Source: Tomocerus qinae
Taxonomy: Eukaryota > Arthropoda > Collembola > Entomobryomorpha > Tomoceridae
Assembly: GCA_020055645.1 (NCBI GenBank)
Contig: CM034546.1
Location: 69,564,001-69,628,000, forward strand
Length of the DNA stretch: 64,000 nucleotides
Reading direction: 5' to 3'
A model generated the notes under the pieces. That model made no database searches. It was not told where the DNA came from and worked only from the letters and a program-made list of their open reading frames with translations. Each line of letters begins with the position of its first letter. The first letter of the stretch is position 1. Both the position numbers and the translations under genes were made by a program. Below are positions 1 through 64,000 of the stretch, in pieces.

Positions 1-577
1 ACTTCTAATCACTTGTTTAGCTACAATTATTTTCCTTTTAAGTTGGTTTCTTATTAACCTCCATCTACTATCGTGGATTCTGTATAATCTATTTTTTTTA
101 TTTATCAGTCTTTTAATTTCAGTAGTCATCCATGGTTTGTCATTTTCGTTCACTATTTTAGTTTTCATGGGAAAACTGAACTATATAGTTTTATTAGATA
201 TTCCTTTCGGGCAATGAGCCCATAGAACATGGCAATTTTTGTTACATTGATTTTTTTAATATTATAGTTTTAAATATCATTCTCTAATTCATTAATAAAC
301 CTTAATCTATTTAGCGCAGTCTTAACATTTAGATTTTAAATTCACATATCATATTATTATGAAATATTGTATTTGGTTTGATCATGTTACAGTAGGAGTA
401 AGTTTCTGACTCATTAAACACAAAAGTTTGCTTCTTAAAATACATCACATTTCAGTTTAATCGTAGTTGGGACCATATGGTAAAGTAATTTCTATACGTA
501 ACTTGCAACAAATAGCCAAGGATTTGTAATTGTTCTTTACATTAGAAAATAACTTAAAATATTCGTATTGATTATAA
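1..577. other. AT-rich intergenic DNA
   Basis: No coding exon, RNA gene or structured repeat could be supported here. The stretch lies just downstream, on the minus strand, of a decayed retrotransposon fragment. Confidence 0.5.
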
Positions 578-1081
578 TCAGAAATACTTGTCTTCATTAC
601 GGCTCGCATCCTTGGCTAGATCCCGCAATTTACTAAGATTGTGGGCAATTGTCTCGACATTCAAATCTGACCAAATGTGTGGTACTTTAAATTCATCAAA
701 AATTTTTCTTTGTTTGGTATGTCCAATTATATCTGATATCCTTATCAACCTTTGCACACTGCATTAAAGCTCTGAAGCATATTTAGGGTACCGATCCGCC
801 TCCATACCCAATAATTTATACAGATACAAAAATAATCTTTTAAAGATATTAACTTTAGTTTTATACCTCGAGGTTTCTAACCTCACAATGCAACTAGGTA
901 CCGTTGGTTTTATCCCTAGAACTTTTCTAATAAATCGTGTTTGGCATGTTTCCAAATCATCTATGTACATTAGACTCCACACTTGACTACAATATAACAA
1001 CGAAGAGAGAGCAATAGATAAACCCCTACATAGCATCACTATGAGAAGCTCTACTGTCTCGGCATTAAATCGGTGAGGATT
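578..1081 (-). mobile_element. Decayed LINE-type reverse transcriptase C-terminal fragment
   Basis: The minus-strand translation resembles the region after the reverse transcriptase domain of non-LTR retrotransposons. That region has a block like 'LLYCSQVW', then 'LETCQTRFIRKVLGIKP', then a run of basic and aromatic residues. It reads openly from about 1081 to a stop near 764 (after YASEL). The same frame then continues in a LINE-like way (QRLIRISDIIGHTKQ...) to a second stop at 578-580. There is no upstream catalytic YxDD region, endonuclease or poly-A tail in view, so this is a dead 5'-truncated or fragmented copy. The family was assigned by pattern only, and the clade is unknown. Confidence 0.55.
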
Positions 1082-2728
1082 CAAAATATCGAAAGACATT
1101 TGATAGAATGATTGGTAGAATGCAAAAATAAATGATCGAACACCGAATACAAAATGATGGAATGAAAACGAAATGATCGAATACCAAATGATGGAATGCA
1201 AAATCAGTCATAATAACATTTAGCCATGGTAACGTATAAACATATGTGAGCCGTTCAATACTATTCAATATAGTGATCTAGTAAGAATGCAGAAAAGTAA
1301 TAACGCAATTCTTACTACTTTTCTGGACTCTTAGATCATTGTATTGGATTGAAACGGTTCGCTCATATATTAACAATGATATCGGTCATTGTGATAAGCA
1401 TTTATTTGTGAGTGAGTAGTCCAGTTATGTGTAGTTACAGTGTAGTTATCAGTTATGTAAGTCGCTTTTAGTCTTTAACAATATAATATTATTATCTTTA
1501 ACAAGATAATAATATTGGTGAGATAAATTTGTAAAGTATATACTTATATAAATCTATAAAGCGTTGCGCCATCGTAATTTGTCAACAAACTTCCAAAAAG
1601 TGAGATGTACTTTGAAATGTAGGCCTATACTCCTAAATGATACCCCTCCAAGAATTTATTTACTCCCTCTTTGTCTTTTACCCTATTCCAAGCTGACTAC
1701 ATTTACACAGCGCTAATTTATCATTACCTTTTTGCGATTTTTAAACTTTTATGGGTAATATAATAATACAAACTTCCCAACCCTAAATTGGCATACACCT
1801 TTTGGCATTTTTCAAATTCGCTTTTTGGCATACTTTATTGGCATAAATTATACTTAATCACAAAATTAGTATTATGTGAATGGAATGTTGCAAAATGAGT
1901 TTTTTAGTGTCGTTAAAAATGACACACAAAAACGTAATTATCAAAGCAATAAATCTAAATGTATCCGCTAATCCATTCAGAGTAGCTCATTAGCAGTGCT
2001 TTTAGCAATGCCAAAAGGTGTACATATGAGAATTTGGTTGACTTCCCCATAAACATCTACCATTCCCAGTCCACATAACCTAAATCGTATTAATTCTATT
2101 AATTTGAATTCGATATTCGAACGTTTGTTTTTGCATTCTATCTTTGTGTGTTCGATATTCGAACATTTGTTTTTGCATTTTATCATTCGAACAAATGGCT
2201 TTTGATGTTTTAACCTACAATATAAAAAACATTGAAATCTTGTCTTCAAAGTGTCGTGATAGCCTTTTTAACTGTAAACAGGTAAACTATAAACAATTAG
2301 GTCTTCTCTCACAAACCCAATAAGAACCACCATGCTTATAATCATTCACATGATAATGGAGAATTTACCACAATGCACCATTCCTTCGTTTATTAACCAA
2401 ACTTCGTCTTAATATATTATAGTATGCATATTAGTTTTGACCTCGGAAGGAAAAAGATTGAAAGATAAAAAGATAATGAAAGCTCTCGCTCGACAGGGCC
2501 GCTGCGCCCGCCTCCCCCCGCCCCCTACTAAATACGTGCTTGAATGTATTGCCTTTTAAGATGTATTCCCCAATTTTATAAGTAATATTAGTCATAATTA
2601 GTAATATTATAAATTATAGATCAAAATGGCTAAATTTAAAAGGAGGTAAAAACAGATTTATAACTAGAAACGTAGAAAATAAGTTACAAGCTAGAGATTT
2701 AAAAATAAGTCAGAAATGTAGAATATGT
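1082..2728. other. Intergenic DNA with a degenerate hairpin and a short duplicated motif
   Basis: No gene was recognised. Positions 1231-1378 form an imperfect inverted repeat with arms of about 60 bases: 'tatgtgagccgttcaatac' on the left and its diverged complement ending near 1375. Positions 2105-2190 contain two tandem copies of a motif holding 'ttcgatattcgaac' followed by 'tttgtttttgcatt'. A C/G-rich patch at 2490-2525 stands out from the AT-rich background without matching anything I know. Confidence 0.4.
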
Positions 2729-5700
2729 TTAGTTATCATGTCCATATTTCCATATACCTTTAGCAGTGCCATATTTCATGTAACGGCCCATAGCTAATTT
2801 TTCATCAGAAATAATTTCCAGGAAATTAGGAACAACGGTTAAAATTTATTCGCTAATTCGGTATATTCTTTTTTTATCTTTTAACATTATTTCCGAAGAT
2901 GAGGCGTTAATAAGGGCACTTTTCAAATTCTCACCAAAAGTATCACTAAAAATAGAAATCCAGGCATCATTGTCCTTATTCCTAGTAACCGTAGCCATAA
3001 ACTCATCATCACTTACCACTTTCACTGGATACCCAAATTCAGAAAATATTTCTACCAAACTTTCAGTATAAATTGGCCGAGGAGGTGTGAAATTATATAT
3101 CCCTGGTTCAATGTTATCGTTAACAAGAAATTTGATTGTTAACTCAGAGGCATTATCCACAGGCATGAAACACCAGCCACCTTCAATCTCAGGCATTACA
3201 CCGTAGCGGACAAACAGCATGACAAAGTTCATAAATGTATTATTATCTACAGAAAATAATCCACTTCGACTGTCGCCTGCCAGCTCTAAGTATCTAACTA
3301 CGGTGCAAGGAATTCCTCGCTCATTTGCCTGTTCATCAACTTTTCGCATACAAATTTTGACAAAATGTAACCTGAATTTAAATTATCGCCATAATTACTC
3401 TCATCAGGGAAATCTTCATAAACGAATCCATCGTCATTTAATCGGTTTATCGTCGAATATGTAGAAGAGTAAAATACTCTTTTAGTTTTGACGTTAGAAG
3501 CAAATCGAAGGACATTTACGGTTCCCAATACATTCACAGATCGAATGTTAGTGATTCCTGATTTAGCCTTCATATACTTTTCGATATGATTTGCTCTTAC
3601 AGCCAAATGAATAACGCAATCAATGCTTACAGAAAGGTTTTCATAAATCTCTTCGGTTAACCCAAATTGTTTTTCCGCTATATTTCCTATCACTATTGAA
3701 ACACCTTCCAGATTTATTTCCTGTTGCAGTTGAAATTTTTTAATGGTGGCAAGGAGTTTCTTTCTGCCATTTTCTATGGAATTGCCTCTAATCAAACAAG
3801 ACACATTTAAATCGGGTAGTTTCAGAAGATCCCTTAGTAGGTAAACTCCAAATCTACCAGTGGCGCCTGTGAACAAAATATTTTTAACCTGTGAAGGTTT
3901 TGTGCATCTGTCGTATGCACTTTTAATATCTTCGGGCAAAACTGAATCCAGTTTTAAAACCTCAACATCATTTTTAAGAACTTCAATATCCTGTGACACA
4001 TTTACTTGTGTAATTTCAAATGTTTGTTCTGCCAAATGTTGACTGAGTGTGTGGATTGTTGGAAAGTCCAGCATTGCTGTAGCATTCAATGTAATTCTTT
4101 TGCCAACTATCTTTTGGAGTTTAATTTTGATTTCCACTCCCATCTATGAATCTAACCCCATATCCGAAAAGTTTTGAAATTCGTCTAACTGGTCTGACTC
4201 TGGTAATCTCAGTGTGTGTCTTATAACTTTTTGTAGATACTTTTTATATAAGAAACTCGTCCAGGCAAATCCAAAGCATTTATTTCAGCCCAAAACGCTT
4301 CAGAAGAAGCGATATCCTGAGTCATTGTACTTTCGTTTTCTTCGTCAATAAGTAATTCTGATAAGTAATTTCCCTTGTTACCAAATGCCTCTATTGTCTC
4401 CTTAATGTTTATCTGTGCAATAGCCAACTGTTTAAGATTAGGTCTTGACATGACAAACTTCAAAGCTGCTATTCCCTGTGTAGGGCTAAAAAAGGATACC
4501 CCAAACCTTCCTTTATTAAATGCATCAATGTTGGCAGATTTTCCTACTGTTGCCCAAGCCCCCCAATTTATCGATTGTGCTGGCAGACCCATTGAATGTC
4601 GATATTGCACTAAAGAGTCTAAAAACATATTGGCTGCGTTATAGTTACTCTGGCCTAAAGCTCCAATAAAAGCTGTAATTGACGAAAATACGACAAAATA
4701 GTCCAACGACAGATTTTTTGACAGATTATGTAAATTCCAACCTCCAGAAACTTTGGCGTTGAATACAGCTTCAAATTTCTCCCAAGTTTGATTCATCAAA
4801 ATTCCATCAGAAAGTACGACTGCAGAATGAATAATTCCTTTCAAAGGGGGCCATTTGTATTTTGGTAAACCAATATCTTCAAATAACTTTGAACATTGCA
4901 CCCAGTCACCAATATCTACTTGAAAAGTTTCAACCCGACATCCTTTGGCTTTCAATTTAGTAACTTCTTTTTGAGTGTCATCGTTTGGTACAGACCTAGC
5001 AACAAGAATTATATTTTTCGCCCCTGAATCTACCATCCACTTTGCAACTTCTAATCCAATTCCACTTAATCCCCCTGTAATCAAATATGTTGCATATTCT
5101 TCAAAATTGAAATCGTTTAAAAGCTGTCGACCATTACATTCTTTTACTTCAGGCATAAAAAGTACAATTTTTCCGATATGTTCGGCTTTAGCAAAATAAC
5201 TTAATGTCTCTCTAATTTGACAAATTGGAAACTTTCTATAAGGCAATGGGAAAATTTTAATCTCTGAACAATATTTTTCCAACAAGATTACATTTTTTTG
5301 CAAATCTTCTAAAGTTGATTCCTCCAAATCAAATATTTTGTATTGCACATCAGGTCTAATTTGCTTGACTTCTTCAGATGTCCAGATATTAACTTTTCCA
5401 ATTTCAATAAAACGAGCACCAATGCCACAGACATTTAAAGTGGCCTCCTTAAATCCTGGACCAGTTAATGAATTAAGGACAACGTCTACACCTTTCCCAT
5501 TAGTAGCCTTAAGTATCTCATCTTCATATGTCAAGTCTCGGGAGTGGAAAACATGTTCAATTCCTATCGATCTCAAATAAGTCCTTTTCCTATGACTTCC
5601 AGCTGTAGCAATTATGCGAGCTCCAATTAGTTTTGCGATTTGGATAGCAATCAAACCTACTCCACCAGAAGCCACGTGAATTAAAAGGGTTTCGTCTTTT

Positions 5701-8700
5701 TTTAAATTGGCTATAGGCACCAAACAGTTATAAGCTGTGTAGAAAACAGAAGGTAGTGTACATGCCTCAGAAAACGACAGAGTACTTGGGATTTTTACGA
5801 CCACACTTTCCAGTACAACGACATGGCTTGCAGCACAACTGTTTATTGTGATTCCAAAAACTCTATCCCCAATTCTGTTCGTGACAACTGCAGAGCCAAC
5901 ATCTGAAACAATTCCTGCAAAGTCGGATCCTATGCATTCATTATATTTACTTGTATACTGATCCGGTTGAAGTACAACAAACAGATCTCGAAAATTAAGA
6001 GCTGTTGACTTCACAAGCACCTCAATCTCATTTGGCTTCAATGAACACTTCAATGAAGGACGAAATTGCAAATCTTCAATTCGTTTTGAAATAGGTCTTA
6101 CAATGTTACAATAGTGAAACGTCCCTGAGGAAGTTTTAAGGGTGTCCTCGGCAAAAGCATTTGACACATACGCATTACAGATTTCTTATGGTTCCGATAC
6201 GAACAAATGCCATCTGTTCCCGAAAATAATTCAAAGAGGAGATCTTCAGCTTTAGCTTTCATATCTTTACAGTCTGGGTCTAAGTCTACTAATTTGACTG
6301 ACAAACTGTCACATTCGATGGCTGCTGTTTTAAACATACCGACTAATGTGGCCTTATGCGGTGAAACTGTCTTTTGGTTGTCAGTATTGTACACCCCGGT
6401 TGTTGCAGCATAAAATCGAGTGTTGAGATTGTTCTGAGAAATAATAAACTTCATAATGTTTAATCCAGGCAAGCAAATACGAGATTGATCTATTAAATCA
6501 TAATCAGAAATGCCTCTTAAGTAACAAAAGCCTTCTATACTATTTTCTTCGAAAATGGTTTTTAAACATCTTGTTACGTCTTCTAACACCATCATGTCTA
6601 AATAGAAAGCATTTAAATCGTCTTCTATTTCCTTGTATACTGATCTGGTTGAAGTACAACAAATAGATCTCGAAAATTAAGAGCTGTTGACTTGACTAGG
6701 ACCTCAATCTCATTTGGCTTCAATGAACACTTCAATAAAGGACAAAACTGCAAATCTTCAATTCGTTTTGAAGTAGGTCTAACTACAGTGAAACGTCCCT
6801 GGGGAAGTTTTAAAGGCGTGCTCGGCAAAGGCATTTGACACATACGCATCACAGATTTCTTGTGATTCCGATAACAACAAATTCCATCATCTCCTGAAAA
6901 TAGTTCATGGAGGAGCTCTTCTGCATTTACTTTCATATCTTTACAGTCAGGGTCCAAATCCACAATTTTAACAAACAAATTCCCAAACTCATTAGCAGCC
7001 GTCTTAAAAATGCCGACTAATGTGGCCTTGTGGGGCGAGATTGTCATTTGATTGTCAGTGTTGTACACCCCGGTTGTTGCAACATAAAAGCGAGTATTGA
7101 ATTTGTTGTTCTGAAAACTTCATAATGTTTAATCCAGGCAAGCAAATGCGAGATTGATCCATTAAATAATAATCAGAAAGGCTTCTTAAGTAACAAAAGC
7201 CTTCTACATTGTTGACGTCAAAAATGCTGTTTAAACATCTTGTTACGTTTTCTAACACCATCGTATCTATATAGAAAGCATTTGTATGGTCTTTTATTTC
7301 CTTATGATCACCAATGTCTTTAATCAAGTAAACATTTCGTCCACAAGACTCCAACATTTCCTTTATATGCCGGTAAATATCATCCGTATCACAGAATAAA
7401 ATCCAGGCCTTCTCTTTTGATGGAGTGTCCATCAATTTGTCTTTAATAACGGCACGAGCCGAAAGTACTCTAGCAATTGTATCCACGTCAGAAATGTTTT
7501 CTGACATGTCAAAGCCTGTACTTAGAAGAAGACGATCCCAGACATCTTCTTTAACATTTGGGTGATTTGGTCTTATTTTATAATCTGTGAATTTCCAGTA
7601 ATCTTCGAAAATACCGAAAACTATATCCTTATGTCGCTGTATACCTAACGCTTCCTGCAGAATGAAATATCCATTTTCCCGAATCAGAATTCTAACGTTT
7701 TTCAATGAGTCATGTAAATTTGATGTGGCATGTATTACGTAGGATGCCACGACTACGTCATAATTATATGGTGCGAAGCCTTGATTTAAGGGATCTTTTT
7801 CTATATTAAGAATTCCATAATCGATGTTACTCTCATCAGCAAATTTAACTTTTGCTTCGTCAATGAAAGAGGAAGCTACATCTGTGAATGTGTATTTGAA
7901 TGGAATTCCACCTTCCTTAAGCCCTTTTATAATTTCTGCAGTTGTGGCTGCATATTCTCCCCCTATTTCTAATATTCTTAAAATGGGGCACTTTTCTCTA
8001 ACTTTTAAGCCCAAATCTTTAAAAATCATTTGCAAATACACACTTGTACATTTGTTTAAATAACTCGTTTCCGCGCTAAATGCAAATTCCCTTATTACAT
8101 TTAAATGTGTGTCGTTGTTTTCAAGAAAAACTGAATGGGGAGTAATTTCACCTAAACACACCTTTGGAAGCTGCTCAATACAGTATTTAACAATGTGACT
8201 AACATCATGCCTTTTGTTAGTGATATTCTCTATTTTCGTAACCAATTCATCGTACTTTCGAATCTCTGTCTCTACTTCTGATATCGTTGGTAAGATTCGA
8301 ACAACTTTCCATTCACTGCTAGAACTTTGTTTTTCCAAATATCCATCCTCACAAAGAATATCAAAAAATCGGGATAAAATATTTTCTACAGACAATACAA
8401 ATCCACAGCTTTCGATAAAAGATCTAGAGTAAATGTATTCATCAATTTTCGGTTTAAATCCAACTGTAATCAGAAATTTCAAAATATGCGCTGTGCAAAA
8501 CTGAGGACTTAGAATTGAATCAAACTTTTTATTCAACTCGCTGTCGGTCCTTACAGCTTTGGATAGCCCTTGAAAAAATTCGTCAGAAACTACAAAAAAA
8601 TCATTTTCTGACAATTCTACCCGATTTTTTAGCGGGGCATCTCGTGAACGCCAAACTTCTTGATACATTGCAGGAATTATGTTCTTACCAGCATTTGCTA

Positions 8701-11700
8701 TATTTAAAAACAAGTTTACTGAAGTTCTTGCCATACGCACGCCCTCTAAAAAGACAAGTGGTTCATTGTTTATACTGTACAGAGTTACATCACCAATGTA
8801 TCTTCCCCGACAAACTGCATGTGCATAAAATAATTTTTGCTCTGGATAAAATTTATTAAAAGTAACCTTTTCTATAGCTATTGGCATAAATAAATCTTTA
8901 TCCTCCTCCTCATTAAAAGTTGAGGGGAGCAACTGTAACAATGCATCTACTGCAAGTAGATGGCGTAGGTATTTTTCCACCAGGTTATGTTCTTTTAATT
9001 CCAAAGAAACTTCTGAAAGACATTCGTTACCGGTTCTCCATATAGTAGTAATACTTTGAAAAGTTTCTCCAAAATTAAAACCATATTCTAATCCTCTTCT
9101 GTATATTTCTGATGCTTCTCCCTTCCTTTCGCAACGTAATTTAATTTTCTCTGCATCAAAATCATTAACCAATTTCGAAGCAGAACCTGTATCTGAAATT
9201 ACCATAGCTACAGCATACGATTTCCAACCCTTTTCATCATTGTAGCCATTGATGTTCTGAAACACAAATATCTGAATTTTCATTTTCCCTTCTTCGTCGG
9301 CAGGATACACCACAGTTTGCATTTTATATCGTTTTCCCATCTCAAGCACAAATGGAGCTTCAATAGAGAAATCTGTTATTGCAAAATTCTCTTTTAAAAT
9401 ATCCCTTGCACAAGATAAGATTATTTCTAGATGTCCTGCTGCCGGAAATACTATTATATTCGCCACTTGATGATCTTTAAGATATTCAAACTCTTTCAAA
9501 TCCAAATCATTTCCGTAGATACGCACGTTTTCGTGAGCCAATGAAATTTTTCTGCCCAGCAATGGGTGCAACTTTTGAGTAAGATGGTCTGTGTTATGAC
9601 TCTCTATCCAATATTTTCGACGTTGAAATGGATAAGTTGGCAATTCTAACTTTTGTCTTTCATTCAGAAGATCTAAACCTTTCCAGTTGATTGATGGACC
9701 ATTAGTGTACAATTTACCCATACTTTGTAGAAAGGTCATCGATCCTTGTTCTTTCCTTCGGATAGAAGGTAACCAAATGCTTTCTTCTATATATGACGAA
9801 TTAGCCATTCCTAATGCCAACAAAATTGGATGTGGGCCAATTTCAACGAATACATTGCACCCGTTCTCAAATAGGGTTGCAACACCTTTCTCAAATTGTA
9901 CAGCATCCCTCATGTGCTGAACCCAATAAGAGGGATTCAAATCATCAGATGCCCAAAGGTCACCAGTGTTCCCAGATACATAACTGCATTTAGGATGTTT
10001 CATGACAAACTTTTTGCAAAAGTTTTCATATAGTGATAAAATATCATCCATTGTTCGTGAATGATATCCTCGATTTGCTTTTAGTCTATGAATTTTCTTT
10101 CCTTTTTGTAAAGAAAATCCTTCAAATGCCAGTATGGATTCCACACTTCCCGCCACGACAGTTTCACGTGGGGAATTTATTACAGCAATATCTACTGCCA
10201 AATCAGTATTTACTTTTGAAAATTCGTTAATCAATTCTAATACGACAACTTTTGAAGCATGGATAGCTAACATACCACCTTCTGGTAACGATTCCCCTAA
10301 TTTACTCCATTCAACTAGTAAATCTATTGCGTCATTGAAACTTAAAATTTCCGCGGCCACAGCTGCTGCGTATTCACCAATACTGTGGCCCAGTACAAAT
10401 TCCGGCTTTACATCAAAACTTTCCCACAACTGCAACAAAGAGTATTCAATTGCAAAAATTGACAGCTGACTATACAGTGATTGTTCCAGTAAAGTTTTGT
10501 TCGATTCGTCCCATAGGGCGTCTTTCAATGAAATCCCGACACTTTGTTGTAAATAGTTATCACATTTGTCAAAGGCATTTCTGAAAACTATATTGGAATA
10601 ATGCAAATCCTTTCCCATGCCAAAATATTGGGATCCCTGGCCAGTAAAAAGAAAAGCTATTTTTGGTTTCGCAAATTTGAGGGTCGGGGGTTCAAATATA
10701 TGGTTTTCCAAATTCAAAGTCAGCTCTTTGATACTCTTGGCCACAAAGGCACTACGAAATTTAAAATCGGCTCTACCTTTATTTGCCGTGAATACAACAT
10801 CTGCTAAATTAACTTTTGAATTGCATTGGAAATATTCAATATATCGTTTTGACAAATCCAGGAGAGCTTTTTCAGACTTTGCGGAAATAGTAAAAATGTG
10901 ATGTGACTGATCAACATCCGGTTTATCTGACTGGAAACTAATTTGGCTATTCATTGGAGGTTCTTCTAAAATGACATGTACACATGGTCTTACACCAGCA
11001 TTTTTCAACGCTTCCTTCACCGCAGTTTCCTGACAGTGTTCACTTGGTGTTCCAAAACTGCACGAAGTTCCTTCGTTTGTTACACCAGAACCGCGAATAA
11101 TTCCCAAAATTCGGTCCCCATTTTTAATCGCATCTGGCAGTCGTTTCAAGACGACACCGGCAATGCCCTCGGCTCTTGAAAACCCATCAGCCTTTTCATC
11201 GAAGGTTTTACACTGGCCATCTTTAGCTAAAACAGGAATGACTGAAGAGGGAATATTTATAGATAGAATGTTGGCCCCTAAAACCAATCACAAATTCGTT
11301 TCTTGCTTTCTTAAACTTTCACTTGCTAAATGAATGCCAATCATTGAGGACGAACAACCAGACTCTATAGCTATATTTGGTCCGTTTAATCCCAAGAAGT
11401 AAGACACACGAGCAGATGTCGCTGAAAATGCACTACCGAAAACAACGTTAAGAAAATCTTAAGGAGAAGCATTTTCTGTCACAAGTCGTTCGTAATAGTG
11501 TTGCCAAACTCCAGTAAAAACTCCGGTATTCCCACCTAATAAATATAAAATAGAATCATTTTGTAATGTCACACTAAAATAAGATTTTGGTGCTTGTCTC
11601 TTGTTCTCTTTTTATCTCATTATGTGTCAATATGGGACCGGTTGTAAATTACTATTGCCGTGTCGTGTTTATAATGATCAATTGTTGCTTGCCTTTCAGT

Positions 11701-14700
11701 GAATGAGGATTATTTGCAGCATTCTCCAAGGTTTCCCATGCTACCTGTAATAGCAATCGTTGTTGAGGATCCATGAATGTTGCCTCCCTTGGACTGATTC
11801 CAAAAAAATTGGTATCAAACTCGTCAATTGGACATTTGAGAAATCCACCCCAGGATTCTGTAAATCGGGGATCATTCCGTTGGAAATCTTCGAGACGTTC
11901 AGATGGAATTGTGGATATTCCATCTCCGCCCCTTTTTAACAAATCCCAAAATTCATCAGTACTGTTGGCCCCAGGAAATCTGCAACTATATCCAACAATT
12001 GCTATAGCATTTTTGTAGTAACTCCTTTCACTGGTTTCAGGAAACAAACCCATATCTTGTCTTGTTGTTGTAAATTCAGCATTCAAGTTGTTGACAACCA
12101 TTTCATAATACGAAATCAAGGTATCTAATTTATCCTGAAATAGTAAATAAAATGATGTAATTTTAGGAAAGTAACTGAATATTATGGCATTTCTAGAAAT
12201 TATTAACACCTTAGTGAAAGAATCCATCTGTGTCGTCCTTTTTAGTAGAGTTATGTCTCCTACGTCAATTATTTTTGCAGAGTAAAGCCCCCTATTTTAT
12301 CAAAATAAATATAATGAACGCATAGCACATCCTACGTTATTAAATATATAGTAACCACTATTTCAAACATAATTATCGTATAATTTCATTTTATATTACA
12401 AAGAAATAAGTGTAATATAGGTATGCGGATGGTCAGCAATGTCAAATGACGGGAAAAGAGATTTAGAATAGATATTCAATAATTTATTGCCAATTTTTTT
12501 GAGCAATTCGTCACGCTAAACTACCTTTATATTATTGTATTTTCTGGATAAATATTTGGAAAGGGTGCGAAAAATTATCTAATATACCCATATATAAATA
12601 CGGATAGTGATTTATACTTTTTACAAGGAAATTTTTCATTGTATTATTTTTCTTTTTTATACGAAGTCATCAAACCAGGTTCACCATCATTAAGGGCAAT
12701 AATGATAACGTGAATGATTTAAATGATGTTGTTCTCACATTTCTGTAGATGTAGAGATTCATGCTTGTAATTCACACCATTAAGATAATCGGTGTGGACA
12801 TTTTCCACAGAACCTTGAATAGTATTGAATACGTCACAGAGTTCATTGCATTAAAGATTGATGCAGATACAATGAATTATTAGTAAAGTCGCCGCTACCC
12901 ATTTCGTAACCTTTCTATATAAATGGTAGTTAGGGGACCAATTATGTCGAGCGATTCAACTGTTTTTTCAAGCACTTTGTACTAAACGTGAAGGGAAAGC
13001 AAATTATTTTTAGCGAGGCAAACTAACTCGAGTTAGGCCATAACTATTTTCCTACATTTAGTGCTCAACTTACTCAACATTAGGAAGTGAATTGCTGATG
13101 TCATAATTGAAGTCCGCAGGAAGTTGACATAGAAACTTTTTATTTTTTTGCTCATCAAACATTGCATCAAAAACCTCCGATACTGAAAAGAGGAAATGAC
13201 GTACATTTTTCAGGCATAGATATAAATTGATGATTATAATCAAGCACGAATTTAGTAGGGGGCGGGAGGAGGAAGGGTAAATGAGAAGTGACTAATAACC
13301 AAAATGGGCAAAAGTCAAATTGGGGCTAAAAGATACGCAAAAGGATGTAAAATTTAGGTACTTGGCCCTTTCGCCCACTACCTACTTTGCCCCACTTCCC
13401 CAGGTAGGTGGGCAAATATAGTTTTGGTCGGCTAAAACTCTAGCTGTGCTTCACTATTTTTGGTGGGGCCCCTCTTGACCAAATTTCTGGATACTGGACT
13501 GATAAGAATAATCATAAAATTGATAATAATATACTCACAACTGCCAGGTGCATTGGTGTCCACATTTTCCAATAAACCACGACTCGAAACAAGTTTGGTT
13601 CGAGTGAGGAAAACTGAAGAGTCAAATTTATTTTCCTTATTTACATTCGTAACCGCCGCGAATGCAAAATTTTTACCGAGTTCAAACAACTCGTCACAAT
13701 TTTTTACAACCTGTACATGAATATAAAACCAAATATTAAAAGGAAAGATTGCAAATTATATCTAACGCATCTATTTTCAAAATAAGCACAACTTTCTTAG
13801 TATTTAATTAATATTAATAATATTAATATCTTTATTTAATTATATTCTTAATTTAAATTTGGACGTTTTAGTCAAAGGCAAAATGATGTTATTATTATAT
13901 TTAACATTATACAATCCTCAAAAGTAGTCTTATTATGTTGTTAGTTTGAATTACATCTTACCATTTTACTAGGGCTGAGAATAATGCAGGTGGTGTACAT
14001 TTGTAAGTGACAGCCCTGTATTTTTAATTGGTCGCTACAATTGAAGCCTGTAATCTTGATGCTTTGTGGAAGAACAACATCAAAATACCGGGCCAATCGT
14101 TTTCTTCAAAGACAAATAATCAAATAAATGTTGCATTGATCTGTAGAACTGTAATTGCTTGTTTCATTTGTGCCAGAAATACTAAAAATTATTTAAAAAT
14201 ATTCTGTGAATTACTTTACCCTTCAGTGGCATGGAAAACTTCATAAGATGTCAAGACAACGATATCAGCGACAGTGACAACACGGGAAAGAGATTTTGCC
14301 AAAACAATAGCATTTTCAACTGATGCTAGGTCAGCAACAACAGTTACCCAGGCATTCCTTCCTTCTGCAGGTTATTTATTATTTCATTGCACAATAGAAA
14401 CATGACAAATACATGTTTACAATATTAGGTATAATATTATTGTATTCTGTTCTAATTAACGCATCCACTAAGGTACAATAAATAATATGATTTTAAAAAA
14501 TCAACCCTTAATCAATTGCACAATTGTACTAAAATACTATAAAAATTTATTTTATTGGTTTTTAAAACTTGATGTTGGTTATGGAACATTTTAAATAGCA
14601 TATTATAGGTTTTAAGTGTTCTACAATGATAGTTGTACAATCTACTAATTTTTTAAGTACACATTTAATACCTGTTTTTTTAAATATATTAGACAGAAAA

Positions 14701-14906
14701 AGCCTTTAGAAACAAGACTAAAGCCTGGCTAATCAATAACTAATAACATTCAGTTATTATTCAGATATTATTCAGTTGCATTCGGTTATATATTATTAAA
14801 ACTAAAGTCAATTACTTTTAAATGGTTTTTATTCAATAAGGAATATTTGAATTTTGTAAAAAATGCAAAAACAAAATCAAATAAAATTCGACTTACGTGG
14901 TCCCAT
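2729..14906 (-). pseudogene. Pseudogene copy of the GT8-like/polyketide synthase fusion gene
   Basis: This is a head-to-tail paralogue of the intact gene at 30538-18491, with the same exon plan: 14906-14897, 14364-14220, 14103-13962, 13710-13539, 13182-13074, 12291-12210, 12134-11693, then the large exon from 11535. The five internal small exons and exon 7 are open. The large exon is broken many times. TAA at 11461-11459 and TGA at 11290-11288 both lie in KS. About 357 bp is missing in frame near 10980, removing the HGTGT and NTGH catalytic motifs of KS. There is a frameshift near 7115 and a duplicated block of about 0.67 kb (7303-6635 and 6634 to about 5950) with a stop at its junction. Further frameshifts lie near 6130, 4240 and 3340. 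TAG at 4146-4144 directly follows the ACP serine, and TAA at about 2848 precedes a final homologous tail ending at 2729. The GT8-like domain has LSPS where glycogenins have their DxD metal site. Transcription is not excluded, but a working synthase is. Confidence 0.9.
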
Positions 14907-15020
14907 GGTTATAACCGCAGTGTTCAATGGTAGTTATGTTAGTTTCAATTAATTGTGAAAATTGCACTTTAGCTTCCAACTACAAAATTAAAAATACTGG
15001 CTTCTATGAAGAAATACGCG

Positions 15021-15045
15021 CCCTATTTATGCCTTTCAGATGCTG
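15021..15045 (-). promoter_or_regulatory. Putative core promoter of the PKS pseudogene copy
   Basis: On the minus strand this reads CAGCATCTGAAAGGCATAAATAGGG (25 bases; the core is GGCATAAATAG). It matches the block upstream of the intact copy at 30685-30706 (ATCTGAAACACATAAATAAG). It lies about 120 bases upstream of the predicted start codon. The ATAAATA core is the likely TATA element. Conservation between otherwise diverged flanks is the main support. Confidence 0.4.
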
Positions 15046-15757
15046 AATTAATTATATTCAATTCATTATAAAAACTTCTCACAAGCATTTTTATATGTAC
15101 CTTCATACTTTATCTTCAATAGTCAGAGTAACACAAGGATAATGAATAATATATCGTCCCTTAAGAAACAATTTAGCCTAAATCCCCTTTTCGTTTAGTG
15201 TACGAAATAGCCTAAATCTATTTTTCGTTTGGGGTACTGAATTAACAGGGTTGCGTTTTGTCCGGACGAAACTAATACTGTTCAGGATGAAATTAGTTTT
15301 GTCCATTATCCAGGACCAAAGTGAAGAAAACTAATTTCTTCCTGGACAAAACTAGTTTTGCCCTGGATAAAACCACTTTTGTCCACACCTTTCTATCCGG
15401 ACACCGCAACCCTGCGGAACAGCCTAAATCCATTTTTCGATTTTTCGCAGAGGTAAGTTTTTTCCACTTCGAAACGAAAAGTGAATACTATTGGTTTTTG
15501 CACCCAACGATATGTTGTACTCCTTACAAAACGTATCTAACATTAAATCGGAAGATTTTCCGTAGTAAAAACAATGTTCCCTGTATAAGGTTACAAAGGT
15601 CAGTTTTTCAGGTTTTCCTAATGCAAATGTGCGAATAACTTACATAATAGTTATGTGAAAAGAATGAAATTAAGTTGTTAATTGGTTCACGTTTAGTGTA
15701 AGTATTTTAACATTTTACTAATACCCAACAAGATAAAATCAGACTCAATCCAGTGAG
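15046..15757. other. Intergenic DNA, nothing recognised
   Basis: This lies upstream of the PKS pseudogene promoter. It contains a short run of related words such as 'ggacaaaact' and 'ccgga' (about 15255-15405) that look like degenerate repeat sequence. No exon or RNA gene could be supported. Confidence 0.35.
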
Positions 15758-16370
15758 CAGGGTTACCAGGTATACTTAAATGGCAAGTATAATACTTAAA
15801 TTAGACCGATACATTAAATACTTGCAAGTATTTTAAAATACTTAAATTATACTTAAATTATACTTAAATGAGCTAAATCGGAAACCATGGAATAATTTCA
15901 TCCTTAAATATTAGAACACAATTTTTTAGCGTTCAAATAAATAAAAATGTCGAAATTTTCTCGCGCTTCGCGCTAATTTCAATGTTCTTCGTTGATCGAT
16001 CCAGTTTAGTTGTCGAAATCTCTTTCAATTTCGATGGAAAAGCATTGATCACTTATCAGTGGAGGATGTCACTTAACCGTTAAGCTAACTTACAAAAAAT
16101 TCGTCAAATCATAATGGACAAATTTTGAAGTTAAATTTCAAATTTTTCTCGCGCTTCGCGCGAATTTGTAACTACGTTATTTAGGTTATTTTTGTTTCAT
16201 TTTTTTCAAAAAACTGTAAAATTTTTAGCTGCGCACTTATAATAGCGCCAAATGCGGTTGTATGACATTTAAAATCATTTACTATAAGACGCGCCCGAAG
16301 GGCGCGGGTTGATAAACGGGTTTTGTTGGTCAAGATACTTAAATTGGCTGAAAAAAATCTGGTAACCCTG
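15758..16370. mobile_element. Non-autonomous hAT-like element, 613 bp
   Basis: The ends are inverted copies: CAGGGTTACCAGGTATAC on the left and ATCTGGTAACCCTG on the right. The flanking 8-mers are CCAGTGAG (15750-15757) and CCAGTGAC (16371-16378), which match at 7 of 8 bases. This fits an 8-bp hAT-type target duplication with one later change. No transposase is encoded. The interior carries the palindromic words 'cgcgcttcgcgc' and 'gcgcccgaagggcgc'. A longer relative with the same ends lies at 50692-51862. Confidence 0.75.
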
Positions 16371-16477
16371 CCAGTGACAAACTACGGCTACGGCTCATCA
16401 TTTATAAAAAATCATTTGAAGGCAACGCAACGACCACGCAAGTAAAAGTAACATGTGCAATGCAAAATAATATAACA

Positions 16478-17075
16478 TTGAAACGGTGTACAAAATACCA
16501 TTTACCAATCATCAGTTGTAAGTGGTCTTTAATGGCACTTAACGTTAAACAACGCCAAAAATTGGGGAAAATGGTATAATTGGTAAAATTTATTTAAATT
16601 TTGTTATGTGATCATTAAATTAGGGTGAAATAATTTTGGGGCATAATCGCCTTTATTCACAGATTGAATGATTAATGTCAAATAAATGTCACATTTAACT
16701 AATTAAATAGAAATTGATTATTCCAAATGAATAATAAATGTTATTAAAGCATTAAATAAAATTTTTCCTGTACTTTCAGTAAGCATTCAAATATCAACAT
16801 TTATTTGATATATTAATAGGGTCAAGAAAATTTTTACGATTAAATGCATTTTTATCAATAAAAATGCATTTTTCCTACGGTAAGCTATGTCAAACTTTGA
16901 AACCGAAATTTATTCAAAATTCTCTAGGAATTTTGAAAAAATTTTTTTGCCATTTATACCATTTATTACAACTTACTTTTTGGGAGTATTATTTCGTACA
17001 TTAAATACCATTAAAAACCACTTACCACTAGTAAGTGCTATAATAATTGGTATGTTGCACATTGTACTACATATT
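16478..17075. repeat. Two diverged copies of a ~130-bp dispersed repeat
   Basis: Positions 16478-16590 and about 16945-17075 share words such as 'gtacaaaat.ccatttacc', 'aagtggt..ttaatgg' and 'taacgttaaa'. The best-preserved relative is inverted at 60385-60530. The ends (about ACAGTGTACAAAATGCC) suggest a small non-autonomous transposon or hairpin element. No target duplication could be fixed. Confidence 0.4.
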
Positions 17076-18490
17076 AGCAATGGAAACTACTGGAAACTAC
17101 AGATACGTTAGGACATTCGAAACTAAAACATTGATGGCACTACAATATTCAAGACCATGCGAATGAAGGTAATATCGACAGAGTCTATCTACATGCGTAC
17201 TTAATTATTGACTATTAAAAGTGGTACGTATTCTTTTGCGCTAAAGGGAAAAGGAAAATGTTGAAATTTTATGGACACGGATTGGGAAACTTTTACGGTA
17301 ATAAAAATTATTGCTAACTACTATTCAGATGTATTACAAATTACGAGTCGGTAGGTACATAAACCTCTATATAGCATCACTGTGAGAAATTTTTAATAGC
17401 ATTGCATTAAATGTTATACAATCATAATCATAAAATATTATTATGTGCACGATTGAGGTGTCTCATCTGCTTACATGATCCTTGGTTGACTATATACAAT
17501 TTTGCCTCACTTCATACTGTGTGTTGTGTAGCCCTTCATCAAACCATACATGGATGGAGTGCCAGACAGATTTCATTTGATATAGGTAAATGGTTTCCCG
17601 ATGGCTTCCAAAACGCCATTTCCTTCTTTCTACATGTAGGTAATGGGGATAGGAACAAACAACTTTCAGAAAAAAAATCATTTTTAACCGTGTCAGTAGT
17701 TAAATGATAAACACCTCTTAAAAAGGAAAGTAAAATATTTTTTGAATCCCTGGACGGATTTTGATGAAAGTTGGCATAAAGACCCGTCAGAAGTATATCT
17801 CTTGTGGTTTTTAAAAAACTTTAAATTCTAAACCTTTCGATTTCAAATAAATGACACGTAGCTTTTAATATGCAGAAGTATGCATGTTTTTCATCATTAT
17901 TTCGCGATTTTGGAAGTGTTCACATTCATCAATGTTAGTATTATTACATTGCATGACTCTTACACTTTTTCTTAGTTACTCTCACACAGGGTCCTAGTCA
18001 GCTTTCGAGTGATACTTCAGACGATGAAAATTTTCCTAATACCAAGTTTTGACCTATGACACCATCAGGGGTCAACGAAAGTTAAATATTTGGAATGTCC
18101 CAAAGTGTAGTTTTATAATATCTTTAATTAATTGTTAGTTTCAACAGGGTTTATAGGTTTTTGACAATTTAATAGAGAAAGAGACAATTACATAATATTA
18201 TACTTTATAAAAGATTTTTTTATTAACTCACTACTGCCAACATCAGAGTTATAATTGAAATGCCAAAATCAATTATTACATTTATTGATAACCGATACCC
18301 AAATAGCATCTAAGAATGCAGTAAAATCAAATGTCAAACGTCTAAATAATAAGATCTAAAATCATACAGACCCATCAAAAAACGTTTTAACAGGGCATGA
18401 ATTTAGGGTTGGCTTTTTCATGCCCTGAGTTTTAAAAGCTAGAAATGTAATAAAAATAAAAATTGTAATAGTAATTAATAATATTGGTTG
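17076..18490. other. Intergenic DNA downstream of the intact PKS gene
   Basis: No exon was supported. The short overlapping open frames near 17411-17707 run on both strands and lack splice context or similarity. A possible minus-strand polyadenylation signal AATAAA (plus-strand tttatt, 18219-18224) lies about 270 bases past the PKS stop codon. Confidence 0.35.
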
Positions 18491-21400
18491 CTACCAATTC
18501 CCAGTTTCCAAAATCCCTGCATTTTGAGCATATTTCACGTAACGGATCCAGACCAGTTTTTCATCAGGAATACATTCCAGGAAATTAGGAATGGCCGTCA
18601 AAATTTTATTGCTTATTTGGTAAATAAGTTTCTTATCTTTTAATATAATTCCGGCAGATGTGGAATTAATAAGGGCACTTTTCAAGTCCCATCCAAACGA
18701 TTCATTGAAAATAGAAATCCAGGCGTTGTCCTTATCGTTTGTAATAGTAGCTAAAAATTCATCATCACTAACCACTTTCAATGTATATCCCATTTCCGAT
18801 ACTAGTTTTACAAAATCATTGGTATATATTGGGTTAGGCGGGGTGAAGTTATAGACTCCTGGTTCAATGTTATCATTAACAAGTAATTTGACAGTCAACT
18901 CAGAAGCAATATTCACAGGCATAAAACACCAGCCACCTTCAATCTCAGGCATAACACCATAACGGAAAAACAGCATGACAAAATTCATAAATGTGTTATT
19001 ATCTACAGAAAATATTCCCGTCCGACTGTCGCCTGTTAACTCTAAATATCTGACCACTGTACAAGGAATTCCTCGCTCATTTGCCTGTTTCATCAACTTT
19101 TCGCATACAAATTTTGTTAAAACATAACCCGAATTTAAATTATCGCCATTATTGCTCTCATCGGGAAAGTCTTCATAAATGAATCCATCGTCATTCAATC
19201 TGTTTATCGTCGAGAAGGAAGAAGAGTAAAATACTCTTTTAGTTTTGAGATAGCAAGCAAATCGAAGGATGTTTATTGTTCCAAATACATTCACAGACCG
19301 AATGTCAGTGATTCCTGATTTAGCTTCCACATACTTTTCTATATGATTTGCTCTTACAGCTGCATGGACAATGCAATCAATTTTTAATGACAAACTTTCA
19401 TAAATATTTTTTGTTAACCCAAACTGATTTTTAGCAATATTTCCCAAAATTATAGAAACAACTTCCAGATTTATTTCTTGCTGCAACTGAAATTTTTTAA
19501 CAGAAGCAACAAGTTTCTTTCTGGCATTTTCAGAAGACTTTCCTCTGATCAAACAGAAAACACATAAATGGGGAATTTTCAATAGATCCCTTAATAAGTA
19601 CACTCCAAATCGACCTGTGGAGCCTGTAAGCAGAATATTTTTAACCTCGGAAGGTTTCACATATCCTTTGTATGTACATTTAATATCTTCAGGTAAAATA
19701 GAATCCAATTTTAATAATTCGTAATCATTTTCCTGTACTTTGGTCATTTGTGGAGAATGAATTTCTTCTACCGTTGATATTTGTTCCGCTAAGTGTTGAC
19801 TTAGTGTGTGGATTGTTGGAAAGTCCAGCATTGCTGTGGCATTTAGTGTAATCCGTTTGCCAACAATCTTTTGGAGTTTTATTTTGATCTCTACTCCCAT
19901 CAAAGAATCTAAGCCCATATCCGAAAAGTTTTGAAATTCGTCTAACTGGTCTGATTCTGGTAATCTCAGTGTTTTTCTGATAACTTTTTGTAAATACTTT
20001 TTTATGTAAGAAACTCGCCCAGGAAAATCTAGAACATTTATTTCAGCCCAAAAACCTTCAGAAGAAGCGATGTCCTGATTGATTGAACTTTCGTCTTCCT
20101 CGTCTACAAGCAACTCAGACAAGTAGTTTCCCTTGTTACCAAATGTTTCTATTGTCTCCTTAATGTTTATCTGTGCGATAGCCAATTGTTTAAGATTAGG
20201 TCGAGACATGACAAACTTCAATGCTGCTATTCCCTGTGCAGGACTAAAAAAGGAAATGCCAAACTTTCCTTCGTTTAGGGCTATAATGTTGGCAGATTTG
20301 CCCACCGTTGCCCAGGCACCCCAATTGATTGATTGTGCTGGGAGACCAATTGAATGGCGATATTGTATCAAAGAATCTAAAAACATATTAGCTGCGTTAT
20401 AATTACTCTGGCCTAAAGCTCCTATCAAAGCTGTAATTGAGGAAAATACAATAAAATAGTCCAAGGGCAGATCTTTTGACAAATTATGTAAATTCCAACC
20501 CCCAGAAACTTTGGCATTGAATACAGTTTCAAATTTTTCCCAAGTTTGGTTCATCAAAATCCCATCAGAAAGTACGACTGCAGAATGAATAATTCCTTTT
20601 AAAGGAGGCCATTTGTATTTTGGTGACCCAATATCTTCGAATAACTTTGAACATTGCACCCAGTCACCAATATCTACTTGAAAAGTTTCAACCCGACATC
20701 CCTTGCCTTTTAATTTAGCAATTTCTTTTTGAGTGTCATCGTTTGGAGCAGATCTAGCCACCAGAATTATATTTTTCGCCCCTGAATCCACCATCCACTT
20801 TGCAACTTCTAATCCAATTCCACTTAAACCCCCTGTTATCAAATATGTTGCACTTTCTTCAAAATTGAAATCATTTAAAATCTGCCGACCGTTATATTCC
20901 CTTATTTCTGGCATTCCGAGTACAATTTTCCCAATAACTTCGGCTTTAGCAAAATAACTCAATGCCTCTCTAATTTGACAAACTGGAAACTTTGAGTGAG
21001 GTAATGGATATATTGTAACCTCAGAAAGATACTTTTTCAAAAAACTGCCACCTGCGACATAATGTTCTTTTTTTGCATAATCTAAATCAAATATTGTGTA
21101 CTGGATATCCGGTCTAATTTTATTGATTTCTTCTGGAGTCCAAATGTTAATTTTTCCTATTTCAACAAAACGAGCACCAAGCCCACAAACACTTAAAGTT
21201 GCTTCCTTAAAACCTGGACTGGTTAATGAATTGAGAACAACGTCTACACCTTTTCCGTTCGTGGCCTTACGTATCTCATTCTCGTATGTTAAATCTCGAG
21301 AATGAAAAACGTGTTTAATTCCTATAGATCTCAAATAAGCTCTTTTCCGATGACTTCCTGCTGTAGCAATTATGCTAGCTCCAAGTAGTTTCGCGATTTG

Positions 21401-24400
21401 TATAGCAATCAAACCTACTCCACCAGAAGCCACATGAATTAAAACTGTTTCTCCACTCTTTAAATTTGCTTCAGTTATTAAGCAAAGGTAGGCTGTGATA
21501 AAAACCGAAGGCAACGTACATGCTTCTGTAAAGGAAAAATGATTCGGAATTTTAAGGGTTGCATATTCTTTTACTATAACATGACTTGCCACAGAACTGC
21601 GTTTAGCAATACCAAAAACTCTATCACCTATTCGAAATTTACTTGAAGCAGAGCCAATATCTGAAACAATTCCTGCGAAATCTGATCCTATGCATTCATT
21701 ATATTTACTTGTAAACTGGTCTGGTTGAAGTATAATGAAGAGATCTCTAAAGTTTAAAGCAGTTGACTTCACAGTTACCTCCATTTCCCCTGGCTTTAAA
21801 GCCGTCTTGGCCAATGGGCGAAACTGCAAATCTTCAATTTGCTTTGAGATAGGTCTCACTACAGTGAAACGTCCCTGAGGAAGTATTAAGGGTGCGCTGG
21901 GCTTTGGCATTTGACACAAACGCATTACAGACTTCTTGTGATTCCGGTATGAACAAATGCCATCACTTCCTGAAAATAATTCATGGAGAAGCTCTTCCGC
22001 GTTAGCCTTCATATCTTTGCAGTCTGGGTCTAAGTCAATTAGTTTCACAGACAAATTTCCACACTCATTAGCTGCTGTTTTAAAAAGGCCGACTAATGTG
22101 GCCTTTTGCGGTGAAACTGTCTTTTGGTTGCCAGTATTGTACACTCCGGTTGTAGCCACATAAAATCGAGTATTGATTTCGATCTGAGAAATTACATATT
22201 TTATAATATTTAAAGCGGGAAGACAAATACGGGAATGATCTTCCCAAGAATAGTCAGAAATGCTTCTCAAGTAGCAAAAACTTTCCACATTATCATCGGT
22301 GAAAATTCTGTTTAAACATTCCCTTATATCTTCTAACACCATCGTATCTAAATAGAAAACATTTGGATGGTCTTCTCTTTCCTTGTGATCATTAACATCT
22401 TTTATCAAGTAAACCTTTCGTCCACAAGACTCCAACATTTCTTTTAAATGTCGATACATATTGTCCGTATCACAGAACAATATCCAGGTTTTCTCTTTAG
22501 ATGGAATGTACAGCGATTCTGCCTTAACAACCGTACGAACCGAAAGTACTCTAGCAACTGTATCCGCATCAGAGACATTTTCTGATATTTCAAAGCCAGT
22601 GTTTACAAGAAGCTGATCCCAAATATCTTTCGTAACGTGTGGATGATTTGGTCTTATTTCATAATCTGTAAATTTCCAGTAACCTTCTAAAATACCGAAA
22701 ATGATATCTAAATGTCGTTGCATACCTAACGCTTCCTGTAGAATGAAATATCCATTTTCCCGTAACAGAATTCTAACGTTTTTCAAAGAGCAATGTAAAT
22801 TTGATGTGGCGTGTATTACATAAGATGCCACGACTATATCATAATGATATGGTGCAAAGCCTTGATTTAAGGGATCTTTTTCTATATCAAGAATTCCATA
22901 ATCAATGTTACTCTCATTAGTAAATTTAACTTTTGCTTCGTCAATGAAAGAGGAAGCTATATCTGTGAATGTGTATCTAAATGGAATTCCACTTTCCTTA
23001 AGACATTTGATAATTTCTGCTGTTGTGGCTGCAAATCCTCCCCCTATTTCCAATATTCTTAAAAAGGGGCACTTTTCTCCAACTTTTAAACCCAAATCCT
23101 TAAAAATCATTTGCAAATACACACTTGTGCATTTGTTTAAGTAACTCGTTTCCGCGCTAAATGCAAATTCCTTTATTACATTTAAATGTGTGACTTGGTT
23201 TTCATGCAAAACGGAATGAGGAGTAATTTCACCAATGCACACATTTGGAAGCTGCTCAATACAGTATTTAACAATGTGGCTAACATTGTGCTTTCTATTA
23301 GTACTATCTTCTATTTTCGAAACCAATTCATCGTACTTTTGAATCTCTGTCTCTACTTCTGATATCGTTGGTAAGATTCGAACAACTTTCCACTCGCTGC
23401 TAGAACTTTCCCTTTTCAAATATCCATCCTCGCAAAGAATATCAAAAAACCGGGATATAATATTTTCTACAGACAATACAAATCCACAGCTTTCGATAAA
23501 AGATCTAGAGTAAACTTTGTCACCCAATTTTGGACAAAATCCAACTGTTAGTAAAAATTTCAAAATATTAGCTGTACAATATTGAGGATTTAGGATTTCG
23601 TTAAACGTTTTAAGCAGATTTTTCTGGTTTTTTACTGTTTCCCGTAATTCGTCACAATAAACCTCAGATTTCATCAAAATATCCAAATTTACCCTCGCCT
23701 GATTAGGGGCGTCTCTCGAACGCCAAACTTCTTGATACATTTGTAGCATTTTGTTTTTTAATGCATCTGCAATATTTAAAAATGAATTGACGGAAGTTTT
23801 TGCCATGCGTATCCCTTCCATAACTACAAGCAATTCATTATCCTCATTGTAAAGCATCACTTCGCCAGAAAATGTTCCATGGGGAACTGCATAAGCATAA
23901 AACAATTTAGAATTTCGACAAAAGTTAATAAAAGTAATTTTTTCTATAGCAATTGGCATATACAAGTCTTTATGTTCCTCACTGAAAGTTAGAGGGAGCA
24001 ATTGTAGCATTGAATCTATTACAAGTAAGTTGCGCAAGTAATCTTCCATCATACTAGTATCCGTTTTTAGCCCTGGAGTAATTTCCGAAAGAAATTTGTT
24101 ACCGGTTTTCCATATTGTACTTACACTTTCAAAGGATTCACCAAAATGGAAACCAACTTCTGTAAACGTCTTGTAAATGTCTGAAGCTTCTATCTTCACT
24201 TCACAATTTAATTTCAATTTCTCTACATCATGAAAATCAAAATTCGGAACAGAACCTGAATCAGAAGTTATCGTGGCCCCAGCATAGGATTTCCAACCCT
24301 TTTCATTGTTGTAACTATTGATATTCTGAAACACAAATATCTTTACTTTCATTTTTCCTTCTCCATCCGCAGGATTCACCACAGTTTGAATTTTATATCG

Positions 24401-27400
24401 TCTCCCCATCTCAAGCACAAATGGAGCTTCTATAGAGAAATCCGTTATTGCAAAATTCTCCTTTAATATATCCTTGGCACAAGCGGAGATTATTTCTAGA
24501 TGCCCTGCTGCTGGAAATACTGTTACATTTGCTACTTGATGATCTTTAAGATATTGAAAATCTTTCAAATCCAAACAATTTTCATAGACGCGAACATTTT
24601 CATCAGCCAAAGAAATATTTCTGCCCAACAATGGATGCAACTTTTGAGTAAGTTCGTCAGAAAAGTGACATTCCGTCCAATATTTGCGCCGCTGGAAAGG
24701 ATAAGTTGGCAATTCCAGCTTTTGTCTTTCAGTAAGGAGATCTAAAACTTTCCAGTTAACTGAAAAACCATTAGTGTACAATTTACCCAGACTTTGTAAA
24801 ATGGTAACCAAGCCCGAATCTTTTCTTTGAATGGAAGGTAACCAAACGCTCTCTTCGGTGTATGAAGAATTAGCCATTCCTAATGCCAACAAAATCGAAC
24901 GTGGCCCAATTTCAACAAATGTATTGCACCCAATTTCAATAAGAGTTGCCATACCTTTCTCAAATTGTACAGCTTCCCTCATGTGTTGGGCCCAATAAGA
25001 AGAATCCAATTCATTTGAAGCTTGACACAATCCTGTCTTTCCTGATACATAAATACAATTTTGATTTTTATGCGAAATTGTTTGGGCGAAATGTTTAAAT
25101 TTTTGTAGGATATCATCCATAGCTCTAGTATGAAATCCTCGATTTGTATTAAGTCTGTGTATTTTCATGCTTTTGTCCAGAGTGAAGCTCTGAAATGCAA
25201 GTATCGAATCAGAATCTCCTGCCACGACAGTTTCATATGGAGAATTTATTACGGCAATATCTATTGGCAAATCAGGATTCAACAAAGAATATTCCTGAAG
25301 CAATTCTACTACGACATCTTTTGAAGCCTTAATAGCTAACATACCACCTTCTGGTAATGATTCTACTAATTTACTCCTTTCAACAAGTAAGTCTATTGCA
25401 TCATTGAAATCTATAATTCCCGCGGCCACAGCTGCTGCGTATTCGCCAATACTGTGACCCAGTACAAATTCCGGCTTTACACCAAAACTTTCCCACAACT
25501 GCAACAAAGAGTATTCAATTGCAAAAATTGAAAGCTGACTATACAGTGATTGTTCCAGTAAAGTTTTGTTCAATTCATCCCATAGGGCGTCTTTCAATGA
25601 AATCCCGACACTTTGTTGTAAATAGTTATCACATTTGTCAAAGGCATTTCTGAAAACTATATTGGAACAATACAAATCCTTTCCCATGCCAAAATATTGG
25701 GATCCCTGGCCAGTGAAAAGAAAAGCTATTTTTGGTTTCGCAAATTTGAGTGTCGGGGGTTCATATACATGGTTTTCCAAATTCAAAGCCAACTCTTTGA
25801 TGCTCTTGGCCACAAATGCACTACGAAATTTAAAATCGGCTCTACCATTATTTGCCGTGAATACAACATCTGCTAAATTAACTTTTGAATTGCATTGGAA
25901 ATATTCAATATATCGTTTTGATAAATCCAGGAGAGCATTTTCAGACTTTGCGGAAATAGTAAAAATGTGATGTGACTGATCAACATCCGGTTTATCTGAC
26001 TGGAAACTAATTTGGCTATTCATTGGAGGTTCTTCTAAAATGACATGTACATTTCCACCAGCTATACCAAATGAGCTAATTCCAGCAATCCGCTTCCTAT
26101 GCGGATTTCTATTCCAATTTTCGCATTCAGTTGGAATTTTTGCGGGGATCACATTTAAGTCTATATTTGGATTAATCGTTTGAAAATTAATATGTGGAGG
26201 AATTGTTTCATGCTTCATAGACAACAGTACCTTGAAGAGACCTGCCATTCCAGCAGCTGATTCTGTGTGACCAGTATTGGTCTTAACAGAGCCAATTAAT
26301 AAAGGTTTATCTCGCTGTCCTTCAGAATAAGCTGCCGACAGCGCAGCGAATTCAATTGGATCTCCCACGGGAGTTCCCGTTCCATGTGCCTCAACATAAT
26401 CAACTTCGGATGGTCTTACACCGGCATTTTTCAACGCTTCCTTCACCGCAGTTTCCTGACAGTGTCTACTCGGTGTTCCAAAACTGCACGAAGTTCCTTC
26501 ATTTGTGACACCAGAACCACGAATAATCCCCAAAATTCTGTCGCCATTTTTAATCGCATCTGGCAATCGTTTCAAGACGACACCAGCAATACCCTCGGCT
26601 CTTGCAAACCCATCAGCCTTTTCATCAAATGTTTTGCAAAGGCCATCCTTAGCAAATACAGAAATGCCTGAAGAGGGAAGATTTACTGACAGAATATTGC
26701 CACCCAAAACCAAGCACAAATTCGTTTCTTGCTTTCTCAAACTTTCGCTTGCTAAATGGATACCAATCATCGATGAAGAACAACCAGACTCTATAGCTAT
26801 ATTTGGTCCGTTTAATCCCAAGAAGTAAGACACACGAGCAGAAGTCGCTGAAAATGCATTTCCGAGAACAACATTGAGGAAATCTTGATTAGAAGCATTT
26901 TCTGTCACAAGTCGTTCGTAATAGTGTTGCCAAAGTCCAGTAAAAACGCCAGTATTCCCACCTTTTAATAAAAATATATATAATATATAATAATATATAT
27001 ATTTATCATGGTATAATAATAAGTATATTATAATAATAAAGTATAATTATAATTAATCAAAAATTAGCGCATTGAGTTTCAAATCAAATTTCCAAAAAGT
27101 TGAGCTGTAAATAGAACTAAAATGTCATAGGAAATTACTTTACTGATAAATAAATAACAATGTCAAATCATTCTTTCATACAAGTGGGGGGTATAATATT
27201 TTAGTACGTAGACTACCAAAATTTATGGCTGATAATGACTTATTTCGATTTTAATTAACCGTTCTTATATCAAAAATAAAAGTCACCAAGGAGTTTGGGC
27301 ATTATTACAATTAATACGACTAAAATAATGCATTATGACATCAGTATTAGAGAACCATAAAAAATAACTACTAATTAAGATTCTAAAATTGATTTACATT

Positions 27401-30400
27401 ATTAAGAACATAAATATAATATTATATTATATTAAAGGGGAGTACCCCAAATCGTCAACACCTTCATTATTCATGGGTAAGTTAGGTTATATTTGGTTAT
27501 ATAGAATTATAATGTTGGCAATTTGGGGGTGAATCATATTGAAGTGGCTTTACTACTTACTACTTGCAACTCCTAGTCCTAAAATTATGCTATGCAAAAA
27601 TTTGCGTTGTAGTTAATGTTTATGCCACCTAAATATTTAATTATTTTCGGAGTCTGAGATCATAGAAGGACATTTAGGTTAGTGAAGCCCTTTTATATTA
27701 CACTTAATTAAACACTGTACTGGCAAAATTACAGAACATTATGAAGGAAAAACATTTTGTACAAAAAAATTATAACTTGCTGTTGATAATAATAATATAA
27801 TGAAAAATTGTGTTGTTGCTTGCCTTTCAATGAATGTGGATTAATTGCAGCATTCTCCAAGGTTTCCCATGCTACCTCTAATAGCAATCGTTGTTGAGGA
27901 TCCATGAATGTTGCTTCTCTTGGACTTATCCCAAAAAAATTGGCATCAAACTCGTCAATTGGACATTTGAGAAATCCGCCCCAGGATTCTGTGAAGCGGG
28001 GATCATTCCGCTGGAAATCTTCGAGACGCTCAGATGGAATTTTGGATATACCATGTCTACCTCCTTTTAATAAATCCCAAAATTCGTCAGTACTGTTAGC
28101 TCCAGGAAATCTGCAACTATAGCCAACAATCGCTATAGCATTCTCGTAATTACTCCTTCCACTGGTTTCAGGAAACAAAGCCACGTCATAAACTGCTGGT
28201 GAAAATCCAGCATTTATGTTGTTCACAATCGTTTCATAATATGAAATCCAGGTATCTAATTTATTCTGTAAAAAGAATAAAAAATGTGATAAATTCAAAC
28301 TTATAAACTTTTTGGAAAGCAACAAAACAGTGTACTTTGGTATAAAATATTGTAAAATATTTAACCTTAGCTATGAAATCCGTCTGCATCACGTTTTTCA
28401 TTTGATTTATGTCTTCAAAGTTAATAATTTTAGCAGAAAAAAGTGCCCTGTTTAACATAGAAGTAGAAAAATATTGAAAATATTCAAAAATTATTTTCGT
28501 TGTTCATTAATAAGTAGTATACCTCTAGTGACCGTTTTCGTAAATATCAACTTACTCAATATTAGGAAGGGAATTGCTGATACTATAATAGTAGTCCTTT
28601 GGAAACTGGCATATCATTTGTTTGTTGTCTTTCTGATTGAAAATGTCGTCACAGACATCAGATACTGAAAATTGAAAAAGGAATTTTGAATACAATCTAC
28701 AATCTTCATTATTTTTGTTATGGAATATCAATGTCCACAACTTATTTTGCACAAGTTGTTAGAAATTATTAAATAAATACAACGGGCAACGTACAATACT
28801 TCAGGGTTAAAAATGAAAATATACTTACAACTGCGTAATCCAATGGTGTCCATGGTTTTCAAAACTCCGCGAAATATTTTAGGTCGAACGACGAAAATGG
28901 AGGGATCCATCTTATTTTCCTTATTTTGAAAGATAGCCGCGGAGAAATCTTGATTATATTCAAAAAGCTCGTCACAATTTTTCACAAACTGCATAATATA
29001 AATAAGAAATATACTAAAAGTAATACAATTTTTTTCACCACCACCCTCAAAACAAACAAATAAGGGAGATGATGAACTAGACACTTCTGTTGCAACATTG
29101 CATACCTGCGTCTACTTGTTTACTAATCTGCCAATTCAATCTATATCCAATGAATTTGTTACTTCTACACATTGAAAATACAAAACCCGCAGTACAATTA
29201 TTGTCTATTTTCTGTCGCCTTAAATAGATATTCAAAGTTAGTCTTAATGATCATACCATTTTATCAGGACCGAGAATAATGCAAGTGGAGTACATTTCCA
29301 AGTGACAAGCCTGTATTTTTAACTGGTCGATGCAATTGGTGTCCGTAGTATTGGTGATTTGTGGAAGAACAACATCAAAATATTGGGCCAATTGATTTCT
29401 TCACAACAATAAACAAATAAACATTTCCTTAATCAGTAAATTGCTACTAGTATTTAAAATGTAATAAAAATAATTTTAATTTACCCTTCAGCGGCATGAA
29501 AAATTTCATGGGATGTTAATACAACGATGTCCGCGACAGTGACAACACGAGATAGAGATTTTGCTAAAACAATGGCGCTTTTTACTGATGGTTTGTCAGC
29601 AACAACAGTCACCCAGGCATTTCTCCGTTCTGCAAATTTACAATAAAAAGTACTTACAACATTTTGTGCTGCCACTATTTGTAAACAAAATTATACCCGC
29701 TAGAATAATTTTTATCCTAATCTAACCATGTATAATTCTATATTATAATTATTATGATTATTGACAATTGATGTTTACAAACTCAGAGCCCAAAGATAAG
29801 TAAAAAAATTAATGAGGCATTCCAATTATTTATTTATTAATTCTCCCAGCATTGTGGAACTAAATTTTGAGAAGTAGACATCCAAAAGATTTGGCAGAAT
29901 CAGAATTTGTTTCATGTAATGTTGATCATGTATTACGAAATAAGTGTCTGCCCCTTTTCGCTTACCCCACCATACATAGGTAGCTATCAGGAAACAAAAG
30001 TGTACAACATTTTACAAGCAAAAAATACTACAATTTTTTTAAAGCAGCCCTTTTCCCAATTTTGCTATTTATATCTTTTGTTTCATGTAAATTAAAGTAA
30101 ATAACACTTTCAAAAAAAGGTATTTGTACAAATAATGCAGTTTAAAAATATTATTTTTATTTAAAAAACCAAAGGGTATTATTTTGACTAAATTTGCTTT
30201 AAATATTACTCTTAATTTCATGTATATGTACTCATCAGTTGTAACTAACGCATAGTCTATGTTTTACGAATACTGTGATTCCTTATCGATAAATTGAAAA
30301 AATACAATTTCAGATTGTTCAGACTAATAAAAATATTATTTAATCTAGGTTACTACACTGAGTCAATATTTAATATCTTTTTTATTTTTCCTTTCTAAAC

Positions 30401-30538
30401 GATGTACATTTACATGGATACAGTACAATAAATTCAGTTTAGATATGCAAGTATAATCAATAAATACATAATTGGTGGTGATGTTAATGGATTGTGAATT
30501 AAATTAAATAATTTATAAATCAACTTACGATGCCCCAT
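18491..30538 (-). CDS. GT8-like/polyketide synthase/thioester reductase fusion protein
   Basis: This is a predicted 3186-residue iterative type I synthase of the highly reducing kind. Exons are 30538-30529, 29629-29485, 29398-29257, 28988-28829, 28664-28556, 28447-28366, 28265-27824 and 26961-18491. All phases join, and the last intron is GC-AG. Residues 1-250 follow glycogenin (GT8) from the N-terminus to its closing helix, but the DxD metal site reads LGPD (94-97). KS spans about 257-672 (Cys424 in ESGCSSS, His556 in HGTGT, His595 in NTGH). AT spans 775-1071 (Ser867 in GHSIG; GFH at 972-974 suggests malonyl-CoA). DH spans 1133-1421 (His1171; HxxxN instead of HxxxG). C-methyltransferase spans 1586-1846 (LEIGGG). 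Pseudo-KR spans 1851-2046. ER spans 2061-2381 (SGGVG). KR spans 2398-2651 (TGGLSGIG; Lys2514, Tyr2551, Asn2555). ACP spans 2681-2757 (Ser2716 in GLDSL). A thioester reductase spans 2803-3181 (TGSTGRFG; Tyr2976-x3-Lys2980). It would build a methylated, reduced chain and release it as an aldehyde or alcohol. The product is unknown. Confidence 0.87.
26962..27823 (-). other. GC-AG intron inside the KS domain
   Basis: Exon 7 ends TTGAAAG followed by GCAAGC, and the next exon begins after an AAAAG acceptor at 26962. Splicing gives the expected KS sequence (SLKG joined to GNTGVFTG). No GT donor in the neighbourhood gives this. The same GCAAGC donor occurs in the pseudogene copy at 11692. The intron is very AT-rich (for example 26970-27010) and otherwise featureless. 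Confidence 0.8.
29630..30528 (-). other. First intron of the PKS fusion gene
   Basis: A consensus GTAAGT donor follows a tiny first coding exon (ATG plus seven bases), and the acceptor is TTTGCAG. The same tiny exon and donor occur in the paralogue (14906-14897), which supports this unusual start. Nothing else was recognised inside the intron. Confidence 0.7.
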
Positions 30539-30684
30539 AATTGTGACGCCAGTTTACTTTTTATATTTAAAGTTAATGAGGTAACAATTTCGTAGTTTCG
30601 CAGGTTAGAAGTAAGATAGCAATTAGTAGTTCCACTTTCGGTATGAATTTTAAAACTTCAGTAATTTCGAAGGCGGAGTACGAC

Positions 30685-30706
30685 TCTTATTTATGTGTTT
30701 CAGATA
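30685..30706 (-). promoter_or_regulatory. Putative core promoter of the intact PKS fusion gene
   Basis: The minus-strand block ATCTGAAACACATAAATAAG is shared with the region upstream of the paralogue (15021-15045). It sits about 150 bases before the start codon. The ATAAATA core is the probable TATA element. A second A/T motif, CTTATATATTC, lies about 35 bases further upstream and is an alternative. Confidence 0.4.
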
Positions 30707-33523
30707 CATTACATTTTATTGAATATATAAGCGACACGCTCTTAACTATCATTTCCTTTTCTGTATCAGCCTGGGTACCTTACCGTATAATTACTATGCT
30801 ACGCTTGGCTCGTAAGTATAATGTATAATGCACATAATATTTATTTGATCTTATCTAGATGAAATACGTAAGTATAGACATGCTCGATAAAATTAGAGTG
30901 AAATAAAGATAGTGGAATATTGTGGGATCTTGTTTTCGTAGGATACTTGCACCTTTATCTTAGATGTGCACACAAGTTAAGGTTAATTAATTTCTTCCAT
31001 TACTACTTTTGGTAGAGTAACTATTTCTTAACTGATTAACTGACCATCTCACTAATTACTTTGTTAGAACATGGAAATTTTATTTTTCGGGATACCATCT
31101 GCTAACTGATGACAGATTAATGCAAACAATGAGAGTAATGGACATACGATGTACATCTTCTTACCTTATTATACTATTTTTCCATAAGAAACAAATGCAT
31201 GCATTATTGCATTGCAAGTCTAAGTTCAAAGAAATCCAGTTTGCACTTAATAATAAATATATATTAGTACATATTACATACAATGTTATAAGTAGAAATG
31301 CACCGATGCATCGGCAAGCTAATGCCGATGCAAACAGTTCCTTGTTTTGATAATGCATAGGAATAAGCTTTAATTTGCTTGAATCCATTTTTAACCTTGA
31401 AAACGTCATATTTGTCTGATATTTAAATGTAGAAACTTTCGCATAAATTAAATGTTTGCCATTTTTGGATACAATTTGTGATAGATTTTCAAAAATGAAA
31501 ATGTCACATTAAAAATTTGCTTTAATTAAACTTTTTGAAATTTTTTAAGTAAAACTTCCACATGTTGGACCTTTCTATGGTTTTAGGAAGTGGTGTATTT
31601 TGTCTATTACCATTACCCAAAATTTATGTATAGTCTATGTAAGTTCTATTTACCAATTATGTGATTAAATTTCTATAATGTTGTGAATCAAAAATATGCA
31701 AAATGAACACTATTTCTACTTATTCCAAAGTTGGAACCATTCTTAAAAAACTAAATAAATATGTTTACATTCTTATTTTGAAGTTAATGATATTTTATGA
31801 TTAAAATAGACAAATACAATGATTAGTTATGTCAAGGGTTACTAAAGGCTACTAGGCAAAACAAATAAAATTGATGTGTGTTTGTATTAAATTATGACTT
31901 GTACACACAACCAAGTCCCGCATCGGCAAATAAACCCATGCATCGACATCGGATTTTTCAAACACGCCGATAAGGTTGTATTACTAATTCCTAAATACGG
32001 AATTCCCGCAACCGTGCATCACTAATTATATATGTAGTGTTACATAAAGGATGTTTTCTTGAGATTAACTGAACACCGTTTTCTTGCTGCGTAGATAATA
32101 ATATAACGTAAGTATGCACCAATTTAGAGTGGGCACAAGTCCCCCTACTTACGTAAAAAGAGGATTTTTGTTCAAAAAGAAGGCAGAACTTTCCGTACTT
32201 TCCTCAAACATGTCATATTATTATTATTTAATGAGCCCCTTCTGAGCATATTGCTGGATACTTGCCTAGGCGTAAGTTAAGTAGTTATGTTTATTCTGAG
32301 AGCTGATAGCATTCAATTTTGTTTTTGAAAGTTCTGCAGAATTTTTAAATCACTATTAACTATTTACAAAAATTGCAGTTTTAGGTACTCAGAAAAGATA
32401 ACCAGATTAAAGATAAAATAAATAGTTACATAATACAGATATTACTCCCATACAGTGTTTCAAGAATGTTTTTTATCAATTATGCTGTGAAACCATGCCA
32501 GATTTTAGCTGTTGGCTCACTCGAAAAAGCGGGCTAATAGAATTGCACATTACGTTTAACAGTTTTTAACAGACTACAGTGAAAGGCATTGGAATTGTTT
32601 GGATGCATAGGAAACAAAAATAAAATTCCTTTTTACTAAAAAGTTACCCTTCTATATAATTATTGTGTAATATGATCAACAGAATACATTAACTAATATG
32701 TTTTATATGATATTATATTATGCCTAAACAAACCATAATCTAAATGTTTCACATCTAGCCAAAAATTAGTAATCCTTTAATTGTGATTGTGTACATGGTA
32801 GATTTTACACGGGCGAGCTTCCAATATGGCTTGCTTTAGTTTTTAGAGTCCGAAGAGAAGGGAAGAGACAAGACACAACACTGATATACACTTAAATATG
32901 CTAAAGTAAACATTGTAATCTTAAGATATGTAATGAATCTTTATTGTATTACCATGCTTATTGTCGTATCTCGTGTGTACTCATCTATAATTCCTTTAAA
33001 AGCACCTTAAGAGTCATTTGAAGATAATATTTGTACTATCTGTGCACAACAGAAAGTACCTACAGCACTTTACATATTTCTTAATTACGTAGATATTTCT
33101 GCGATACTATTACTTAATTTTGCAAGAAAGAATCTCCTATGTACATAAGTACCTACTTGGGTAAGCTTTAAAATTCTTCTATTCGTCAAATTCATTTCAA
33201 CCTATTGTATACTGAAACTTAATGTGTACTAAGCATAGGAACCTATATTATTAACTTAATTTTCATTTAATCATTATTTGGTTGGTATAATATAATATAT
33301 TTTTAACTCATCCAATGCTCACATTTAAAATGTCCATTATATTTAACAAATAATCCAGCCAGCAAAAATATTCCATCTTTCCCAAACAGAGTCCAGATGT
33401 CATCTTACTAAATTCGGGAATCAGATATTTCTCCTATTGCTCAAAAAACGACTTGGTCTAGTTAGAAATCGAATGATACTATGTAATTTCTTACAATTAT
33501 ATTGTTGATGGGATATCATTTAA
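30707..33523. other. Intergenic region between divergent PKS and GMC genes
   Basis: No exon, RNA gene or clear repeat could be supported. Short open frames at 31120-31409 overlap on both strands and show no similarity or splice context. Regulatory sequence for both divergent genes would lie here, but I cannot point to sites beyond the PKS core promoter. Confidence 0.4.
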
Positions 33524-36500
33524 ATGTATCTCCCTACAAAACTAATGTTATTAGACTTCTTCATCAGAATTGGACCTACGATTGTGCTCCTTATTCAAAA
33601 TTTGACTCCCATAATCCAGAGTTCTGTTTTTCTGGATAGATACGTCGATCAAATCACAATTCCAAATCTCAGAAATGGAGAAACTTTCGACTTCATTATC
33701 GGTTTGTTATCATTATTCCTTATATATATTTATTTAAACCAACAGATAATATAAATACTATACAGATACATCAAAATTTGTTTACCGATGTGTCATTAAA
33801 TGTAATTTTTTGCAATGTTTTTAATTTCTACCACTTCTTTTCATGAATTTTAACAGTCGGAGGTGGTTCTTCTGGCGCCGTTTTAGCAAACCGGCTTTCA
33901 GAAAGCTATAGTGTTCTTTTGTTGGAGGCAGGAGGTATCCCTAATCCCGTAATTTCTGTTCCTATTTGGTCACATTTAATGAATAACCAGCCACAGATCG
34001 ACTGGCAATATCGAACAGTTCCTCAAAAGCATGCAGCGTTTGGTCTCAATGATAAAGTACACAAAATAGTTTTGAAAAGCATTATAATGTAATTTTTGCA
34101 CGTAAGAAATTATGTATTATTTTATATTTTTAACTTGTATTTCCATAGGTATCGTTTTGGGGTGCTGGAAAAGGCTTAGGTGGTAGCTCATTAATTAACG
34201 CAGCGATATATCTTCGTGGAAATACCCAAGGGTTTGATATTATGGCGGAAAACCTACAAGATCCCCGCTGGAAACTGAACAATTTAATTAAATATTATAA
34301 GAACATCGAGGATTATAATGGATTCTTTAAAGACGGTAAGTAGCAAATTAAATTTTTTGTGGTTTAATAATATTATGTCTATAGTAATCACTGAAGAATT
34401 ATTTTATTTTTATACTAACTTACAGGTATAAGCGATAAATATTTCAAGGGCTTAGCACAAAATATATTTTTAATATGCCCATTTCATGCAAAAATATTTT
34501 TAAGAAATCGAATACTTAAAAGTTTTGGGAATAGAAATTCTTTTTCATTATAGGTTTAATGAAGCAAGGGGTTTTAAATACTTTATTTATCCTTTATTCA
34601 TACAATATTTGAATATTTTACCCTGACCAACTTTTGTGAATATCTGATTTATTAGAGAAAAATGAAATTAAATCACTGGAAACAAAATGTTGTGGAACGT
34701 TTTAAGTAAATAAATATTTCTGAAGTACGCTTTAAATGCGAAAGTTATATTTGTACATTCTGTTAGCAAGAAAGTACAGAAGAGTGACTAATAATTGACA
34801 AGTAATTTTTGAACAGACAAATCTCATGGCAAAGGTGGAGATGTGAGTATCGAGAAGGGATTTACAGTTCCATTTATCAAGAACCTACTGCAGGCAGGGA
34901 AGGAACTTGGATATAGAATTCGCGATCCCAATGGCTATGGCCCAATTACAGAAGGTAATAATATTATAAATAAGCTTTTTGTCTTTTCCAATGCCAAGAT
35001 CAAGAGAAATTTTATTATAAACAATAACGAAGTTGGACCTTTCGTTCTTAACTCGTTACAGTTGTTGATTATTGAAACAAGCTATTACATTGCGTAGATA
35101 AAATACCGTGCTATAGATATAATCGCTTGAGTTGATACCTCTTGGTTCCCATTGCAAAACTTTAATCATTGGATGGACTAAGGAAATTAAATGGGAAATG
35201 TTTAAATAAAAATTGTGTTCCTTAGACATCCGTATTATTTCGTGAATTTCATATACCTAGTATGCTGATGTTGTAAGGTATATTCCAATGAAATTGTAAT
35301 ATTTACAAGAAAAACTATTTAGTAGTAAAACAAAAGAATTAAGAACAAAATAAAAACATTTCGTGAGCATTTAGATATCCAATTTGTACTCCATACGCAG
35401 GTTTTGCTCCAATGGAATTCTACCATAAATTTGGAAGACGTCATGATTCATACTCGAGTTCATTGATCCCGGTCCTTGAAAGATCTAACCTAGTCATCCG
35501 GAAATTTTCTTTTGTTCATCATTTGTTAACAAATAGTACGACAGTTCATGGAGTACAATATGAAAGACACAATTCAATACTTAAAGCCTACGCAACGAAG
35601 GAAGTTATTCTATGTGCAGGGACGATCCAGAATCCGAAATTACTAATGCTGTCTGGAATTGGACCTAAAGAACATTTGGAGAAGCTTGGTGTAAGTTATA
35701 TAGCCATTACCTGACGAAAATCAAGTTGAATATCTTTATTTACAATCAATAGTCTTGGAATTTAAAAGTCGCTTGCATTATTTTGAATTGCATGAAATTA
35801 TTTTATTGAGGAATATATTTGTGAAAATTAGTACATAAATTGTAGAATTTTTTAAATTTTACAACCATGCTCAAAATATATGTAAATTGTAAGTTTCAAA
35901 ATTAGTTTCAAAATACTTTGTTGATTCGACACGACAAGGCAACAATTATTAAGATGGGGATAGTGAGGACTAACTGATAAAAGGTTGGATCCAACACTAA
36001 CTGATAAATTTAAGCTTAGTTGTATAACAAGACTTACTGAAACAAGACAAACTTCTTTTCTTACAAAAACAAGGTCTGATAGAACATTCTATAGATAAAC
36101 AGAACAATGCTGAACAAGATTAGCAAGAAGCAATGCCAGAACCGTGTTACATTAATAGTAAGACTACATTATTTGGACTATTTTAGTAGCTCATTTTAGG
36201 TAAATATTATTGTGATTTAATTTTGTCATGTTGAAACACAAATAAATATACCACCAGTAAAATAATAAAAAGAAACATTATAGTTTTCATCTACCAAATA
36301 CACAAGGCTGTATTTAGAGGGGGCATTGGGGGCAAATGCCACCCTCCCTCCCGAAATCCAAGAAAAGAGAAATATTTTTCTTAAAATACCAAATTTCGTG
36401 TTTCGTGCGATTTTATGTGATTTTTAGGCTATTTAAGGCTCATTTTAGACAAAATAAGCCAAAGTTTTTCTTGTCCCCTCCGAAATCGACTTCTAAATAC

Positions 36501-37824
36501 GGTTCTGCAAGTACACAATAATACAGTTCAACATGTAGACTTTTAATTTTCCAATTCCTTAAATAAAATTAATTTTAGAAAACGATTATTTTATGTATTT
36601 GTTAATCTATTTACTGTACAGATTCCCGTAGTAGCAGATTTGCCAGTTGGAAATCGTCTAGAAGATAAATATGGGGCATTTGTAGGACCATTTACTATGG
36701 AGAAGGGGAAATCATTTGTTGAGACTAGAGATGTGACTCCATCAACGCTGCTCCAGTGGATGTTTGCCGGAACTGGGACGGTTGCTACGGGGAGAACGGA
36801 AGCACATTACCAAGTGATCAGTGAATATGCTAAAAGCGAAGGAAGGCTTTCAGTTCCAGATCTACATACTTATGTCATTGCTATGAGTCCTGGAGTCGTG
36901 CTGGATCAAGCTTTACAGTTATCTTTCAACTTCAATCCCAAATCCCTTCGTTATTTCAACTATGCCAAAGGACAAGATACATTTTTCCAGCTCGTAGCCT
37001 TGTCAAAACCATTTGGGCACGGAACTCTTCGCTTAGCTGATAGAAACCCCTACAGTCACCCAATAATAGACCCTAAATATTTATCAGACCCAAGAGATGT
37101 GAAAACACTCGTTGATGGTAAGAAAAACACTTTTAGCTAATGAAATGCATTGATTGTTTTTGTAGAGCAATTGTTATTTGAATCATGAAGTGAATTTTGT
37201 GTTGGTATGACATTTTCTTCTTGATGACGAAGTACAACTGATTCTTTTGATTTGAATAGAATTTCTAACACTTTTGACCCTTATTATACAATAGGTATAA
37301 AATTCACTGTCAAACTTGTAGAAGAGACATCAGCCTTTAGGGAAATTAAAGGCGAACTAATTGGGATTAATTTTCCTGGATGTGAACAGTATACTTTCAA
37401 AAGCGACGAGTATTACGAATGCTTAGGAAGACACGCTACAATTTCTGCATTTAAATATAGTGCAACGACACCGATGGGAAAGGATAAGTCAGATCCTCAT
37501 GCTGTGATTGATTCACGCTTCAGGTTCATACTTTTAATGTTTTCTATTCTTTCAACTTTTTCAAAAATCAATTTTCGCAAAAAAACAAAATTTGTAAACC
37601 GAGAAAATTTTTTTTAATTCTCTCGCATGACGTATAATAATATGTGCCCAGCTAATAGACATTATTTTTTTAGAGTATTGGGAATACAAGGACTTCGGAT
37701 AGTTGGTGGTTCCATGCTACAGGTAAGCATTGTCTCAGTTAATGATATCACGTGTAGAGTGTTAGGAGTATTTGCCTCAGATATCATCAAGGAAGAATAT
37801 CAAACACAATTTAAATACAACTAA
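33524..37824 (+). CDS. GMC-family FAD oxidoreductase with altered active site
   Basis: Eight exons join in phase: 33524-33701, 33857-34056, 34149-34335, 34817-34954, 35401-35690, 36622-37117, 37295-37523 and 37674-37824. They encode 622 residues, close to the usual length of insect glucose-dehydrogenase-like GMC proteins. The first exon gives a hydrophobic N-terminus, so it is probably secreted or membrane-associated. The FAD motif VGGGSSG spans exons 1 and 2 and is followed by LLLEAGG. GMC signature 1 (GAGKGLGGSSLIN) is in exon 3, and signature 2 (CAGTIQNPKLLMLSGIGP) is in exon 5. The C-terminal region has PMGKDKSDPHAVID and a final ASDIIKEEY tail. Where the family has HPxGT with the catalytic His, this protein reads YSATT, and the later GNTN-type motif reads VNDIT. 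FAD binding looks likely but classical alcohol oxidation does not. It is divergent to the intact PKS gene. A further 5' exon is possible. Confidence 0.82.
35691..36621 (+). other. Long GMC intron carrying repeat-derived sequence
   Basis: This intron separates the exon ending with the GIGP signature region from the PVVADLPVGNR exon. The stretch about 36305-36500 contains 'gggggcattgggggcaaatg' and 'ccctcccgaaatcc', words that recur near 49660-49760. That suggests a decayed transposable element fragment. Confidence 0.45.
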
Positions 37825-38449
37825 CTATTATATATTTTTTGTCGTAACGTCTCTATCTGTGGTTAAAATATCCAATTTTATTTTATGTACACTGTTTAAT
37901 GGTTGGCACAATTTATGTGTGATTTTAATGTAAATTCTTCTTTTAATATAAGTGTTTAGCTAATAGTTTACCCGAAATGCAGAGTAAAGTTGTTGCCTCA
38001 TTTTCCCTTTCTAAATATTTCTTTTATTTTCCATCTACATTTATACGTTTTGATTACAATTATATAAAATATTATATAGCTACAAATTATTTGCAAAAAA
38101 CACCAACTTCTCTCAACAGGTATCCTATTCAGAAATTTGACCAGAACCAAAACATATTAATAAAAATACAAAATTTTCGCTCGAAGCGCGGAATTGTTTT
38201 TAATCTTTACCTCTTTTGACCAAAAAATCCTCTTTTTTTGGACTTACGGGGAGGAGGCGGCGCTAGTCCCCCAGCCCCCCTGTGGATACGTGCCGGTCTC
38301 TCAACCCTCAACATCAGATATCGCGTTTAATTTTTGCAGATTTCAATACCGTAACCATTTATATACCACTGTAAAAATATATATCAGACTTGCTCCAGCA
38401 AGATTTGCCTCCAAAATCGAAAACCGGCAATATAGGTAGAACATAGATT
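37825..38449. other. Intergenic DNA with a GC-rich repeat patch
   Basis: Positions 38170-38300 contain 'cgctcgaagcgcgg' followed by a T-run and a C/G-rich tail. This resembles sequence inside the hAT-like element at 46220-46330, so it is probably a transposable element remnant. No gene was found. Confidence 0.4.
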
Positions 38450-38494
38450 TCAAGACAAACAGAATTGTTTGCCATTGCTTTTACTTTTGTCCCA

Positions 38495-38745
38495 ATGCAA
38501 TATGCCAGCGGTGCAAGTATAGCTGGTCAAAACTGCTATTTCATCAGGAATACATTCCAGGAAACTAGGAACGGCCGTCGAAATTTTATTATTTACTCGG
38601 TAAATAAGTTTTTTATCTTTTAATATAATTTCTGCAAATGTGGAGTTAATAAAGGCGGATTTCATGTCCCATTGTCCTACCCACCCGCATGAAGCATTGG
38701 AACAAATAGAAATCCAGGCGTTATTTTCATCATTGCTAGTAAGGC
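38495..38745 (-). pseudogene. 3' remnant of a third PKS copy
   Basis: The minus-strand translation matches the C-terminal 70-80 residues of the intact PKS reductase domain. NNAWISI is followed by a short insertion, then WDMKSAFINSTFAEIILKD, KKLIYRVNNKIS, then SFLECIPDE. Compare DLKSALINSTSAGIILKD and FLECIPDE in the intact copy. Homology fades before the end, and nothing upstream (above 38745) continues the protein. The same strand and order as the other two copies imply an ancestral tandem array. It is not a functional gene. Confidence 0.75.
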
Positions 38746-38750
38746 ATCCA

Positions 38751-40570
38751 AAAACCAGTAAATTCGTATTACCGCTAACCGGGAAATTCGGTATAAAATT
38801 ACCGGGAATTATCCGGAAGTATTTTACACATTAAATATACATCCATATACAACCATATACATCAACTTGTGATTGCTTATAAAAGCCTAAAATTAATGGC
38901 TGACTTTAGCAGTCATTCGAGCAAGGATTTTTCTCAAACGATTTCTCTTTTTAAATATAAGAACGACTTCTCTTTTTTGAATAAACAATTACTCTTGTTT
39001 TTAACGATTTCTCATTTTTTTTCGAAAAGACGCGTGCATGTGTAGTAAGGGTAGAAGCCAAATTATGGAAAACTATATTGGCATGTATTTTTTTAAGGGT
39101 AATGAACGTTTCTAAATTTAGAGATAAGGTTATTACTACTTCTCAAACATATTAAAACCCCAAAAACTGTTGCAGCATGTTTTAACTAACACAATTGGTA
39201 AGCCATTTTGTTCAAAATCTAACATAATATGCGTCTGCCGTAGGGGTGTTAAACATGAATGTACACTTATGCAATTTTGCACATCCTATTTTCCATGTTG
39301 TTGCCCAAATTTTTTTTTTAATTTTCCAATGCATGCAAATCGACACTGGATTCCACTCGTGACTTAAATCTTGTTGCCCTTTTGCTTCAAAAAATTTTCT
39401 ATACTTCCATTTGTTCGTTTCAAAAACGATTCAAATGATACAAAACCATACCATATTTTTGCTGTTTTGAGACATGTAACGTTATTGACCTTGTATCAAG
39501 AAATTGAACTATTCAAGAATTTAATTTCACTGGCTTTCTAAATGTCGGTGAAATTATTTGTTAATTTTCTGACGAGCGAGGAGACAAATTTTGTATAAAC
39601 TTTCTTAGTCATCATTAGTTTTTATTGGGAAAATAGGAATTCGTATTGCACACACCTTAATTTTGTATGAGCTTTTAAAAATTAGTTTGCCTAAAACTTT
39701 GTATCGAATTTATGAATATGTATGGCAAGACAGAATAGGCATGATAAAGTTTTTGCAATGCAGTTACATGTTATTAATTCAAAGTGTCAGTATCAATAAA
39801 ATTAATTGAGTAATGGTAATCAAGCAATATTAAGGAACACTATTATAAATTTTACATTCGAAACAATCTAACACTGCACGTGGGTGACGTCCTGATTAAA
39901 TTCTAATAACTCAGTTACAACCTTTTTTTGCTTATCCGTCAAACCTATCATCATGATCGTGATTAAATTCATTCACAAAGTATTTTTTGCTATCTTCGGG
40001 TATAGTTATTATAGTTATCTCCGCGCGGGTATAGTTAAGTTTTATATTTAAATGTTGGTTTAAACTTCCAGGGTAATGATGTTTCAGCCTCTACATCAAT
40101 TTCTGTCCATGTCTGTGGGACCCTTGCCATCCTTTTTTCATTTTATTTGTCAATATAGCGTCACCGTCAGTGTCACAGTCACTATCTGTTTTGTATTCCA
40201 AACTAACAAATTTACTTGACCTGGCCATGGTCCTTACTCAAGTGCAACTTGTCACGAAATACATCTAACACAAATACAGCGCAGACAAGAATCACAGATA
40301 ACGTGCTAACTACAAGATAACGTAAGAACACAGAGCAATGACTTCCCTTCACTTTGCATAACTAACTATTCATTCCTCCTGGCTATTATACTTTCTATTT
40401 GGGTCTTATTACATAGTATATGTCAAGAGAAGTAAGATCAATCACGCAAGTGTACATTATTAAATAAAATGATAGATTTCCTTCTTGAATACTTCTGAAT
40501 TCGTAGTAACGTTGAAAGTTAGTATTGCTCCATTTTTCTAAGGATACATTAAAATGTGCAGATAGCGAGA
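38751..40570. other. Intergenic DNA, nothing recognised
   Basis: AT-rich sequence without supported exons. The small open frames at 39170-39367 and 40395-40598 lack splice context and similarity. Confidence 0.4.
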
Positions 40571-40581
40571 CGATACGAAGG

Positions 40582-40589
40582 TATATAAG
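40582..40589 (+). promoter_or_regulatory. TATA box of the secreted-protein gene at 40744
   Basis: TATATAAG in the context gtatataagg. It lies about 160 bases before the start codon. A strong acceptor-like ttttcag sits immediately before the ATG (40735-40741), so a small 5'-UTR intron between the cap site and the coding start is likely. Confidence 0.5.
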
Positions 40590-40743
40590 GACATGCATGA
40601 ATCTTTAGTGTTGATCAATTATACATGGAAAGAAAAATTACATCGCATTTAACAGACTTCAATTTTTAATTATCGAAAATTATAGCAAACTAGTTTACAA
40701 CTTGTATTGTACAAGTGAACCTTTAGAATATTAATTTTCAGTT

Positions 40744-42101
40744 ATGCTCTGTTTATTACTTTCAAGTTTGCTATTTACCTTTACATTAGGATATGATAAT
40801 TTTATTCATCAATGTCGAAAACCATTGCAGCTATATGGAGATTTGTGCTACTTTCCCTCGAAATATATCAGCCAGAATATGACTTTGTCAAAGGTAAATA
40901 ATTTAAATAGGTTGATTTATTTATTTAAAATTGTCTGTTTTAATCTATTTATACTGCTAATTAGTATTTACCAATACTTTTCATACAAAGGTGACATACA
41001 TAATGTTATCACGTTTTTGTTTATTTAGTTTAATGCACCGGAAGGGTTGGAAGAGTGGCCCATTGAGTTTGGCAGCGAAATAGGGAGACTCCATTTAGCC
41101 TCTTTACTGACAGGAAGGGAAATGAATTTGAATGATGACTATCAAGATATGTGTTTAACCATTCACAAAGCGTATAATAAAAAAGGAACTAAAGGATTGT
41201 TTTCGGGATTTGGCAAAGAGCATGCATCAGACTGGAACTGCCAACCTTCTAAGGATACAATTGGAATGTATCGATGCACTATTAAAAGTTCTCCACCAAG
41301 TACATATTGTAAGGCTCATGACGTTCTTTTCTATTTTCCTTCCTTCATAGTAAAGTTGTAGGTTCATCACATTTACAGAATTCCAAGACTTTAGGAAAAC
41401 GAGCAGACTGAAAAAATATTAATAAAATACCGAAAATTTATCAATGAAACCTAAACTTCTTTTCCAGTTTTCTTTCTCAAAACATGAACTAAAATTTGAA
41501 ACGTATTGAAAATTGTAATTCTTTAATTATTTTTCTATTCCTGCAAATAAAATTTACAAGTTTTTCTTTTTTTAAACTTTATCTGTACTCAATAGAAATA
41601 AACAAAAATGTAAACTTTACTATCTACGTCCGCCTTTCTAGTAGTATGATAATAAAAATTCAATTCCCCTTTAAGGGTTTAACTCTCTAGTGTGTGAAAA
41701 TTATCTGCGAAGTATGCAATTGCAACCATGACATTGTGCTAATTTAAATTTCAAATGCACTTTATTAATGCAGTCTAACAGAATAATTATACTTTTTTAA
41801 AGCAAAATGTAAATAGTATTTAAAATCAAATGGATATTATAATTAAACCAATCAATATAAATAAATGATGATAACCTAATTTTTAATAGTCGAGGACTTT
41901 ACATTTTACTTCATGGACACCGAAGGAGAAAATATTTTCGTCACCATAATGTGTTATTCCAACGGGAATGTTGGCTGGCACAGTCTTTCCACCCATTTTC
42001 CAATGACAGAAAATGAACAAAAAATTGTACACAAACATGTTACTGGTCTTGGATTTGAAGAAATCTCTACTGCGCCAATGTTTTCCAAGAGTTGTCAATA
42101 A
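40744..42101 (+). CDS. Small secreted cysteine-containing protein, tentatively lipocalin-like
   Basis: Three exons join in phase: 40744-40893, 41029-41308 and 41890-42101. They encode 213 residues with a clear signal peptide (MLCLLLSSLLFTFTLG). The mature part has seven cysteines. The last exon (DFTFYFMDTEGENIFVTIMC followed by a polar stretch, then NEQKIVHKHVTGLGFEEIS and a final SKSC) resembles the C-terminal strand-helix-cysteine part of arthropod lipocalins. The N-terminal GxW signature of lipocalins is not evident, so the family call is weak. A polyadenylation signal AATAAA sits at 42159-42164. The gene converges on the defensin-like gene. If it is a lipocalin, it would bind a small hydrophobic ligand outside the cell. 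Confidence 0.65.
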
Positions 42102-42626
42102 GCATTTAGATATTTTTTGGAGTTTTTCCCACTTGAATGTATACGGTGTACACATTGTAATAAAATTTATTACTTATGAAAAAGTTATGAATTTGAAATA
42201 TTATTTGCATTTGTGTAAAAGTGGAAGAGAGTAAACTGACAATTGTAATGTCTGCTTTAGCATTTTTAATTCTTTAATAATATTGCTTAGGTTTATTTAC
42301 TGTGTGATTACTGATTTCAAATGTCCAATATTTGTCATGAAAAGAAAAAGTATTCTGCTTATATAAGCAGTTAGTAATGTATCTACAATCGACGCTAAAT
42401 ATAGTATGTCATCGAATTCTTTAGTAGATAATGAAAATTTATTAAGTTCAACTACGTCATATATGAGCTTATGAAAATACGCATTGCAATTTTTAAAGTT
42501 GTGAGCATTGTCGAATTTTGTCACGTGACATTCTGGCTAGTATTTTAACTATAAAGTTATCACCTTTTTTCTAAAGAAAATACCATTGAATTGAATGATG
42601 ACATATTTTATCCATATAGTCAATTA

Positions 42627-42632
42627 TTTATT
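42627..42632 (-). terminator. Polyadenylation signal of the CS-alpha-beta gene
   Basis: AATAAA on the minus strand, about 50 bases after the stop codon at 42682. The spacing is typical for a short secreted-peptide transcript. Confidence 0.5.
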
Positions 42633-42681
42633 AATTCAATAAAAGAAGTTTACATATCGTATAAATATTTGTTCTAATTAG

Positions 42682-43442
42682 TTACACCTGCAACGCAAAT
42701 CCTCCACAACTTCCTCCTGACCGCCCTTCCCGACAACATTTTCTCCAACAGGAGCTGTTATCGAAAGGGCAGCGAATTCCTAAGAAACATCCGTCTCTAC
42801 CGCATTTGACATCGATTGGGTCATCAGAGCAGTAACAGTTAGCAGTCACTGATGGATTGAGTGCTGCCTCCAATTGGCCCTCCAATCAAAGAGCCAATCA
42901 ACTTACTGACGTCCAATTTAACGCCATAATCACTTCCACAATTCCCCACCTTTTGACCTGATAAGCAGCAAGGGGAATCGCAGGTGATACTTTCACTGTC
43001 CATGTCCTTGGGACGACCCGCCTTAGTATGGCATTGTTGAGTGGATATGTCAACTTTCCCGCAAATTCCCATCAGCTCCTCTGTATTTACCTGCATTTCG
43101 AGCTTTTGCAGCTTGAAATCTACTATAGCGATTTTCAACGGCAGTCACAGAGTCACATCTCTCCCTGAAGAATAACTGTACGGGATCGCCTCTGAATTGC
43201 AAATAAATAATAAAAATTATATACCCATTACCGTTGATCGGCCATAAATTAAGTTATAGGTGAACAAATGTTAGAAAATTAAATTAAAATTATGAGAAGA
43301 AAAAGTACTTATATCAAATTATGTTGTCAACAATTTATATTAGTAATACATAAATTCCATTGGTAAAATAAAAATATCAAAAATTACGTGAAAAGGTGAC
43401 AGCAACATTTGCTGCAAATGTGAGAAACCAAAAGATAGTCAT
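42682..43442 (-). CDS. Two-module CS-alpha-beta (defensin-like) secreted peptide, probably 3' frameshifted
   Basis: A TATA box (43533-43524) precedes an ATG at 43442 whose exon (43442-43388) encodes an 18-residue hydrophobic signal. A later exon ending at 42907 and one at 42848-42682 flank a 58-bp intron with a GTAAGT donor; the junction restores the frame. Two cysteine modules follow the CS-alpha-beta plan. The first has CDSPCC, then GNCG, then CYC. The second has CPFDNSSCWRKCC, then GGSCGG. The second module lacks its closing C-x-C: the frame ends GGFALQV-stop, yet the next frame reads CRCN-stop at the same place, so one extra base is the simplest explanation. The 5' edge of exon 2 is uncertain: 43122 keeps the frame, while a stronger acceptor at 43190 gives a different frame. 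The family acts as antimicrobial or ion-channel-binding peptides. Confidence 0.65.
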
Positions 43443-43523
43443 TTTTCCGTGTAGAGTACTCTTGAATTAGATTTGGAATGACAATCTATGTATCCGTATG
43501 TTGATACTGTAGCCTGGCAGCCT

Positions 43524-43533
43524 CTTTTATATA
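43524..43533 (-). promoter_or_regulatory. TATA box of the CS-alpha-beta peptide gene
   Basis: TATATAAAAG on the minus strand, about 80 bases upstream of the start codon. This leaves room for a 5' UTR of about 50 bases, and the signal-peptide exon follows directly. Confidence 0.6.
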
Positions 43534-45666
43534 CCATTTGAAAAATAATCTCAAGACTAAGTTTTCTGTATACTGTAATCACAAGAATTTATGTCTTTCA
43601 GAAATGCAGCAGATATGTGTATGGTTTTATAATGCAGATGAGTACCGAGGAAATTTAAACAACTTAAATGTGGATCACATTTGATACGTATATACACCTG
43701 CTGCTTTAAAAATATGTATTAGATACTGACAACAACATACGATTACCAGGAAATCACTTAGATATCCAGTCCCATTTATTGTATTTTAAACCATTTAACA
43801 TTAAAGACTGCTTTGTTTACATAACCCGCATTTCCATTAATTCAGATAAGTATAAATACTATTTTCCTGGACAAGATAAGCGTTTTGTGAACCATTTTTG
43901 GTTCATACCGTAGTATTACATATTATGTTTTATTTGGCAAAAGAGTTTTTTACGTCATATTTAGCCATCATCTTGAATCATTTACCTATGTCCGTGTCAC
44001 CAAGCGTCGTAAAGTAAACCCCAGTTGTATACAGAATGCATGCTTTATTTCCGTTATGAGATATTTTTGTGCCTTGTAAGTCGTAGGAGACTATAGACCG
44101 CGCAGTGTATAATTGCGCACTGGCGCGAAGTTGTTCTGCTTCGGACTTGTTGGAATTTGTCTCATAATGTGCGTTATTGTGTGCTTGGCTGGGTTTTAGA
44201 ATTGCGGCAAATCAGCACACAAAATTACAAACAAACCTATGGAATTAGACTTTTGCCGTTTATTTATAAGGATAGCTAAAAAATTTAAATGCTCATATGA
44301 TGATGGGGTTTTAGTCACCTGTTGTGGTCACTGATGTAAATATATTGCAGTTCAGTTTAAAAGATTGCAGAATACTCGGCTTATGACTCACACCAATCAC
44401 AAGAACGAAATTTTTTAACATTGACGGTATAGACAATGCATCATATAGATAATTTATGGTATAGGTTTTATATATATGTCGTACCCGCGGAAAACCAATT
44501 CTTAACCTTGCCGCAGTATTCTACTGGTTGGGATGAGTTTACATTATTACTCATCGTAGAGATTTACCCCGTATAAAAAAGGGGTACGATTTGTCTAACG
44601 AAACACCACCAAAAGCCGGGTACGGCAAGGCCGCCTTTAGCTTTGAAGAGTACGGAGTATACGTTACACATTACATAGCGGAATAAAAGTGACGTACTAC
44701 ACTAAAATTCGTTGCGCGGTAGTAGTTGGTTTTTTCCCAATAGATACCACTTGTGCTGAAGAAGATCTCGTACATACAAACATCCGTACACACAAACATA
44801 CAACATACAAACATCCGTACATACTATTGGATTACGTTTATATTATTGTCATGATATGAAATACTTAAGAGTCATTTGAAAAAATAAAAGGTATCCAGAG
44901 GAGCAGCAGTCATCAATGGATTTCAGCTACGAAAAAATGAGTAATATAACCGTATCAATATAATATTTTCCTACAACTAAACTCGTCAAAAATACTTTTG
45001 TGACGTATCAAACATATTATGCAGCGCCAATATGCAGTGCCAATATATTTTGTAGATAAAAATACTCATGTAAAATGTACTTGCTTACTGTCTTTAGGCC
45101 CCATAAATCTTTTAATCAAATCAATTAAGTTAAATATATTCAATATTTGTAGTTTACAGAGAAAACGTCGTTCAATAATATAATTCTAATAATAGAGAGG
45201 TTTTATAGAGAGGTTTTATTATTTGCGCTTCCAGCGGGCCGTAGCCCATCGCACAAAGTATTCCAAATTACAGATATATCATATAATCACAAGTTCGAAT
45301 GTTTTACATAATAATTTAGAGTGACATTGAATTAAGTATTATAATTTTCAAAGTATTCGTGTTACATTTCACACACTTTAATTTGTTATATTATAAATGT
45401 TCAATTTAATTTATATACTTTCAATTCAGTTATTATAATCACATTTCTCACACTTTAATTTGTTATATTATAAATGTTCAATATAATAATTTGTTATATT
45501 ATTAGACAGCGGAATCTAAACACTTACAGATGTTACCCAAAGTATTCTTATACTTGGGGGGTTGGCAGCCGGCAGTTCGTAGATTTAACGTTGACAGATA
45601 ATACAATGTGTGTGCATTTGCCCTCCGTGTGTCCCTATTTCTTTTAACTATTATAATATATTTACG
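43534..45666. other. Intergenic DNA with an unclassified repeat-like block
   Basis: No gene was supported. Positions 44090-44160 and 44480-44700 are less AT-rich than their surroundings. The latter block is followed at 44770-44825 by short tandem copies of 'catacaaacatccgtac', as often seen at the 3' ends of retroposons. I do not recognise the element. Positions 45360-45500 contain a duplicated 'cacactttaatttgttatat' block. Confidence 0.35.
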
Positions 45667-45674
45667 CTTGTCAT

Positions 45675-46695
45675 CAGTGGCGGCTCTAGGATTTGCGAGG
45701 CCCTGGGCAAAATGTTCGCGCGAGGCCTACGAATCTACGAATTCTTTCCGTTTTTAAATGAATTTGGCAAATGAATAATTAGCGTGAAAATTTTTTAAGT
45801 TTTTTTCGAATGTTATTGAAAACAAAACAATTACGTGTACAGAAGTGAGTTTCGGGAGGGACTGTATTACGTGATACTTATATCTCCATTACATATATTC
45901 GCGCTCAGCGCGAAAAGCTTTGTCAATTTTGGACAAAAATTAGTCAAAACTGGCCTAAAAATGGCAAATAATCAATTTTTTGCTATTTTAAGAAAAAAAT
46001 CTATTTTCTTGGATTTTTGGGTGGGGCTTCAGCCTATAGGGTTTCCACCTCATTACGTCCTTTATTCAAAATAAGAACCTAAAACTCTGTTAAAGACTAT
46101 GTAGGCGCTATATGCGGCATTTTAGAATTTGAATATGTTATTCATTTTTTTGAAAATTTCTTTATTTCTTTTAAAATTTAAATAAACTATTAGTTGAATT
46201 ACAAGAACGTATCCAGGAATTTGGCCTAAGGGGGGCCCACCAAAATATATTGATAAAATTAAGGCATATACGCGCGAAGCGCGAAAATTTTTAACCTTTT
46301 TTGACAAAAAAATGCCTTTTTCTGGATACTTGCTACATCTACTGCAATTACGCAGCTTTGGTATCGCAGTATGCTACAAATTTGTGGATTGAAATGCATA
46401 TATAGTAATTCTATAATAATTCTGATAGATGCTGCTTTCGTGTCACCAGTATGTTTTTGATAGATTGCGCGATGTCTACTTTCGGTATACTTTTCTTCCT
46501 TGAAATCTAAAAATCGTTCTGTAATAATTCTGTAATAAAACGTATAACTTAAACCAAACTGCAAAACTAGAATTTCTGAAGTGAAATCAACACAGACAAG
46601 TTAAAATTCTTTCTTTGTCAAAGCTCTGCGCGAGGCCCCAAAAGCGCGAGGCCCTGGGCAACTGCCCAGTCTGCCCATTGGGAAAGCCGCCTCTG
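45675..46695. mobile_element. Non-autonomous hAT element, 1021 bp, perfect 8-bp target duplication
   Basis: Ends are CAGTGGCGGCTCTAGG on the left and, inverted, CAGAGGCGGCTTTCC on the right. Both sides are flanked by the identical 8-mer CTTGTCAT (45667-45674 and 46696-46703). The 8-bp duplication and the CAG-type ends point to the hAT superfamily. Subterminal 'gaggccctgggcaa' is repeated in inverted form. No transposase is encoded. The interior holds other repeat pieces, such as 'cgcgcgaagcgcg' at 46270 and 'ggggggccc' near 46230, so nested insertions are likely. Confidence 0.85.
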
Positions 46696-46703
46696 CTTGT
46701 CAT

Positions 46704-48117
46704 ACTGTGGAAGTGACTTTACACACGTTGAAGGTAAGATACGTCGCTGTGTTGAGAGATAGGTCAAACGAGATGCTGGTATGAAAAGCCTTCCTCCACC
46801 CGGCAGTTTTTCTCCTGAATTTGTTTATTAGTTATTTGCATCTTGATTGTCGTATCATTTAGGAGACTCACCAACCTGGATAGACAGCCGCCGCACTCAC
46901 GTCGCCCCCCTGCATTCCAGCGACGCCCACACATTTCCCTATGCAAATCCACAACCATTTTCTTTACAAGAACTTTTGCCATGTGGCTTTTCGAAAAAAC
47001 CGCACTTATTACAGTCATTTTACACGGAACACAATTTAAATTGTTTTTTTCGAAAAGTTCGTAACACACGGAACACACAGAGACCAAGAATTCTACTCAA
47101 GACACACTTTTAACTTAACAATTTAACAAAAATCTCGGAGACACAAATGCACACAACCTACTTACTCGAGCTCCAGCTGCCAACCTAATTCTAATAAAAA
47201 TAGTAATAATAATAATAATAGTCATTTATTAAACTAAACTGAAAAAATATTATTATTTTAACAATCTCGGGTATATGCTACCATCAAAGGTTCCTTTAGA
47301 AACTACCTGGGAGAGAAGGTTGGTCAGTCCGTGAGCTCACGTTTTTCACCTTTATATGCCCAAAAATTCCGCATATGCCACTAATTAAGCAAATATATCG
47401 GTTTTGACAGGCAATGAGTTCATACAGGACAGGATTCACCCCTTGCTGTAAAAGGTGTCCCCCAAGGAAGTCATTGGGCAGGCCTGTGAGGATGGATAAA
47501 TGTGACAATTTTTGACAACCTGTAAAAAAAATCCTCAATAAAGAATAAATAATATAATATTGTAAATATTTTAATGCTGTATTGCGACACAAAACACATC
47601 TGCTGAAGTAACGCCTTTACAAATTAGAAGTCAACCCGTTTTTGTTTCAAGCATGTGCAGGCATTCTGACTGCATAATTGGGAGGACAAAGTAAAACAAG
47701 ACATTTAACCAACGGAAGGACAGAAAGCTTTTTAACGTAGTTGACATCATATATCTCTTCAAATATTAGTTCAACCGTAAGCTAAATAGCCTTAATTGTC
47801 ACTAAACAATTAAAGCTATATTACATATAAAATCTAAATGTTGAATTTTAAACTTTTTGCCCTTTACACTAGTTTCTTACTTTTCCTAATCTCTTCCATA
47901 ATTTAATATGCGAAGGTATAACATGCTAGAAGGCGTAATTTAAGGGGATATAAATACCAATACCAAACCAAAAATCGTTTCACAAAATGTAAAAATTAAA
48001 TTCTAATAATGTTTACAAATTATACCTTAGACCAAAAAATTAATGAAAATCCAAAAATAATTTACCTCATTTTCTCAATAATATTATCTTTGATATTGAG
48101 TTGCACAGGCCGCACGT
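46704..48117. other. Intergenic DNA, nothing recognised
   Basis: Open frames at 46764-47113 occur on both strands over the same C/G-richer patch and have no recognisable homology. An AAT/ATT microsatellite-like run lies at 47200-47255. No gene or RNA could be supported. Confidence 0.35.
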
Positions 48118-48125
48118 TCTGGTAG

Positions 48126-48787
48126 TAGGGCATCCAACCCGGGTTCCAGACGGGTTGAAAACCCGAGTTGTAACCCGGGTTCGAGTCAACTTGAACCCGG
48201 TTTTAAACATTGTAAATTGTTATTATTTTACTTTCCGCCGGATAAAGCAAATCAATTCTCGTGTAAATTTCATTCTTTAATATGTTTTCAATCTAAGCGG
48301 AGAGAAAATTGAATACGATTTGAAATCAAAAGCAATTACGGATCATAAAATAAAAATCAGTTTGGTATTTTTTGTGCAAGAGCAAAATGTAGAATGTAGT
48401 CAGAATTTAAAAAGCATATGCAGATATTTAATGTTATTCTGCGAATGGCCACTGCAGAATGTTTTCAAAAATAATCCATCATCATCAAAGCGCAACAGCC
48501 ACTTTCTAACTACTTCGTATTATGAATCTATTTGTTTAGTAGTAGAATTATGCATTAATTCATTTAGTTAAATCTACAAATGTTTTGAAATATACTACAC
48601 ACAGATAAAACCGGATTTACCTTGTTGAATCGTTTATGCAACTGAATTTATAATTTAATTTTTCCGAATATTTTAGTAAAAAAAGTATTTTTTAAAACAT
48701 TGATATGGAACCCGGGTTCAACCCGGGTTCAACCCGGGTTAACTCGAGACCCGGGTTTGAAAATACGGCCCGAGTTTGGATGCCCTA
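48126..48787. mobile_element. Non-autonomous hAT-like element, 662 bp
   Basis: Inverted ends TAGGGCATCCAAcCCGGG and TAGGGCATCCAAACTCGGG. The flanking 8-mers are TCTGGTAG (48118-48125) and ACTGGTAG (48788-48795), identical at 7 of 8 bases. Subterminal tandem copies of 'aacccgggttc' occur at both ends (48137-48200 and 48709-48765). The A/T-rich middle holds a short open frame (48320-48571) without similarity. The copy-number family is not visible elsewhere in the window. Confidence 0.75.
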
Positions 48788-48795
48788 ACTGGTAG

Positions 48796-50290
48796 CTGCT
48801 CGGCCCAAGCCAGTTAGAACACGGGTGGGTAATGGCACATGATAATGATATAGTTCAGAGGATAGGACTGGTACGGGCGGGCACCGGGCACATGCTGGTC
48901 AACGATTGTTACTGGCAGGCACGGGCGGGTAGAGGCTGATAAAAGTATCTCAAGGGCCGGCACGGTCAGACAAATTCATGGTCCATACGAGCACTTAGCA
49001 CAGAATTTTCGGAGGTAAAGGCGGGCACGGCCCAACCAAGGATGACCACGGGCGGGAGTGGGCTCATTTCCAACGGGTACTAAATTACCCTCTACATCGA
49101 ATGGATGAATTGATATTATTATAAATTAATGAAATAATTCATATTTAAATGTAAAAAGTACAGAGACACAATAATACACTTAGTAAAACCCTGCAACAAT
49201 TTCCAATGGAAACTTTCCACTTTTTGCTGTCTATGTCATTTCGATTTCTTAACTAAAATGCCAAGTACCAATTAAAAAGCAATTCTTATAATATGGAGAG
49301 AAATTAAAACTCTTTTAAGCATTAAACAAAGAACAATGTTTAAAAATCTATAAAAAATCATATTATTTAATATGTCATTTCATACAAATAATTACGTCAC
49401 AGAACAGTAATTGTTCCCGTTCTAAAGTAGCTAGTAAGTATGGCAACACTAAAATGTAATGGTTATAAGCCTGGAATAATCTTAATCGTTTTGTATTTTT
49501 GAAAACATACCGTACCTTAAAGAACGATTTAGCCTCAATGCATTCTTCGTTCTTTGCGCGAAATAGTCTTAATGAATTTTTCATTTTGTGGAGGAAATGG
49601 CCTAATAGCCTCAATGCATTTTATGTTTTGTGAACGAAACTGAAGGATGTCCGCAGCGAGGGGGGGCACTGGGCCCCCCCCCCCGAAATCGAGAAAAATA
49701 AAGAAATAAATTAAGTTTATAAGTTTAAATTAGTTTTTTCTCGGTGCCCCTCCCGAAATTTTTTTCTGGCTGCGGCCCTCCTAATTTCAAATGTTACATG
49801 TTTGGAATTTCTGACGGCTACTTACACTAATTGATACCGGTGTCATGTAAATATTAAATTTAATAATTTCAACTTTTTTGTGTAAACAGAATAATGCAAT
49901 ATACATTAATAGCGACTATTATATATACATATAAAACTACCTTAAAAGGCATAGATAAATCATTTACAAATATCACTGTGACGGAAAACAGATAAATTTG
50001 ATCTCCAAATATACTTTGTTTATTAATGATTTTAAATTTTTACCGGATTCAACACAGTTTAATTGAAATACCTAAGAATTTTTGATTCATTATAACCTAT
50101 TGTAGTAAGGTTACTAACAGTGTACAATACCATAAAAATAGTCTTTTTATTGGCTGAATTAAGAAATAAAAATCAATGTTACTGCATTTAACTAAAACGG
50201 CCCAATTTTCCTGAAAAATTTTCGGAGACTGTTCATTTGTTTACTTGTAATATAATATAGTGCCCAATTAATATCAAGTAATTTACAAAA
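48796..50290. other. Intergenic DNA with a GC-rich degenerate patch
   Basis: Positions 48796-49080 are unusually G/C-rich, with recurring words like 'cgggcgggcac', 'ggcacggcc' and 'cacgggcggg'. The rest is AT-rich, with a run of G/C near 49660-49690. No exon was found before the signal-peptide exon at 50291. Confidence 0.35.
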
Positions 50291-53200
50291 ATGTTTAAGT
50301 ACATCACAGTGTTCACAGTGTGCAGTTTATGTTTTGTATATTATGTTATATCAATGCCTTTAAAAAACTTCAACAATTCAATAGTTATTCAGACGGTGCG
50401 TAAAATTTAAAACTAATTTTTTTCTTGCATAAGTTTCTACATTAAATCGAAAAATATCCAACGGTAACTCTGCCACACCATATTTAACACACGAACCTAA
50501 AATGGGAAACTGTCGCCGTACTTAAAAAATTAGAAAACGATTGATCAAATACTAATCGTGTTGCTTTTTTGAAAAAAATATTTCTTTTTATTAGATTACT
50601 AGAGGAGCTTCAGCCCGTAATGTCCGACTCAATACGTCCTTGTCACTTTAATTTACTTCATAATTACTTTAAAACTACATATTGCGAATAACAGGGTTAC
50701 CAGATATACTTAAATGGCAAGTATATAATACTTAAATTAGCTCCTATACTTAAAATACTTAAATGAGCTAAAATCGCTAATCGGTAACAATGAAATAACT
50801 TCATCCTTAAACATTAGAGTTCATATTGTCGTTCAAATAAGTTGAAATGTTGAAAGTTTCTCACGCTTCCACAGTGTTCCAATGGCCATCAGTTTTTGGT
50901 AATTGGTCTAATATGCTTTTATTCGTTTTAAAAATCAGCTTTGCTTGAATTTTGACAGCATTATTTTTACAATTTTCTAAACACCGTTCAAGCCGTTACA
51001 GAAGCCCGCCTAAGTACACGGACCACATAAACAAAACAGCCGAATTCATCCAGAAGAATCACTGAAGTTTGACAATAGTTTATAAAAAGTGTCTTTGTAA
51101 AATTTCGTCAAAATCCGCCAATTATATCGAGAGCTATCGCTATAAGACCGATTTTGCAGTTTTATAAGCTTACTTGTGCAACTGGAAATGATTCTAAAAA
51201 ATTCTTCAAACAATTAGAAAATGTTCGAGGCTAGAATGAATCGGGAGAAGTGGGAAGAACAATAGTTATAGGAACTTATATACAAATGTGTGCTGTTATA
51301 ACAATCAAAAAAATTTTTGTGGCCAGAAAATTTTGTACGCGATGACTACAACCGCTTCTAATTTCAAAATGTTTAAAATTATTTTCATGTTTGTACTCTA
51401 AAAGTATATTGAATACCAAAAACTAATGGCCATTAGACTACTGCGGCCATGAATTATATAATTAAAATATTGTTTGTCCTCAATCCAGTTCAATATTCAA
51501 AAGCCTCTTCCAATTTAGATGAAAATCCATTAATTAATTATCAATCAGGGGAGATTAATTATCAAATATCTCTTTCTCAACTATGTCACAAAACCGTTAA
51601 AGTTAAAGTAAACCGTTAAAAAAGTTAAAAATTACTGAAATTCTTATGGATCAACTTTTAAGTTTAAGTTCGAAATTTTCTCTTTTTATACCTTCTTTTG
51701 ACGTCTTGTGTAGTAATAAATGTCAGAATGTTAATTTTAAAATCCGTAACGTATATATGGTATTTGGAGGCAGTAACTAAGACGCGCCCAAAGGGCGCGG
51801 GTTTTTAAGAGCTCGTAGTGGTCAGTATACTTAAATTCGTTGAAGAAAATCTGGTAACCCTGATCATAACTAAAAAAGACCTAACATTTATATACAATAA
51901 AAATTCATCATTTACAACTGTTTGAAAGCTATTCCTCAATGTTTGGAATCCAATTCCGAGTTTTTGGTAGCTATTTTTGACGTATTAGCAAATCGCCTCC
52001 AACTGTTTGGCAACCATTTCCAACTGTTGGAATGACCGTTTTTTCATTGTTTAAATGTTGAGTACACAAGAAATTGTAAAATTCTGGTTTCTGTTGATTC
52101 CCTTTGTGTGCTATTAAACGTCGCACAGTCTAGGGACTTTTGCACAGTTTTGTCTAATGTGAAACAAAAGTGATTGCCATTTGTTTTAAAACCAAATCTA
52201 TAGGCTTTAGGGAACATATTTTATTTATTGTAAGAAACTACAAAAATAAACCCAGTGCTTTTTAAGTAAGGCGGGATGGGATTTTTACCAAAGCCCAGCC
52301 CGCACGATACGAACTACATTACATGCCGCACAGTGGAGAAATATCAGGTCAAAATGTCTGATTTTACTGATTATTATTATATAGGAAGCCAAAAACTATT
52401 CCAGGATGCCTAGACCACTTTTCAGTAAGCCCAATTTTAAAGTTAGAAAAAGTATTCTTAAGCTAACTAACTCCAATAAACTTACTAATTACAACTTATA
52501 TCGTCTGCTTAACATTACAAGGTAACAAGCCATTTTATCATGGCTGCTAATAAGTAACAAACCATTTTATCATGGCTGCTACAAAGTAACAAACTATTTT
52601 ATCATGGCTGCTACAAAGTAACAAACCATTTTATCATGGCTGCTACAAAGTAGCAAACCATTTTATCATGGCTGCGACAAGGTAAAAAACCGCTGTATCA
52701 AGAGATGTGGTTTGTTACCTTGTCGCAGCCATGATAAAATAGTTTGTTACTTTGTAGCAGCCATGATAAAATGGTTTGTTACTTTGTAGCAGCCATGATA
52801 AAATGGTTTGTTACTTGGTAGTAGCCAAGATAAAATGGCTTGTTACCTTGTAATATTAAGCAGACGATATGTTTTCTACTACGAAAAATATCATATTATA
52901 AGCAACAATCTAATTTTAATGAACCTTCAATTTTGTACACGAAATAGCCTCAATGTACTTTACGTTATGTGAAGGAAGGTGACCAACTGCACTTTTTTTG
53001 CGCACAAAATACCCTTAATGCACATTTTATTTAACGGATTGACGCTCTTTCCTACAAAAACAATAGAGAAAAATTCATTGGGCCAATTTCGTGCAAAATG
53101 AGAATATTCCTTCACGGAATATATATCTTATTAATTGAGTTCTAAATTCCTGATACAGTTCAACTACCTTTCATCCCTGGAAATTTTCCAATTCTGGTTG

Positions 53201-56200
53201 GACCACCGCCGCCTCAACTAACAACCATACCTCCAGTGACAACTACATCTGCGATAACCACGCAAGTAACAGAACCATCTTCAACAGAACCATCTTCAAC
53301 AGAACCATCTTCAACAGAACCATCTTCAACAGAACCATCTTCAACAGAACCATCTTCAACAGAACCATCTTCAACAGAACCATCTTCAACAGAACCATCT
53401 TCAACAGAACCATCTTCAACAGAACCATCTTCAACAGAACCATCTTCAACAGAACCATCTTCAACAGAACCATCTTCAACAGAACCATCTTCAACAGAAC
53501 CATCTTCAACAGAACCATCTTCAACAGAACCATCTTCAACAGAACCATCTTCAACAGAACCATCTTCAACAGAACCATCTTCAACAGAACCATCTTCAAC
53601 AGAACCATCTTCAACAGAACCATCTTCAACAGAACCATCTTCAACAGAACCATCATCTTCAACAGAACCATCTTCAACAGAACCATCTTCAACAGAACCA
53701 TCTTCAACAGAACCATCTTCAACAGAACCATCTTCAACAGAACCATCTTCAACAGAACCATCTTCAACAGAACCATCTTCAACAGAACCATCTTCAACAG
53801 AACCATCTTCAACAGAACCATCTTCAACAGAACCATCTTCAACAGAACCATCTTCAACAGAACCATCTTCAACAGAACCATCTTCAACAGAACCATCATC
53901 TTCAACAGAACCATCTTCAACAGAACCATCTTCAACAGAACCATCTTCAACAGAACCATCTTCAACAGAACCATCTTCAACAGAACCATCTTCAACAGAA
54001 CCATCTTCAACAGAACCATCTTCAACAGAACCATCTTCAACAGAACCATCTTCAACAGAACCATCTTCAACAGAACCATCTTCAACAGAACCATCTTCAA
54101 CAGAACCATCTTCAACAGAACCATCTTCAACAGAACCATCTTCAACAGAACCATCTTCAACAGAACCATCTTCAACAGAACCATCTTCAACAGAACCATC
54201 TTCAACAGAACCATCTTCAACAGAACCATCTTCAACAGAACCATCTTCAACAGAACCATCTTCAACAGAACCATCTTCAACAGAACCATCTTCAACAGAA
54301 CCATCTTCAACAGAACCATCTTCAACAGAACCATCTTCAACAGAACCATCTTCAACAGAACCATCTTCAACAGAACCATCTTCAACAGAACCATCTTCAA
54401 CAGAACCATCTTCAACAGAACCATCTTCAACAGAACCATCTTCAACAGAACCATCTTCAACAGAACCATCTTCAACAGAACCATCTTCAACAGAACCATC
54501 TTCAACAGAACCATCTTCAACAGAACCATCTTCAACAGAACCATCTTCAACAGAACCATCTTCAACAGAACCATCTTCAACAGAACCATCTTCAACAGAA
54601 CCATCTTCAACAGAACCATCTTCAACAGAACCATCTTCAACAGAACCATCTTCAACAGAACCATCTTCAACAGAACCATCTTCAACAGAACCATCTTCAA
54701 CAGAACCATCTTCAACAGAACCATCTTCAACAGAACCATCTTCAACAGAACCATCTTCAACAGAACCATCTTCAACAGAACCATCTTCAACAGAACCATC
54801 TTCAACAGAACCATCTTCAACAGAACCATCTTCAACAGAACCATCTTCAACAGAACCATCATCTTCAACAGAACCATATTCAACAGAACCATCATCTTCA
54901 ACAGAACCATCATCTTCAACAGAACCATCTTCAACAGAACCATCTTCAACAGAACCATCTTCAACAGAACCATCTTCAACAGAACCATCTTCAACAGAAC
55001 CATCTTCAACAGAACCATCTTCAACAGAACCATCTTCAACAGAACCATCTTCAACAGAACCATCTTCAACAGAACCATCTTCAACAGAACCATCTTCAAC
55101 AGAACCATCTTCAACAGAACCATCTTCAACAGAACCATCTTCAACAGAACCATCTTCAACAGAACCATCTTCAACAGAACCATCTTCAACAGAACCATCT
55201 TCAACAGAACCATCTTCAACAGAACCATCTTCAACAGAACCATCTTCAACAGAACCATCTTCAACAGAACCATCTTCAACAGAACCATCTTCAACAGAAC
55301 CATCTTCAACAGAACCATCTTCAACAGAACCATCTTCAACAGAACCATCTTCAACAGAACCATCTTCAACAGAACCATCTTCAACAGAACCATCTTCAAC
55401 AGAACCATCTTCAACAGAACCATCTTCAACAGAACCATCTTCAACAGAACCATCTTCAACAGAACCATCTTCAACAGAACCATCTTCAACAGAACCATCT
55501 TCAACAGAACCATCTTCAACAGAACCATCTTCAACAGAACCATCTTCAACAGAACCATCTTCAACAGAACCATCTTCAACAGAACCATCTTCAACAGAAC
55601 CATCTTCAACAGAACCATCATCTTCAACAGAACCATCTTCAACAGAACCATCTTCAACAGAACCATCTTCAACAGAACCATCTTCAACAGAACCATCATC
55701 TTCAACAGAACCATCTTCAACAGAACCATCTTCAACAGAACCATCTTCAACAGAACCATCTTCAACAGAACCATCTTCAACAGAACCATCTTCAACAGAA
55801 CCATCTTCAACAGAACCATCTTCAACAGAACCATCTTCAACAGAACCATCTTCAACAGAACCATCTTCAACAGAACCATCTTCAACAGAACCATCTTCAA
55901 CAGAACCATCATCTTCAACAGAACCATCTTCAACAGGACCATCTTCAACAGAACCATCTTCAACAGAACCATCTTCAACAGAACCATCTTCAACAGAACC
56001 ATCTTCAACAGAACCATCTTCAACAGAACCATCTTCAACAGAACCATCTTCAACAGAACCATCTTCAACAGAACCATCTTCAACAGAACCATCTTCAACA
56101 GAACCATCTTCAACAGAACCATCTTCAACAGAACCATCTTCAACAGAACCATCTTCAACAGAACCATCTTCAACAGAACCATCTTCAACAGAACCATCTT

Positions 56201-58329
56201 CAACAGAACCATCTTCAACAGAACCATCTTCAACAGAACCATCTTCAACAGAACCATCTTCAACAGAACCATCTTCAACAGAACCATCTTCAACAGAACC
56301 ATCTTCAACAGAACCATCTTCAACAGAACCATCTTCAACAGAACCATCTTCAACAGAACCATCTTCAACAGAACCATCTTCAACAGAACCATCTTCAACA
56401 GAACCATCTTCAACAGAACCATCTTCAACAGAACCATCTTCAACAGAACCATCATCTTCAACAGAACCATCTTCAACAGAACCATCTTCAACAGAACCAT
56501 CTTCAACAGAACCATCTTCAACAGAACCATCTTCAACAGAACCATCATCTTCAACAGAACCATCTTCAACAGAACCATCTTCAACAGAACCATCTTCAAC
56601 AGAACCATCTTCAACAGAACCATCTTCAACAGAACCATCTTCAACAGAACCATCTTCAACAGAACCATCTTCAACAGAACCATCTTCAACAGAACCATCT
56701 TCAACAGAACCATCTTCAACAGAACCATCTTCAACAGAACCATCTTCAACAGAACCATCTTCAACAGAACCATCTTCAACAGAACCATCTTCAACAGAAC
56801 CATCTTCAACAGAACCATCTTCAACAGAACCATCTTCAACAGAACCATCTTCAACAGAACCATCTTCAACAGAACCATCTTCAACAGAACCATCTTCAAC
56901 AGAACCATCTTCAACAGAACCATCTTCAACAGAACCATCTTCAACAGAACCATCTTCAACAGAACCATCTTCAACAGAACCATCTTCAACAGAACCATCT
57001 TCAACAGAACCATCTTCAACAGAACCATCTTCAACAGAACCATCTTCAACAGAACCATCTTCAACAGAACCATCTTCAACAGAACCATCTTCAACAGAAC
57101 CATCTTCAACAGAACCATCTTCAACAGAACCATCTTCAACAGAACCATCTTCAACAGAACCATCTTCAACAGAACCATCTTCAACAGAACCATCTTCAAC
57201 AGAACCATCTTCAACAGAACCATCATCTTCAACAGAACCATCTTCAACAGAACCATCTTCAACAGAACCATCTTCAACAGAACCATCTTCAACAGAACCA
57301 TCTTCAACAGAACCATCTTCAACAGAACCATCTTCAACAGAACCATCTTCAACAGAACCATCTTCAACAGAACCATCTTCAACAGAACCATCTTCAACAG
57401 AACCATCTTCAACAGAACCATCTTCAACAGAACCATCATCTTCAACAGAACCATCATCTTCAACAGAACCATCTTCAACAGAACCATCTTCAACAGAACC
57501 ATCTTCAACAGAACCATCTTCAACAGAACCATCTTCAACAGAACCATCTTCAACAGAACCATCTTCAACAGAACCATCTTCAACAGAACCATCTTCAACA
57601 GAACCATCTTCAACAGAACCATCTTCAACAGAACCATCTTCAACAGAACCATCTTCAACAGAACCATCTTCAACAGAACCATCTTCAACAGAACCATCAT
57701 CTTCAACAGAACCATCTTCAACAGAACCATCTTCAACAGAACCATCTTCAACAGAACCATCTTCAACAGAACCATCTTCAACAGAACCATCTTCAACAGA
57801 ACCATCATCTTCAACAGAACCATCTTCAACAGAACCATCTTCAACAGAACCATCTTCAACAGAACCATCTTCAACAGAACCATCTTCAACAGAACCATCT
57901 TCAACAGAACCATCTTCAACAGAACCATCTTCAACAGAACCATCTTCAACAGAACCATCATCTTCAACAGAACCATCTTCAACAGAACCATCTTCAACAG
58001 AACCATCTTCAACAGAACCATCTTCAACAGAACCATCTTCAACAGAACCATCTTCAACAGAACCATCTTCAACAGAACCATCTTCAACAGAACCATCTTC
58101 AACAGAACCATCTTCAACAGAACCATCTTCAACAGAACCATCTTCAACAGAACCATCTTCAACAGAACCATCATCTTCAACAGAACCATCTTCAACAGAA
58201 CCATCATCTTCAACAGAACCATCTTCAACAGAACCATCTTCAACAGAACCATCATCTTCAACAGAACCATCTTCAACAGAACCATTCATCTTTAGTGGTA
58301 ACAATAACAATTTTGTCGAGAATTATTAA
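50291..58329 (+). CDS. Secreted TEPSS-pentapeptide-repeat mucin-like protein
   Basis: Exon 1 (50291-50399) encodes 36 residues with a hydrophobic signal sequence (MFKYITVFTVCSLCFVYYV). Its GTAAAA donor is in phase 1. Exon 2 (53159-58329) opens after a TGATACAG acceptor in the matching phase and starts with a proline-rich lead (LPFIPGNFPILVGPPPP), then a Thr-rich spacer. It then runs through about 330 copies of TEPSS, and 19 units have an extra Ser. It closes with an Asn-rich tail (FIFSGNNNNFVENY). The predicted product is about 1759 residues, acidic, without Cys in the repeat, and rich in O-glycosylation acceptors, so a secreted mucin, silk, glue or saliva component is plausible. I recognise no family. 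Joining of the two exons across 2.76 kb is inferred from phase and signal-peptide logic, and another 5' exon is possible. Confidence 0.7.
50692..51862. mobile_element. Longer relative of the CAGGGTTACCAG hAT-like element, 1171 bp
   Basis: Ends CAGGGTTACCAGATATAC and ATCTGGTAACCCTG match those of the 613-bp element at 15758-16370. Internal words such as 'gcaagtat.taatacttaaat' and the hairpin 'gcgcccaaagggcgc' near the right end are also shared. The flanking 8-mers (gcgaataa and atcataac) do not match, so the target duplication is lost or the element is a recombinant. It sits inside the intron of the pentapeptide-repeat gene. Confidence 0.65.
52498..52870. repeat. Long hairpin made of 32-bp tandem units
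   Basis: The left arm starts ATATCGTCTGCTTAAC and carries five 32-bp units containing 'ccattttatcatggctgc'. The right arm carries the same units inverted (gcagccatgataaaat) and ends with the complement GACGATAT. The turn lies near 52690-52702. The whole 373 bp could fold into one long stem. It resembles a foldback or MITE-type element. No target duplication was identified. It lies in the intron upstream of the repeat exon. Confidence 0.8.
53273..58285 (+). repeat. 15-bp coding minisatellite, about 330 units
   Basis: The unit is tcaacagaaccatct. The array is nearly invariant over 5 kb. The main variation is 19 units lengthened by three bases (ccatcatct), plus single changes near 54874 (Tyr codon) and 55935 (Gly codon). 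All lengths are multiples of three, which keeps the plus-strand frame open and also leaves long open frames on the other strand that are by-products. Confidence 0.95.
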
Positions 58330-60384
58330 CATTTGGCCAAGTATTGTAATTGTAACGTTTGTTGTAAAACATTTTTTGGCTTTTTTGAAGCTTCATTTTT
58401 AAACTTATCTTTGAAATCTTAAAAATCTAACGGGAACGAGAATGTACTATCTGGTATTCATGTAACTTTTTTTAGGATTAAACGGCAATAAGTATTTTTA
58501 TATCAAAAATTTTGTCTATATCCTAGTATACCGACGCTCACGGGAATGGACCAATATATGTCTCATTCAAAAGATCTCGTCTAGTAAATCACCATAAAGG
58601 TATTTATTTTGGAGGCAACCCCAAAAAATATTGTGGACGGTCTAATTTGGAAATATGACTAGTTTACTTGTAAGTGTGCAACTTATAGGTTGCAAATTCT
58701 GACCACTTGTCATGTTCAATGTTTATTAATTTTAATTAAAAGTCTTCAAGGATGCAAATTGAGACCACATACGATGTTAAATTTTCATCAATGTTAATTT
58801 GGTTAGGTTTTAAAAGAGGCAGATTGAGGTGAAATCTTTTTCACAATTGCCAATAACTGAAAAGCGTCCAAAATGTGAGAAAATAGCCAAAAATCTGTTA
58901 CATGACGTGTCCTATAGTTTCTTTTCGTCTCCATTACAACCCCAAACTGTTCCGTCGTATTGCTAAAGTTTTTATGAAGAACTAGTGAACACAGCAAAGG
59001 GACGAACCTAGCAATCAAGAGAAATTCAATAGGCAACCCATCCCAGTAATAAAAACAATCCAAAAAAAAACATTGCTATTTGCCTTAGTAGCCTACTATG
59101 CTTATTGCATAGCACACTATCCTGAATTTTAAAATAGCGCTATAAATTTTCAAAATATTGAAATCCATTGAGTCTGTCGAAGGGTATGTAATAATGTTAT
59201 TTCAAACTATTTTGAGCCAGTCAAATGTTTTGGGGGCTCGTAACCCCCGTCTGGGGCTATCTGCGCTCCCTCTGATAATAATTGTTTCATATTGAAACTA
59301 AAGGTCCCCCATATCTACCTAAATATACTTTTTGCCAAATTTTATTAGAAAAGTCTCATTACTTTCAGAGATATTTAATATTAAAGTCAATTTTTTGGTA
59401 CACATTTTCAAGAGAAACTGCTTCTGGGCAGCATTAGTTCTGTTACCTAAATTCAGTTTCGCAATTTTTCACTTTCGCAAGTTTCGCAAAACAATCCAGG
59501 TCGACAATTTTTTAAGTTAAGGAAGATTTACCTAGAAAGGTGAACAAACAATCAATAACCGAAAAGCATTACAAAACATGCATATGTACTACAAACACAA
59601 AGCACAATCAAAATCAAACATGTTGTTAGTTTTGAAATAATCACACACCAGACCTTAACACAGAAGTTGCATTTTGATACCTGATGTTAGAAAAGCTTAG
59701 CACGGACTTGCGAATTGCTCATTTTAGGGACATCACCCAAATGCAAACTTCTTCCTTAAGTTTTTATTAGATAGATTACAGATATTTATGGTACACTGTG
59801 CTCAAATGTCATGATAATATTTTTGAACTTTATCCGACCATAACTTTCTTATGTAGGGGGTAGCCGTCAAAATAAATACCTTGCTAATACCATTTTATAT
59901 GTTCTCGACGAGCAGTGTTCAAAATTTATCACTTTTTAAGCTTTTTTACAATCACAGCGGTAAAAATGCACTTAATGTAAAAATTCACTTAATGGTAAAA
60001 ATCGTAGATTTTAGCGATTTATTAGACAGATTAGTATAGATACACAAGTCAAAATATAGGTTTAACTTTATCGAAACTTTATTTTCAATCAAATATTTCC
60101 AATTATCCCTTTAGTTAATCAAAGTAATCCTATTCATTTGGTCGTTCACCGCAAGTTATACCTACTAAAACCAACATCGCATTTGGTATCGACAATTTAA
60201 AATTGATATGAATGAGCGAATTTAATTGAAATTACTTTCTCAATCGGCAAATAAGGGCGATTAGTGTCCCCATCGGTTGAATCCAACTCTGATTGAATGG
60301 ACACTTATTAATTTGTGACAACCATCATCAGCTGCTAAGCTAATTCATACTTTGGCACCCAATTTTATTCAAAATTTAAGCACG

Positions 60385-60530
60385 AAATTTAAATGAAACT
60401 ATTTTTTACCATTTTTACCAATTTATACTACTTACCACGAGTTTTTAGCAGGTGGTATTTAACGTTAAATGCCATCAAAACCACTTACCACTGGTAAGTG
60501 GTAAATGGCATTTTGTACACTGTCGACGAG
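60385..60530 (-). repeat. Best-preserved copy of the ~130-bp dispersed repeat
   Basis: Read on the minus strand it starts ACAGTGTACAAAATGCC and then CATTTACCACTTACC. It contains the palindrome ccacttaccactggtaagtgg and the word taacgttaaa. Diverged relatives lie at 16478-16590 and about 16945-17075. It is probably a small non-autonomous DNA element. Confidence 0.45.
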
Positions 60531-60705
60531 ATCTTTCGAAAGAGCTATATATCGGGCTATTCTCTTGAGTGCCGGCATACTAGGAATGTTCTAAAGTTTG
60601 AGCTTGTAAATTTTTTGGTATATTAATAAAAATAATTGAGTATTGACTGTCGAGTGGCCTACTATAGAAATTAGGGTATCGTATAGTTAAAAATCGGTTT
60701 TAATT

Positions 60706-60830
60706 GGGCCTCATGTAGTTTAGATTTGGATCTCTTGTAGTTTAGATTTGGGCCTCATGTAGTTTAGATTTGGGCCTCATGTAGTTTAGATTTGGGCCTC
60801 ATGTAGTTTAGATTTGGGCCTCATTTATTC
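60706..60830 (+). repeat. 22-bp tandem repeat, about 5.5 units
   Basis: The unit gggcctcatgtagtttagat plus tt starts at 60706, 60728, 60750, 60772, 60794 and, partly, 60816. The second unit differs (ggatctcttg). No coding or RNA function is evident. Confidence 0.85.
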
Positions 60831-61240
60831 AGAAATATGGTACCGTGAGTGTAGTCAGGTATTTCAGTCCATGTAGTGTGCGTTTGAGGGTGTGTATGCC
60901 ATCTCCTTTTTTAGTGGATTTAATTTACAGGTCAATTCGCGAGGGCTTACTTTCTATGACTTCCGGAACAACTTAACTGAAGTGTTCAGACTAACACGAA
61001 GAGATTTCGTAAAGAGGACTGAACCATTATTAGAGGAAAGGACTCAACATAGTCAACCCTTTCACGCAACTGAAGAAGCTGAAGGCCGGCCAGATCACTT
61101 AAGGGTTTCTACTCCAACTCCAACCCTTCCCATCAACGTATCCCTCCATATCCATTACCCAGATTAGTGTCAAAAATACTCTTAGCCAGAGTATAAAGTC
61201 AACCAACTGTAAATTAGTTTGGTGTACAGCATGCCTTAAG

Positions 61241-62650
61241 GGAAGCGTATGAATCTGAACGTGAGAAAACTCGATAATTTTGTATATAGTACAATAACCA
61301 TGGATATAATTTTAAAGGAAGCAGAATAGACAATTTATTGCACAAAAGTAGTTTGTAAAGCTCTTTCTTGTTCTATCTCTTCTTGCTACTCATCACTTAT
61401 CACCTTTGAATTTAAATATCTCCGAACCGAATATTACTTATTGGGACTGTGTATACTAATGTCAATTCATCTTTTACCACCGGCAACAAAGGCAACACTC
61501 TCATTTGGTTATATAATAAACTTATCGTATATAACAAACCTAACCTAAATGAAATAAACAAAATCGACAGGTTATTATTAGGTTAGGTTCATTACATTCA
61601 AAACTGGTGGAATGTCATTTTTCCCCAGATCCCCCCCTTATAATTTGTTTATTTCATTTAGGCTAGGTTTTTTATATCCGTAAAATATGGAACGGTAGGA
61701 CTCTATTAATTTATTATACGATAAGTGTTAAAAGTCATTGATGAGGGTGTTGCCGGTGGTAAGTCGTAGAAGATGAATTGGCACCAATGTTTACCGCCAA
61801 CAACGCCCTACTGGCAACGAGGTACCACTGTCTATAATCAGTCCACGACTATGAACAAACTAATTTTTGATACTGTTGTGATGCTGTTTTCCACTCCGAC
61901 ACTTTGGAAACCCATTCCATCACATTGGAAACTCAATCCAACACAACTGTCATATTTTCAAGATTTATGAAAAATCAGTTTTACATAAATAAAGTAGGGA
62001 AGAGAGAGAAGTCATGCCTCATTCGCATGCCTCAGTCATTTATTGACTGAGAGTTTGGCCCTACCTAAAGGATTTTGGCTTAATCTATCGGGTCATCTAG
62101 ACCTGTAGACACCGTCAAAACAAATACCAGGAGAATATCATAAAAATTTGATTTTATAATATATTCTAGCGCTTCAGCATATTGGACTGACCTATTGGAC
62201 TGACTGACAAGGTGACAAGTACAGGCAGTTTATTCACTGAGCCCCAGTTACAGTTTTTTAGATCATGAAGAACATATAATACAGATTACATCCGACTTCC
62301 TTTACAGCAACCGAATCAACTCAAAAACCAATAGACCTACAAAAAAGTTTAAATAGGCAAACAGATAGTCCACAATCCTCTGCATTCGGCTCCGAAAGAA
62401 TATTTCAAACATATTGGTCCAATCTGGAGATATAAACGTTTTCGTGCGGAATTTGCAATTAATCGAAACTACAGAAAAAAGTTTAAAATATTCTTTCGGA
62501 GCCGAATGCTGTAGGTTATGGAGTATCTTTTTCCCTATTTAAACTTTCTTGTAGCTCTTTTGGTTTTTGAGTTGATTCTTTTGGCGCAAAAAAAGTTAAG
62601 AGGCAATATGATAGTCAGAATAATTTACCGGTTGCCAACATACGCTTCCC
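61241..62650. mobile_element. TTAA-flanked element with 12-bp inverted ends, 1.41 kb
   Basis: The sequence is bounded by TTAA (61237-61240 and 62651-62654) and has exact 12-bp inverted ends GGGAAGCGTATG and CATACGCTTCCC. TTAA duplications are typical of piggyBac and Kolobok transposons. No transposase is present. Inside are two separate inverted repeats: 61455-61790 (arms with 'caccggcaacaaaggcaaca' and its complement) and 62313-62590 (arms with 'gcattcggctccgaaag' and 'ctttcggagccgaatgc'). Confidence 0.6.
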
Positions 62651-62654
62651 TTAA

Positions 62655-63504
62655 TTGACGTAAATTAAGCAAAAGCACCGTATGTTATGCACAAGAATTG
62701 AAAAATCGGTTTGCCATATTTATTTTTCAAATTTTAGGTTTTTACGAGGTCTCGAAGCTAACCAAATGGTAGCCAAACAATTTAAATACAATTTTGGTGA
62801 TTATAAAAGCTTTAGTCCCTCAAAAATCTATATATCGGTCTATTCCATTGAGGGTCGATATACTAGGATTTAGCCATAGAAATCGATTGTGAATTGACGA
62901 TGCGGTACAATTACACAATTTTTATTAAAATTACTCTTATTATCAGCTTAGTTTTAGCTTCCCTGAGTAAGGCAGCGTATAGGGCCAGTCTTTTGTGTCC
63001 AACTTTCGAACGAATTATTTGAAGTTGACCAAACTAGAGAAATGAAAGCTTATAAAATGGTTCGAAATAACGTACAAGCGAACATATTTGCTATCAAATC
63101 TAAACGTTTACAACATCTAATTGATTTTAGGAAAATTTTTACATTCGTTATCGCACTAGATAATAGTTTTGCGTGCATGTGCGTCAGTAAAAATCCTTAC
63201 TGCAAATAATGAGCTTAGTGCTACATAATAAAATATTTATTTATCAGTAGGTATTTAATCCTCTTTTATTCTTTTATTGTCTTTTAGCAATGACATATGA
63301 AATAAATATATGTGAATTAATTCTCCAAACTAATATATTAAAGTCATTTCGTGTCTGAACAATTTTCGACGAAATCTCGAAATTGAACTCAGATAATGAT
63401 TTAAATGTTAACATAAGAAACGTCTGTCATTTAATGTTAGAGCTTTGAGTTGACCTTAAAGGACCTTAAAAATTAAGTCACGATTTACGGCTTCATAATT
63501 TATA
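62655..63504. other. Intergenic DNA, one copy of a 45-bp dispersed motif
   Basis: Positions 62827-62870 carry the third copy of the tatatcggtctattcc...gatatactaggat motif. Nothing else was recognised between the TTAA-flanked element and the end of the immunoglobulin-domain gene. Confidence 0.4.
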
Positions 63505-64000
63505 CTATACAGGGATATCTGTGATGGATTTTTCTATCCACCTTGTGGGCGAGTTTAATAGGGGTGCAACACATGTAACGCTCGAGATGTCTGTTTTAGT
63601 GTCCACATTGATTGTAAGTTCACTATAAACTTCTCTAGGAGGTCCAAAGTCGCCATCTGAAATAAGTGAAAATGTAATTTTTCATGATTTATATGAAAAT
63701 ATTCACATTTATTGTATGCATCTCTACTATATTATAATAAATAATGCTTAAAAATGGAAAGTGACATTATAAAACACTTTCCATATTTGGATTCAAAAAC
63801 TGACCTTTGCCATAAACGTATTCAGCAGTGCCGTCTTTTCTCTTAACAATCCACTTAAACCCAAATTCAAGATAGAAAAGTGGTCCTTCACACGTGAAAC
63901 TTACTGCATTTTGCCCACTTTTCCAAGCCCTTATTCGTAATACCTTTTCCGGCGGAAACACCACATTTGTCGAATCAATTGGGTAGAAAGCTAATCGATT
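63505..64000 (-). CDS. 3' end of an immunoglobulin-domain protein (partial)
   Basis: Two exons are visible, 64000-63805 (running off the window) and 63656-63505. They are joined by a GTCAGT donor and a TTTCAG acceptor in phase 1. The joined protein has the hallmarks of one Ig-like fold: VSFTCEG with the first Cys, FKWIVKRKDG with the core Trp, then YSELTINVDTKTDISSVTCVAP with the second Cys. It ends shortly after with a stop and shows no membrane segment. The final domain of a secreted or matrix IgSF protein is likely. The family cannot be named from this fragment. Confidence 0.65.

What the first reader, a model, noticed from the sequence alone, without database searches (positions are those of the whole stretch)
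18491..30538. Animal gene fusing a glycogenin-like GT8 domain to a fully reducing PKS with reductase release
Seen: eight phase-compatible exons give one open protein with GT8-like / KS / AT / DH / MT / ER / KR / ACP / reductase order. Seven of the eight splice positions are identical in the paralogue. Known: KS-AT-DH-MT-ER-KR-ACP is the layout of fungal-type highly reducing PKSs, and C-terminal reductases release aldehydes or alcohols. I know of no described PKS that begins with a glycogenin-like domain. Inference: the gene makes a methyl-branched reduced polyketide for defence, pigment or signalling.
Basis: partly seen in the sequence, partly recalled or inferred. Interest (0 to 1): 0.95.

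Follow-up and report, generated by a model that had tools for sequence, protein, structure and literature searches.

The report
Springtail polyketide synthase with glycogenin head
A springtail-type animal gene joins a worn-out copy of glycogenin, the protein that starts glycogen, to a complete bacterial-style enzyme line for building methyl-branched fatty chains, and the same fusion occurs in deposited springtail proteins, so such genes may make some of their unusual skin lipids.

The parts
18491..30538 (-). whole gene, 8 exons, 3186-aa glycogenin-like/PKS/reductase protein
   Evidence: exon assembly without internal stop; springtail homologues, most of them 3062-3250 aa
30529..30538 (-). exon 1, 10 coding nt with the start codon
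   Evidence: same mini-exon in the paralogue at 14906-14897
28164..30538 (-). glycogenin-like (GT8-fold, catalytic residues lost) domain, residues 1-250, exons 1 to 7 (introns included in this span)
   Evidence: family fold modelled on an Orchesella homologue
27824..28265 (-). exon 7: codes the last part of the glycogenin-like domain and the first part of the KS in one uninterrupted exon; GC-AG donor
   Evidence: same exon length and same GC donor in the paralogue
26183..28142 (-). ketosynthase (exon 7 end plus exon 8 start, one intron); ESGCSSS, EAHGTGT, NTGHTES
18491..26961 (-). exon 8, 8471 nt without intron, rest of the PKS and the reductase
24764..25723 (-). acyltransferase, GHSIGEY; RGFHT where 13 of 15 relatives have HAFHS
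23792..24637 (-). dehydratase
22745..23053 (-). C-methyltransferase core (LEIGGGF, VIHATSNL)
20918..21796 (-). enoyl reductase
20309..20851 (-). ketoreductase
19790..19996 (-). acyl carrier domain (GLDSLM)
18905..19630 (-). terminal thioester reductase, nearest solved relative MxaA
2738..14906 (-). tandem paralogue, pseudogene: two in-frame stops in KS, loss of the stretch matching residues about 548-667, frame changes, residues about 1958-2065 matched twice; same seven introns
38495..38752 (-). relic of a third copy, matches residues 3099-3182, 58% identical over 89 aligned positions

Best explanation
The gene codes an iterative type I polyketide synthase of bacterial ancestry that sits behind a captured, catalytically dead glycogenin domain. 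SHOWN: the continuous fusion on the DNA, readable PKS and reductase motifs, the missing glycogenin catalytic signature, and the same head on 14 of 15 springtail-named PKSs examined. INFERRED: malonyl units are condensed, methylated from SAM at the alpha carbon, and fully reduced (KR, DH, ER), and the chain is cut off by NADPH as an aldehyde or alcohol. Repeated over several rounds this gives 2,4,6-type (1,3-spaced) methyl branches, the pattern of the Anurida maritima ester and the Xenylla maritima ether. INFERRED: the glycogenin-like domain no longer transfers sugar and acts as a tethered structural domain (dimer brace, docking or anchoring), joined to the KS by a flexible linker. INFERRED: bacterial ancestry and capture behind animal exons.
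Against: No transcript or metabolite was seen. In the passages read of PMC11321324, 1,3-polymethyl lipids are described for 2 of 23 species, and the ester type is said to occur in no other springtail investigated. Orchesella cincta, which carries PKSs of this kind (P0004, P0008), shows alkenes with widely spaced methyls there, not 1,3-branched chains. Folsomia candida has 30 type I PKS clusters, so many copies may make something else. The paper assigns the lipids to the fatty acid pathway. The window's AT motif is RGFHT, not HAFHS, and its stereochemistry was not matched to the all-S lipid. A weak head tree put glycogenin inside the springtail rows, so one single fusion is not shown. The window species is not identified.
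Confidence: 0.5

Rival explanations
1. The head domain is a neutral passenger: a bacterial PKS gene landed in or beside a glycogenin copy, took over its promoter and first exons, and the domain persists only because the transcript starts there.
For: Catalytic residues are gone. The head is poorly conserved between the window and relatives, 11-29% over the stretches aligned in 15 pairs, against 46-53% for KS, 21-30% for DH and 26-34% for R (13 pairs). Between the two window copies dN/dS is higher in the head (0.42) than in the KS start of exon 7 (0.08).
Against: dN/dS is still below 1 although one copy is now a pseudogene (not tested for significance). The full fold is predicted for a distant relative. 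The head was found on 14 of 15 springtail-named PKSs.
Confidence: 0.25
2. The product is not a cuticular lipid but a defensive compound, pheromone or hormone precursor.
For: Folsomia candida has 30 type I PKS clusters; 2 of 15 springtail PKSs show no reductase aligned to the window's (P0025, P0077). Orchesella cincta carries such PKSs but shows other cuticular lipids. Springtail defence chemicals are named in a title and text passages.
Against: A full set of reducing domains plus MT and R in the window gene predicts a saturated branched chain, as in the two reported polymethyl lipids.
Confidence: 0.4
3. The head domain still binds or transfers a sugar and glycosylates the chain, the PKS or itself.
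For: Glycogenin fold; Lys at the place of human K86 is kept in 13 of 14.
Against: DxD pair 0 of 14, GGDQG Asp 0 of 14, H212 0 of 14, K218 0 of 14; Tyr at the acceptor place in 1 of 14, in the most diverged row.
Confidence: 0.06
4. Gene-model artefact: two neighbouring genes joined on paper.
For: No transcript was available here.
Against: Exon 7 codes both sides of the junction; the paralogue and separately annotated Orchesella and Folsomia proteins show the same junction.
Confidence: 0.02

Closest known systems
Springtail type I PKSs (Orchesella dallaii, O. cincta, Folsomia candida), deposited as Pks15/1-like, LovF-like or erythronolide synthase
   Same: same domain order and similar length in most, same glycogenin-like head in 14 of 15, one KS clade
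   Different: 34-37% identity over 97-100% of the exon-8 query for the first eight hits; the window KS branches outside the other 19 rows of the clade
Glycogenin-1/2 (GT8)
   Same: whole catalytic-domain fold and sequence pattern
   Different: DxD pair, GGDQG Asp, H212 and K218 not kept; acceptor Tyr in 1 of 14; fused to a PKS
Mycocerosic acid synthase and other bacterial cis-AT PKSs
   Same: best-scoring solved relatives of exon 8; MAS makes multimethyl-branched chains (recalled)
   Different: MAS uses methylmalonyl-CoA and has no MT or R domain (recalled); no glycogenin head (recalled)
Fungal highly reducing PKS (LovB)
   Same: KS-AT-DH-MT-ER-KR-ACP layout (recalled)
   Different: lower sequence score than bacterial PKSs, 443 against 666 bits for MAS
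Animal FAS and animal FAS-like PKSs (EcPKS1/2)
   Same: animal type I megasynthases
   Different: lower sequence score, FAS 402 and EcPKS1 367 bits; arthropod AFPKs are described with a TE, a few sequences with a reductive domain (PMC10764717 passages)
MxaA terminal reductase
   Same: nearest solved relative of the C-terminal domain, E=3.8e-33
   Different: from a bacterial pathway (recalled)

Membership tests
Glycogenin (GT8) | GT8/glycogenin fold | tested here: met
Glycogenin (GT8) | DxD metal-binding pair | tested here: not met
   0 of 14 aligned sequences keep both Asp; residue role recalled
Glycogenin (GT8) | GGDQG Asp and acceptor Tyr195 | tested here: not met
   Asp 0 of 14 (5 gaps, the window among them), Tyr 1 of 14, window Ser; gaps make these columns less sure
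Fully reducing C-methylating type I PKS with reductase release | KS-AT-DH-MT-ER-KR-ACP-R on one chain | tested here: met
   Pfam on exon 8; KS start in exon 7 by alignment
Fully reducing C-methylating type I PKS with reductase release | active-site motifs present in every domain | tested here: met
   19 motif sites read in the window protein; roles recalled; the AT specificity motif is atypical
Fully reducing C-methylating type I PKS with reductase release | iterative use and branched reduced product | not testable with these tools
   needs expression or metabolite work
Springtail PKS family | KS groups with Orchesella and Folsomia PKSs | tested here: met
   set of 20 of 118 rows, SH-aLRT 100, with 4 unnamed metagenome rows inside (quick tree)
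Animal FAS / AFPK | sequence nearest animal FAS and TE terminus | tested here: not met
   bacterial PKSs score higher among solved structures; R instead of TE
Fungal HR-PKS | sequence nearest fungal HR-PKSs | tested here: inconclusive
   LovB 443 bits against 666 for MAS; only solved structures were compared and no fungal row was in the tree

The most novel reading that the evidence does not exclude
Springtails own a separate class of animal megasynthase, a glycogenin-headed PKS, born when a bacterial PKS gene was captured behind the first exons of an animal glycogenin gene. The dead glycogenin serves as a dimeric brace or docking domain, and some of these enzymes make the 1,3-polymethyl cuticular lipids of these tiny soil animals.
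Probability: 0.27. Interest if true: 0.87.

Novelty: new variant of a known kind. Interest (0 to 1): 0.73.

Why it matters
Polyketide synthases led by a glycogenin-derived domain appear undescribed in the searches made (mostly seen as listings), although such proteins sit in databases under other names. If right, it shows how a horizontally acquired bacterial megasynthase was domesticated in an animal by fusion to a native gene, gives a case of a dead glycosyltransferase reused as a part of an assembly line, and offers candidate genes for springtail polymethyl-branched lipids. The last can be tested directly by isotope feeding and RNA interference.

Tried and rejected
Fungal origin was considered and is disfavoured on the solved-structure scores only; no fungal row was in the KS tree, whose named non-springtail rows are bacterial. 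Animal FAS/AFPK membership was rejected on the same scores and on the R terminus.

A tree of the head domain with human glycogenin did not settle one or several fusions: support was weak, long branches met, and glycogenin fell inside the springtail rows (86/91). A single fusion is an inference from the KS clade and the shared layout, and this tree, taken at face value, speaks against it.

Other proteins with the head outside springtails: (region 1-275 of P0001) found only P0001, P0003 and P0004 and missed carriers such as P0002, P0005 and P0007, so its silence elsewhere means little. One search (profile of 14 heads, protein length 0.55 to 1.75 times the query) found no relative at E<=0.001 among 3979 candidates, not even glycogenins, so it too is a weak negative. 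Of 696 hits only the best 120 were listed and examined. Four unnamed metagenome rows lie in the springtail KS clade without a head found (P0017, P0034, P0055, P0059). P0034 begins inside the KS; the others may be gene calls cut at introns or true headless relatives, not resolved. In the KS tree 3 of 120 hits were dropped because their KS match spanned 300 residues or fewer.

Neighbours: of 11 further window reading frames scanned with Pfam (1, 10), 3 are pieces of what looks like one GMC oxidoreductase, 1 had a hit below its cut-off, and 7 had none, one of these being the third PKS relic. No PKS tailoring cluster was recognised, but many shorter frames were not scanned.

Species of the window: not found. 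The genome search did not complete, so copy number in its own genome is unknown.

Full report
OBSERVATION. On the minus strand, eight exons from 30538 to 18491 join into a 9561-nt coding sequence for 3186 aa with no internal stop. Introns 1-6 are GT-AG, the seventh is GC-AG. The paralogue (14906 down to about 2738) has all seven introns at the matching places and in the same phases, and even the GC donor. It is a pseudogene: two in-frame stops in the KS, loss of the stretch matching residues 548-667, frame changes, and residues about 1958-2065 matched twice. A third relic, matching residues 3099-3182, lies at 38495-38752. Exon 7 codes residues 217 to 363 without a break, so the end of the glycogenin-like domain and the start of the KS lie in one exon.

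IT IS PROBABLY NOT AN ACTIVE GLYCOSYLTRANSFERASE. On an alignment of 14 heads with human glycogenin-1: Asp102 is Asp in 5 of 14 and Asp104 in 4 of 14, but both in 0 of 14; Asn133 in 0 of 14 (Asp in 11); the Asp of GGDQG in 0 of 14 (5 gaps); His212 in 0 of 14; Lys218 in 0 of 14 (2 gaps); Tyr195 in 1 of 14. Lys86 is kept in 13 of 14, and Asn110 and Asp112 in 13 of 14. Roles of these residues are recalled. P0006, P0013 and P0016 were left out of the 14 (two with cut N-termini, one a near copy of P0011). Between the two window copies dN/dS is 0.42 over 250 head codons, 0.08 over 106 KS codons of exon 7, and 0.27 over 2624 exon-8 codons taken from 5 of the 7 aligned exon-8 pieces. This suggests purifying selection on the head, weaker than on the KS; no significance test was made, and one copy is now dead.

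THE SYNTHASE. Pfam on exon 8 gives KS, AT, DH, Methyltransf_12, ER, KR, ACP and NAD_binding_4. Active-site motifs are readable in every domain of the window protein (motif roles recalled). In solved structures, exon 8 scores highest with mycocerosic acid synthase (666 bits), CurL (580) and erythromycin PKS constructs (540), above fungal LovB (443), animal FAS (402) and EcPKS1 (367). The terminal reductase is nearest MxaA (E=3.8e-33). The intron pattern fits a mixed origin: six introns lie before residue 217, one in the KS, and then 8471 nt without any. That a bacterial gene was captured behind animal exons is inference, but it agrees with the report that Folsomia candida has 30 type I PKS clusters among 36 found by antiSMASH, most genes of the clusters being marked as horizontally acquired (PMC5490193, passages), and with PMC10764717 (passages), which names one Folsomia PKS as such. 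That paper also notes a few arthropod sequences ending in a reductive domain, so R-ended arthropod synthases are not new in themselves.

RELATIVES. Of the 120 listed hits (696 passed its threshold), 15 are named as springtail proteins (8 O. dallaii, 2 O. cincta, 5 F. candida). The head profile finds 14 of these 15 and the window, and 0 of the other 105; most of them helped to build the profile, so the independent test is human glycogenin-1 alone, which finds the window and 10 of 15, and again 0 of 105. The fifteenth, P0006, has a short N-terminus. In a quick KS tree of 118 rows the window and the 15 fall in one set of 20 with four unnamed metagenome rows, SH-aLRT 100, and the window branches outside the other 19, support 97. 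This suggests a springtail of another lineage than Orchesella and Folsomia, or a near relative of springtails; the species is not known. Head identity between window and relatives is 11-29%, below KS (46-53%) and somewhat below DH (21-30%) and R (26-34%, 13 pairs).

MECHANISM. Inference from established PKS chemistry: malonyl extension, alpha-methylation from SAM, full reduction, reductive release. The expected product is a saturated chain with methyls at every second carbon and an aldehyde or alcohol end. PMC11321324 (passages, section 8 and part 1 of section 13) reports 2,4,6-trimethylhexadecyl 2,4,6-trimethylhexadecanoate, all S, from Anurida maritima and 1-methoxy-2,4,6,8,10,12-hexamethylnonacosane from Xenylla maritima, the latter likened there to Mycobacterium phthioceranic acid. 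The authors assign them to the fatty acid pathway; the word polyketide does not occur in the main text. Against a general link: the ester type is said to occur in no other species studied; Orchesella cincta, a carrier of such PKSs, shows 9,29-dimethyl and 3,11,23-trimethyl alkenes, and Sinella curviseta a polymethyl-branched hexaene of pattern not given in the passage. The match of predicted chain and reported lipids is suggestive, not a proof.

NOVELTY. Papers holding both polyketide synthase and glycogenin: 7, none about springtails by title and start of abstract. Springtail and polyketide synthase: 28 listed; of these I looked at passages of PMC10764717, PMC5490193 and PMC10531068. The words glycogenin and fusion do not occur in the main text of the Folsomia genome paper, nor glycogenin or polyketide in that of the O. 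dallaii genome paper. PMC10825826 was seen in passages. Further searches, seen as listings. The library lacks most subscription papers and all preprints, and supplements were not read. The synthase is therefore a member of a known but, as far as seen, little studied springtail PKS family, and the glycogenin-derived head looks like an undescribed feature of that family.

Noticed in passing
53268-58285: 15-bp tandem repeat, about 331 copies, open in several frames; one frame of 1727 codons reads as a Ser-Thr-Glu-Pro mucin-like stretch.
   Followed up: no
35367-37614 (+): three frames matching GMC oxidoreductase domains, on the opposite strand between the PKS gene and the third PKS relic.
   Followed up: partly
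2738-14906 and 38495-38752 (-): two decayed PKS copies flank the intact one, a small array with one survivor.
   Followed up: partly
P0055, P0059, P0017, P0034 (database proteins): unnamed metagenome proteins inside the springtail KS clade without a glycogenin head found; P0055 and P0059 start directly at the KS and hold a reductase.
   Followed up: partly
P0025 and P0077 (database proteins): Orchesella dallaii copies with no reductase aligned to the window's; P0077 also has a disturbed AT.
   Followed up: no
KS of the springtail clade: active-site Cys lies in ESGCSS or ESGCST (ESACST in P0041) in the window and the 15 springtail rows, where bacterial rows printed mostly read DTACSS.
   Followed up: no
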